Part shown: one piece after another, positions 1 to 41,261 of the stretch
How the letters are laid out: every line of letters begins with the position of its first letter
Position numbering within the stretch: position 1 is the first letter of the stretch
IMG/VR virus record: IMGVR_UViG_3300044712_000136
Location: 1 to 41,261 of that record
Strand: one strand, 5' to 3'
Length of the DNA stretch: 41,261 nucleotides
From: a virus
Notes under the pieces: generated by a model
Told to the model about the DNA's origin: nothing
Databases searched by the model: none
What the model saw: the letters and a program-made list of their open reading frames with translations, nothing else
Program-made: the position numbers and the translations under genes

Positions 1-43
1 GGGAGGTCCCCCCGGACGATGACGCACAGGCGGGGGGTGCCCA

Positions 44-577
44 CTAGACGGCCTCCTGGCGTGCCTGTGCGACCCGCAGGGCGGTCTGGATGAACGCCTG
101 CCGCCTTGCCTCCCTGGCCTGTCTGGACTTCGCTTCCCGGGCCAGACGGCGCTCCTTGCGGGCGTCCGTCTCGGGCACAGCCAGCCAGGCTCGGATGGTC
201 TCCTCGGTGGCGGGGTTCCTGACGAACGTCTCCCTGGGAGCGGGGGGCGGATCGACCTTGCCCGTCAGCTTGTCGACCACGACCTGGAGGATGCCCTTCT
301 CGGGGGCCTCCACCCTGGGGACGTACTCCCGGTTCAGGTGGTTCGCCAGCTTGGCGATGTTCTTGATGAACGTGTCCTGGTAGTGGCCCATGCTGTCGAA
401 CAGCGGACGGGCCGTGGGCTCTGCCACCCGGTAGGGCACCTCGCGGACGAAGGCGTACGCGAGGTTCAGCAGCCGGGCCTGGTTCTGCGAGTACTTGATG
501 CCAGCGGCCTTGAGGAGCTCGTTGGCGGACGAAGAGTAGGGGGACTGAATCGTGGAACGGATTTCGTTGATGGACAT
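44..577 (-). CDS. Unknown protein, basic C-terminus (177 aa)
   Basis: I do not recognise this protein. The N-terminal two thirds is mixed in composition, with an aromatic and valine-rich stretch (AYAFVREVPYRVAEPTARP, about residues 41-59). The C-terminal 50 residues are strongly basic and Arg/Ala-rich, probably a long helix, and would suit nucleic-acid binding. It is one of few minus-strand genes and is transcribed divergently from the gene at 827. The intergenic region holds an inverted repeat and a minus-strand -10-like GTGTTAGAGT. Codon use matches the neighbours, so I take it as a real gene, probably an early one. The ATG at 575-577 is the only good start. No function is assigned. Confidence 0.7.
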   Translation of the reverse strand: MSINEIRSTIQSPYSSSANELLKAAGIKYSQNQARLLNLAYAFVREVPYRVAEPTARPLFDSMGHYQDTFIKNIAKLANHLNREYVPRVEAPEKGILQVVVDKLTGKVDPPPAPRETFVRNPATEETIRAWLAVPETDARKERRLAREAKSRQAREARRQAFIQTALRVAQARQEAV

Positions 578-826
578 GACACGGACTCCTGGTTGACGGT
601 GAGAGACGGTGACGTTGGGGTCAGACCGTCGCCCAGGGGGGTCCGCGTGCGCCGTGAATTCAGAGGAAGGGGATCATCTTGGTTCGCTCACGTCTCGACT
701 CAGTAGGGTGTCGAGCAACCTTTTCACGATCACTCTAACACACCTTACGCCCGTGTCCAGATCAGGCAAGTGGAAATGGCGTGGCGAGCGTAAGGTGCAG
801 GGAACCCCCAACGGGAAGGAAGTCTC
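578..826. promoter_or_regulatory. Divergent promoter/operator region with inverted repeat
   Basis: This 249-bp gap separates the minus-strand gene ending at 44 from the plus-strand gene at 827. It contains CACCTTACGCCC (741-752) and its near-perfect inverted partner GAGCGTAAGGTG (786-797), matching at 11 of 12 positions with 33 nt between. On the minus strand GGGCGTAAGGTG is followed closely by GTGTTAGAGT, which looks like a -10 region. The plus-strand gene has a good ribosome-binding site, GGGAAGGAAG, about 6 nt before its ATG. The GCGTAA core recurs upstream of other early genes. Operator or promoter function is inferred from position and symmetry. Confidence 0.45.
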
Positions 827-1306
827 ATGGCAACTGACAGGTGGGAAGCTGGCCAGGACGTCTGGGCCATCGTGCAGGATCTGATCTCGAAGTTCCACCC
901 CAACCTGGCCCTGGTCGACAAGGAGATCGCGGTGATCTTCCGCGGCAAGGCCAGCAAGTCGGGTGGGCAGGTGGTGCTGGGCAAGTCCAGCAAGGCCAGT
1001 GAGCTGTTCAAGGTGCTCGGGAAGTCCGAGTACAAGTTCATCCTGGAGATCGCCGGGGACGAGTGGAAGACCCTCTCGGACGACCAGCGCATCGCCCTGA
1101 TCGACCACCTCCTCTGTGCCTGCAAGGTCGAGGAGGACGAGAAGACCCAGGAGATCAAGTACAGCATCGTGTCCCCCGAGGTCAGCTACTTCTGGAAGGA
1201 GCTGGAGCGCCACGGCGACTGGCGTCCGCATCCCGAGCAGAACGAGCCCAACGCGATGAACGTCGAGGACGCCCTCAACATGGTGTCCGACGCCCCCGCG
1301 AAGTAG
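827..1306 (+). CDS. Phage metallopeptidase-family protein with lost active site
   Basis: The protein (159 aa) matches the layout of the putative phage metallopeptidase family: FHPNLALVDKEIAVIFRGKA near the start, a GQVVLGKSSKAS loop, a Trp-Lys-x-Leu-Ser-Asp-x-x-Arg helix, then the segment where the family has its zinc motif, and a C-terminal ERHG-W. In the family the motif reads DHELCHC. Here it is DHLLCAC (residues 93-99): the catalytic Glu is Leu and the second zinc His is Ala. The fold is therefore probably kept while peptidase activity is lost. The acidic segment after it (VEEDE) is retained. The ATG has a clear upstream ribosome-binding site. A role as an inhibitor, decoy or structural derivative is inference only. 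Confidence 0.7.
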   Translation: MATDRWEAGQDVWAIVQDLISKFHPNLALVDKEIAVIFRGKASKSGGQVVLGKSSKASELFKVLGKSEYKFILEIAGDEWKTLSDDQRIALIDHLLCACKVEEDEKTQEIKYSIVSPEVSYFWKELERHGDWRPHPEQNEPNAMNVEDALNMVSDAPAK

Positions 1307-1336
1307 CCGGTAGCCGTTCTCTTGCCCCGGGCTGGT

Positions 1337-1768
1337 ATGGATCCCCTCCGTGCCCGGGTCATCCGGCTCGCCTACCAGAACCCTGACCTCCGTCCCCAGC
1401 TTCTCCCCTTGGTCAAGAAGGCAGACGAGTTCTCTCCCGAGGAGGAGGCCGTGATCCTCTGGGACAGCACCTTCGAGCGTGAGTACAACGCCGTGCTGAA
1501 GCGGTGGTTCGACCGCTACTACAGGGGTCTCATGGACCTCGACCAGAAGCTGCACTTCTGGTTCTACGAGCGCCCTGACAACCTCCAGAACACACCCGTC
1601 GGGGAGATGCCCAACCTCAAGGGCATGAAGGACGCGCTCTTCTATCGGCGTCGGAAGATGGTCAACGATCTCACGGTGTCGCTCAAGGAGCTGTTGGACG
1701 GGACCGACATGACCGACGAGCTCAACGAGGTGCTTCTTCGGTTCAACAGGGCGTATTCTGAACGGTGA
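1337..1768 (+). CDS. Conserved-type unknown phage protein (143 aa)
   Basis: The function is not recognised. The N-terminus (RARVIRLAYQNPDLRPQLLP) is a compact helical segment of a type I recall from other uncultured-phage proteins; this is memory, not a search. The remainder is rich in Trp, Tyr, Arg and Glu and looks like a soluble helical protein, with no membrane segment. A TTG 15 nt upstream in frame could also serve as start; the ATG at 1337 is preferred because the helix begins there. Its stop overlaps the start of the next gene (GTGA), indicating translational coupling. Confidence 0.75.
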   Translation: MDPLRARVIRLAYQNPDLRPQLLPLVKKADEFSPEEEAVILWDSTFEREYNAVLKRWFDRYYRGLMDLDQKLHFWFYERPDNLQNTPVGEMPNLKGMKDALFYRRRKMVNDLTVSLKELLDGTDMTDELNEVLLRFNRAYSER

Positions 1769-2061
1769 CCAGGCTCCCCACCATCTACTTCGTACAGGCA
1801 GAGCTTGGTGGACCCGTCAAGATCGGGTACACGGGGAGGCACGCTCGCGCTCGCATGGCGGAGGGCCAGACGTTCGTCCCCCAGGAACTGATCCTGCTGG
1901 CCGAGGCGTACGGGACTGAGGCTGACGAGGACAAGCTCCACAAGCTGTTCGAGCAGTACAAGGTTCGGGGGGAGTGGTTCCAGTACGTCGGGCTGGTGCG
2001 AGACCTCGTCCAGTACCTGGACGAGGGTGGCAACCTGCAACTCTGGCTCGAAGGGATCTGA
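1765..2061 (+). CDS. GIY-YIG/T5orf172 (MUG113)-type small protein
   Basis: At 98 aa this matches the short T5 Orf172/MUG113 branch of the GIY-YIG superfamily. It starts with IYFVQAELGGPVKIGYT (the beta strand plus KIG-Y signature), continues with an Arg in the first helix (RHARARM), a Glu in EADEDKLHKLF and ends with the family's RGEWF-Y motif. Such domains occur in phages and in some DNA-binding or nuclease proteins; the biochemical role of the stand-alone form is poorly known. The start is a GTG overlapping the previous stop. It is much shorter than the homing endonuclease at 9208 and lacks NUMOD repeats, so it is not an obvious homing element. Confidence 0.75.
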   Translation: MTRLPTIYFVQAELGGPVKIGYTGRHARARMAEGQTFVPQELILLAEAYGTEADEDKLHKLFEQYKVRGEWFQYVGLVRDLVQYLDEGGNLQLWLEGI

Positions 2062-2093
2062 TCCCGGTATTCGTCCACTAATCGAGAGTCGGT

Positions 2094-2384
2094 GTGGCGA
2101 AGGCGATCAGCACCGTAGGGATGACCCCGTTCGAGGTGACCATCGAGCAGTCCGTTGCCCCGATGGTCAGGTTCGTCCGGGCGATGTCCCGTACCGGGGC
2201 GAAGGTGTCGAGCTCTCAGCGGGGCGCCGGGATGGGCAGTGCGCTGACCTTCATCGTGTGGTTGAACCCGATGCGGATCGCCATGTTCAAGGCGTTCTGC
2301 GATCCCCAGGACTTCCAGTTCATCTCGTCCACCGCGATCAAGGTGGACGGGACCGTGGACCCGCTCAAGATTCCAGTGCCTTGA
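2094..2384 (+). CDS. Unknown small protein (96 aa)
   Basis: No family is recognised. The protein has a beta-rich look, with several hydrophobic segments (GSALTFIVWLNPMRIAMFKAF) but no certain membrane helix, and no Cys cluster except one Cys. The start is GTG. There is no strong ribosome-binding site, and the preceding 32 nt contain only weak promoter-like sequence. The 3' end overlaps the convergent SWIM-domain gene by 20 bp. Codon use is consistent with the neighbours, so it is probably real. Confidence 0.55.
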   Translation: MAKAISTVGMTPFEVTIEQSVAPMVRFVRAMSRTGAKVSSSQRGAGMGSALTFIVWLNPMRIAMFKAFCDPQDFQFISSTAIKVDGTVDPLKIPVP

Positions 2385-2859
2385 GGGTGGACTCCAGCGC
2401 CCCTTGGGCGTGACTGGTCAGGGTGTCCACGGCGGACTCCAGCTCGGTGAGCTGGATGGACAACCGCTCCACGTCCCCCTCGATGACTCCCTGGATCGCC
2501 CAGAACCTCTTGCGGGTCTCAACGGCAAGGGCAGCGACGTGCTTGCACGCGAGCCTCCGCTGCTGGAGGTCCGGGCAGGTGCAGTGGAATCCCTGCTTGG
2601 GGGAGAGGTTGATGCGAGTGTCGTACTGGCCCTGGTCGCCGGTCTTCGCGGACACCTGCGTAGGAGTGCCACTCCCGTTGGGCAGGACGGTGGTCTTGAT
2701 GGCCACCGTGTTGACCTTCACGTTCGGTGCCCGCTGCGCCCTGGAGGACGGGATGGCATGGTCCAGCCTGTCCAGCAGGGGGTTCAGGGCTTCGACGTTG
2801 CGAAGGGTCTCGGTCAGATTCGCAACCACTGCGGAGGCTGTCTGGAGGGAGGCTGGCAT
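2365..2859 (-). CDS. SWIM zinc-finger protein
   Basis: This 164-aa protein contains a SWIM-type zinc-binding motif: C93-x-C95-P-D followed by C105-K-H107-V-A-A-L. It is flanked N-terminally by a beta-rich segment and C-terminally by a helical tail with coiled-coil character. SWIM domains bind DNA or protein partners and are found with helicases, transposases and plant regulators; here the domain is nearly alone. The frame is open 14 codons further upstream, but the ATG at 2859 is preferred because the upstream part would cover the intergenic palindrome. The gene is divergent from thyX and convergent with the gene ending at 2384. A second SWIM motif occurs at the end of the protein at 35832. 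Confidence 0.75.
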   Translation of the reverse strand: MPASLQTASAVVANLTETLRNVEALNPLLDRLDHAIPSSRAQRAPNVKVNTVAIKTTVLPNGSGTPTQVSAKTGDQGQYDTRINLSPKQGFHCTCPDLQQRRLACKHVAALAVETRKRFWAIQGVIEGDVERLSIQLTELESAVDTLTSHAQGALESTLKALES

Positions 2860-2867
2860 GGGGTTCT

Positions 2868-2883
2868 TACGCTCGCGAGCGTA
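2868..2883. promoter_or_regulatory. 16-bp perfect palindrome between divergent genes
   Basis: TACGCTCGCGAGCGTA is a perfect 16-bp palindrome lying 9 nt from the SWIM gene start and 17 nt from the thyX start, in the 40-bp divergent intergenic region. Each half contains GAGCGTA, the same core as the inverted repeat at 741-797. It is a good candidate operator for a dimeric repressor acting on both genes. No protein from this window can be assigned to it. Confidence 0.45.
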
Positions 2884-2899
2884 TAGGTAAGGTAGGCAC

Positions 2900-3718
2900 A
2901 TGGCACCCGTCCGACTGGTCTACAACTCTGTGGTCATCCCCCTGGCCCACATGCAACTCATCGAGGCTGGGGGGGCTCAGATGGTGGAATGGCTGAACGA
3001 CTACCGCCCCGAGTGCCTCCCAAGAGAGGGGGCCACGTTCGCTGACCTGTTCCCGCATGACGGCACCGAGAACGGCCGGAGGCTCACGGACAACGAACTC
3101 CTGGTGGAGCTCGCTGGGCGTGAGTGCTACCACTCCTACGGGACGAAGGCTGGTCGGAAGACCAACAGTGATTACATCGCCAACACCCAGGCTGGGGACA
3201 CCCCCCACCGCTCGGTGATGTACCACGCCAAGATGACCTTCCTTCTGGCAGGCATCTCCAGGCGGCTGACACACGAAATCATCCGTCACTACGTCGGGGC
3301 TGACAGGGACGAGGAGGGGAGCCCCTCCCAGGAGTCCACCCGGTACACGTTCTCCCCTGGGCACTTCGTGGTCCCACCTCGGATGCAGGGCAGGTGGGAA
3401 GAGCAGTTCAGGGCCCGTGTGCAGCGAGCCTACGACGATTACCTGGCCTACATCGACCATGAGGTCCAGAAGTACATCGCGGAGGTTGGAAGCGAACCCC
3501 GCGGCCTGGAGCGCAAGCGCATCTACGAGGCGGCGGCTGGATTGATGCCCCGGCAGGTGGCCACCTCGATGGTGTGGACAAGCAACCCGGTGGCCCTGGC
3601 CAAGCTGTTCAAGGAGCGCACGGCGGAGACGGCGGATGCCGAGTTCAAGCGGCTGGCCGTGGAGTGGCAGCGGGTCTGCCAGGAGCATTGGCCCAACTTG
3701 TTCCCCAGAGGCGTGTAA
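2900..3718 (+). CDS. thyX: Flavin-dependent thymidylate synthase ThyX (variant motif)
   Basis: ThyX methylates dUMP to dTMP using methylene-tetrahydrofolate, FAD and NADPH, and is common in phages as a nucleotide-supply enzyme. The 272-aa protein shows RECYHS (74-79), H-x-S-x-x-x-H (103-109) with the following GIS-R-L-THEIIRH, the substrate motif end SQESTRY (143-149), and a C-terminal N-P-x-A-L...F-K-E-R...R-L-A block matching the family's terminal helix. The signature normally reads RHR followed by a short loop before SxxESxRY. Here it is RHY and the loop is about 7 residues longer and acidic (VGADRDEEGSP), which is unusual. It lies just after the palindrome at 2868. The ATG is preceded by GGTAAGG. 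Confidence 0.9.
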   Translation: MAPVRLVYNSVVIPLAHMQLIEAGGAQMVEWLNDYRPECLPREGATFADLFPHDGTENGRRLTDNELLVELAGRECYHSYGTKAGRKTNSDYIANTQAGDTPHRSVMYHAKMTFLLAGISRRLTHEIIRHYVGADRDEEGSPSQESTRYTFSPGHFVVPPRMQGRWEEQFRARVQRAYDDYLAYIDHEVQKYIAEVGSEPRGLERKRIYEAAAGLMPRQVATSMVWTSNPVALAKLFKERTAETADAEFKRLAVEWQRVCQEHWPNLFPRGV

Positions 3719-3783
3719 TCTCTCGCCCGGCACAGAGCCCACGGGCACACTCATCACAGGGCTCAGACACACACGAGGTTCCC

Positions 3784-4002
3784 ATGCCGATGAATGGTTA
3801 CGAGATCCGCCATGCGATCCTGAACGAGGCCAGAGAGATGCTCTTCGAGCAGTGGCGTATGGCGATGGACGTGGAGAACGCGACAGCCAGGTTCGAGGGT
3901 GGTCCACATGCTCCCCGTCCGCCCAAGCTCCTGCCCCCTCCCACGGTGGCCGAAATCAAGGCCCTCGCGGAGTCCATGTACGAGTTCGTCCAGACGAAGT
4001 AG
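3784..4002 (+). CDS. Small conserved phage protein, NGYEIR type
   Basis: This 72-aa protein begins MPMNGYEIR, has a helix (LNEAREMLFEQWRMAMD), a Pro-rich linker (PRPPKLLPPP) and ends with TVAEIKALAESMYEFVQTK. This layout, with NGYEIR at the start and a helix ending in FV-x-K, resembles small uncharacterised proteins found in T4-like and other large phages, by memory. Function is unknown. The frame is open far upstream into thyX; the ATG at 3784 is chosen because the conserved segment starts there and it has GAGG 9-12 nt upstream. Confidence 0.75.
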   Translation: MPMNGYEIRHAILNEAREMLFEQWRMAMDVENATARFEGGPHAPRPPKLLPPPTVAEIKALAESMYEFVQTK

Positions 4003-4032
4003 CTGAACTCAGCCAGGCTCTGGTCCCATTCT

Positions 4033-4043
4033 CAGGGGCGTAA
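4033..4043 (+). promoter_or_regulatory. CAGGGGCGTAA start-proximal element, copy 1
   Basis: CAGGGGCGTAA ends 8 nt before the ATG at 4052 and is preceded by CATTCT, which resembles a weak -10. The same element with the same 8-nt spacing precedes the genes at 5478 and 5883. It may be a transcription start region with a very short leader, or a translational element carrying AGGG. Function is inferred from recurrence. Confidence 0.45.
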
Positions 4044-4051
4044 CTCTCACC

Positions 4052-5449
4052 ATGAGTAACCGCACCTGGACCATCGAGATGATGTGGGACTGCAAGCACT
4101 GCCGCAAGCGCAACCCGGGCATGAGCGGGGCGGAGCGGGAGAGCCTGAAGTGCGTCAACTGCGGAGCCGAGAAGACGGACGAGCCCTGGGTCATGCCGGA
4201 TGCCCCGGAGACGGCCCCCCACCTGGAGGGGGATCTCGACCGGAAGGCACGGGCAGGTGCGAACTGGTCCTGCAAGTACTGCCACGGGGAGAGCCGTCAG
4301 GGACACGACCTCTGCGAGATCTGCGGGGCACCCCGCTACGGGGACAAGCCGGTGGTCAAGGTCTCCAACCCGACCCCGCTGAAGGCCCCCACGCCCGTGT
4401 CCGTGCCCGTCCCGAAGGTCGGGTCCAATCCCCCGCCCCCTCCCAAGGATCCCGCCAGGAACACCCCCGTGCCCGAGGATCCCGTGCCGGTGGTGATGCC
4501 GGAGCCCGCCCCGGTGGATCCTCTCCCCGGAACCAGGCTGGTGGAGGAGTACACGGAGCACCAGTCCAAGGCGCGGGCGGCAATCGCGGCCCAGAACGAG
4601 GAAGACCGAAGGACCCTTCGCGCTCGCCTCGGGGATGATGACGACTCTGACATGCTCCCCATGAAGTCCTGGCGCCCCAACTGGGAACCCGAGACGGTGT
4701 TCAAGATCATCCTCGGGGTGGGCGGGGCGATCCTGTTCATTCTCCTCATGGTCTGGCTGTTCACGCCCAACTCGACGACGGTGAACGTGTCCGCGATGCA
4801 CTGGATGCGGGATCGGACCCTGGAGGAGCGCCACAGCTACAGCGGTGAGGGGTGGCGGGATCAGGCTCCGCCTCTCGTGTACTCGTGGGATCACTGCGAG
4901 AGCCGTCAGCGGGGGACGGAGAACTGCCATCCTCACGACTGCAACTGCCACGATGTGTCCTACGAGTGCAACTGCACGGGCGGGGACAGCTACGAGTGCA
5001 ACTGCCAGCGGTCGTGCAGCACGAGCTGCTCCCCGAACGGGAACGGGTCGGCGTCCTGTAGCGAGAGCTGCTCGAACTCCTGCTCGACGTGTACGACCCC
5101 GAGGGTCTGTCAGACGTGCAGCAGGACCGAGTGTGATACCTGCTATGACCAGTGCCCCGTGTTCGTGGACTGGTGCCAGTACCACTACTATCAGTGGGAC
5201 ACCCTCCAGCACCTTCGGAACGAGGGATGGGGGCACGGGGCGGTGTGGCCTGACCTCACGGCCAGCGGTCCGCTCCAGCGCCTGAACGACAACGAGGAGT
5301 ACGCTGTCCGGTTCAACGACCTGCACTCCGAGCGGACGTGGCGGCGGACGTACCCCTTCACCCGGTACGAGGGGTTCAACATCGGCCAGCACTGGGACGT
5401 CGAGTGGACGCGAGCTGGTGGATTCACCATCCTGCATGCCGCTCACTGA
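4052..5449 (+). CDS. Membrane-anchored double zinc-ribbon protein with Cys-rich domain
   Basis: The 465-aa protein has clear domains. Two RanBP2-like zinc ribbons lie at 13-38 (WDCKHC...CVNCG) and 72-94 (WSCKYC...CEICG). A Pro-rich linker follows (about 105-160), then a charged helical segment and one membrane helix at 217-237 (IILGVGGAILFILLMVWLF). The rest begins with WMRDRTLEERHSYSGEGW. Residues 282-375 contain about 20 Cys, many as CNC, CS and CxxC. The tail is Trp/Tyr-rich. The acidic segment before the helix and the Cys-rich part after it suggest a cytoplasmic N-terminus and an external Cys-rich domain, either disulfide-bonded or metal-binding. The role is unknown; host-envelope modification or superinfection exclusion are possibilities only. 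Confidence 0.75.
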   Translation: MSNRTWTIEMMWDCKHCRKRNPGMSGAERESLKCVNCGAEKTDEPWVMPDAPETAPHLEGDLDRKARAGANWSCKYCHGESRQGHDLCEICGAPRYGDKPVVKVSNPTPLKAPTPVSVPVPKVGSNPPPPPKDPARNTPVPEDPVPVVMPEPAPVDPLPGTRLVEEYTEHQSKARAAIAAQNEEDRRTLRARLGDDDDSDMLPMKSWRPNWEPETVFKIILGVGGAILFILLMVWLFTPNSTTVNVSAMHWMRDRTLEERHSYSGEGWRDQAPPLVYSWDHCESRQRGTENCHPHDCNCHDVSYECNCTGGDSYECNCQRSCSTSCSPNGNGSASCSESCSNSCSTCTTPRVCQTCSRTECDTCYDQCPVFVDWCQYHYYQWDTLQHLRNEGWGHGAVWPDLTASGPLQRLNDNEEYAVRFNDLHSERTWRRTYPFTRYEGFNIGQHWDVEWTRAGGFTILHAAH

Positions 5450-5459
5450 GGACTACACT

Positions 5460-5469
5460 CAGGGCGTAA
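5460..5469 (+). promoter_or_regulatory. CAGGGCGTAA start-proximal element, copy 2
   Basis: CAGGGCGTAA ends 8 nt before the ATG at 5478 and directly follows TACACT, a plausible -10 hexamer. If TACACT is the -10, transcription would begin within the element and the leader would be about 10-15 nt. Compare the copies at 4033 and 5865. Confidence 0.5.
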
Positions 5470-5477
5470 GACACATC

Positions 5478-5819
5478 ATGGAAATGGAATGTTTTGTGTG
5501 TGGTGCCCTGAAGGACACCAACGTTCGAGAGATGTACACGGCGGGCGAGGAGCTTTGCCAGGACAAGCCCATCCCCCCGCTGCTGGTTCTCGAATGTGAG
5601 CCCCCACATGGTGACCCCGTGGGGTGGCGAGCCGGGGTGGTCTGCCACAAGTGCTATCACGTCATCGATCCCGATATGTGGATCGACAAGCCGATCTGGG
5701 AGTCCCTCAAGCCGCAGATCCCGTTCAATCAACTGCCCACCATGGTCGACGGGCCAAGTGAGTTCAAGTGGAATCCCGAGAGCTACGCTGGGACCCCAGT
5801 GCCTCATGCTGACCCGTAA
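5478..5819 (+). CDS. Small zinc-binding protein (CxxC / CHKC)
   Basis: The 113-aa protein starts MEMECFVCG and later has VVCHKCYHVIDPDMW, giving a CxxC...CxxC arrangement that should bind zinc. There is no further recognisable domain; the C-terminal half is Pro/Trp-rich. The frame is open another 60 nt upstream, inside the preceding gene. The ATG at 5478 is chosen because the element at 5460 lies at its conserved distance and because CFVCG would sit near the N-terminus, as in similar small phage proteins. Function is unknown. Confidence 0.7.
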   Translation: MEMECFVCGALKDTNVREMYTAGEELCQDKPIPPLLVLECEPPHGDPVGWRAGVVCHKCYHVIDPDMWIDKPIWESLKPQIPFNQLPTMVDGPSEFKWNPESYAGTPVPHADP

Positions 5820-5864
5820 CATCTAGCACCTGTTTCCCCCTTCTACGGGATAGTCTAGGGGATT

Positions 5865-5874
5865 CAGGGCGTAA
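5865..5874 (+). promoter_or_regulatory. CAGGGCGTAA start-proximal element, copy 3
   Basis: CAGGGCGTAA ends 8 nt before the ATG of the dnaX-like gene. The upstream sequence GGGATAGTCTAGGGGATT contains TAGTCT, which could be a -10. This is the third occurrence with identical spacing, so the arrangement is unlikely to be chance. Confidence 0.5.
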
Positions 5875-5882
5875 CGTGCAGC

Positions 5883-7259
5883 ATGTCCCTGGACACGAAG
5901 TGGCGTCCTCTCACTTACTCTGATGTCCTGGGGCAGCTGGAGACCATCCAGATCCTCAAGCAATACGTTGCCTCCGGGGCTGGGTTCCATCAGAGCTACC
6001 TGTTCGCCGGGCCCTTCGGGTCTGGCAAGACCACGCTGGCTCGGGTGCTTGCGCGGGCGCTCCTGTGTACCTCCCCGGTGAACGGAGATCCCTGCGACCA
6101 GTGCATGTCCTGCAAGTCGATCCTTGAGGGCGGGTCATCCCCAGATTTCTTCGAGATTGATGCCGCGACCAACAGCGGTAAGGATTCCGTCCGCAAGATC
6201 GTGGACGAGATCCAGTACAGCACCTTCAGCGGGAAGCGTCGCCTGTACCTGCTGGACGAGGCCCACCGGCTGTCCACGGACGCCCTGGACGCCCTCCTGA
6301 AGCCCCTGGAGGACAACTACCCGGGGACGCAGGACAAGCTCCTCGTCTGTATCTTCTGCACGACCGAGCCTGAGAGGATGCGGAACACGATCCTTTCCCG
6401 GTGCGCCCCGGCCTTTGTGATCCGGCCCGTGTCCCCTTCCCAGGTGGGGGACCGGCTGGAGATGGTCTGCAAGAAGGAGGGCATCCCCTACGAGCGCCAA
6501 GCCCTTGACCTGATCGGGGAGATCACCGAGTGCCACATCCGTGACGCCCTCAAGGCCGTTGAGGGTGTGTCCATGCTCGGTGCTGTGGATGGGAGCAACG
6601 TCGCCCGTTACCTCCACCTGGACTACGCGGACACCGTGCTTGCGGTGCTGTCGACCTTGAAGACCGACCTCCCTGCCGCCATCACCAAGGCGGAGGGTTT
6701 GCTCAAGAGCATGAGTCCGATCACCCTGTACGAGAAGCTCTCGGACATGGCGATGCTGGCGTATCGGGCCTCCCTTGGTCCGGTGCCCATCCCCACGTAC
6801 CTGGACAGGGAGGCCGTGGAGACGCTGGGGCGTGAGAGAGGGGGAGATCTTCTTGACTACGTCGAGAAGCTGTCTTCTCGTCCAGGGCGCCCTACGTCTG
6901 CAATGCTTCTCTGCGATCTGTCCCAGCTTCACCGGGGGATTCGTCTGGTTGCCGTGGACTCCTCGAAACTGGGCCAGTCCTCGCCAGCAATTCCCAAGGT
7001 TGAGGGTACTGTCAAGACGCCCCATGCGGAGAAGCCCGTCGTTGTGGATGGAGTGTTCGTTGATGACCGGGCAGTCAATGCCCGAAGTTCAGAACAGGTC
7101 GAACTCCGCCACTCGTCCACTACTCCTCCTGCCAGTCTCACTCCCCTGGATTTCTTTCAACTCGTCAAACGCCGAGTCCTAGAACTCGACCAGCCGAGCG
7201 CTGATGGACAAGCGGGACGAGACAACATGGGCCACACTGGAACTCACGAAGGCGGGTGA
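5883..7259 (+). CDS. DnaX-like clamp loader ATPase (gamma/tau type)
   Basis: The protein loads the sliding clamp for DNA replication. This 458-aa AAA+ protein shows Walker A GPFGSGKTT (43-51), the zinc module of DnaX (C62, C71, C74, C77), Walker B LYLLDEAHR (121-129), sensor FCTTEPERM (158-166) and the arginine-finger motif SRC (172-174). The N-terminal KWRP-x-x-Y-x-D-V-L-G-Q matches bacterial DnaX. About 270 residues follow with collar-like helices and a divergent tail, shorter than bacterial tau. It is thus probably a gamma-like stand-alone loader; no separate delta subunit or clamp is seen in the window. Its end overlaps the next gene by 56 bp. Confidence 0.92.
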   Translation: MSLDTKWRPLTYSDVLGQLETIQILKQYVASGAGFHQSYLFAGPFGSGKTTLARVLARALLCTSPVNGDPCDQCMSCKSILEGGSSPDFFEIDAATNSGKDSVRKIVDEIQYSTFSGKRRLYLLDEAHRLSTDALDALLKPLEDNYPGTQDKLLVCIFCTTEPERMRNTILSRCAPAFVIRPVSPSQVGDRLEMVCKKEGIPYERQALDLIGEITECHIRDALKAVEGVSMLGAVDGSNVARYLHLDYADTVLAVLSTLKTDLPAAITKAEGLLKSMSPITLYEKLSDMAMLAYRASLGPVPIPTYLDREAVETLGRERGGDLLDYVEKLSSRPGRPTSAMLLCDLSQLHRGIRLVAVDSSKLGQSSPAIPKVEGTVKTPHAEKPVVVDGVFVDDRAVNARSSEQVELRHSSTTPPASLTPLDFFQLVKRRVLELDQPSADGQAGRDNMGHTGTHEGG

Positions 7260-7809
7260 GGCCAAGGCCGTCGAGGGGAAGCTAGGGGCTGCCATCCAAT
7301 CCCTGCTTGGGGTTGACGACACCTTCCCGGTCTTCGTCCCGTATGCGAACTACACCAAGGGGGGTCGGACCGTCAGTGTGCGGCTGATCGAAGGCTACGC
7401 CTTCGTCGCTGCTGGCCTGCCAGAGGTGAAGTACTTCGCCCTGGAGAAGTCACCTTTGGTGGCCCGGGTGTTCTCGTCCAACGTGGGCGGGATGCGGGTG
7501 CTGCACACGCTGCCCAACAGTGAAGTGAACAGCATGCGGACTCGCTTGGCTGAGTCCTTGAGCTCTGACCTGGAGGTTGGGGCCCGTGTCCGCATCACCG
7601 GGGGGAACTACCGGGACCTGGACGGGGTGGTGGTGGACCTGTTCCCCAATCAGGTAGCTGTTCAGGTCGAGTTCAGGTCTCTTGTCACCATCGTGGTCAT
7701 TCCCCGCAACCTGGCGACCTTCGCCTCTGACGAGGCCACGAAGCAACCCCAGGATCCTGATGCAATTTCCCTTGACGAGCTGCTCGACAATGGGGAACCT
7801 TGGTTGTAG
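7204..7809 (+). CDS. NusG/RfaH-like transcription factor (NGN + KOW)
   Basis: The 201-aa protein has an N-terminal part consistent with an NGN domain (about 10-100, with FVPYANY...GYAFVAAGL) and a KOW domain at about 124-168 (VGARVRITGGNYRDLDGVV followed by VAVQVEF). NusG-family proteins bind RNA polymerase and change elongation, pausing or termination. A phage copy may reprogram host transcription. The acidic C-terminal tail is extra. The start lies 56 bp inside the dnaX-like gene, with no strong ribosome-binding site, so translation is probably coupled. It is followed by a sigma-like gene, suggesting a transcription-control pair. Confidence 0.75.
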   Translation: MDKRDETTWATLELTKAGEAKAVEGKLGAAIQSLLGVDDTFPVFVPYANYTKGGRTVSVRLIEGYAFVAAGLPEVKYFALEKSPLVARVFSSNVGGMRVLHTLPNSEVNSMRTRLAESLSSDLEVGARVRITGGNYRDLDGVVVDLFPNQVAVQVEFRSLVTIVVIPRNLATFASDEATKQPQDPDAISLDELLDNGEPWL

Positions 7810-7830
7810 CACGTCGGAGGGCATTCCACG

Positions 7831-8403
7831 ATGACTTGGTTGCCTAACCTGAGCGAAACAGACGTCATCACCTCCTTCGGGTCGATCTTCACGGACCCGG
7901 ACGAAGATGACCTCCAGGTGATTGATCGGGTGAAGAAGATCCTCGACCGGCTGCCCGTGATCGAGGCTGACTTCATCGATCTCTACTTCTTCCGGCATGT
8001 CAGACAGACTGACATCGCCGCCATCTTCGGGGTGAGTCAGCCAACGGTCTGCTATCGCCTCCAGCGAGCGATCCAGCGGATCAAGTACCTGCTGGAAGTC
8101 CCCAAGGTAGACGTCGACACCCTCCGCACCGACCTTCAACGCTTCTTCACTGACCCCATGGACATCAACATTCTCGTGCTGATGTACGAGACAACGTGCC
8201 AGTCCGAGACCGCGAAACGTCTCGGGGTCACTCAGGGCTTCGTCCGACACCGCTTCATCCGTTCCACCCGCCGCCTGTCCTCCCACCCACCCATGCACTT
8301 CTACGGAGAGGTGTTCACCACCGTGGCGCACAACCTGAACCTGCTGCGAGAGGTCCAGAGATCATTCCCCACGATCAGGTCGGGCTACGTCCTCGATTCC
8401 TGA
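7831..8403 (+). CDS. Sigma-factor-like protein with two HTH units
   Basis: The 190-aa protein has a sigma-70 region 4-like unit: LPVIEADFIDLYFF, then the HTH RQTDIAAIFGVSQPTVCYRL (58-77). A second similar unit lies at about 110-147 (ILVLMYETTCQSETAKRLGV...FVRHRFIRSTRRL). The order of an acidic helix followed by recruitment and recognition helices fits region 4 or an RNA polymerase-binding activator. No region 2 is obvious, so it is probably not a complete sigma factor. A duplicated region 4-like fold suggests binding to two promoter sites or to the beta flap plus DNA. It has a GGAGG-type ribosome-binding site and follows the NusG-like gene directly. Confidence 0.7.
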   Translation: MTWLPNLSETDVITSFGSIFTDPDEDDLQVIDRVKKILDRLPVIEADFIDLYFFRHVRQTDIAAIFGVSQPTVCYRLQRAIQRIKYLLEVPKVDVDTLRTDLQRFFTDPMDINILVLMYETTCQSETAKRLGVTQGFVRHRFIRSTRRLSSHPPMHFYGEVFTTVAHNLNLLREVQRSFPTIRSGYVLDS

Positions 8404-8440
8404 CCTGGCGCTAGTTCCTCTATCCGTCACCAGTCTCAAG

Positions 8441-8788
8441 GTGACGTCCTTGGCAAATCCCCCCTCAACCGTTCGCATCGTGATGGCCAAAGCCGTCGCC
8501 GCGCGTTGGCTCCAGGGAGTCACTCGCAGTGAGTACCGCTTCAACATCTTCGGGTTTGCCAACCAGGTGAAGGCCAAGAAGTTCGCTTCTTCCCTGCGGG
8601 CCCTCCGTGACCGCGAGCAGCGAAGGGAGGCTTCGGAGGATGGCCTGCTCCACATCCCGGTGATCCCTGACCTTGGGGTACGGGAGCGTGGGGACACCAT
8701 CGAGGTGTGGTCGTCGAACGTGGAGGGGTTGCGGAAGCTCGCCAAGTGGGCCGAGTCCGTGGGACTGAACACCGATTTCATCTGGTGA
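8441..8788 (+). CDS. Unknown protein with N-terminal VAARWL motif
   Basis: I do not recognise this 115-aa protein. Near its N-terminus is KAVAARWLQG, one of several occurrences of a [RK]VA[AS]R-x-L peptide in this window. The rest is a compact mixed alpha/beta domain with a basic helix (KAKKFASSLRALRDREQR). The start is uncertain: GTG at 8441 or ATG at 8483. The latter would make the VAARWL motif almost N-terminal. The upstream gap contains GCTAGTTCCTCTATCC, weakly like the late-promoter candidates. Confidence 0.6.
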   Translation: MTSLANPPSTVRIVMAKAVAARWLQGVTRSEYRFNIFGFANQVKAKKFASSLRALRDREQRREASEDGLLHIPVIPDLGVRERGDTIEVWSSNVEGLRKLAKWAESVGLNTDFIW

Positions 8789-8792
8789 TCTG

Positions 8793-9221
8793 ATGGCCTA
8801 CCAGCGAACGATCTTCGAGTTCACGTATCGGTCCGGGGTCAGCCCGAACTTCTACTACTTCACCATCTCCCTCGACCAGAGCGGGATGGTGTCGGTGAAG
8901 AACATCCAGTCCCCCCTTGGACGGATCGTTGACTCGAACACGTCCATCCCGCAGTCCGTGACCGATGACATCCAGTCGGCCATTCAACAGGTGGAGAACT
9001 TCGTGTCCCAGACCAGCGCTGTGAATGGACAACTCACCTTCGCCGGGGAGACCACCAAGACGGTGACGTTCGTGACCCCGTTCGCTGGAACGGGCTACCG
9101 GGTGGTGTTCTCGACGCAGGACTTCGTCCCCGTGAGGGTGACCAACAAGACAAATGTTGGGTTTGTGGTGCAGGTGGGGGTGACCTACTCTGGCATTGTG
9201 GGATACGATGTCTTCGTCTAG
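8793..9221 (+). CDS. Probable virion fibre-type protein with shared C-terminal module
   Basis: The 142-aa protein is beta-rich throughout, with few charged residues, as in structural proteins. Its C-terminal ~60 residues (GQLTFAGETTKTVTF...YRVVF...GFVVQV...) align by eye with the end of the beta-helix protein at 9877 (VSFGGVDTMPVTF...YTVAM...GFTVKF...), sharing G-x-[LV]-[TS]-F-x-G-x-x-T-x-x-V-T-F, Y-x-V and GF-x-V. Such a module is probably a trimer-forming or host-binding domain of tail spikes. The homing endonuclease start overlaps its last 14 nt. Confidence 0.7.
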   Translation: MAYQRTIFEFTYRSGVSPNFYYFTISLDQSGMVSVKNIQSPLGRIVDSNTSIPQSVTDDIQSAIQQVENFVSQTSAVNGQLTFAGETTKTVTFVTPFAGTGYRVVFSTQDFVPVRVTNKTNVGFVVQVGVTYSGIVGYDVFV

Positions 9222-9873
9222 GACGAAGTTGAACGGGATTTATCGTATCCTGTTGTCAAACACCCACTTCTACGTGGGAAGGTCCATGGACATCAGGCGA
9301 CGGGTGCTAACGCATCTGAGGCATCTCAAGCAGGGTAACCACGAGAATGTGTACATGCAGCGTGTGTACAACCAGTACCGTCAATTCGATTGGCAGGTAT
9401 TGCAGCCCTGCATGAGTGCCAGAGAAGCTGTAGGGGCTGAACAGGCATTGCTTACCAGTTTGGTGGGGACTGACGGATGCGTGAATCTGAATCGAAGTGC
9501 TGTTTCTGGTCCAGGGATGATGGGGAGACAACACACAGAAGCCACCAAGGTCATGATTCGAGAGAAACGGTCCCACCAGACCTTCTCTGAGGAAACACGG
9601 CAGAGGTTGTCCCTGGCAAGTCTTGGGAATCACAGGCAGAAAGGTCATTCCATTTCGGATGAAACGCGACGGAAGATCTCGTCTGCACGAACAGGGGTGG
9701 TTCTCTCGGATGCCCATCGGCGGGCATTATCACTAGCCAAAACAGGTAAGACTGTTTTGGACAAGACCCGAGAAGTCCTATCAAAAGCGCAGAAGGCTCA
9801 CTGGGAGCTGGTACGACAGGGTCAAGTTGTTAGAGGGCCGAGGTTGAATGTATCCGGCCCGAGCAAGGAGTAA
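9208..9873 (+). CDS. GIY-YIG homing endonuclease with NUMOD3 repeats
   Basis: The 221-aa protein has GIYRILLSNTHFYVGRS (the GIY...YVG core), R-R-R in the first helix, and EAVGAEQALL carrying the catalytic Glu region. These are followed by four NUMOD3-like DNA-binding repeats: GRQHTEATKVMIREKR, TFSEETRQRLSLAS, SISDETRRKISSA and VLSDAHRRALSLAKTGK. This is the typical layout of free-standing phage homing endonucleases. Its third-position base use is visibly less GC-rich than that of its neighbours, a sign of independent acquisition. It starts inside the end of the upstream gene and separates two fibre-type genes. The target site is unknown. Confidence 0.9.
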   Translation: MSSSRTKLNGIYRILLSNTHFYVGRSMDIRRRVLTHLRHLKQGNHENVYMQRVYNQYRQFDWQVLQPCMSAREAVGAEQALLTSLVGTDGCVNLNRSAVSGPGMMGRQHTEATKVMIREKRSHQTFSEETRQRLSLASLGNHRQKGHSISDETRRKISSARTGVVLSDAHRRALSLAKTGKTVLDKTREVLSKAQKAHWELVRQGQVVRGPRLNVSGPSKE

Positions 9874-9876
9874 CCA

Positions 9877-11058
9877 GTGACGCAGCCCAACTTCCAGGTA
9901 GACGGCCTCCAGATCGAACCGGGTTCCGGCCAGACCCTGACCATCACCCGGCAGGCATCCAACGGGGCCATGAAGTTCGTGGACGCCGTGGTGACGGGGG
10001 GCCTGACCCTCTCGGATCTTGCCAGCCTGTCCACCATCTCGGGAGTGCTGGTGGTGGGCCAAGCAGGGGCTGGGGCGAAGTACACGACCATCCAGTCGGC
10101 CCTGGCTGCTGTTCCTGCGTCCGCTAGCCCCACGAACCCCTACGTCATCCTGGTGATGCCTGGAGTCTATGCCGAGGCTCTGGTCATCGAGAAGGATGGG
10201 ATCACCATCCAGGGTATCGGGCAGGCAGTCATTCAGCCTTCTTCCGCTGCCGCAGCCGTGACCGTTCAGGCGGCGGTGTTGACCACTCCCAGGTCCCTGA
10301 CTCTGAGGGATCTTACCATCATCCAGATGGGGGACGGTCTGGCCTGCGTGAACCTGGTTGGTGGGTCTGGCAGTACCGTGGGATCGAACGGGATCACCAT
10401 CGAGAACTGCAACCTGCTGCCCACAGGGGTGGGTGGGTACACCGTCTACGCCAACGCAGTGAACAACGTCATCCTGCGGAGCTGCTGGTCCCTGGGTGCT
10501 CCAGCAACGGCCTCAATGCGGGTTGCCCAGTGCTCTCTGCTCCTGATCTCCGGTGGACTCATCCCCCCCGTGCAGGCGGACTACAACTCAGCCGGGACGA
10601 TTCCTTCGATCACAGGGTCCGAGTACATCCTGGCACCCCTGGCAATCGGGGACGTGCAGTCCACCCTGTCCGGGGATGGTTCGCTGACCATCGGGTCCTG
10701 TCCCAATGCAGGGAACGTGACGGTCAACGGGAACCGCACCCTGACCGTGCTGAACTCGACTCTCCGTGATCTCACTCTGAACGGGTCCACCGCTGCCACC
10801 CTGAAGAACTCCTCCAGGGGCACGGTATCAGGGGCCGGAACACTGTGGGAAGCCCAGGTGTCTGGGACCGTGTCCTTCGGAGGCGTTGACACGATGCCAG
10901 TCACTTTCGACGTGTCCCGCCCCGATGCGAACTACACGGTGGCGATGGACTCTGGGATCGCTTCTGCCCCCTACGTGTCCGTGAAGACTGCCTCCGGGTT
11001 CACGGTCAAGTTCGCGGCCCCGGTCAGCACCACGGTCTACTGGACTGCAACCAGTTAG
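9877..11058 (+). CDS. Beta-helix (pectin-lyase-like) tail spike/fibre protein
   Basis: The 393-aa protein contains a pectate-lyase/pectinesterase-type beta-helix: KYTTIQSALAAVPA, then ILVMPGVYAEALVIEKDGIT and IQGIG, followed by repeating short strands rich in Ser, Thr, Asn and Val (rungs such as LTLRDLTI, ITIENCNL and VILRSC). Phage spikes use this fold to bind or cleave surface polysaccharide; no catalytic residues can be assigned. The last ~60 residues form the module shared with the protein at 8793. The start is GTG, supported by AAGGAG just upstream. Confidence 0.8.
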   Translation: MTQPNFQVDGLQIEPGSGQTLTITRQASNGAMKFVDAVVTGGLTLSDLASLSTISGVLVVGQAGAGAKYTTIQSALAAVPASASPTNPYVILVMPGVYAEALVIEKDGITIQGIGQAVIQPSSAAAAVTVQAAVLTTPRSLTLRDLTIIQMGDGLACVNLVGGSGSTVGSNGITIENCNLLPTGVGGYTVYANAVNNVILRSCWSLGAPATASMRVAQCSLLLISGGLIPPVQADYNSAGTIPSITGSEYILAPLAIGDVQSTLSGDGSLTIGSCPNAGNVTVNGNRTLTVLNSTLRDLTLNGSTAATLKNSSRGTVSGAGTLWEAQVSGTVSFGGVDTMPVTFDVSRPDANYTVAMDSGIASAPYVSVKTASGFTVKFAAPVSTTVYWTATS

Positions 11059-11133
11059 TTCTCGCGGCAATATTGGCCCTATGGAGTACCGTTGACAGGT
11101 GCCCCTGTGCTCAGGGGTGGTGTCGAGGTACTG

Positions 11134-11655
11134 ATGAGCAACTTCTGGGAACATGGCGGGTTTTTCGTCCCAATGGGGTCGATGGACGCGCATCTGTCAG
11201 GGGACTCGACGGTTCAGGACTTCGTCCGGGGCCAGGATCGGACCGCGACTCTTCTTTCCGGGACCGGGGTGGCGTTCAGCGGGAAGCTCTCCGCGTTGCT
11301 GGCCTACACCGAGCCCCCGGAGATGAACGTCCCAGGGACCGTGGTGATGGTCCGCACGGCTGCCGGGGATCTCACGGAACTCGATGGGATGGTGTTCGTG
11401 AAGTGGGATGATGGGCGCTTCATGGGCGTCCACCGGGCACATCTCGTCTCGGCTCCCAGTGAGGTTCGCACGGCAACCGCTTGTCGGATGACCGTGGCAG
11501 CGATGGGCGATCTGACGGACTTCATGCGGTCCGCCAGCAGTGAAGACGATCTGGTCCACAAGTCCTCGAAGGATCTGTGGAAGCTCTCGAAGGCAGGCGG
11601 CGAGTACGTCATCGAGCGCCTGTTCGATGAAACCGGCAAGCCCCTGAAGGTGTGA
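11134..11655 (+). CDS. Conserved phage protein, probable virion-associated (173 aa)
   Basis: The N-terminus MSNFWEHGGFFVPMGSMDAH and the following segment (STVQDFVRGQDRTATLLSGT) look like a conserved family I recall from uncultured tailed phages near terminase genes; I cannot verify this. A small beta domain follows (GTVVMVRTAAGDLTELDGMV, then FVKWDDGRFMGV), resembling an SH3/KOW-like barrel. The C-terminus is helical and charged. A TTG start 42 nt upstream is possible, but MSNFW is the natural start. The gene overlaps the next start (ATGATG at 11655). Confidence 0.7.
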   Translation: MSNFWEHGGFFVPMGSMDAHLSGDSTVQDFVRGQDRTATLLSGTGVAFSGKLSALLAYTEPPEMNVPGTVVMVRTAAGDLTELDGMVFVKWDDGRFMGVHRAHLVSAPSEVRTATACRMTVAAMGDLTDFMRSASSEDDLVHKSSKDLWKLSKAGGEYVIERLFDETGKPLKV

Positions 11656-12215
11656 TGATGGCACCCTCCAACCGACCCGATCCGGCCCGAGTCGCTCGCC
11701 GCGCGATGATCCGTGTGGCCGGTGAGGTCCGGTTCATCAAGGACAAGTCGAACGATGCCTCCCAGTGGGCGTGGAACGATTCCGGCCCGCATGAGCGGCA
11801 TCTCTCCCCTGACTTCGCCTTCGATCCCAGGAACACCAAGCCGCTGGCCAGGGTGATGCGGTCCACGAACGCTGCCCTGGGGCATGCGATGTCAGCGTAC
11901 GCGGTGTTCACCAAGCTCAAGTCGGCCGACGTGAGCCCTGATGGGGCCCTCGGTGGCAAGGGCTACATCCAGAAGATTGCTGAGATGCGCCGGGCCTACA
12001 TGAACGTGGTGGAGGCCCTGTCCGCCCTGTCCGACACCTTGTACGATGAGATCCGCGCCCCCCACTGGGCAGCAGTGTCCAGGCAGGAGTCCCCCGAAGA
12101 GCGGGCCGAGGTCGAGCAGATCGTGGAGGACGCCGTCGAGATCAAGAAGGATCCCGAGGGCTGGGCCGAAGAGCAGGAAGACGAGATGGACGAGGAGAAC
12201 GAGGCCAGCGTATGA
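11655..12215 (+). CDS. Conserved phage protein with RVAGEVRFIKD segment (186 aa)
   Basis: No function is known. The N-terminal part has ARVARRAMIRVAGEVRFIKD, followed by SPDFAFDPRNTKPLARVMRS and a long helical region (YIQKIAEMRRAYMNVVEALS). The C-terminus is a very acidic tail (EEQEDEMDEENE). It forms a coupled set with the genes at 11134 and 12212 by start/stop overlaps, so the three products probably act in one structure. Candidate roles are a head or neck accessory; this is inference from position upstream of the terminase. Confidence 0.7.
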   Translation: MMAPSNRPDPARVARRAMIRVAGEVRFIKDKSNDASQWAWNDSGPHERHLSPDFAFDPRNTKPLARVMRSTNAALGHAMSAYAVFTKLKSADVSPDGALGGKGYIQKIAEMRRAYMNVVEALSALSDTLYDEIRAPHWAAVSRQESPEERAEVEQIVEDAVEIKKDPEGWAEEQEDEMDEENEASV

Positions 12216-14512
12216 GCTCACGCACTCCTGATGGCGGGTACCAGCCGACCTTCGCCAGCAACTTCATGCTGGATGGGTTCGACTTCGACGAGGACTACGG
12301 CGAGGGCGTGCTGACCGGGCGCAAGGACACCACCACCAGCCGGACAACCGGGATGGCTGCGCCGCCGCGGTCTCAGAACGGGTTGGCGGGTCTGCCCGAT
12401 GGGTTCGTCAACGGGGAGCGGGAAGCTGCTCTGGATGACGACGTGTTCGCAGGGTCGACTGGCACGGACGTGGGGGACCTGTCCGGTCTGGTCAAGCAGG
12501 CCAACCACATCACGGACCTGGCCTGGCTGGAACTGGCAGAGCAGGACCCTGATCGTCTTCCCCAGCAGCACAACGACAAGGCCCTCCAGGGCGTCGTGGA
12601 AGCCTGGGGAACGAACCACCGGACGGACGGCGTGGAGGTCATCCCCAACGTGGTGGTGCCCCCACAGCCGCGTTCTCAAGTGGCCTGGCTTCCCGGGGAC
12701 CAGTACCGGGAGATCGTCGCGTCTGCCATGCGAAAGGCAGCCTTCGGGGTGCCTTTCACGAACATCGTGATGGACGTGGCCTCGCACCTCGGGCCCGCTC
12801 TCCAGCACGTCCACACTGACCCCCAGCTCCAGAAGCTGGCCTCTGCCATCAGGTTCGTCCGGGCCGAGTACGGGGTCGTGGGTCAGGTGTTCCTGCGGGA
12901 TTCCGCCTTCCCCGGGTTGCTCTCTGGCAAGTGGGACCAGGAGATCCGGCGTCGATGCGCCAGCGCCAAGTACTGGCTGACACGTCCAGGGTCGAAGCTC
13001 TCGGCGTACCAGAACTACCTGGGCAAGCAAGTGGTGACCGAGATCCCGTGGACACAGGCCCTCGACCACTACCGACCGACCTTGGAGGCGTCCGGCAGGC
13101 GCCTGGCTTCTGGTGATCCGAAGACGGTCCTCATCGCTGCGATGAGGCAGGAAGTCCAGAAGAAGGATCGGGAAGCCACGTACGTCCCACACAGCCCCCA
13201 GGCCCAGGAACAGCACCTGGCTCTGAAGAAGGCGTGGGAAGCGCTGGTCACGGCGCCTCTGCCGACCCGGGAGATCATCCAGAAGGACACCGTTCGGGTG
13301 TCCCTGGAACAGGCTCGCGCGAAGCTCGGAAGCTGGGTCGAGGCCAGGATGCTCACCCCCGAGGAAGCTCGGAAGGTCATGGCCAGCGGGCTCGCACCCG
13401 CGGACATGATCCGTACGGCTGCCATCCGGGTGGCAACCCACCAGAAGCGGGTGGGCTACATGGGCGAGGGCATCGGGGCCAGGGTACGAACGACCGTTCC
13501 GACCGGGATGGATGCTTTCATGGCAGACGCAGAGTCCTCCCGGCTGGCTTCTGAGAAGGAAGCCCGCGAGGCAGCAGATGTGGTCGGTCGGAAGGAAGCT
13601 CAGGAACGTGCAGAACGGGTGATCGACGAGAGCATCCGGCAGGGCAGCTATCAGGGCGATGGCGTGGGTGCCTCGGTGTACGCTGGTCAGCCCCGGAAGC
13701 TCGGGACGGGCGTGGTCGAAGTCTCCATGGAGAAGGTCGCTGCCACCGTTCAGGGATGGGTGAAGGCCAGGGCACTGACCGAGGAGCAGGGGAAGTACCT
13801 CCTGTCGCGGAAGGCGACCGGCTCCGAGATCATCCAGATGGGCACTGACCTGATCGCTCGCGCCAAGAAGGCGACCTACGAGGGCACTGGCGTCGGGGTG
13901 AAGACTCTGACTGGTACCCCCCAGCGGACGCCCCAGGTTCAGGCCATGGACCCGAAGGTGTCCCAGGTGCTCCGGTACGCCTCCCAGCAGATGAACGAGG
14001 GGGCTGCCGGGAACGACCTGGACGTGCTCCTCGCCTCCAGGTTCTCGCAGGATTACCTCAAGAACGCCGGTGCTTCCCTGGTGCAGATCCGGCGGAAGCA
14101 CGAAGGTCTGGCCGGTCACGTCTACGTCGCCACGGATGCCTACGCGTCGCCCACTGGCACGAGTGGGTGTGACAAGGGCGCGCTGATCCACCGGGCCAAC
14201 CAGATCAAGGCTGCCCTCCAGATGGAGCGGTGTGCAACGTGCGCCGCCAACAGTGGTGGAAGCTGCCAGAAGTACAACAAGGTGCTTGTGGCGTCCGCCC
14301 CCGTGGCCGATCCAGGGGAGTATCAGCGGGAGGCCATCCGGCTGGCCAATGCAGATGACAGCGAGCGGGTGGCGGCGATGTTCAACGCCTACGATCCAGG
14401 GGAGTTCGGTCTCCAGAATGATGCCCTGGACTCGTTCGACTACAGCAACCTCCCTGACGGCAAGACCTTGAGCGATGTCCTGTTCGGGGGGCTGACCCTG
14501 CCCGAGGAGTGA
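12212..14512 (+). CDS. Large repeat-containing phage protein (766 aa)
   Basis: The function is not recognised. The N-terminus is acidic and aromatic (MLDGFDFDEDYG). Residues 363-424 and 504-563 form a clear internal repeat: VSLEQARAKLGSWVEARMLT...GYMGEGIGARV against VSMEKVAATVQGWVKARALT...TYEGTGVGVKT. A further GDGVGASVY occurs at 482-490. The C-terminal part has a Cys cluster (GCDKGALIHRANQ, then ERCATC...GGSCQKYNK, 652-690) that probably binds zinc, followed by an acidic tail. ATGA overlap couples it to the gene upstream. Length and position suggest a structural or capsid-associated protein. Confidence 0.75.
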   Translation: MSSRTPDGGYQPTFASNFMLDGFDFDEDYGEGVLTGRKDTTTSRTTGMAAPPRSQNGLAGLPDGFVNGEREAALDDDVFAGSTGTDVGDLSGLVKQANHITDLAWLELAEQDPDRLPQQHNDKALQGVVEAWGTNHRTDGVEVIPNVVVPPQPRSQVAWLPGDQYREIVASAMRKAAFGVPFTNIVMDVASHLGPALQHVHTDPQLQKLASAIRFVRAEYGVVGQVFLRDSAFPGLLSGKWDQEIRRRCASAKYWLTRPGSKLSAYQNYLGKQVVTEIPWTQALDHYRPTLEASGRRLASGDPKTVLIAAMRQEVQKKDREATYVPHSPQAQEQHLALKKAWEALVTAPLPTREIIQKDTVRVSLEQARAKLGSWVEARMLTPEEARKVMASGLAPADMIRTAAIRVATHQKRVGYMGEGIGARVRTTVPTGMDAFMADAESSRLASEKEAREAADVVGRKEAQERAERVIDESIRQGSYQGDGVGASVYAGQPRKLGTGVVEVSMEKVAATVQGWVKARALTEEQGKYLLSRKATGSEIIQMGTDLIARAKKATYEGTGVGVKTLTGTPQRTPQVQAMDPKVSQVLRYASQQMNEGAAGNDLDVLLASRFSQDYLKNAGASLVQIRRKHEGLAGHVYVATDAYASPTGTSGCDKGALIHRANQIKAALQMERCATCAANSGGSCQKYNKVLVASAPVADPGEYQREAIRLANADDSERVAAMFNAYDPGEFGLQNDALDSFDYSNLPDGKTLSDVLFGGLTLPEE

Positions 14513-14515
14513 TCA

Positions 14516-15142
14516 ATGCACCCCTGCGCTCCGCCCAAGTTCAAGATTCTCGTGGCGAACCTCAAGGAGGGGTCCGACCCTAGCCGCATCGGGGGCAACC
14601 CGGTGAAGCAGCGGTCGGGGTTCGTCCTCCAGCAGGTGATCACGGCTGATGGGAATGTCCGCACTGGTGGTATCACCCAGCAGCCCCCTACGGTCAGTGC
14701 TACTGACCACACAGCCTCGATCCAGGTGAGGGCTGCACTCTACTGGGATCCCACCGTGGCAGCACCAGGCCCGTACTACTACCTGGAGGAGACCAGGTTC
14801 AACGACCAGTACGCGGTCGCCGGGGTGGAGTTCGGCAAGGGCCATGGGTCTGGTGCTGGCACCGTGAACCAGGTCGCTTCCGAGATGGCCGAGTGGATCA
14901 ACGCCTGCGTGAGTCAGGTGTCAGCCTTGGCCGTGGCGGACACGGTGTACCTGGCCGATGCCAGACTTGATGCCAGGTTCCCGGTCCAGGCCACCAACGA
15001 CATGTCAGCGTTGTTGGGGGGAACCTCGTTCCTGGTGAGCGACTATTCTGGAACGCTCCTGTCGACTGCTGGGCATCTACGGGCTTCGTTCTACGTCCCC
15101 AAGGCCGTGAAGTCCCAGGCGGCACCCGTGATTCTCCCGTGA
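14516..15142 (+). CDS. Probable virion structural protein (208 aa)
   Basis: A beta-rich, low-charge protein with many Gly, Ala, Thr and Val, no membrane segments and no recognised motif. It contains YYYLEETRFNDQYAVAGVEF and a predicted helix (VNQVASEMAEWINACVSQV). Composition and location just before the terminase block suggest a virion component. The start ATG lies 3 nt after the previous stop, with CCCGAGGAG as ribosome-binding site. Confidence 0.65.
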   Translation: MHPCAPPKFKILVANLKEGSDPSRIGGNPVKQRSGFVLQQVITADGNVRTGGITQQPPTVSATDHTASIQVRAALYWDPTVAAPGPYYYLEETRFNDQYAVAGVEFGKGHGSGAGTVNQVASEMAEWINACVSQVSALAVADTVYLADARLDARFPVQATNDMSALLGGTSFLVSDYSGTLLSTAGHLRASFYVPKAVKSQAAPVILP

Positions 15143-15159
15143 GGATGGTAGCCTAGAGT

Positions 15160-15921
15160 ATGGCAGACGACCTTGACAAGCCCGTGGATGACCAGATCCC
15201 CTCCGTGGGGATCGCCCGGGTGACCCCCAAGTCTCCTTCTCCCTTCATCGACGTGGACAGTCACGGCATTCGCCGTTTCCACGGGTACGTGGTTCCCCCA
15301 GAGGCCAAGCGCATCAAGGTGCTGGACATCAAGGGGAAGCTCAAGCTCCGCAAGATCGAGGATCTCCAGCAGGGGGACACCCCCAGTCTGAATGACGCGG
15401 GTCTCCCGGTGTTCATCGAAGGGCAGCACGGGCGTCCCCCCAAGGACGTGAGTGCCATTCTTCCCCCCTCATCCCCGCTCATCGGGGATCTGCTGAGAGT
15501 GAAGGAGGGTCACCTTCGCAACGACCCCATTCTCCAGGCAGCGGAGGAATCCCCGGAGTCTGCCGAGGTGCTGAACCAGGTGGTGCTTGCCATCGGGGAG
15601 GAGGCAGCCAGTCTTCGGTTCGAGCGGATGCAGGCTGAGCGTATGGGCGAGGATACCTCCCAGCTGTCCATGCGTCGGGTGGCAGCCCTGAAGGCCATTG
15701 GAGACACCTGGATCAAGCGCAAGGAGCAGATCCAGAGCAGGCTGATCGACCTGGAGAGTCCAGCCTTCCAGGCCCTGTTCCAGCTCATCTCCGAGACCTT
15801 CGTGAGGGCAATGCAGGCTGCTGGAGTTCGTCAGGAACTCTCGGAGGCTGTGGTCGCCCAGTTCGTGAAGTTGCTCGATGACAGCTGGAAGGCTGAGGCG
15901 AAGTCCCGTATGAAGGAGTGA
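15160..15921 (+). CDS. Possible small terminase subunit analogue (253 aa)
   Basis: No sequence family is recognised. The N-terminal half is a short beta segment with Pro-rich loops (IDVDSHGIRRFHGYVV). The C-terminal half is helical: RRVAALKAIGDTWIKRKEQI followed by helices with FQALFQLISETFVRAMQAAG. It lies 7 nt upstream of TerL. A helical protein before TerL is the usual place of the small terminase, which recognises DNA and stimulates packaging. The RRVAALKAIGDT helix followed by IKRKEQI is reminiscent of small-terminase cores. This is assignment by position and shape, with low certainty. Confidence 0.55.
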   Translation: MADDLDKPVDDQIPSVGIARVTPKSPSPFIDVDSHGIRRFHGYVVPPEAKRIKVLDIKGKLKLRKIEDLQQGDTPSLNDAGLPVFIEGQHGRPPKDVSAILPPSSPLIGDLLRVKEGHLRNDPILQAAEESPESAEVLNQVVLAIGEEAASLRFERMQAERMGEDTSQLSMRRVAALKAIGDTWIKRKEQIQSRLIDLESPAFQALFQLISETFVRAMQAAGVRQELSEAVVAQFVKLLDDSWKAEAKSRMKE

Positions 15922-15928
15922 GGGTGCC

Positions 15929-17824
15929 ATGACCCTCGCCAGCAGTGTTCTCTCCGGTGCCCGCGCAGTTGCCCCAGTCAGCAAGGCAGCCCCTGTTGCC
16001 AATGCCATCGAGTTCGTCGAGGAGCCCTGGGGTCTGGGCGGGACGCCCGACCCGATCACCGGGGAGACGAACGGGATGCGGCTGTTTCCCGTTCAGAAGA
16101 TCATCCTCAAGGCTTCTTACGGCATCCCGCTCGACGACACCCAGCAGTTCACCATCACTGACTGGCGACGGGAGAACCCCAGGCAGTTCACCGAGAAGTC
16201 CTACCTGGAGCACCTGTACGCCGAGGGACGGTCGAACATCAAGGAGGTCATCCCAGGGCAGGAACGCCGGGAGATGGTCCTGTCCCTTGGGCGACGGTCC
16301 GGCAAGACAGCCCTCTCTGCGTGCGTGGCAGCGTTCGAGACGTATAAGCTGATCTCGAAGGGCGCTCCGCAAGCCTACTACGGGCTGCCCAGGTCCAACA
16401 ACATCCAGTTGATCTCGATTGCAACGGACAAGGAGCAGGCTGGTCTCCTCTATCAGGAGGTTTCAGGACACTTCGGGAACTGTGCCTTCTTCGGGCCGTA
16501 CACCGCGAACAACACGATGTCGTACGCGCGGTTCCAGACGCCGAAGGACATCGAGCAGTTCGGTCCTTACGTCGAGAACCCGGGGGCCAAGGCGACCATC
16601 AAGGTGACCTTCCGGTCCTGCATCGCCAAGGGCCTCCGTGGACCTGGCAACATCCTCGTCATCCTCGACGAGGTGGCCCACTTCACGGACAAGGGGCAGT
16701 CCAGCGCAGAGGCCGTCTACAACGCCATCACCCCCAGCACGTCCTCCTTCTCCCCGAAGGATCCCAAGGATCGTCGGAAGTCCATCGGTGACGTCGAGGG
16801 CCGGATCATCCTGATCTCTAGCCCCCTTGGGCGCCAGGGCCTGTTCTACAAGATGTTCCAGATCGGGATGTCCGGTGGACGGGTCGCAGACAACATGCTC
16901 TGCATCCAGGCCCCAACGTGGGAGGTCAATCCCACCATCCCGGCTCACGAGTTCGAGAAGCACTACCTGAAGGACCCCGCGGTGTTCTTCACGGAGTACG
17001 GTGGTGAGTTCTCGGACCGTACCAGGGGCTGGATCGAGCGCGCGGAGGATCTCATCTCTTGTGTAGACCCTGCTGCTCGCCCCCAGCAGCGGGGTCTTTC
17101 CCGTACGTCCCACTTCCTGGGTCTTGACTTGGGTCTCGTGGGGGACGGGACGGCGGTGGCTCTGGGTCACCTCGGTGGCGAGGGTGAGATCGTCGTGGAC
17201 CTGGTGGACCAGATCAAGGCTGGGGAGGGGAAGTTCATCGACAAGGAGCGACTGGAGTTCGATGACGTGGCCGACTGGGTGCTGGACCTGTCCAAGAGGT
17301 TCCTCATCCAGGAGGGCATGTTCGACCAGTGGGCTGGCATCCCTCTGGAGCAGGCGCTGTCCAAGCGTGGCCTGGGTCAGATGAAGTCCCAGAAGATGGA
17401 GCGGCAGCTAACCTCGCAGATGTACCAGAACTTCAAGGATATGATGTGGGATCGGCGGCTGGTCCTGTACGACTACCCGATCCAGCCTGGGGAGGCCCAC
17501 TGTCCCTACATCAAGGAGCTTCTGGAGCTCCAGGCCGAGTACCACTCGAAGTTCATCACGACCGTCGAGGCCCCGAATGTTGATGGCAAGCACGACGACA
17601 TGTCCGATGCCCTGATCCGCATGGTCTGGCTGGTGTCGAACAAGCTCACGAAGAACATCCACCTCGCAGGGGTCCGCACGCAGACGGGCCCGGTGATGCC
17701 CGCATACTCCCGTGCTGTTGCGAAGCGAAGGTTGATGCAGAGTGGTTCACACGAGTCCCGCCAGGTTCCCCGTGGGCCGATGACCCGTGGGGCATCTCCG
17801 TGGCGGAGGGGAGTGGGTCGATGA
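15929..17824 (+). CDS. terL: Terminase large subunit (TerL)
   Basis: This is the DNA-packaging motor and headful nuclease. The 631-aa protein has Walker A GRRSGKT (121-127), Walker B LVILDEVAHF (243-252, D247/E248), the coupling motif SSP (297-299) and the RNase H-like nuclease: FLGLDLGLVGDGTA with D400, and KHDDMSDALIR with D556/D557/D560 near the end. Length is slightly above the usual 450-600. About 110 residues precede the ATPase domain. The C-terminal 45 residues are basic, perhaps for portal docking. Its stop overlaps the next start (ATGA). Confidence 0.95.
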   Translation: MTLASSVLSGARAVAPVSKAAPVANAIEFVEEPWGLGGTPDPITGETNGMRLFPVQKIILKASYGIPLDDTQQFTITDWRRENPRQFTEKSYLEHLYAEGRSNIKEVIPGQERREMVLSLGRRSGKTALSACVAAFETYKLISKGAPQAYYGLPRSNNIQLISIATDKEQAGLLYQEVSGHFGNCAFFGPYTANNTMSYARFQTPKDIEQFGPYVENPGAKATIKVTFRSCIAKGLRGPGNILVILDEVAHFTDKGQSSAEAVYNAITPSTSSFSPKDPKDRRKSIGDVEGRIILISSPLGRQGLFYKMFQIGMSGGRVADNMLCIQAPTWEVNPTIPAHEFEKHYLKDPAVFFTEYGGEFSDRTRGWIERAEDLISCVDPAARPQQRGLSRTSHFLGLDLGLVGDGTAVALGHLGGEGEIVVDLVDQIKAGEGKFIDKERLEFDDVADWVLDLSKRFLIQEGMFDQWAGIPLEQALSKRGLGQMKSQKMERQLTSQMYQNFKDMMWDRRLVLYDYPIQPGEAHCPYIKELLELQAEYHSKFITTVEAPNVDGKHDDMSDALIRMVWLVSNKLTKNIHLAGVRTQTGPVMPAYSRAVAKRRLMQSGSHESRQVPRGPMTRGASPWRRGVGR

Positions 17825-18153
17825 ATCTCGACGGGTACGTGGGCAGGTTGCACCGGGTCATGGAAGCCTTCGCCTTGCGGCACATGACGCCTCTCCGGGT
17901 GGCGAAGCTCGACCCCCTGAAGCCTAGCCGGGCGGACTACAGGCTGGTCCGCAAGCTGTTGGAGAGCTCGTACTCCGGCCAGGTGGACCACACCCAGAAG
18001 GGGTACGACCTCATCATCCAGGTGTTCGCCAAGGCCGGTGGGTCGTGGGAGCGGCTGTTCATGGGATCATCGAAGGATGTGTCCCTCCTGAAGAAGGTCA
18101 TCCGGGTAGCGTTCTCGAAGGGGTATCTCCCCAAGTCCACTCAATGGAGGTAG
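17821..18153 (+). CDS. Unknown small basic protein between TerL and portal (110 aa)
   Basis: This is a basic helical protein with no recognised domain. It contains TPLRVAKLDPLKPSRADYRL, a loose form of the window's recurring RVA motif, and YSGQVDHTQKGYDLIIQVFA. The start ATG overlaps the TerL stop, so it is translationally coupled. The location between TerL and portal suggests a packaging or head accessory role; this is inference. Confidence 0.65.
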   Translation: MNLDGYVGRLHRVMEAFALRHMTPLRVAKLDPLKPSRADYRLVRKLLESSYSGQVDHTQKGYDLIIQVFAKAGGSWERLFMGSSKDVSLLKKVIRVAFSKGYLPKSTQWR

Positions 18154-18156
18154 GCG

Positions 18157-18459
18157 TTGTCCCGGTTGCGTGCCACCTTGTCCACGAATCCTCTCGACCA
18201 GGAGATCGCCCAGCGGGTAACTCGTGCCGAGCAGGAGATCCAGGGGGCTCTGCGGGCGTGTAGTGCCCGTCAGGACGGCCTCCTGGCCCAACGGCGGGCA
18301 CGGGCTGTGAGGCGTGACCTGGAACGGGTACTGGGAGCGTTGGGTTCTGTACGGCGCGTGGCTGCCCCGTACGACCTGGACCCGGACCTGAATGATCTCC
18401 CTCCGCAGGAACCCAAGCGGCCCCCGCTGCCCCAGGTGGCGAAGGCCGAGGGAAAGTAG
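18157..18459 (+). CDS. Unknown Arg-rich helical protein (100 aa), TTG start
   Basis: The start is TTG at 18157, supported by TGGAGG 7-12 nt upstream, so this short gene would be missed with an ATG-only rule. The protein is a long Arg/Gln/Glu helix (IAQRVTRAEQEIQGALRA..., RRARAVRRDLERVLGALGSV), probably coiled coil, followed by a Pro-rich tail (PPQEPKRPPLPQ). No family is recognised. It sits directly before the portal gene. Confidence 0.65.
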   Translation: MSRLRATLSTNPLDQEIAQRVTRAEQEIQGALRACSARQDGLLAQRRARAVRRDLERVLGALGSVRRVAAPYDLDPDLNDLPPQEPKRPPLPQVAKAEGK

Positions 18460-18465
18460 TGCTCC

Positions 18466-20151
18466 ATGACGAAGAATGAAGACGCCGTCGAGGTCAGGAA
18501 GGTGACGCACAAGACCAAGGGCGTGAAGGTCGGCAAGCCCGCACGGGTCATGCTGGGATCGATGCGGTCCAAGGTGGCCTATCCCTCCACGGGCGGAACC
18601 ACGGGTGCGTCTGCTGGCAACTTCTACAGCCCCGAGCTGTCCACCGACTTCCTCGAACTGCCGCAGAGCCTGGACGAGAAGAGGAACTACCTCCGGTTCT
18701 TCTACCAGACCAACGCCTTCGTCGGGCAGGCCGTGGACCTCCACACGGAGCTCCCCCTCTCGAAGATCCGGCTGTCCACCCCCCAGGCGAAGAACCCTGA
18801 CCTGGCGAAGCGCGCTCTGGAGTTCTGCACCAAGTGGGCGAAGAACATCGGCCTCCTCCATCGCCTGATCGAGATCGTTCACGACTACAACCTCCTGGGT
18901 GAGGCGTTCGTCTTCTGTGAGGACTCGTCCCCAGACATGCCCGAGGAGATCACCCACGAGACGATCCGGGAGTTGGACGCCCAGGGGGACCCCTCCGAGA
19001 GGATCGTCCGCAGGGAAGATGCAGATGTTCGGGCCGAGAAGTGGCTGAAGCGGCACTACAAGGGATGGACGGCCATCCGGGTGTTGCCGCCCGAGCAGAT
19101 CCACATGGAGGCGTTCCCCTTCACCGATGAGCGGATGATCGAGCTGATCCCCGACTCGAAGACGAAGGATGTCGTCCAGCGGGCTGACGCCGGGGACGAG
19201 CAGGCAGTCCGCATCGTCAAGTCCATGCCGGATGGCGTGGTGGATGCCATCCGTGGGGGGTCCAACATCCCCCTCAACACGGACCCGGACGCTGGCAGCT
19301 TCGTCTACTACATGGCCCGGAAGAAGTCCCAGTACGAGCCCCGTGGGCACTCGATGCTGGAGCGGTGCCTCAACACCCTGGTCTACCGGGACAAGCTCCG
19401 CCAGGCTCAGACCTCCATCGCTTCTCGCCACATGACCCCGATCCGCATCGTGACTGCGGCTGACATGTCGGCTGCCGACACGGATGCCCTGCGGGACCAG
19501 GTGGACATGGCGCTTCAGGACCCTGACTACTCCATCGTGACCAACTTCGAGGTCAACTGGAACGAGATGGGGTCGCAGGGACGGCTGCTGGAGCTCTCCA
19601 GTGAGTACGAGATGACCGACCGGCAGATGTACGCTGGTCTGGGCGTCACGGAGTCCCTGCTGTCTGGTGAGAGCTCGTATAGCGGCGACCGGATCAACCT
19701 GGAGGTCATCAACACCCGGTACATGCTGCTCCGCGAGGTGCTTCAGGACTTCGTCGAGGACAAGATGTTCCGTCCGATGTGCCGCCGGATGGGGTACATC
19801 GAGGTCGACGACGACGGCGAGGAGACCGTGATCTGCCCGGCCCTGTCGTTCACCAGGCTGGCCCTGCGGGACAACAGCGACACCTTCGACGCCCTGTTCA
19901 ACCTCTACAACAAGGGGTCACTGGACATCGACGTCATCCTGGAGCTCCTGAACATCGACCCGCACACCACACGCGAGAAGCTCAAGCGGGACGTGTTCAC
20001 GCTCAACGACGCGAAGTTCAACGATGCCCTCTCCGCCCTCTACGGGGAGATCGGACGGCAGCTGGCCGAGAACTCCGACGCCACCCAGCGGGTCGCGGAG
20101 ACCCTCGGGCTCAAGTACAAGAAGCCTGCGGGCGAGGCTGAACGGTTCTAG
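18466..20151 (+). CDS. Portal protein
   Basis: The portal forms the dodecameric DNA gate of the capsid and nucleates head assembly. The 561-aa product follows TerL and fits portal proteins in length and features. An N-terminal variable part is followed by RNYLRFFYQTNAFVGQAVDLH, the helical segment LLHRLIEIVHDYNLLGEAFV, a barrel part (GWTAIRVLPPEQIHMEAFPF), the stem and wing helices (MLERCLNTLVYRDKLRQAQ) and the clip/crown end with SLLSGESSYSGDRINLEVIN, the usual portal segment after the G-x-x-E-S region. The stop codon is embedded in the conserved TTCTAGTCCTATTCC element. Confidence 0.88.
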   Translation: MTKNEDAVEVRKVTHKTKGVKVGKPARVMLGSMRSKVAYPSTGGTTGASAGNFYSPELSTDFLELPQSLDEKRNYLRFFYQTNAFVGQAVDLHTELPLSKIRLSTPQAKNPDLAKRALEFCTKWAKNIGLLHRLIEIVHDYNLLGEAFVFCEDSSPDMPEEITHETIRELDAQGDPSERIVRREDADVRAEKWLKRHYKGWTAIRVLPPEQIHMEAFPFTDERMIELIPDSKTKDVVQRADAGDEQAVRIVKSMPDGVVDAIRGGSNIPLNTDPDAGSFVYYMARKKSQYEPRGHSMLERCLNTLVYRDKLRQAQTSIASRHMTPIRIVTAADMSAADTDALRDQVDMALQDPDYSIVTNFEVNWNEMGSQGRLLELSSEYEMTDRQMYAGLGVTESLLSGESSYSGDRINLEVINTRYMLLREVLQDFVEDKMFRPMCRRMGYIEVDDDGEETVICPALSFTRLALRDNSDTFDALFNLYNKGSLDIDVILELLNIDPHTTREKLKRDVFTLNDAKFNDALSALYGEIGRQLAENSDATQRVAETLGLKYKKPAGEAERF

Positions 20152-20160
20152 TCCTATTCC
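20138..20160 (+). promoter_or_regulatory. Late-promoter-like element, copy 1
   Basis: CTGAACGGTTCTAGTCCTAT (continuing TCC) spans the portal stop codon and lies 28 nt upstream of the ATG at 20188. It aligns with elements at 24241, 34501 and 39479 (shared CT[GC]A, CG, TTTC-TAG or TTCTAG, CCTATT). It is probably a phage promoter. Function is inferred from recurrence upstream of structural genes. Confidence 0.4.
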
Positions 20161-20187
20161 TTCAGTCAGGTGGAGCCATTCCTCGCC

Positions 20188-20601
20188 ATGAAGTGTGCCC
20201 ACCTCCTGCCCATCAAGCATCCCCTGTTCAATCTGCGGGAGGTCTGTAAGCAGTGCGCGCTGCTGGAGGACCACCTCAACAGTGAGGGGAAGCAGTGTGT
20301 GGACTGCATCCGCAAGCACTTCCTGACTATCGAGGGGCTGTTCGAGGAGGCCGTCAGCCTGGACGCCCACAACCAGTGGTCGGACCTGATCGGTGGCAAG
20401 GCGGACCTGATCCGACAGCTCGAAGCCCTCTGGATCGACACCAGGTATCCTGGGGTCATCGCTCAGGGGCTACGTCAGATCCGCAAGGAGCTCACCCCCG
20501 AGTGCTTCGATCTCCGCCTCATGACCGGGGAGCGGACGGCCAGCAGGGTGGCTGATCGCTGGGTACAGAGGGGCGTCCACATCTGCGGGTCCAAGGGTTG
20601 A
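20188..20601 (+). CDS. Conserved Cys-cluster protein (137 aa)
   Basis: The protein has a distinctive zinc-like cluster: NLREVCKQCALLEDHLN, QCVDCIRKHFLTIEGLFEEA, giving CxxC...CxxC-x-x-x-H. Such NLREVCKQ proteins occur in uncultured tailed phages near portal genes, by memory and not verified. The rest is helical with a Trp-rich segment. The start could also be GTG at 20170; the ATG at 20188 is used because AGGTGGAG lies upstream. The stop overlaps the region before the next ATG. The function is unknown. Confidence 0.7.
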   Translation: MKCAHLLPIKHPLFNLREVCKQCALLEDHLNSEGKQCVDCIRKHFLTIEGLFEEAVSLDAHNQWSDLIGGKADLIRQLEALWIDTRYPGVIAQGLRQIRKELTPECFDLRLMTGERTASRVADRWVQRGVHICGSKG

Positions 20602-20603
20602 TC

Positions 20604-23600
20604 ATGGCGCCGACCAAGCTCGCCATCTACGACTTCGACGACACCCTGTTCCGCAGCCCTGTGAAGCCCATGGGCTGGGAAGGGGTGTGGTGGGGAGACC
20701 TGGCATCCTTGACGCCCCCGCTCGTTCCCGCCGTCCCAGGGCCCGAGTGGTGGAACGGGTCGGTGGTCGAACGTGCAAGGCTGGACATCGCCAACCCCAA
20801 CACTGTCACGGTGATGATTACCGGACGCCTGGCCAGGAAGTTCCCTGACCGGGTGCGTCAGCTGCTGGGCCAGGTCGGGTTGCGGTTCGACAAGCTGTTC
20901 TTCTCCCCAGGCGGGGACACCCACGCCTTCAAGCTGGAAGTGATCCGAGACCTCCTCAACGAGTACCTCTCGGTGCGGGGCGTGGACATCTGGGAGGACC
21001 GGGGAGAGAACCTTCAGCAGTACGCTGACTTCGTCGAGATCAAGGGACGCGCTGCGTTCCCACACCTGATCACGGTGCCAGCGCACCCCCTGGAGGCCCC
21101 CAGCCCGGTCAAGGTTGCATCACGGCGCCTGGCCGGGGTGAAGTCCGTCGGGCTGTTCCTGCCCCTCCCGAAGGCTCTGGCGGGGCAGTTCCCGTCCCTC
21201 GGTGAGAAGGACGACTCCCCTACCCATGCCACGCTCCTGATCGTGGGGGACATCGACCCTGACCGGGAGGACTACCTTCTGGGGGTGGTCAAGGACCAGC
21301 TCAGTCGGTGGCCCTCTCCCATCACGGCGACCCTGAAGGGGACCAACTACTTCGACAACGCGGATGCCGTCGTGGCCTACGACCGAGTGCGGTTCGACAC
21401 CGACATGGCCAGGCTGCGGTCGGACCTGGCATCGACCCTCTTCGACAAGGGCTTCTACATCGAGGACCGCTCTCCGGTCTCCTACAGTCCCCACGTCACT
21501 CTGGCCTACATGCGGCCGGGGAGCTTCGGGGAGTACCAGGGGCCGGTGCCAGAGGGCTCCTGGAGCTTCGACGAGGTCGAGATGTGGTGTCGGGATGGCG
21601 ACCCGGTGAGGATTCCCCTGGGTGGGTCTGCGGTCAGGGTGGCAGCCAAGTACAAGTCCAAGAAGAAGATCAAGACCCAGGACGGTGACGAAGCCACGGT
21701 GTACGAGTACAGCGACCGGCAGATCGCCAACCGTCACCGGGAGAAGGCCGAGCGGGTCGAGCACCTCCGCAAGAACATCTCGGACCTCCGGGCGCGGGTG
21801 CAGGATGACCTGAAGGACGAAGACCCCCAGACCAGCATGACGGCCCTGGCCGTGGCCCTGATGGATGAGACCTGCGAGCGGGTGGGGAACGACGAGTCAG
21901 CCGAGGAGGGCCACTTCGGGGTGACTGGCTGGAAGGTCAAGCACGTCACCTTCAAGGGGGACACGGCGACCTTCAAGTACGTCGGGAAGTCCGGGGTCAA
22001 GCACGAGAAGGTGGTCGACCACGGACCGACGGTGAAGGCCCTGAAGGAACTCACCAAGGGTCGGGGAGATGAGGACTGCATCTTCGAGACGGACGACGCG
22101 ACCGTCAGCTCCGACGATGTGAACGACTACCTGGCGGAGTTCGACATCACGGCGAAGGACATCCGGGGATTCCGGGCCAACGACGAGATGTTGAAGGCAC
22201 TCAAGAAGGAGCGTGCAGGCGGACCCCGAGAGCTGCCGACATCCCGCAAGGAGAAGGACGAGATCCTCAAGGCTGAGTTCAAGCGGGCCTTGGAGCACGT
22301 CGCGGAGGTGGTCGGTCACGAGTCAGCTACCCTTCGATCCCAGTACCTGGTCCCTGGCCTGGAGGACGAGTACCTCCACGACGGCACGGTGCTGAAGTCC
22401 CTCAAGGTGGGGACCAAGACCGAATCCGAACGGGAGGACGAGGAGATCGAAGAGCTCGTCAAGCCTGACCCATCCAAGAAGCCACCGCGTCACGACCTCC
22501 GCAAGGAGCGCCTGTACACGGACGATCCCGACCTGGACATTTCGGATGATGACCTGTCCATGAACTACAAGAAGGTCGCGTCCAGGTACCTGCTGGCGTC
22601 CATGACCCATCGGATCGCCCATCGGTGGCTGACTGCTGCGAAGGCGGACGAGGATGCCTTCCAGGCGTGGGCGGAGAAGCAGGGACCGAAGTTCACCAAC
22701 CCGGTGACCAAGAAGCAGGTGACCTTCAAGACTCTGGAGGGGTCGAAGTCTCCAGCAGCCAAGGCTGAAGCGAAGAAGATCCGTAAGGACTGGTCGAAGG
22801 ACAGAGAGAAGGGCCAGGGGGATCGGGAGGAGGAGTCCGCCAAGAAGGAAGAGCAGGGGCGGGCTCAGACCAAGACAGAGCAGACGGACAAGGCTGTCAA
22901 GAAGGTCACGGAGAGCATCCCGGAGGAGGATCACCTCACGGATTCCGATGCCAGTTCCCGCCAAGAGATGCTGGGGTCTGCCCTGAAGGGCCAGACCCTG
23001 GCTGGGGTCAAGGATCTGGAGGAGCGTCTGGGCAAGGCACGCAAGACCAATAGGGACCAGACTGCCAAGCTCATGGCTGGTGGGGACGACCTGGCGGTGG
23101 CCATGAAGGTCCCAGAGGGGACCTATGGCAAGGCCAAGCTGAAGAGCCAGTCGTTCAACCCTGACGAGTCCGAGGCGATCATCAAGAGGACCACATCGGC
23201 ACGGGACGAGGTTCAGTCGCAGATTGATGCCCTCAAGAAGCCGGATCCGACCAGCACCGTGGATCCGAACGACCCCAAGACCAAGAAGAAGATCGAGAAG
23301 CTGGAGCAGGATCTGGGCGCTCAGAATCAGGCCCTGAACGTCATGGTGGCCTACCACGTCGGGATGGTGGAACTGACGGGTGCCTTGTCCAAGCCCAGTG
23401 GCTCGGATGACCCCAAGAAGCGCCTGTCTGAAGCCGCCAAGTCCTACAAGACGCTGCCGAAGGACGTCGCCGCGAAGCGGAAGGAACGTGCCGAGGCCGA
23501 CCAGAAGCACTTGACAGACGAGTTGGACAAGGCCACCGAGGCTGACAAGCCTGGTCTCCAGAAGAAGCTGGACGTTGCCAACGCCGAGGTCGCTGCTGCC

Positions 23601-24278
23601 AGGTACCACGAGATCACCACTGGTGGAGAGAAGGGTGATGACTCCGTCTCGAAGCTGGTGGGCAAGTTCAAGCACCTGGGCCCCAACAGCCCGCACATCC
23701 AGGCCCTCCTGCTGGAGGGGACCGGCACTGAGGCTGGCCGCAAGGCGATGTTCACCCTGTGCTCTCGGATGTCCGACAAGGATCTTGTCGAGTTCGCGGG
23801 GGAGCACGCGAGCGGTCTGGACTTCTCCAACATGGGGAAGGGTGCAGCGGAGTTCGCCAGGAAGGCGATCCTGAACCGGGTGATGATGGCGGAGTCCGAT
23901 GACGAGATCACGGAAGAGGAACTCGAAGGTCTCGACGCCTCTGTGAAGGGCATGGTGGAGAAGACCAAGGGTGACCCCAAGGCCGAGAAGGGTGTCCGGG
24001 CGTGGCTGGGCAAGACGAAGGACGTCTTGACCAAGGGGCGAAAGTTCCAGCGGGTCTCTGACTGGTTCAAGAACCTCGACTTCTTCAAGAAGGCTCCAGC
24101 CCAGCCTGTCCCCCCCAAGTCCGAGGCTCAGAGCGTTCAGGATGGTGACCACCCCTTCCGTGGGTCCCCTTACCCGAAGTCTGCTGGGAAGCCCAAGAAG
24201 CAGGCATCCTCAGACGACATCGCCTCAGTAGTACTCGTTGCTGACCGTTTCCTAGCCTATTGTGAGGGGAATGGGTAG
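20604..24278 (+). CDS. HAD + 2H phosphoesterase + topoisomerase IB fusion protein
   Basis: This 1224-aa protein has three enzyme-like domains. (1) Residues 1-165 are a HAD phosphatase of the Swiss Army Knife RNA-repair type: YDFDDTLF (D10, D12), ITGR and EDR-x-E. (2) About 181-340 is a 2H phosphoesterase with H208-A-T and H297-V-T (THATLLIV, SPHVTLAYM). (3) About 365-590 is a eukaryote/poxvirus-type topoisomerase IB catalytic core: ERVGN (R426), YVGKSG (K462), ITAKDIR (R521), VGHESATLRSQY (H572, Y581). The H-to-Y spacing of 9 equals that of vaccinia topoisomerase. The remaining ~630 residues are charged and partly coiled coil. Copies of a VA[AS]R peptide lie between domains. A TTG two codons upstream is an alternative start. 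The product may be virion-delivered; this is inference. Confidence 0.85.
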   Translation: MAPTKLAIYDFDDTLFRSPVKPMGWEGVWWGDLASLTPPLVPAVPGPEWWNGSVVERARLDIANPNTVTVMITGRLARKFPDRVRQLLGQVGLRFDKLFFSPGGDTHAFKLEVIRDLLNEYLSVRGVDIWEDRGENLQQYADFVEIKGRAAFPHLITVPAHPLEAPSPVKVASRRLAGVKSVGLFLPLPKALAGQFPSLGEKDDSPTHATLLIVGDIDPDREDYLLGVVKDQLSRWPSPITATLKGTNYFDNADAVVAYDRVRFDTDMARLRSDLASTLFDKGFYIEDRSPVSYSPHVTLAYMRPGSFGEYQGPVPEGSWSFDEVEMWCRDGDPVRIPLGGSAVRVAAKYKSKKKIKTQDGDEATVYEYSDRQIANRHREKAERVEHLRKNISDLRARVQDDLKDEDPQTSMTALAVALMDETCERVGNDESAEEGHFGVTGWKVKHVTFKGDTATFKYVGKSGVKHEKVVDHGPTVKALKELTKGRGDEDCIFETDDATVSSDDVNDYLAEFDITAKDIRGFRANDEMLKALKKERAGGPRELPTSRKEKDEILKAEFKRALEHVAEVVGHESATLRSQYLVPGLEDEYLHDGTVLKSLKVGTKTESEREDEEIEELVKPDPSKKPPRHDLRKERLYTDDPDLDISDDDLSMNYKKVASRYLLASMTHRIAHRWLTAAKADEDAFQAWAEKQGPKFTNPVTKKQVTFKTLEGSKSPAAKAEAKKIRKDWSKDREKGQGDREEESAKKEEQGRAQTKTEQTDKAVKKVTESIPEEDHLTDSDASSRQEMLGSALKGQTLAGVKDLEERLGKARKTNRDQTAKLMAGGDDLAVAMKVPEGTYGKAKLKSQSFNPDESEAIIKRTTSARDEVQSQIDALKKPDPTSTVDPNDPKTKKKIEKLEQDLGAQNQALNVMVAYHVGMVELTGALSKPSGSDDPKKRLSEAAKSYKTLPKDVAAKRKERAEADQKHLTDELDKATEADKPGLQKKLDVANAEVAAARYHEITTGGEKGDDSVSKLVGKFKHLGPNSPHIQALLLEGTGTEAGRKAMFTLCSRMSDKDLVEFAGEHASGLDFSNMGKGAAEFARKAILNRVMMAESDDEITEEELEGLDASVKGMVEKTKGDPKAEKGVRAWLGKTKDVLTKGRKFQRVSDWFKNLDFFKKAPAQPVPPKSEAQSVQDGDHPFRGSPYPKSAGKPKKQASSDDIASVVLVADRFLAYCEGNG
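24241..24263 (+). promoter_or_regulatory. Late-promoter-like element, copy 2
   Basis: CTGACCGTTTCCTAGCCTAT (continuing TGT) lies within the last codons of the fusion gene, 86 nt upstream of the scaffold-like gene at 24350. It aligns with the elements at 20138, 34501 and 39479. The segment up to 24349 has no other gene. Confidence 0.4.
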
Positions 24279-24349
24279 TGGGTGTACCCGCCGGGAACCC
24301 CATTCACCCTATCCCCTGAGTCTCGGATGGGACAAGGAGAACCGTTCAC

Positions 24350-25126
24350 ATGACCACGATCAAGAAGGCTTCTCAGGCGGGCGCTCGCCGTGTCGCGTCG
24401 ACCCTGGACACGGTGGCGTCACTGGTCCAGTTCCATGGTGCCAGCCTGGGCATCCCCCAGAAGGTGGCGATGGACTTCGCCTACCGATGCGACCTCCTCT
24501 CGGACAGCCTCGGCCGTCGCCTGACGGCGGGCTACTTCAACCCCGCGGAGATCGGGACCGAGAAGCCCGGCCCGATGGAGTACGACACGAACAACCCGTT
24601 CATGGCGGGCGAGTTCACCCTGGAGAAGTACCGCGCCCTGTCCGAGAAGCAGATGGCCGGGGAGCTCGCGGCCAACGCTGCGAAGGGTGTCGCGGACCCC
24701 AAGCTCGCGTCGGTGATCAAGAAGGCAGCGTACGACGCCGCCCTGACGGCTCTCCTGGTGGCCAAGAAGGCCAACGAGACCAAGGCCGATGACGAGGAGA
24801 CCGAGGAAGAGGAGACCGAGGAGTCCGAGGAGGACGAGGGCGAGAAGGAAGAGAAGACCGCCGCGCTGGCCCAGGCGTACAACCGCCTCCGCCGTGAGGC
24901 TGCCAAGAAGGGCGAGGTCCCCGCGGCGTTCAAGGCCCAGTGGGACAAGGGCGACGCGAAGAAGGACGAGCCCAAGGACGAGCCCAAGAAGGACGAGAAG
25001 AAGTCGTCCAAGAAGGCCGACGAGGAGCCCAAGAAGTCCGAGGAGCCCAAGGCGGACGAGAAGTCCGAGGAGCCCAAGGCGGACGAGGCCAAGAAGACCG
25101 CCAAGCTGTTCGGCCTGTTCTCCTGA
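24350..25126 (+). CDS. Scaffold-like head protein with Lys/Glu/Pro repeats
   Basis: The 258-aa protein has a helical N-terminal domain (ARRVASTLDTVASLVQFHGA, then LGIPQKVAMDFAYRCDLLSD) and GPMEYDTNNPFMAGEF. An acidic stretch (ETEEEETEESEEDEGEKEE) and a low-complexity tail of DEPK, EEPK and SEEPKADE units follow. It has a strong AAGGAGA ribosome-binding site and very GC-rich third positions, indicating high expression. Highly charged helical proteins placed between portal and capsid genes are usually scaffolds or internal head proteins. The tail repeat is shared with the protein at 27132. No enzymatic motif is seen. Confidence 0.6.
   Translation: MTTIKKASQAGARRVASTLDTVASLVQFHGASLGIPQKVAMDFAYRCDLLSDSLGRRLTAGYFNPAEIGTEKPGPMEYDTNNPFMAGEFTLEKYRALSEKQMAGELAANAAKGVADPKLASVIKKAAYDAALTALLVAKKANETKADDEETEEEETEESEEDEGEKEEKTAALAQAYNRLRREAAKKGEVPAAFKAQWDKGDAKKDEPKDEPKKDEKKSSKKADEEPKKSEEPKADEKSEEPKADEAKKTAKLFGLFS
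24958..25100 (+). repeat. In-gene Lys/Glu/Pro-coding repeat, block A
   Basis: The DNA repeats units such as GAGGAGCCCAAGGCGGACGA, coding EEPKADE and variants. The same units recur within the gene at 27132. Near-identity at DNA level suggests recent expansion or recombination between the two genes. Confidence 0.7.
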
Positions 25127-25141
25127 AGGGGGGCTTCGGCC

Positions 25142-25690
25142 ATGCTGTCCCGTCGGGGTAACTACGCCAACTTCCAGGCGAGGGCTGAAGCCTTCAAGGT
25201 CAGGGACCGTGTGTTCCCTGTCCTGGGGGGCAATCCGTCCAACGGCGGTGTCGTCGTGGCGGTGTGGCCTGCCATCGGGATGGTGGACGTGCAGTACCCC
25301 TACGGGGTCTCTCGCACTCCCGTGGAAGACCTGCTGATTGACAGGGGGACCACCCTGGACCCCGAGCCTGACATCCAGGCTGACAGCATCCCCGGTGGGA
25401 CGCACACGGTCTCCGTACCTGGTGGACCTGGCCCGGAGAAGTTCGACTCCACCCACCGGGTGGCTCTCCAGTACGTCAAGCAGGCGGTGTACTGGGCAGC
25501 CAAGGGTCGTCTGTACAAGCCCACGAAGACCGAGATCGAGACCGGGCAGTTGTGTTGCCCGCGTTGCGAGGATGCCTACCTCCGCAAGACCATCTACATG
25601 ATGGAGGGTGGCACCAGGGTCAAGATGTTCGTCTGTCCAGGGTGCCTGTTCCTCGTCCGACGGGACGACATCATCGGCTTCGAGGAGTAA
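25142..25690 (+). CDS. Zinc-ribbon protein with N-terminal beta domain (182 aa)
   Basis: The N-terminal part is a small beta domain (VRDRVFPVLGGNPSNGGVVV, then AIGMVDVQYPYG), resembling an SH3/KOW-like barrel. The C-terminus carries a zinc ribbon C139-x-x-C142...C165-x-x-C168 (CPRC, CPGC). No catalytic motif is seen. It lies between the scaffold-like protein and the protease-like gene, so a role in head assembly is plausible but not proven. Confidence 0.7.
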   Translation: MLSRRGNYANFQARAEAFKVRDRVFPVLGGNPSNGGVVVAVWPAIGMVDVQYPYGVSRTPVEDLLIDRGTTLDPEPDIQADSIPGGTHTVSVPGGPGPEKFDSTHRVALQYVKQAVYWAAKGRLYKPTKTEIETGQLCCPRCEDAYLRKTIYMMEGGTRVKMFVCPGCLFLVRRDDIIGFEE

Positions 25691-25694
25691 TGCC

Positions 25695-27116
25695 GTGCCC
25701 TTCCTCCGCTACGCCAACGCTCGTGCAGTCCACCCAGTTCTAACGGGACAGGGATGGGACCGGGTGCGGGTAGCAGCGGCCAAGGCGCGGCTGGACCGCA
25801 ACCTGGTCGATCAGGCATCGAAGATCCTGAACGAGCAGTTCGACCCCTCGAAGTACCTGCTCTCGCACGCGACCATCGTGGCTTCGGTAGACACCCTGGA
25901 CGTGCCCCGCGCACGCTTGGGGTCGTCGACGGTGGATGGCAAGAAGGTGATGCGGAAGACGACCTCGTACCGCATCAAGCCAGAGTGCGAGCAGTACATC
26001 AACAACAACTTCGACTCGTGGGACCGTCCGGTCCTGCTCAAGTCGTACCCGACCTTCGTCGGGGCGCACAACTTCCTCGAACACGTCCAGATCGAAGACC
26101 TGTCCAAGGGCCGAATCCTTGACGCGGTGGCCAGGGACATCGGGGATTCCGTCTACGTTGACATCCTGATCGCCACGGCCCGGAAGCACGCGGAGCTCAT
26201 CAAGGAGATCGAGTCGGGCGACCTGGCCACCCTGTCGATGGGGTGCAGCATCGACGGCTCGACCTGTACCAAGTGCGGCCACTGGGCGGCGGACGAGACT
26301 GAGTTCTGCGACCACGTCAAGTACATGAAGGGCAATACCTTCTACGACGAGCGTGGGAACAAGCACAGGATCGCGGAGCTCTGTGGGGACGTGTCCCTGG
26401 ACCCCACTGGGGGTGTCCAGTTCATCGAGGCTTCCTGGGTACGGATCCCTGCGTTCAAGGGGGCTGTGGCCCGGAACGTCATCACCTTGTCGTCTGGTGA
26501 CAGGGAGAAGGTGGCCGAGCGCATCCACAGGGTGTTCTCGTTCCCAGCCCCCCAGATCCCGGCGGATGGTCAGCTGAAGGCCGCAAGGCTCCTCATGGCT
26601 GATGACTTCGGAGTGGGTGAAGAGGGCGAGGCACCTGCTGCGCCTGCGGCCCCGGCGGAACCCGTGAGCCCCCTCAAGGCGTTGGAGGACGAGCTGAAGC
26701 AGCATGTCCTCGACAACGTGACGAAGAGCCTGAAGGAAGAGCTGGCGAGGACTGACCTGTCCAAGTCGCTCCTGCCTGCCTCGACTGCTCCGAATGACAC
26801 CGTGGTCAAGCAGGCCCGGTTGAAGAAGGCTGAGTACCTTTCCCAGATGCGGAAGGCAGTCAGCATTGGGACGGATCTGGAGGTCATCCAGAAAATCGCA
26901 CGCCTGAACAGGCGGTACGCGATTTTTGTCCCCGTTCTTCTCTATCGCACGGCCCTGAAGGTCGGGGGCTCTCATCGATATGCGAGCCTCCCAGAGTTCA
27001 TCACCCAGTGTAGAGGGTATCTTGGAAGGTCCCCAACAGTGGGGGAAGCTCGGACCCTGGTCCGCCTCGCCAAGCTGCTCGCAACCCGTAGAGTCGGCGT
27101 CAAGCCGAATCCCTGA
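25695..27116 (+). CDS. Prohead-protease-like protein with zinc insertion
   Basis: The GTG at 25695 gives 473 aa. The protease-like region runs from about 55 to 260: SHATIVASVDT, H130 in FLEHVQIEDLSKGRILDAVA, YVDILIATARKH, then SGDLATLSMGCSID with S181. This order (His, a G-R strand, an acidic strand and LS-x-G) is that of HK97-type/U35 prohead proteases, which cut scaffold and capsid proteins. A zinc knuckle, CTKCGHW...CDHV (191-207), is inserted directly after the proposed Ser. The C-terminal 200 residues are helical, with an Ala/Pro linker. An N-terminal RVRVAAAKARLDR precedes the domain. The position between scaffold-like genes supports the call; catalysis is not shown. Confidence 0.6.
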   Translation: MPFLRYANARAVHPVLTGQGWDRVRVAAAKARLDRNLVDQASKILNEQFDPSKYLLSHATIVASVDTLDVPRARLGSSTVDGKKVMRKTTSYRIKPECEQYINNNFDSWDRPVLLKSYPTFVGAHNFLEHVQIEDLSKGRILDAVARDIGDSVYVDILIATARKHAELIKEIESGDLATLSMGCSIDGSTCTKCGHWAADETEFCDHVKYMKGNTFYDERGNKHRIAELCGDVSLDPTGGVQFIEASWVRIPAFKGAVARNVITLSSGDREKVAERIHRVFSFPAPQIPADGQLKAARLLMADDFGVGEEGEAPAAPAAPAEPVSPLKALEDELKQHVLDNVTKSLKEELARTDLSKSLLPASTAPNDTVVKQARLKKAEYLSQMRKAVSIGTDLEVIQKIARLNRRYAIFVPVLLYRTALKVGGSHRYASLPEFITQCRGYLGRSPTVGEARTLVRLAKLLATRRVGVKPNP

Positions 27117-27131
27117 AGGAGAACACCCATC

Positions 27132-28652
27132 ATGACCCGACGCCGTCTGACCTGGAACGACAAGACCGCCTCTGCTCCCCCGGCAACGCCTGGGTACCAG
27201 GAGCCGTCGAACCACCCGGCCGCGTACCCGGATCCCGAGGCTGACGCCTACGAGAACGGTGACACCTCGTCGTGGGCCGAGGACCCCACCAAGGGCCCCT
27301 ACGCCAACACCTTCCACCCGGCCCTCCCGGGCACCGAGGAGCCCCAGGGGCACCCGGCGACCGACCCCAAGCACTACTTCCCCGCTGGCGTGGCGAAGCA
27401 GGCGAGCCGCGAGCTGCGCGCCGCCGTCGAGGCGAAGGCCGCGAAGTGCATCCGCATCGCGCAGGCGATGCTGGGCAAGAAGGCCAGCGTCGAGGTCGTC
27501 GAGGAGCAGGCCCTGGACCTCATGAACCTCTCCGAGCGTCAGATCCAGGCCGCGCTGCGCCGCCTGTCGGCTGGCTGCGAGGGTGGCGACCTGATGGCCG
27601 TGACCAACGAGACGCTGACCCCGCCCCGCAAGGCGGAGGGCGATCCCACCGAGGACGCGATCATGGCGATGCTGGAGGCAGGGGAGACCCCCACGGCCGA
27701 CGACATCATCCTCTCGGAGATCCTGGCCGAGGAGCAGGCGAAGGCTGCTCGGGCACGGGCCGCGGACCAGAACAGCCCGGCGACCTACATGGCCGATGGC
27801 GAGGACGCCGAGGCGATGCTCGCGGAGATGCTCGCGGAGGAGGCCAAGAAGGCTTCCGTGAAGAAGGCCGAGGAGCCCAAGGCCGAGGAGCCCAAGGCGG
27901 ACGAGAAGAAGTCCGAGGAGCCGAAGGCCGACGAGGAGCCGAAGGCCGACGAGGACCCCGCCAAGAAGTCCGCCCACTACCAGCGCCTCGCCGCCTACTG
28001 GGAGCGCGTCGCCAAGAAGGGCGAGGAGGAGCCGAAGGCCGACGAGGAGCCGAAGGCCAGCAAGAAGTCCGAGGAGCCGAAGGCCAGCAAGAAGGCCGAC
28101 GAGCCCAAGAAGGACGAGGAGCCCAAGGCGGACGAGAAGGACGAGCCCAAGGCCGACGAGGAGAAGGCTTCCGCCAAGAAGGCAGCCCTGAAGATCCTCG
28201 CGGGTCTGGACCTGTCCGCCGACGTGCAGTCCGCGCTGAACGACCTGCTGGCCGAGGAGCCCGTGGCCTGCGGCGAGCCGGTCGTGGCCGAGGAGCCCGT
28301 GGCCGAGGAGCCCGTGGCCTGCGGCGAACCGATGGGCGACGACTTCCTGATGGACGACCTGGGCCTCATGGACCCGATGGACCCCGGCATGGACCCCGGC
28401 ATGGACGACCTCGCCATCCTCTACGGTGGCCACACCGCGTCCGAGGAGAAGGCCGACGAGGAGCCGAAGGCCGAGGAGAAGAAGTCCGAGGAGCCCAAGG
28501 CCGGGAAGACCGCTGCGGTCAAGCCCCAGCCCCGCAAGCCCTCCGCTGGCGTCAAGACCCTGGGTGCGGTCGCCAAGGTCGCGTCCAGTGACGTGGACGA
28601 CCTGTCGAAGCTCTGGGAGTCGGCCCCCGACGTGTCCAAGATCTTCGGCTGA
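27132..28652 (+). CDS. Scaffold-like head protein with extended Lys/Glu/Pro repeats
   Basis: The 506-aa protein has a Pro/Asp-rich N-terminus and a helical domain with RIAQAMLGKK and LMNLSERQIQAALRRL. Acidic helices follow (EDAEAMLAEMLAEEAKKA), then long EEPKADE/KKSEEPKA repeats (about 240-355), a Val/Glu/Pro segment (EEPVACGEPV) and Met/Asp-rich DPMDPGMDPGMDD. The C-terminal helix is LSKLWESAPDVSKIFG. A strong AAGGAGA ribosome-binding site and extreme GC3 indicate high expression. Its place just before the decoration and capsid genes, with a terminal amphipathic helix, is typical of scaffolds, whose C-terminus binds the capsid protein. The assignment is by shape and place. Confidence 0.6.
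   Translation: MTRRRLTWNDKTASAPPATPGYQEPSNHPAAYPDPEADAYENGDTSSWAEDPTKGPYANTFHPALPGTEEPQGHPATDPKHYFPAGVAKQASRELRAAVEAKAAKCIRIAQAMLGKKASVEVVEEQALDLMNLSERQIQAALRRLSAGCEGGDLMAVTNETLTPPRKAEGDPTEDAIMAMLEAGETPTADDIILSEILAEEQAKAARARAADQNSPATYMADGEDAEAMLAEMLAEEAKKASVKKAEEPKAEEPKADEKKSEEPKADEEPKADEDPAKKSAHYQRLAAYWERVAKKGEEEPKADEEPKASKKSEEPKASKKADEPKKDEEPKADEKDEPKADEEKASAKKAALKILAGLDLSADVQSALNDLLAEEPVACGEPVVAEEPVAEEPVACGEPMGDDFLMDDLGLMDPMDPGMDPGMDDLAILYGGHTASEEKADEEPKAEEKKSEEPKAGKTAAVKPQPRKPSAGVKTLGAVAKVASSDVDDLSKLWESAPDVSKIFG
27862..28185 (+). repeat. In-gene Lys/Glu/Pro-coding repeat, block B
   Basis: Tandem variants of GAGGAGCCGAAGGCCGACGA and AAGAAGTCCGAGGAGCC code KADEEPK and KKSEEPKA units. They are interrupted once by SAHYQRLAAYWERVAKKG; a further short block lies at 28441-28510. 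The units match block A at 24958. Confidence 0.7.
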
Positions 28653-28834
28653 TCCTTCAGCCTGATCCTCCCGCCTGAAGATTCTGATCCCCCTCCTCGT
28701 TTTCCCTTCAATACTCGACCCCAGTAAGTACGGGAACCTTCCCGAAGAAACTCGCAGTCCTTCTGACATGGTGTCGTGAGGGCTGCGGGTAAGCTCACAC
28801 TCCCCTGAGAACAGGGAGCAAAGGCTAGGTCATC
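28653..28834. promoter_or_regulatory. Intergenic region before the capsid genes
   Basis: This 182-bp gap carries no convincing gene. It contains a short perfect hairpin CGGGAACCTTCCCG (28731-28744), a T/C-rich tract (CCCCCTCCTCGTTTTCCCTT) and AATACT, which could be a -10. A GGGAGCAAAGG stretch precedes the next ATG. It may hold a promoter for the capsid transcript; nothing more can be said. Confidence 0.3.
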
Positions 28835-29527
28835 ATGCCGTTGCTTGGACAGGCGAGTGGTGGCTGGACGGAGTCCTCGTCGGCTCTGCGGATCCTGCAC
28901 GTCGGCGTGCGGAACACCGTGGGCGTCCTGACGGACGACTCCTTCACCCAGACCAACCCTCCGATCACCACGACCGCCGGGACGATCAGCACGTCCCCCG
29001 GCTGTCTCACCGAGGTACTCGGTGTCCTCTCGGGCTCCGTGGCGTTCACGCGCCCCGACGCGGGCTCGAACCACATCGGTGGCCCGACGGTCACTGCCAT
29101 GGCAGCTCCGCTGTCCGTGACGCAGGTGCTCCCCCTGGGCTGCTTCATCAACAACGCCGCCGGGAACCCCTACGAGAACCTCCCGGCCAGCGCCTCGGGC
29201 AAGGGCCCGTACGTGTCCGCGATGGGCACCTACGGCAACCGCCTGTTCGAGACCCAGGTGCTCGTGACCACCGCTGCCGCGACGGCAGCTGGCACGGCCC
29301 TCACCTACGTCACCGGCATGCGGCTCGTTGCCTCGCGCAACGGCTACCTGATGCCGACCGTGGTGTACGCTGGTGGCGTGCTCGACCCGATGGACTCGGG
29401 TGCGACCGCGACCTCCAACTCGCTGGAGGCAGCCAACCTGGCTGGTGGGGTGGCAACTGTCATCGGCATCCTCAAGATGCCTGCGGACTCGGTCCAGACC
29501 GAGATCGTGTTCGACCAGAGGATCTGA
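28835..29527 (+). CDS. Putative capsid decoration/minor head protein
   Basis: The 230-aa protein is beta-rich, almost free of Lys and rich in Thr, Ala, Gly and Val, a composition of decoration or minor capsid proteins. It lies between the scaffold-like gene and the major capsid gene. No motif is diagnostic. GC3 is very high, suggesting abundant expression. It could equally be a head-fibre or vertex protein. Confidence 0.6.
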   Translation: MPLLGQASGGWTESSSALRILHVGVRNTVGVLTDDSFTQTNPPITTTAGTISTSPGCLTEVLGVLSGSVAFTRPDAGSNHIGGPTVTAMAAPLSVTQVLPLGCFINNAAGNPYENLPASASGKGPYVSAMGTYGNRLFETQVLVTTAAATAAGTALTYVTGMRLVASRNGYLMPTVVYAGGVLDPMDSGATATSNSLEAANLAGGVATVIGILKMPADSVQTEIVFDQRI

Positions 29528-29542
29528 GAGGAGAACACGAAC

Positions 29543-30424
29543 ATGAACACCCCCAACGTCAGCACCGCGATCAAGCAGAAGATCATCGGGGACTACATCA
29601 AGACCGCCGCGGGCCGCGCCAAGCTCGCCGCGTCGATGACGCAGCCCCTCCGCACCCGCCGGGACTACATGAGCGTCGGTCGCAAGACCTTCCTCGTGGA
29701 GCAGCTCCCCGACGGCGCCCTGCCGATCTACGACAAGGACCCGGATGTGACCGCGTACGTGGTCGGTGAGGAGGGGGAGAACATCCTCGCCATCACCAAG
29801 CCGCGCCGCGTGATCTTCCCCCTGTTCGAGATCGCCTCGAACCCCGAGATCCCGCTCACCCAGATCAAGGAGCGGCGCTTCGACCTGATCGAGCGCTCCC
29901 AGGATCTGGCCCGCGCGATGATCCAGGCCGCCGAAGACGAGAGGGTCTTCGCAGTCCTCGACGCCATCGCGGTGAACGGCTTCGACAGCATCGCAGGGAA
30001 CACGAACCCCGACGTCCCGGTGGTCGCTCCCCTGAACGGCCCGGTCCTGGCCGACGCCTTCGCCCTCATCGAGCGCCACGACCTCCGGGTCGCCCGCGTT
30101 TACATGAACGCGAGGGACTACGCCGACGTCCGCAAGTTCGGCCGCGACATCCTGGACATCGAGAGCCAGGCCACGCTGCTGAAGACCGGCCTCCAGGCCA
30201 CGCTCTGGGGCGCGCAGGTGATCACCAGCCGTCTGGTCCCCGCTGGCACGGTGTACGTGTGCTGCGAGCCCGAGATGTTCGGTCGGATCCCGGTCCGCAC
30301 CGAGCTCACGGTCCTCTCGGCCGACGACCCCAAGGCCCGCACCATCGGCTTCTCGGTGTTCGAGAATTTGGGCATCGGTGCCTACAACCCGCGAGGGTTG
30401 ACGCGCCTCACGATCACTCGCTGA
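29543..30424 (+). CDS. Major capsid protein (HK97 fold)
   Basis: The 293-aa protein has the expected HK97-type features: a basic N-terminal arm, an E-loop region (FLVEQLPDGALPIYDKDPDV), the spine helix region DLARAMIQAAEDERVFAVLD and a beta-rich P- and A-domain end (LWGAQVITSRLVPAGTVYVC, GFSVFENLGIGAYNPRGL). It has the strong ribosome-binding site GAGGAGA and the most biased codon use in the window, and is followed by a strong terminator. The position after protease and scaffold genes is classical. No propeptide is obvious; about 20 N-terminal residues (MNTPNVSTAIKQKIIGDYIK) could be trimmed. Confidence 0.85.
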   Translation: MNTPNVSTAIKQKIIGDYIKTAAGRAKLAASMTQPLRTRRDYMSVGRKTFLVEQLPDGALPIYDKDPDVTAYVVGEEGENILAITKPRRVIFPLFEIASNPEIPLTQIKERRFDLIERSQDLARAMIQAAEDERVFAVLDAIAVNGFDSIAGNTNPDVPVVAPLNGPVLADAFALIERHDLRVARVYMNARDYADVRKFGRDILDIESQATLLKTGLQATLWGAQVITSRLVPAGTVYVCCEPEMFGRIPVRTELTVLSADDPKARTIGFSVFENLGIGAYNPRGLTRLTITR

Positions 30425-30481
30425 TCGTGAACTGCCCTGATTCCCGGCCTTCCTAGCCATTCCACCAACACCAACCACGAA

Positions 30482-30506
30482 GCCCGGCCCCGAGAGGGGT
30501 CCGGGC
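30482..30506 (+). terminator. Hairpin terminator after the major capsid gene
   Basis: A 10-bp GC stem (GCCCGGCCCC with GGGGTCCGGGC, one bulged T) with a GAGA tetraloop lies 58 nt after the capsid stop. The following sequence (CAAGTGCTATTTG) has only a weak T stretch. It should end or attenuate the head transcript. Confidence 0.7.
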
Positions 30507-30565
30507 CAAGTGCTATTTGTCACTACCAGGTACGCCAGAAAGCGACACCCGAGGCCCTTCGTGAG

Positions 30566-30742
30566 ATGGTAGCCAAGGGGGTGCCCATCCGACAGATAGC
30601 TGTCAGGCTCGGTGTTGGAGGGGCAACCGTGGACCGCTGGTTGCGGAAGCTGGGGATTGCACACCCACGCAAGGTAGGTCGACCTTTGATGCTGGATGGG
30701 CGTAATGGCTCGTATGGATCCATCTGCGATTTCCATCTCTAG
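30566..30742 (+). CDS. Small helix-turn-helix protein or remnant
   Basis: From ATG at 30566 the frame gives 58 aa: MVAKGVPIRQIAVRLGVGGA, then TVDRWLRKLGIAHPRKVGRP. This is a good HTH of the resolvase/endonuclease-associated type. The first helix (TPEALREMVAKG) lies upstream of the ATG, and in that stretch the frame has no ATG, GTG or TTG; an ATT at 30515 is the only start-like codon. The gene is thus either truncated, started unusually, or the remnant of a larger protein such as a homing endonuclease with an N-terminal HTH. It overlaps the next gene by 47 bp. Confidence 0.4.
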   Translation: MVAKGVPIRQIAVRLGVGGATVDRWLRKLGIAHPRKVGRPLMLDGRNGSYGSICDFHL

Positions 30743-31205
30743 ACTCTATGGGTATGTCCACCCGGACACCCGTTTGTTCGAGGCTCCCCTTCAGTTTGAT
30801 CCATGTGCGCTCCGGTGGAGAACTTCGGGTGGGGTGACTGACTACCTTCTCACATCCCTTGGTGACCTTCACCGGATGGCCCTGTGGATTCTGGACGCCA
30901 TGGCGGCGAATCTTCACGTCCCCCGCACCCTAGACTACTACGGGCTTCCACCCGAGGCTGCCATGGGGTACTACTCCCCTCTGAGGCATCAGGATGTAAT
31001 CGACGAGGTGGAGTACGAGCGGTTCCAGGGTATTCGTAGGGCCAAGCATGGTCCCCTGGCCTGGTGGTGGCTGCAACGGAACCTGTACCTCGCTGAGGAG
31101 GACACCTGGAAGTTTGAGTTCATTCCTGTGTGGAGCGCCGTGGATCCGGTTCCTGTCCCCACATACCCACCTCCTACCCCCATCACTTGGTTGACCCCGC
31201 CATAG
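30696..31205 (+). CDS. Unknown protein (169 aa), Trp/Tyr/Pro-rich
   Basis: No family is recognised. The sequence contains YYGLPPEAAMGYYSPLRHQD and VIDEVEYERFQGIRR, and ends in a Pro/Thr-rich tail (VPTYPPPTPITWLTPP). The start may be ATG at 30696, 30705 or 30714; the last would reduce the overlap with the HTH frame. Codon use is less GC-biased than that of the capsid gene. It is bounded by hairpins at 30482 and 31214. Confidence 0.6.
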   Translation: MGVMARMDPSAISISRLYGYVHPDTRLFEAPLQFDPCALRWRTSGGVTDYLLTSLGDLHRMALWILDAMAANLHVPRTLDYYGLPPEAAMGYYSPLRHQDVIDEVEYERFQGIRRAKHGPLAWWWLQRNLYLAEEDTWKFEFIPVWSAVDPVPVPTYPPPTPITWLTPP

Positions 31206-31213
31206 TCTCATGT

Positions 31214-31235
31214 CCGGCCCCCGCAAGGGAGCCGG
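31214..31235 (+). terminator. Hairpin terminator with GCAA loop
   Basis: CCGGC-C-CCC / GGG-A-GCCGG forms an 8-bp stem with one internal mismatch and a GCAA tetraloop, 8 nt after the stop at 31205. Like the hairpin at 30482 it has a GNRA loop and a GCCCGG-like stem. It lacks a T run. Confidence 0.5.
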
Positions 31236-31285
31236 GCCACAGCCCATTCGTCAACGCACTAGCCTCGCTATCCTCCTGGGGTGGT

Positions 31286-31750
31286 ATGCATCCCTGTCCT
31301 GGTCGGGTGGCCTCCATGTACCTAGCTGCGGCCAGGGAGATCAACTTCGAGGCGTGGTTGAAGCGGTACTTCTCCAGTCATCCAGCCATGCGGAAGTACT
31401 CCGGGGTCCCGATCCGCAAGGTGGACTTCACGTCAAGGACCAACGAGGCGTCCTTCACGTCGAAAGGGGTGGAGCTCTACCCCAAGTTCTGGACCCTGGA
31501 TGCGATGGGCAGAGACTTCGCGCTCACCCACGAGATCGGGCACTCCGTAGAATCTGCTGCTGGACTCTCTGGGCTCATCAAGGCGGCAGAGGCCCTTGGT
31601 ATCGACCCCTGGGACACGGCCAACCTTCCGTTCGGTCAGTTCAAGATGACTGAGGCCTTCGCTGACTCCTTCGCCAGCTACCACCTCGATGGAGACGTGC
31701 AGCGTCGGTATCCCTTGTGGGCGACCTTGGTGGAGGTTCTCTCCAGGTAG
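31286..31750 (+). CDS. HExxH zinc metallopeptidase
   Basis: The 154-aa protein has THEIGHSVES (H82, E83, H86), the gluzincin HExxH zinc and catalytic motif, followed 37 residues later by TEAFADSFASY with E123 as likely third ligand. The hydrophobic segment before it (RDFAL) and the spacing fit small phage and bacterial metallopeptidases. The N-terminus MHPCPGRVASMYLAAARE carries the recurring RVAS-Y-L peptide, which may be removed or act as a targeting tag. An upstream extension of the frame crosses the hairpin at 31214 and is rejected. The substrate is unknown. In contrast to the protein at 827, its active site is complete. Confidence 0.75.
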   Translation: MHPCPGRVASMYLAAAREINFEAWLKRYFSSHPAMRKYSGVPIRKVDFTSRTNEASFTSKGVELYPKFWTLDAMGRDFALTHEIGHSVESAAGLSGLIKAAEALGIDPWDTANLPFGQFKMTEAFADSFASYHLDGDVQRRYPLWATLVEVLSR

Positions 31751-31756
31751 CCGGGG

Positions 31757-32155
31757 TTACTTCTTGGGCTTGCGGGGGGTCTTGGGCTTCGTGACAGAAG
31801 CAGGGGGCGTCTCAGCCTGTGGTTCCTCTACTGGAGCAGGCTGGGGTTCCGCCACAGTGGCTTGGATGACCTTGGGGAGTTCCACGGCACGCGGGGTCCC
31901 CATGGGAACCGCCTGGGGGATCACCCGATCCAGGGGCCAGGGGGGAAGCTGGGGGCCAGACTGGGCGACCACGGGTGCCCTCACCACGGGCTGGGTGGGT
32001 GCCGTCTCCAGCGGAGCAGGGGGCGGAACTGTCGTGTCGACGGGTACCGGGTACATGAACCTCGGCACCTTGTAGCCGCGGTGTGGCAGACCTGGTGGCA
32101 GGTTCGGAGAACCCATCATGGGGCCAGGTGGGGGCTGTGGTTGGCGAGGATGCAT
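31757..32155 (-). CDS. Proline-rich unknown protein (132 aa)
   Basis: The protein is about one third Pro, with Val, Ala and Gln: MHPRQPQPPPGPMMGSPNLP at the start and KPKTPRKPKK at the end. It is probably disordered and may bind partners through Pro motifs or nucleic acid through the basic tail. The frame is open upstream into the next gene; the ATG at 32155 follows GAGGGAC. It is the last gene of a three-gene minus-strand cassette and is convergent with the metallopeptidase gene, only 6 bp away. Confidence 0.6.
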   Translation of the reverse strand: MHPRQPQPPPGPMMGSPNLPPGLPHRGYKVPRFMYPVPVDTTVPPPAPLETAPTQPVVRAPVVAQSGPQLPPWPLDRVIPQAVPMGTPRAVELPKVIQATVAEPQPAPVEEPQAETPPASVTKPKTPRKPKK

Positions 32156-32183
32156 GGGGTAGTCCCTCGTTGGGGGTGAAGGG

Positions 32184-33020
32184 TTACGGTCCGACGCGGA
32201 GGCCCAGCTGGATGGCCTCTTCCTTCCAGCCACCGGGACGCTTGCCCGCGACCCCGATGTACAGGAGCTTGCCCTTCTTCGGGTTCATGGTCGTGGCCGT
32301 GGTGTCCCGCTGCTGGGCGACGATGCTGAAGTAGACCTCACCCTGCTGGTTCTCCGCGAACCGGCCGATGTTCCCCGTGTAGTACACGGTGCTGCGGTTC
32401 TCGCCCTGGAGGGTACCCTTGTTGATGTACTCCTCGATCTGCTCCATCCGGCGAGTGTCGACGTTCACGCCTCCGCTCAGGTACACCGCCTCGAAGAGGG
32501 TGCCCTTGTCCACGTTCGCTTCCACGTAGGCGGACTTGGGGGTGTAGCGGTACAGGCCCGTCTTCGCCCCGGAGGCGAAGCCGTTGAAGAACTGCTTCTC
32601 GTTGGTCAGCTCCTCCGAGAAGATGTCCACGTTCCCCCGGTAGAGCTGGATCACCAGACCCTCAGTGGCCTTCTCGGACACCAGGCCGACGCGGTTGTGG
32701 TACAGCTCGCAGGCGTCGGTGTTCAGGGTGTTGGTGTTCTTGGTCTTGTCGATGGACACCTTCTCCCCGATGTCCAGGGGGCCCGTCTTGCGGCCCGACT
32801 GACCCTTCGCAGGAGCAGGGGTGGGCGTCCGACCGAGCTTCAGTTCGAGGAAGCGGACCATCTCGGACTCGGTCATGGGTTTGTGGGTTGCCAGCACCCA
32901 CTCCACGAAGTCCTCGGTGTCCGGGGCGATGGCCACCTTGATGGCTGCCACCAGGAGACGCCGATCCGGGTCATCCTTCGGGAGGGATGCGGCGGTTCGG
33001 ATCATCTGTTCCAGTCTCAT
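32184..33020 (-). CDS. Unknown protein of conserved phage type (278 aa)
   Basis: The N-terminal part is helical (MRLEQMIRTAASLPKDDPDR). From residue 90 it is a beta-rich domain with many Thr, Asn and Tyr (SIDKTKNTNTLNTDACELYH, VIQLYRGNVDIF, GNIGRFAENQQGEVYFSIVA) ending LLYIGVAGKRPGGWKEEAIQ. I recall similar proteins in uncultured-phage contigs but cannot verify. No enzymatic motif is seen. The ATG has GAGG upstream. Its partner lipoprotein gene lies 9 nt upstream. Confidence 0.7.
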   Translation of the reverse strand: MRLEQMIRTAASLPKDDPDRRLLVAAIKVAIAPDTEDFVEWVLATHKPMTESEMVRFLELKLGRTPTPAPAKGQSGRKTGPLDIGEKVSIDKTKNTNTLNTDACELYHNRVGLVSEKATEGLVIQLYRGNVDIFSEELTNEKQFFNGFASGAKTGLYRYTPKSAYVEANVDKGTLFEAVYLSGGVNVDTRRMEQIEEYINKGTLQGENRSTVYYTGNIGRFAENQQGEVYFSIVAQQRDTTATTMNPKKGKLLYIGVAGKRPGGWKEEAIQLGLRVGP

Positions 33021-33029
33021 CGTTGTACC

Positions 33030-33215
33030 TCAGTCGTTGGGGGTCCCATCGGAGATGTCGGTCGCCGCATCCATGGTGGCTGCGTCAGCAGGGGCGTCCA
33101 CGGTGGCCTCCACGGTGTCCGATGGGGAATCGGTCGTGGCGTCGGGGGTGGACTGGGTGTCGTCACTGCACCCGGCGAGAAGGCCCAGAAGGATCAGAGC
33201 AAGGAAACGAGTCAC
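33030..33215 (-). CDS. Small lipoprotein with Asp/Thr/Ala tail (61 aa)
   Basis: A GTG at 33215 preceded by AAAGGAC gives MTRFLALILLGLLAGCSDD, a short signal peptide with lipobox LLAGC (Cys16). Ser after the Cys suggests outer-membrane sorting in Gram-negative hosts. The remaining 45 residues are Asp, Thr, Ala and Ser-rich (ATVDAPADAATMDAATD). It could be an o-spanin-like lysis lipoprotein, a superinfection-exclusion lipoprotein, or an accessory gene from the host. The Asp-rich linker type is frequent in myxobacterial lipoproteins. Upstream lies a minus-strand -10-like GTTATAGAGT. Confidence 0.7.
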   Translation of the reverse strand: MTRFLALILLGLLAGCSDDTQSTPDATTDSPSDTVEATVDAPADAATMDAATDISDGTPND

Positions 33216-33249
33216 TGGAAGTCCTTTCGGTGGCGGTACTCTATAACAC

Positions 33250-33267
33250 TCCTCCAATATAGGAGGA
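33250..33267. promoter_or_regulatory. Inverted repeat in divergent intergenic region
   Basis: TCCTCC-AATATA-GGAGGA is a 6-bp inverted repeat with an A/T centre, midway between the lipoprotein gene (minus) and the gene at 33305 (plus). The minus-strand sequence next to it, GTGTTATAGAGT, resembles GTGTTAGAGT upstream of the other minus-strand gene at 577. It is a candidate operator/promoter for both directions. Confidence 0.4.
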
Positions 33268-33304
33268 ATACGGGGTAGGGTGAGGGAAGTACGAAGGAGA
33301 TCTC

Positions 33305-34498
33305 ATGTCGGACATTCAATTCACGACAGGCGTGTTCCGCGAGTTCAGGGCCACCGTCACGTTCCATCTGGGCAAGCTCCAGCAGGACGTGCGGAAGGAC
33401 ACCGTGGTGGAGTTCGATGGAACCACCCTGAAGATGGACGGTACCCCCCACGCGATGCCTGAACTTCGGTCTGCGATCAAGGCTGGCTGGCTGGCTCTCC
33501 AGGGGGCGAACGTCAGTGACTACGTCCCGCAAGCGGCAGGTGTGAGGGTCCGGTCCGCCCAGGACACCGGAAAGCCCAAGCAGGCTTCGACTTCGGTCCA
33601 GCAGGACGAGACCCTCGTGGGGGCGGTTCACAAGGAAGCTCCTGCTCCCAAGCCCGAGCCCCGCACTCAGGATGGGGTGCGGATCGAGTCCAAGAAGTTC
33701 AACCCGACCATGATCAAGGACACCGAGGGGGATGGCCGGTCGGTCGGTCCAGCCACGAGGCGGACGGTTACCGCTTCTGACGTGGGGGACGCCTCGGAGG
33801 GCCAGCTGGTGGCGAAAATCAAGACCCCGACGAAGCGGACCTTCAGCATGGATGGCGTGTCCATGAACGAGGGCGTGGAGGACGTGACGGGGGTGGTCGA
33901 GCACGTCAAGGTCGCCAGGGAAGTCATCCCGGAGGACGATGACGATGGTCTCCGGGAGGGCCAGTCCAGTGATGGCGGGCGCGTGGTCGTCAACGTGAAG
34001 ACCTCCCCCAGGCGCAAGGTGCTGGTGTCGGATGCCGGGTCCGCAGCCTCCGAGGTTCACAGGCTGGACAACCAGACCAGGGTGGCTGTTGCACCCAGGG
34101 GTGGACCCCCCACGGCGTTCGCCGCGAACAGCCCTGGTGAGATCATGGCTGCCCTGGACAACCCGGCCATGGTACTGGCGAACCAGCGTCGGGCCCAGCG
34201 GCTCTCCCAGATCGCCCAGGATGTGCTCGACGAGGACGAGGAGCAGGTCCAGCAGGCACCAGCGCCGAAGGCACCCCCCAAGCTCGAAGCCAAGCCCCCG
34301 AAGTCCGTCGAGGACTTCGCCGTCAACGGAGACGACCTGGAGCTCGCTCCCGGGTTCCGATGGAACAAGAAGCTTCACTGGAAGGTCCGGGTGAAGATGG
34401 CCCTCCAGTACCGGACCCAGCCCGAGAAGCTGGCCCTGATCATGGCCAACGAGGTAGAGTCGGTGGTCAAGTCGATCAACGCGACCCTGGGCACGTAG
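33305..34498 (+). CDS. Virion-associated unknown protein (397 aa)
   Basis: The N-terminal domain (SDIQFTTGVFREFRATVTFH, VVEFDGTTLKMDG, LRSAIKAGWL) is beta-rich and of a type I recall in uncultured phages. The middle is long, acidic/basic and disordered-looking, with repeated S-V-x-P-A-T-R-R and K-x-P-T-K-R-type segments. The C-terminus is helical (FRWNKKLHWKVRVKMALQYR, then IMANEVESVVKSINATLG). A very strong AAGGAGA ribosome-binding site indicates high expression. It is possibly a capsid- or tail-associated structural protein; the function is unknown. Confidence 0.65.
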   Translation: MSDIQFTTGVFREFRATVTFHLGKLQQDVRKDTVVEFDGTTLKMDGTPHAMPELRSAIKAGWLALQGANVSDYVPQAAGVRVRSAQDTGKPKQASTSVQQDETLVGAVHKEAPAPKPEPRTQDGVRIESKKFNPTMIKDTEGDGRSVGPATRRTVTASDVGDASEGQLVAKIKTPTKRTFSMDGVSMNEGVEDVTGVVEHVKVAREVIPEDDDDGLREGQSSDGGRVVVNVKTSPRRKVLVSDAGSAASEVHRLDNQTRVAVAPRGGPPTAFAANSPGEIMAALDNPAMVLANQRRAQRLSQIAQDVLDEDEEQVQQAPAPKAPPKLEAKPPKSVEDFAVNGDDLELAPGFRWNKKLHWKVRVKMALQYRTQPEKLALIMANEVESVVKSINATLGT

Positions 34499-34500
34499 CC

Positions 34501-34524
34501 CTCAGTCGGTTTCTAGCCTTTCAA
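34501..34524 (+). promoter_or_regulatory. Late-promoter-like element, copy 3
   Basis: CTCAGTCGGTTTCTAGCCTT (continuing TCAA) lies 12 nt upstream of the ATG at 34537 and fills most of the 38-bp gap. That gene has no Shine-Dalgarno sequence, so a very short leader is possible. It matches the elements at 20138, 24241 and 39479. Confidence 0.4.
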
Positions 34525-34536
34525 GCGCAGTTTTCG

Positions 34537-35259
34537 ATGCGCGCTCCTCGCCAAGCTTCCAGTCAGGTTTCCTGGTCTCTCCTCACGGAGGGGGTCACGC
34601 AGGCTCGTGTCGAGACTCATCGGGTACGCCTGATGATGGATCGGGCGATGGCCTTGGTGCAGAGCTCCCCCGCGAGGGAACACCTGTTCCAGGTCGCTGG
34701 GGACCTCATCCAGGGATTCCCAGAGAGGTTGGAAGACCTTGAACGTGCCCTGGACCGCACCAGCTATGCACTGGTGGTGATGGGTGAGGACTTCCTGCGA
34801 GGGCGCATTCCCATCGATGATCGTTACATCGTCGACGAGGCCACGAAGACTCATCCCTACGCCGAGCCTCGCCGGAAGGATGAGACGATGGCGCAGCGGG
34901 TGGCCCGTCGCTACGCCCAGTCCAGGGGTGTGGCACCTAGCGCCGAGGGTTACTTCTTCGACAACCCCAAGAAGCGCGAGACACGAGAGTTCGCGTGGAC
35001 CAAGGCACTGTCGAATGATCCCCCCGTCGCTGTCCAGGCGGTCAAGGACATGGATAATGCCGCGGAGACCGTCTCCAAGGCCAGGTCCGAAGCGAAGGCG
35101 GCTCCTCCTACCCCCTCGGACATCAAGAAGGAGCCTGGTGGCAAGCAGTTCAGTACCCTGAACCGCTACCTGGTCAACACGGAGCAGCCTGGTGTCCACG
35201 GTGTCCCCGAGCATCGTGACGAGATCCCGAAGCACGAGAAGCCCAAGGGGAACCTCTGA
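34537..35259 (+). CDS. Conserved helical phage protein (240 aa)
   Basis: The N-terminal half is helical: SWSLLTEGVTQARVETHRVR, HLFQVAGDLIQGFPERL, LEDLERALDRTSYALVVMG. This strongly resembles a family I recall in uncultured phages near head genes; it is unverified. In the middle lies AQRVARRYAQSRGVAPSAEG, another form of the recurring RVA motif, just before a charged tail. The ATG at 34537 is chosen because the frame further upstream overlaps the previous gene. Its stop overlaps the next start (TGATG). The function is unknown. Confidence 0.65.
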   Translation: MRAPRQASSQVSWSLLTEGVTQARVETHRVRLMMDRAMALVQSSPAREHLFQVAGDLIQGFPERLEDLERALDRTSYALVVMGEDFLRGRIPIDDRYIVDEATKTHPYAEPRRKDETMAQRVARRYAQSRGVAPSAEGYFFDNPKKRETREFAWTKALSNDPPVAVQAVKDMDNAAETVSKARSEAKAAPPTPSDIKKEPGGKQFSTLNRYLVNTEQPGVHGVPEHRDEIPKHEKPKGNL

Positions 35260-35828
35260 TGGCCATCACGAACCTCAGACCCTACATCATCACCCGGGAT
35301 TGCTCTGTGTTCCACAAGGGCGACTCAATGCCCATGCGGATCAATGCAGCAATGGCAGCAGCCGGTTGGACTGGCGGCACCTTCGTGAAGTGGGTGGACG
35401 ATGGGTCTGGGGATCCTTGCGTGACTCTGGCGGATGGTCGTTACTGCGGGTTCTCCCCTTGGGGGTCGAACGAGCCAGCAGACCAGTACACGTCAATGAC
35501 TCAGACGTTCCCGAAGAACCTCTTCATCACCCTGTTCTTCGGGGGGAACTACTTCGCCACGACCTCCTACGAGCGATACACGTACATCTCTCGGCACGGT
35601 GGTGGGCCCCTGGTTCCATTGGTGTATGCCCCCCAGCAGTTCCTGTACGTGTCGGAGAACGGCCTTGTCACCAACCAAGACGAGAGTGATCCGTTGGTGA
35701 ATCCAGGCGGATTGTTCCCAGACGGGACGCCCATCCTTGTGAGGTTCCTGTACTTTGGGCTGTGTTCCCTGCCCCCCAGTGCAGCCACTGAGAACAGGGT
35801 CTTCGTTCAGAGTAACGTGGGGCTCTGA
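35259..35828 (+). CDS. Probable virion structural protein (189 aa)
   Basis: The protein is beta-rich and aromatic (PYIITRDCSVFHKGDSMPMR, TYISRHGGGPLVPLVYAPQQ), with no recognised domain and a composition of tail or head fibres. It is translationally coupled by overlap with the preceding gene and followed 3 nt later by the mosaic protein. A structural role is inferred from composition and position. Confidence 0.6.
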   Translation: MAITNLRPYIITRDCSVFHKGDSMPMRINAAMAAAGWTGGTFVKWVDDGSGDPCVTLADGRYCGFSPWGSNEPADQYTSMTQTFPKNLFITLFFGGNYFATTSYERYTYISRHGGGPLVPLVYAPQQFLYVSENGLVTNQDESDPLVNPGGLFPDGTPILVRFLYFGLCSLPPSAATENRVFVQSNVGL

Positions 35829-35831
35829 CCT

Positions 35832-38246
35832 ATGATCCCCAGGCGCGCTGATTTGTCTCCTCCGCTGGGCACGATGGGTGGCCCATGCAAGGTGGTGGAG
35901 CGCATTCAGCAGCGGGTGCAGAACGTACTGGATCAGGAAGACCTCATCGAAGACGTTGAGCACAATCGGGAACTGACCAACGCCCAGTCCGCGATCATCT
36001 ACAAGCCTGAGCGGGAACGGGGACCCCACCCGTTCAGCACCCTCAACCTGACTCCCCACGCCCAGTACCGGATGGACCTCCGGGGCATCACGGTGAAGGA
36101 CGTGCAGGAGTCGATGGGCAGGTTCCGTCAGTGGTTCGTGGACCCCAGGAACCGGAAGGAGCTTCAGGAGCTCAACGAGGATCTCCACTCCGGGCGGAAC
36201 GTGGCCAAGCGGTTCATGGACAAGGACCGCACGACGGTGATCGGTCTAGGCCAAGACCCAGTGGCCATCGTCACGACCTTCCCTCCTGGGCCGGATCCGA
36301 AGTACCCCACCGACGGTTGCAGGATGGGGGGCTACAGGGCGCCTGCGGGGGAGCTGTCAGGGTACCGCACGTACCCCAGCGAGAAGCCTACCAAGGGCAT
36401 CGACGACGCCCTGGGGGACACGACAGAGCACCTTCCTGGGGAGTCTCCGAAGTCAGATCGTGAGCGGGCGAAGCCCCAGCGGACGGACACGAAGGAGAAC
36501 CTCGAACGGCACACGCCCGGGAACACGGTCTACAACGTGCCCTCTGGGTCCAGCAAGGACGAGGGCCAGAAGATCCATGTCCGCTCCCCAGGGACTCCAG
36601 GCGAGGAGTATGGGCACCCCTACAAGGAGAACGTCTACCCCAGGCGCACCGAAGCTGGTGGCGTCGAGGCTGGCAACCTGTACCCATCGTACAGCGAGAA
36701 GCAGACGAAGCAACGTGGGGAGGCCAAGCTCTACTACCGGAAGTACTACCGCTCGCATCGTGGGAAGATCCGGGGGAGGGCGAAGAACGACTACCTCCAC
36801 AAGAAGCACAACCCCGCCTTCAAGTTGGAGAAGAAGCGCCGCAACAGCCAGCAGTACGGCTGGCGGTTCAATCGTCTGCCCGCTGGTGGCTACAGGAACA
36901 ACGCTGACCGAGCCAAGGACTACCGCGAGACCCACAAGGGTGCTGCGGGCCCGATCCTCTTCTTCCATCCCAACTACGGGGCCGGGCACGTTCTCGACAT
37001 CGTGGACGGTGAGGTCTGGATTCGTCAGACGGACCCGATGGGCGGGGAACCTCTGGGCGAGGGCACCGTGCCGCTGTTCACCTTCCTGCGTGGTGCGGAG
37101 TTCGACACCGAGGGGGCCATTGATGCCTTCTTCGATCTGGCGGACGCTGATGCTGACAGTGAAGACGTAGAGCCCAGTGGGGACGCCGAGGGAGCCCGCC
37201 TTGCAGAGTTCTACCGGGAGACCTACAAGCCTGGGGACAACCTTGACCCTGGTGATGGTGCCCAGGATCTGGGAGAGCCATCTCCGGTCAGTCCAAGCCT
37301 GAAGAAGTACGACACGGACCGGGACTACCGGACACCCTCCGAGGTGATGAACAACATCGGCCCCACGGACAACAACCCTGGCAGTGCGAAGGTGATTCCA
37401 GAGGGGCACGACTTCGTCAACAAGATGGCAGGGCGCTCGGAACTTGTCCGTCAGATCCAAGCCCTTCGTCCAGCCCTCGTGCGTGCTGCCCAGGAGGAGT
37501 ACGACGGATGGGATCAAGATGAGGAGGGTGTGGATGAGGTGTGCGGGACGGGCGGTATCTGTGACCGCATCGCGGACGCCTTCTCCACTGTGCTGGATCG
37601 CTTGCCGGGTGTGGAGGTGATCGATGGTGGCCAGGACGGGGATGACCACGCCTACGTCATCGTCCTCACCGAGACCGAGGCCGTTGCGGTGGACATCCCC
37701 CCGAGGGTCTATGAAACTGGGGGCGGGTACAGCTGGCGCAAGCGCCCAGGGGTCAGGTTCGATCCATCCGATGTGGAGATCGACCCGCTGAACCGTCAAG
37801 ACTTCGAGGACGTCGACCGCTACGCCAGTTCCATGAGGGTGGCTGCGAAGTTGGCCGAGATCGTCCAAGGGCTCGATCCCGGGATTCGGTCCAGGGCACG
37901 GGGCATCACCCCGAAGCTGAAGAGGGCCGACCCGAAGAACGTCATGTACCAGTTCGCCGTTCCAGGGAGCAAAGGCGAGTCGTACACGGTGAGGGTCAAG
38001 GGAGTCCCATCGAAGAACATCCGCACCATCGGGAAGATGGATCTCAAGCTGTCATGTTCGTGTAACTTCTGGCAGTTCCAGGGGCCAGAGCACTGGGCAC
38101 GGTCGGATGACTACCTGTACGGGAAGCCTCGTGGGACGGCTGCAAGGCCCGACGTGAAGGACCCCAAGGGTCGCAATCGGGTGTGCAAGCACGTCTTGGC
38201 GGTACTGGACCACATCGCCAAGTGGCCAGCCGCTGGGAAGCGGTAG
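35832..38246 (+). CDS. Mosaic protein: DUF4258-like, Cys/His peptidase-like, SWIM
   Basis: The 804-aa protein contains, in order: a DUF4258-like segment (about 70-150; LTPHAQYRMDLRGITVKDVQ) of the RelE/BrnT toxin-like fold; a basic region (290-345) rich in Lys, Arg and Tyr; a domain at 565-660 with GTGGICDRIADAF (C577), DDHAYVIV (H606) and AVDIPP (D621), the Cys-His-Asp order of papain/transglutaminase-like folds; RVAAKL at 669-674; and a C-terminal SWIM zinc motif C742-S-C744...C785-K-H787. No single family covers the whole. The enzymatic role is unproven: the substrate could be host protein or peptidoglycan. The large size and virion-gene setting suggest an injected or ejected protein. Confidence 0.65.
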   Translation: MIPRRADLSPPLGTMGGPCKVVERIQQRVQNVLDQEDLIEDVEHNRELTNAQSAIIYKPERERGPHPFSTLNLTPHAQYRMDLRGITVKDVQESMGRFRQWFVDPRNRKELQELNEDLHSGRNVAKRFMDKDRTTVIGLGQDPVAIVTTFPPGPDPKYPTDGCRMGGYRAPAGELSGYRTYPSEKPTKGIDDALGDTTEHLPGESPKSDRERAKPQRTDTKENLERHTPGNTVYNVPSGSSKDEGQKIHVRSPGTPGEEYGHPYKENVYPRRTEAGGVEAGNLYPSYSEKQTKQRGEAKLYYRKYYRSHRGKIRGRAKNDYLHKKHNPAFKLEKKRRNSQQYGWRFNRLPAGGYRNNADRAKDYRETHKGAAGPILFFHPNYGAGHVLDIVDGEVWIRQTDPMGGEPLGEGTVPLFTFLRGAEFDTEGAIDAFFDLADADADSEDVEPSGDAEGARLAEFYRETYKPGDNLDPGDGAQDLGEPSPVSPSLKKYDTDRDYRTPSEVMNNIGPTDNNPGSAKVIPEGHDFVNKMAGRSELVRQIQALRPALVRAAQEEYDGWDQDEEGVDEVCGTGGICDRIADAFSTVLDRLPGVEVIDGGQDGDDHAYVIVLTETEAVAVDIPPRVYETGGGYSWRKRPGVRFDPSDVEIDPLNRQDFEDVDRYASSMRVAAKLAEIVQGLDPGIRSRARGITPKLKRADPKNVMYQFAVPGSKGESYTVRVKGVPSKNIRTIGKMDLKLSCSCNFWQFQGPEHWARSDDYLYGKPRGTAARPDVKDPKGRNRVCKHVLAVLDHIAKWPAAGKR

Positions 38247-38255
38247 GGTCCAGTC

Positions 38256-38636
38256 ATGCCGACCTACGAATACACCTGCGAGAAGTGCGGTGAGCCGTTC
38301 GAGCGGTTCATGTCGATGTCCCACTCCGATGACCCCCAGACCTGTGAGGCATGCGGGGGCCCAGGCAAGAAGACCATCTCGATGCCAAGCTTCATCCTCA
38401 AGGGGGATGACTGGACGAGCAAGAATCTCCGTGTGGCTGGGCAGATGGCCGAGAAGAACAAGCGCCTGGACCAGAAGCAGAACGAGCGGAAGCGGGAAGC
38501 CCCCGGGATGAGGCTTGCTCCCAACGTCGATGGTGAACGGGTGGGGTCCTGGTCAGAGGCCCAGAAGCTCGCGGCCTCGAAGGGCAAGGATACCGAGAGC
38601 TACGTCCCGAAGATTCGGGAGGAGATTGCAAAATGA
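38256..38636 (+). CDS. FmdB-type zinc ribbon protein
   Basis: MPTYEYTCEKCGEPFERFM followed by CEACGG is the FmdB/CxxC_CxxC regulatory-protein zinc ribbon, here the first 45 residues of a 126-aa protein. The C-terminal part is basic and helical. FmdB ribbons are thought to be regulatory or nucleic-acid binding; their precise role is unclear. It starts 9 nt after the mosaic gene and overlaps the next start (ATGA). Confidence 0.85.
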   Translation: MPTYEYTCEKCGEPFERFMSMSHSDDPQTCEACGGPGKKTISMPSFILKGDDWTSKNLRVAGQMAEKNKRLDQKQNERKREAPGMRLAPNVDGERVGSWSEAQKLAASKGKDTESYVPKIREEIAK

Positions 38637-39400
38637 CCCGCCAGCGAGAGATCCCTTCGATCCTGTACCGCCACCCGAACCTGGTCAACATGACCTTCCC
38701 GATCCTGCCTGGGGTCCAGAAGATCAAGGTCATCGGGGCCTCCCGTCTGAACGACGCCTACGGCAACGTCGGTGGGACTGCTGGCAACGGGGCCATCGAC
38801 ATGTTCGAGGTGGTGTCAGGGGAGACCTACAAGTCCCCCTCAGTGATGGCGAGGAAGCTCACCCTGGAGGACAGCAATCGCAACGTCACCAGGATGATCT
38901 TCGACCCTGATGACTTCGCCACACCGGCGAAGCCATACTCCGGGATGGGGGCTGGGACGTACCTGCCCACGGATGACCAGATGCTGTTCATCCGAATCCA
39001 GACGTGGAATCTGGCTGGGGGTGGGTCGTGGAACGCTCCTGGGCCGATCATCGCGATCCCTCCGTACGACTTCTTCTCCACGAAGGAGCCGGTGTTCACG
39101 GTGTCAGGTATCGCTCCGAACCTGAACATCGGGGCTTTCCCTGCGGCCATCCCCGACTTCATGTTCCCGACGGTGCTGAACTTCCTCATCCCGGCCTACA
39201 GCACCACGGTCTCCATCGACAACCTCGCGGCTGTGGGAGGAGTCCAACTGTTCGTGGCCTTCCACCCCGGGATGCCACCCACTGTCATCAAGGGGGACGC
39301 CAACATGTACATGACCGGGGGAGTGCCTGAGTTCTTCATCGCTGCCCCCAATGGCAACCCCTGGTTCACCATCAGGGTGGCCGTGGTGAACAGCGCTTGA
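38633..39400 (+). CDS. Probable virion structural protein (255 aa)
   Basis: The protein is beta-rich, with many Pro, Gly and aromatic residues (IPSILYRHPNLVNMTFPILP, PYDFFSTKEPVFTVSGIAPN). There is no membrane segment or catalytic motif. Fairly even hydrophobic strands, no Cys and a start coupled to the FmdB-type gene suggest a capsid, tail or baseplate-associated protein. Family not recognised. Confidence 0.65.
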   Translation: MTRQREIPSILYRHPNLVNMTFPILPGVQKIKVIGASRLNDAYGNVGGTAGNGAIDMFEVVSGETYKSPSVMARKLTLEDSNRNVTRMIFDPDDFATPAKPYSGMGAGTYLPTDDQMLFIRIQTWNLAGGGSWNAPGPIIAIPPYDFFSTKEPVFTVSGIAPNLNIGAFPAAIPDFMFPTVLNFLIPAYSTTVSIDNLAAVGGVQLFVAFHPGMPPTVIKGDANMYMTGGVPEFFIAAPNGNPWFTIRVAVVNSA

Positions 39401-39478
39401 TCTCCCTATTGCTTCTATCGCCTCTGATTGGCACCCCTGACACATTGCCGAGGGGTATGTCTTCTCGGAGACATTGGC

Positions 39479-39502
39479 CTCAGTCGTTTTCCGTCCTATT
39501 CC
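39479..39502 (+). promoter_or_regulatory. Late-promoter-like element, copy 4
   Basis: CTCAGTCGTTTTCCGTCCTA (continuing TTCC) lies in the 183-bp gap before the gene at 39584 and aligns with the elements at 20138, 24241 and 34501. Nearby is a perfect GC hairpin (39544-39559), so the leader of the next transcript may be structured. Confidence 0.4.
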
Positions 39503-39543
39503 GAGCACGTTAGAGAGGACGGAGTAACCAATCTCGCGTATCG

Positions 39544-39559
39544 CCGCCGGGCTCGGCGG
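39544..39559 (+). promoter_or_regulatory. GC hairpin in 5' leader
   Basis: CCGCCG-GGCT-CGGCGG is a perfect 6-bp stem with a 4-nt loop. It lies 12 nt before the AGGAGA ribosome-binding site of the gene at 39584. It may stabilise the leader mRNA of this apparently highly expressed gene. Confidence 0.35.
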
Positions 39560-39583
39560 AAACGGAACCACAGGAGACCCCCC

Positions 39584-40276
39584 ATGCCGTTCATCTGCCT
39601 CAAGCGCACGGACATCCCGAACTCGATCCTCCAGATCACGGACCTGTGGCCGAACAAGTCGCAGTACAACGCCGTGATCGACCCCCCGGCGGTCGGTCCC
39701 CGCTACATCGACGCCCCGGTGACCAGCACCATCAGCCTGGCCACCCCCTCGGGTGTCCTCAAGACCTTCGCCTCGGCGCAGTCGGGCCTCGCAGCCTACC
39801 TGCTCGCCAACGTCCAGCAGGGTGGCGCTGGTGGCCCGGCCCTGACCCCGGCGAACGGCAACCTGGCTGCGGCGGCGCTCATCACCCGGATGCGTGCTGG
39901 GTCGACCCTCGCCCTGGCGGACATCAACGCGGTCCTGGCCGCAGTGGTGGCAGGCACGGAGCTCACCACGGCAGGTGGGTCGCTCTCGACCGGCACCGTG
40001 ATGGACATCCTTCGCGTCCTCTCGGGCGTGACCTACACGGTCCCCGCTGGGCACCAGATCCAGGCGGCGGGCCCGATCTTCCTTCCCCCGGTGTCCCCAG
40101 TGGCGTTCAACGCTGCGAACTTCGCCGCGATCCCGGACATCCTGCCGACCGACAGCGCCTTCTACCTGTCCCTGACCCAGGGCAAGCTCGCTGGCTTCAA
40201 GTCCGCGAGCTTCGTCTACCTCGGGGTGACGGGCGCGGGGATCACCGTGTACGACAACACGGGCGGCGTGTACTGA
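39584..40276 (+). CDS. Probable abundant virion protein (230 aa)
   Basis: MPFICLKRTDIPNSILQITD is followed by LWPNKSQYN, a segment of YLLANVQQGG and LTPANGNLAAAALITRM type helices, and beta strands. It resembles a family of small phage proteins starting MPFICxxRTDIP that I recall from uncultured phages. It has a strong ribosome-binding site (ACAGGAGA) and very GC-biased codons, pointing to high expression. A decoration, head-fibre or tail-tube role is possible; none is proven. Confidence 0.7.
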   Translation: MPFICLKRTDIPNSILQITDLWPNKSQYNAVIDPPAVGPRYIDAPVTSTISLATPSGVLKTFASAQSGLAAYLLANVQQGGAGGPALTPANGNLAAAALITRMRAGSTLALADINAVLAAVVAGTELTTAGGSLSTGTVMDILRVLSGVTYTVPAGHQIQAAGPIFLPPVSPVAFNAANFAAIPDILPTDSAFYLSLTQGKLAGFKSASFVYLGVTGAGITVYDNTGGVY

Positions 40277-40297
40277 TCCTGCCTTCGGCTCACGGTA

Positions 40298-40317
40298 GGG
40301 AGGCTTTGAAGCCTCCC
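40298..40317 (+). terminator. Hairpin terminator abutting the next start
   Basis: GGGAGGCTTTGAAGCCTCCC forms a perfect 8-bp stem with a TTGA loop. It begins 21 nt after the stop at 40276 and ends 5 nt before the ATG at 40323. There is no T run and the next gene has no other ribosome-binding site, so the hairpin could also control translation of that gene. Confidence 0.6.
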
Positions 40318-40322
40318 TCGTG

Positions 40323-40679
40323 ATGGCAACTGACGCCTACATCGGCCAGTCCTTCGTCCTGACTGCGGTGTTCCTTGATCCCGTCACGGGAGCTCCCGTA
40401 ATCGTCACGGGCGTCAACGTCACCCTGTTCTACTACAACCCCGTGACCAGCGTGCGGACGTTCCTGTTGAACGCCGTGCCGATGGCAGCGGTGACTCCGC
40501 CTGACCCAAGCAGGTACACGTACCGCTACACGCTGGACCCGTCCCTGGCGGATGGTACTCCTCTGTACGTCGAGTACCGTGGAACGGATGTTGGGCTCAA
40601 TGTCCTCGTCCAGACTGAGACCCTCAACGCCAAGAGCTACCCGTCAGACCTTGGCCTGCGGGTGCGCTTCGTAGCCTGA
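40323..40679 (+). CDS. Small virion-type beta protein (118 aa)
   Basis: The 118-aa protein is all-beta by appearance (FVLTAVFLDPVTGAPVIVTG, VNVTLFYYNPVTSVRTFLLN), like an immunoglobulin-type domain of decoration or tail proteins. A GTG immediately before the ATG is an alternative start. It lies 5 nt after the hairpin and 12 nt before the last gene. Structural role inferred. Confidence 0.6.
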   Translation: MATDAYIGQSFVLTAVFLDPVTGAPVIVTGVNVTLFYYNPVTSVRTFLLNAVPMAAVTPPDPSRYTYRYTLDPSLADGTPLYVEYRGTDVGLNVLVQTETLNAKSYPSDLGLRVRFVA

Positions 40680-40691
40680 CAGGAGGCCCCC

Positions 40692-41261
40692 GTGTCCGTT
40701 GTCTTCACGCCCAACCAGACCCTCGGACAGGGTGACCTGGACATCTTCCTCACGAACTCTGGTGGGTTCCCCGCGAACGCCTATTCGATCACCTACGCCA
40801 TCTACTATGTGGCACCCCCGGACCCTCCTGGGACGGAGGTGCTGATCGGAAGCCCTACCAGGACGCCAATCAACCCCACGGTGGGGGAGTACTACGCGAG
40901 CCTCCAGGTGCCCGCCAGTGCCATCCCAGGGAACTATCGCATCCGGTGGACCTTCCAGCAGTTCTCAGGAAGCCCACCCCAGCAGGTCGTGATGGAGTGG
41001 GCCGTGGTGACGAGCGGGACTGTGCTGGGACCCGTGACGTACTCGACACTGACCCAGGGGATGATCGACAAGCTGCGGATGCTGTTGCGGGATCAGAACC
41101 CGGACAAGTTCTACCACTTCCGTCCCCCGGAGGCTGAAGGCAACATCGGCGCGTACAACAGGGTCTTTGGCCAGGTCTGGGAGGACGCAGAACTCTACGA
41201 GTACCTGGAGAGGGGCTTGGACTGGTGGAACATGATGCCACCGAACACGGCCCTGAACATC
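40692..41261 (+). CDS. Virion structural protein, C-terminally cut by window
   Basis: A GTG at 40692 with the ideal ribosome-binding site AGGAGG (40681-40686) opens a frame of at least 190 codons running off the window. It begins MSVVFTPNQTLGQGDLDIFL, contains an Ig-like beta domain and then MIDKLRMLLRDQNPDKFYHF, ELYEYLERGLDWWNMMPPNT. The second half resembles conserved virion proteins of uncultured phages by memory, perhaps neck or baseplate. It is of the same beta-domain style as the preceding gene. No terminus is seen. Confidence 0.65.
   Translation, partial: MSVVFTPNQTLGQGDLDIFLTNSGGFPANAYSITYAIYYVAPPDPPGTEVLIGSPTRTPINPTVGEYYASLQVPASAIPGNYRIRWTFQQFSGSPPQQVVMEWAVVTSGTVLGPVTYSTLTQGMIDKLRMLLRDQNPDKFYHFRPPEAEGNIGAYNRVFGQVWEDAELYEYLERGLDWWNMMPPNTALNI

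Follow-up and report, generated by a model that had tools for sequence, protein, structure and literature searches.

A portal-adjacent HAD_SAK-2H-topoisomerase IB fusion in a huge tailed phage: a possible head-packaged protein of RNA-end repair

The gene and its neighbourhood

The stretch of DNA analysed here (hereafter the window; 41,261 nucleotides) is, judging by its sequence, a fragment of a huge tailed phage: its portal protein is 77% identical to that of the 485-kb phage LR745208.1. The head genes lie on the plus strand. The terminase large subunit (TerL; 15929..17824) and the portal protein (18466..20151; phrog_16240, E 3.5e-35) precede a conserved Cys-containing protein of 143 amino acids, which we call UP143 (20170..20601), and then comes the open reading frame that concerns us (20604..24278). 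The head maturation protease (25608..27116; phrog_18299, E 2e-12) and the major head protein, MCP (29543..30424; phrog_2522, E 5e-47), lie further downstream. The order TerL-portal-UP143-HAD/2H/Topo-protease(-MCP) is kept in at least five contigs; the location among head genes claimed in an earlier, sequence-only reading of this DNA is supported.

The frame runs uninterrupted for 1224 amino acids and joins a HAD_SAK phosphatase domain, a 2H phosphoesterase domain, a topoisomerase IB domain and a helical tail. The start codon was taken to be the ATG at 20604; an alternative TTG at 20598, upstream of it, seems unlikely. Third-position GC stays at 0.80-0.91 along the whole frame and codon-position GC is even throughout. 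The protein belongs to no family that we could find in PHROGs, and the full-length sequence, used alone to search viral contigs, returned no relative; the relatives discussed below were recovered only by alignment-based searches.

That a single frame encodes all three enzymes was the central claim of the sequence-only reading, and here the open frame, Pfam, AlphaFold and Foldseek agree. All three domains score above Pfam cut-offs, the three folds are recovered, and every motif residue that had been named is in place (DFDDT; H208xT and H297xT; R426, K462, R521, H572 and Y581). The AlphaFold model (mean pLDDT 86.6) shows three confident domains, and the linkers between them, at residues 166-177 and 343-349, are of low confidence.

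The enzymatic domains

The HAD_SAK domain occupies approximately residues 1-165 (20604..21098, plus strand), with the HAD_SAK_1 match (PF10307) at residues 26-145 (E 1.9e-19). Its signature is complete and conserved: the DxDxT nucleophile (D10, D12), T73 of motif II, K110 of motif III and E131/D132 of motif IV. The closest solved fold in the Foldseek search is the 3'-phosphatase of T4 Pnkp (8e-4). This likeness came from fold comparison only, as the HAD profile had no significant match among PDB sequences.

The topoisomerase IB domain (21657..22403, plus strand) matches Topoisom_I (PF01028) at residues 376-576 with E 3.7e-29, and its fold matches poxvirus topoisomerase IB (1e-12). The R-K-R-H-Y pentad lies in the catalytic core of this predicted enzyme. 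The aligned topoisomerases keep K462, R521, H572 and Y581 in 12/12 cases, and R426 is likewise present in every one; the alignment column of R426 also holds a few letters from non-topoisomerase fragments, which we judged to be misaligned. A scan of genome contigs with the topoisomerase alignment gave no match, therefore it provides no link to a host or a prophage.

The 2H domain (21144..21626, plus strand) matches 2_5_RNA_ligase2 (PF13563; residues 204-333, E 3.9e-7, above the family cut-off) and shows the duplicated 2H fold in the AlphaFold model and in Foldseek. Both HxT motifs are kept in 9/9 aligned 2H sequences. The domain is absent from the corresponding protein in LR745208 and in contig L081 and is internally deleted in L020, thus it is dispensable or replaceable.

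The specificity of this domain deserves some discussion, since the sequence-only reading drew an analogy to the anti-CBASS nuclease Acb1. In our opinion, that analogy is not favoured, because the nearest relatives of the domain are LigT/CPDase proteins, both among profile matches to known structures and among folds (drCPDase/LigT, 9e-8 and 4e-7, the closest in the search), while the Acb1 structure 9q2g reaches only E 0.15 against the 2H profile and the Acb1 Pfam model PF23474 does not match the fusion protein. In a broader version of the idea, the signals of CBASS or type III CRISPR (cyclic or 2'-5' oligonucleotides) are broken down by the 2H domain, the HAD domain removes the resulting phosphates, and the topoisomerase is a passenger. 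Members of the 2H superfamily do degrade such signals, and among the fold matches are viral phosphodiesterases of 2'-5' oligoadenylate and poxvirus phosphodiesterases of cGAMP. Moreover, the survey of polyvalent proteins offers the same alternative for their 2H domains: it prefers an RNase or signal-degrading role for them and notes that they were never seen associated with RNA ligases (PMC5512222). However, besides the LigT/CPDase affinity, the repeated fusion to CCA-type nucleotidyltransferases and HAD_SAK (see below) points to RNA ends, and we consider signal degradation quite unlikely to be the main function.

The helical tail

The topoisomerase is followed by a charged, all-helical tail (22593..24233, plus strand); its length is about 567 amino acids. 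It has no known fold, and comparison with the PDB gave neither a profile nor a fold match. Contigs L017 and L020 keep the tail clearly, conservation is weaker in L067 and L081, and LR745208 lacks it entirely.

One could suppose that the tail is itself a head component, such as a scaffold, a core or an ejection conduit, and that the enzymes ride along and act in the producing cell during genome packaging, where the topoisomerase would relieve torsion, and not after injection. The location among head genes and the conservation of the tail together with the topoisomerase are consistent with such a structural role, as is the fact that other jumbo phages (PhiXhv-15, PaBG) have topoisomerase IB genes within structural clusters. 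On the contrary, 2H and HAD_SAK modules have no known role in assembly, and LR745208 does without the tail. We therefore hold this explanation to be improbable.

One gene or two

A run of four G residues (21135..21138, plus strand) lies at the HAD/2H junction, as located by alignment with L017 and L020. One G fewer would place the TGA now at 21139-21141 in frame with HAD, and a GTG would remain as the start of a separate 2H-Topo gene. At the aligned site L017 and L020 carry a TGATG stop/start overlap; indeed, HAD is a separate gene overlapping the 2H-Topo-tail gene in this manner in 3/3 close relatives with the same modules. Hence the triple fusion is present in the window as claimed, yet the single-gene form is not the norm of the family, and the three-in-one frame is, on present sequences, peculiar to the window contig. 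An exact-match DNA scan, meant to decide about the GGGG run, turned up no other copy of this junction.

Could the fusion then be a defective allele, or result from an assembly error of one base, with a HAD gene and an overlapping 2H-Topo-tail gene as the true layout? The coincidence of the overlap in all three full-module relatives with the junction, and the ease with which the loss of one G restores the stop beside an existing GTG, speak for it. Nevertheless, where the relatives have ATG the window reads AAG, and the difference at this site amounts to 5 nucleotides, not 1. Further, HAD fusions occur elsewhere: with Topo in LR745208 and L081, with 2H in L109, and with both Topo and a CPD-type 2H in L071. 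We find an error or a defective allele unlikely on balance. The question concerns gene structure only and either answer is compatible with any of the proposed functions.

Modules and their joints in the relatives

More distant phages reshuffle the HAD, 2H and Topo modules, often adjoining the portal gene, and the 485-kb phage has HAD-Topo without 2H. L109 encodes both a 927-aa PolyA_pol(CCA-type)-HAD-2H protein and a UP143-Topo-InPase fusion (InPase E 1e-39); L100 encodes a 1556-aa 2H(CPD type)-PolyA_pol-HAD protein; 2H-PolyA_pol fusions occur in L072 and L078, and fusions of the same topoisomerase family to LPD1 (E ~1e-7) in L073 and L074. In L109 and L100, UP143 is joined to Topo or HAD modules, and PolyA_pol is present in 5/9 records. 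The link to RNA repair suggested in the sequence-only reading is supported, because relatives have the same HAD_SAK and 2H modules in fusion with PolyA_pol/CCA-type nucleotidyltransferases. As for ligases, LR745208 has three RNA_ligase matches over the cut-off as well as RtcB, and the L074 contig has both. The 41-kb window itself showed no recognisable RNA ligase or CCA enzyme, and three of the closest contigs (G001, G002, G003) gave no RNA_ligase or RtcB match; all of these are fragments.

A short motif, RVAxRYL, recurs where domains meet and at the ends of proteins (23 copies observed against 0.5 expected). In the fusion protein (all plus strand) copies of this type are KVASRRL in the HAD/2H linker (21111..21131; low-pLDDT linker 166-177), RVAAKYK at the 2H/Topo boundary (21636..21656; low pLDDT at 343-349), KVASRYL and RIAHRWL between Topo and the tail (22572..22631), and VADRFL at the C-terminus (24237..24254); UP143 also ends in a copy. 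The motif may be a packaging tag. We also asked whether it marks the place where the prohead protease cleaves the major head protein, and discarded this as a general rule, because the strict motif occurs 0 times in 6652 aa of TerL, portal, protease and MCP of this phage group. It may nonetheless serve in the cleavage of the cargo proteins. A more ambitious idea is that these huge phages possess a tagged cargo system, in which RVAxR(Y/F/W)L would direct enzymes into the head and would double as the joint for the fusion, splitting and loss of modules. The proposed set would comprise 2H, HAD_SAK, topoisomerase IB, HExxH metallopeptidases and a C39-like peptidase, the HAD-2H-TopoIB protein being its member for RNA repair and DNA topology. 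We put this forward tentatively, with the odds against it. If true, the motif would be a simple handle for predicting packaged proteins of huge uncultured phages.

The hypothesis

We propose, giving it roughly an even chance (about 50%), that the fusion frame of this huge tailed phage encodes a portal-proximal cargo protein of the polyvalent type, in which two enzymes that heal RNA ends are coupled to a topoisomerase IB, and which is probably carried in the head and enters the cell together with the DNA. The basis of this proposal is sequences and models: the folds, the conserved active sites, the head-gene location, the recurrent re-fusion of these modules among relatives, and the genes for a ligase, RtcB or a CCA-type enzyme that several relatives possess. 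Packaging, injection, substrates, cooperation of the domains and every enzymatic activity of the protein are what we infer.

Host defence RNases that cut tRNA or other RNA would leave 2',3'-cyclic phosphates; the 2H domain would open the cyclic end, the HAD domain would then take off the remaining phosphate, and an RNA_ligase, RtcB or CCA-adding enzyme would complete the repair, whether it comes from another gene of the phage or, as in relatives, is fused to these modules. The topoisomerase would relax the incoming genome without ATP, ahead of phage gene expression. Alternatively, it could serve ordinary late DNA metabolism. The PaBG paper mentions topoisomerases once, under DNA replication and processing, and we found no literature that brings topoisomerase IB together with virion and portal.

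The series from 2H through a HAD-SAK phosphatase to a ligase or CCA enzyme was predicted for separate proteins in a review of jumbo phages (PMC7824862), and polyvalent proteins that are believed to be packaged are known to include 2H domains (PMC5512222). In the usual picture, a phage expresses its RNA-repair enzymes after infection. Fusions of HAD_SAK, 2H and CCA-type modules tied to the portal gene suggest that tRNA repair could ride in the particle, ready at entry, before phage transcription; likewise, module shuffling among relatives suggests a repair kit possibly travelling inside the virus particle.

Comparison with known systems

The closest parallel is with the polyvalent proteins (Iyer et al. 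2017, PMC5512222), in which several enzymatic domains share one long protein, the genes adjoin portal or terminase, and modules shuffle. The window protein likewise carries multiple enzymatic domains in one polypeptide and its gene lies beside the portal and terminase. Polyvalent proteins include 2H domains fused to portal/MuF, as well as an InPase domain; LPD1 is joined to the window's topoisomerase family in L073 and L074, and an InPase of the polyvalent kind in L109, while Pfam found no LPD domain in the window protein itself. We did not find the HAD_SAK-2H-Topo order described in that paper, and the word topoisomerase is absent from its main text; coupling to topoisomerase IB thus adds a DNA-topology function that the survey does not mention.

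With LigT/ThpR-type 2H phosphoesterases (E. coli LigT, drCPDase) the window 2H domain shares the two HxT motifs and the duplicated fold, but at ~17-20% identity, and it sits in a multi-domain phage protein. Jumbo phages of subgroup 2.2 (PaBG, Lu11, Motura, RSL1) have a topoisomerase IB with the same catalytic core, encoded in or near structural clusters, but it matches only the Topo part of the window protein, at 23-31% identity. T4 polynucleotide kinase-phosphatase provides the closest fold to the HAD domain in its 3'-phosphatase (5uj0; TM 0.69 by target length), whereas the window protein has no kinase domain. Finally, the HAD Swiss-Army-Knife phosphatases of jumbo phages have the PF10307 domain in common with it and are predicted to remove 3'/2'-phosphates in RNA repair (PMC7824862). 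They are reported to be typically stand-alone domains (PMC7824862), and PF10307 proteins, found here in tens of contigs, are mostly small and stand-alone too; unlike them, the HAD_SAK described here is fused to Topo, 2H or PolyA_pol.

Three enzyme domains in one frame

The frame at 20604-24278 (plus strand) is uninterrupted in the window over its 1224 codons, and its GC content by codon position is steady from end to end. Pfam places three families on the product: HAD_SAK_1 at residues 26-145 (E 1.9e-19), 2_5_RNA_ligase2 at residues 204-333 (E 3.9e-7, over the cut-off) and Topoisom_I at residues 376-576 (E 3.7e-29). Among PDB sequences the protein finds mostly type IB topoisomerases, together with one weak match to a 2'-5' RNA ligase. 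A set of 29 sequences or fragments was aligned, and this alignment was also the input for AlphaFold. Almost every HAD row keeps the HAD motif residues, with slight variation in motif IV; both HxT motifs of the 2H domain are conserved in nine of nine rows, and the topoisomerase pentad in every genuine topoisomerase row. The AlphaFold model has a mean pLDDT of 86.6, mostly above 90 in the HAD and topoisomerase domains and about 90 in 2H, with breaks at residues 166-177 and 343-349. Foldseek against the PDB returns three separate sets of matches, one per domain: poxvirus, bacterial and human topoisomerases IB (best 1e-12), drCPDase (9e-8) and E. coli LigT (4e-7) for 2H, and the T4 Pnkp 3'-phosphatase (8e-4) for HAD. 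Open frame, Pfam, conserved residues, AlphaFold and Foldseek thus confirm the sequence-only reading of a three-enzyme frame; every catalytic residue that it listed is present, and domain search and structure prediction of the three segments recovered all three folds.

One gene or two

The triple fusion is one open frame in the window sequence, but not in three relatives. Relatives were collected by scanning viral contigs, and in L017, L020 and L067 the same modules are split over two genes, one for a HAD protein of some 180 aa and one for a 2H-topoisomerase-tail protein, and the TGA stop of the first overlaps the ATG of the second (TGATG). The HAD/2H junction in the window reads GGGGTGAAG; it is 5 nt shorter than in the relatives, with ATG changed to AAG, and puts HAD in frame with 2H. 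Removing one G from the GGGG run at 21135-21138 brings the TGA stop back, with a GTG start in place. Because the relatives split at this junction and the loss of one G restores the stop, the three-in-one frame, judged from the sequences, is private to the window contig and dependent on the four-base run. A search for the exact DNA of the window junction turned up no further copy.

The set of modules also varies. In LR745208 (a 485-kb uncultured phage) HAD is fused to the topoisomerase, 2H and tail are missing from that protein, and one 2H protein is encoded at another locus (L013). Contig L081 has HAD-topoisomerase without 2H, with a tail weakly alignable to that of the window. At 8537-8800 of L020 the segment between the two HxT motifs is deleted, leaving one histidine motif, which is either a true inactivation or an assembly collapse.

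Phage and gene neighbourhood

The window is a 41,261-base virus record. Its portal shares 77% identity (96% coverage) with that of LR745208.1, 38% with that of Tunturiibacter phage Tunturi_5 and 26% with that of Bacillus phage G; based on these identities, the window is most likely a piece of a huge phage genome. Its genes run from a clamp loader through TerL (15929), portal (18466), UP143 (20170) and the fusion (20604) to the head protease (25608) and major head protein (29543). UP143 (20170-20601), a conserved, Cys-containing protein of 143 aa between portal and fusion, matched no Pfam family; in contigs L100 and L109 it is fused within bigger proteins. A NusG/KOW-type antiterminator-like gene (7204-7809) adjoins the clamp loader, and a homing-endonuclease-like gene lies at 9196-9873 (phrog_314, E 1e-16). 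Two minus-strand open frames antisense to the head genes, 25740-28769 (1009 aa) and 28421-30736 (771 aa), are probably side products of high GC and not genes.

Shuffled modules in relatives

Profile scans of fetched loci, together with Pfam, gave the module orders in relatives. L109 encodes PolyA_pol-HAD_SAK-2H (927 aa), followed by UP143-TopoIB-InPase (1785 aa); L100, upstream of the protease, encodes UP143, a CPD-type 2H, PolyA_pol, HAD_SAK and a charged tail in 1556 aa. In L072 and L078 the portal is followed by a 2H and PolyA_pol protein and then by a TopoIB protein longer than 2000 aa. The 1045-aa protein of L071 carries TopoIB, a stretch resembling an HExxH peptidase by eye, a CPD-type 2H and HAD_SAK; its 2H is 54% identical to the L100 segment, and the best PF08302 E-value is 7.6e-6 in L100 but only 0.02 in L071. 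It is probably an independent triple with the modules in another order. HAD adjoins the topoisomerase or UP143 in L102 and L125, and in L073 and L074 TopoIB occurs with LPD1, a domain named after polyvalent proteins. By our count from the scanned loci, some of them near-duplicates, in about 12 contigs a portal lies within a few kb of HAD, 2H or topoisomerase genes. Contig L163 encodes, at 3073-12327, a further polyvalent-like protein, of 3085 aa, in which 2H is combined with lysozyme-like SLT and strawberry-notch-type helicase domains.

A recurrent motif at domain boundaries

An RVAxRYL-type motif, in its strict form [VI]A-x-[RK]-[YFW]-[LIMV] and usually preceded by K/R, occurs in 23 copies in 26 HAD, 2H, topoisomerase and UP143 proteins; shuffling predicts 0.53 copies and gave at most 3 in 300 rounds. 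Some of these proteins are related to each other, and not every copy is therefore independent, but the domains that flank the copies are unrelated. There are no strict copies in TerL, portal, protease or MCP of the group. Whole-genome ORF sets give 9 copies against 1.9 expected in LR745208 and 8 against 0.6 in contig G002. When H is also accepted at the aromatic position, 22 of 44 copies lie within the 25 N-terminal or 30 C-terminal residues (about 21% expected), and 7 of the 15 HExxH proteins carry the motif (Fisher p 1e-6; mechanically called ORFs, relatives included). Window copies lie at 21111-21131, 21636-21656, 22572-22631 and 24237-24254, and also within UP143 (20170-20601) and 35832-38246; in the fusion protein they occupy low-confidence linkers between domains and the C-terminus. 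The motif is also present at the L017, L020, L067, L102, L109, L072, L078 and LR745208 loci. LR745208 and relatives have it on HExxH metallopeptidases and a C39-like peptidase as well, which may be further packaged enzymes. Our hypothesis is that the motif is a candidate packaging tag that also serves as a module joint. The fusion protein itself would be packaged in the virion, considering its gene position and the polyvalent-domain fusions.

Proposed RNA-end healing and known systems

Two lines of evidence point to RNA-end healing by the 2H and HAD pair: the fold matches, 2H to CPDase/LigT and HAD to the Pnkp phosphatase, and the repeated fusion of the same modules to PolyA_pol/CCA-type nucleotidyltransferases. 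LR745208 has three RNA_ligase matches over the cut-off and one RtcB; the L074 contig has one of each, and PolyA_pol is found in five of nine records. A survey of polyvalent proteins counts against healing: its 2H domains showed no association with RNA ligases, and its authors favoured a function as RNase or in signal degradation (PMC5512222). The sequence-only reading had offered both an RNA-repair link, now backed by the fold matches and PolyA_pol fusions, and an Acb1-like role for 2H, which similarity in sequence and profile comparison makes the less favoured of the two. The topoisomerase would relax incoming DNA.

For separate proteins of jumbo phages, a pathway has been proposed in which 2H acts first, a HAD-SAK phosphatase second and a ligase or CCA enzyme last, and the SAK HAD is said to be mostly a stand-alone domain (PMC7824862); in the window, HAD_SAK is instead fused to 2H and the topoisomerase. 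The individual domains are already known, and multi-domain portal-linked phage proteins are also a known class. Within the literature searched, what is new is that TopoIB belongs to this class, that HAD_SAK and 2H (and a CCA-type enzyme) share one polypeptide of a portal-linked locus, and the RVAxRYL-type motif.
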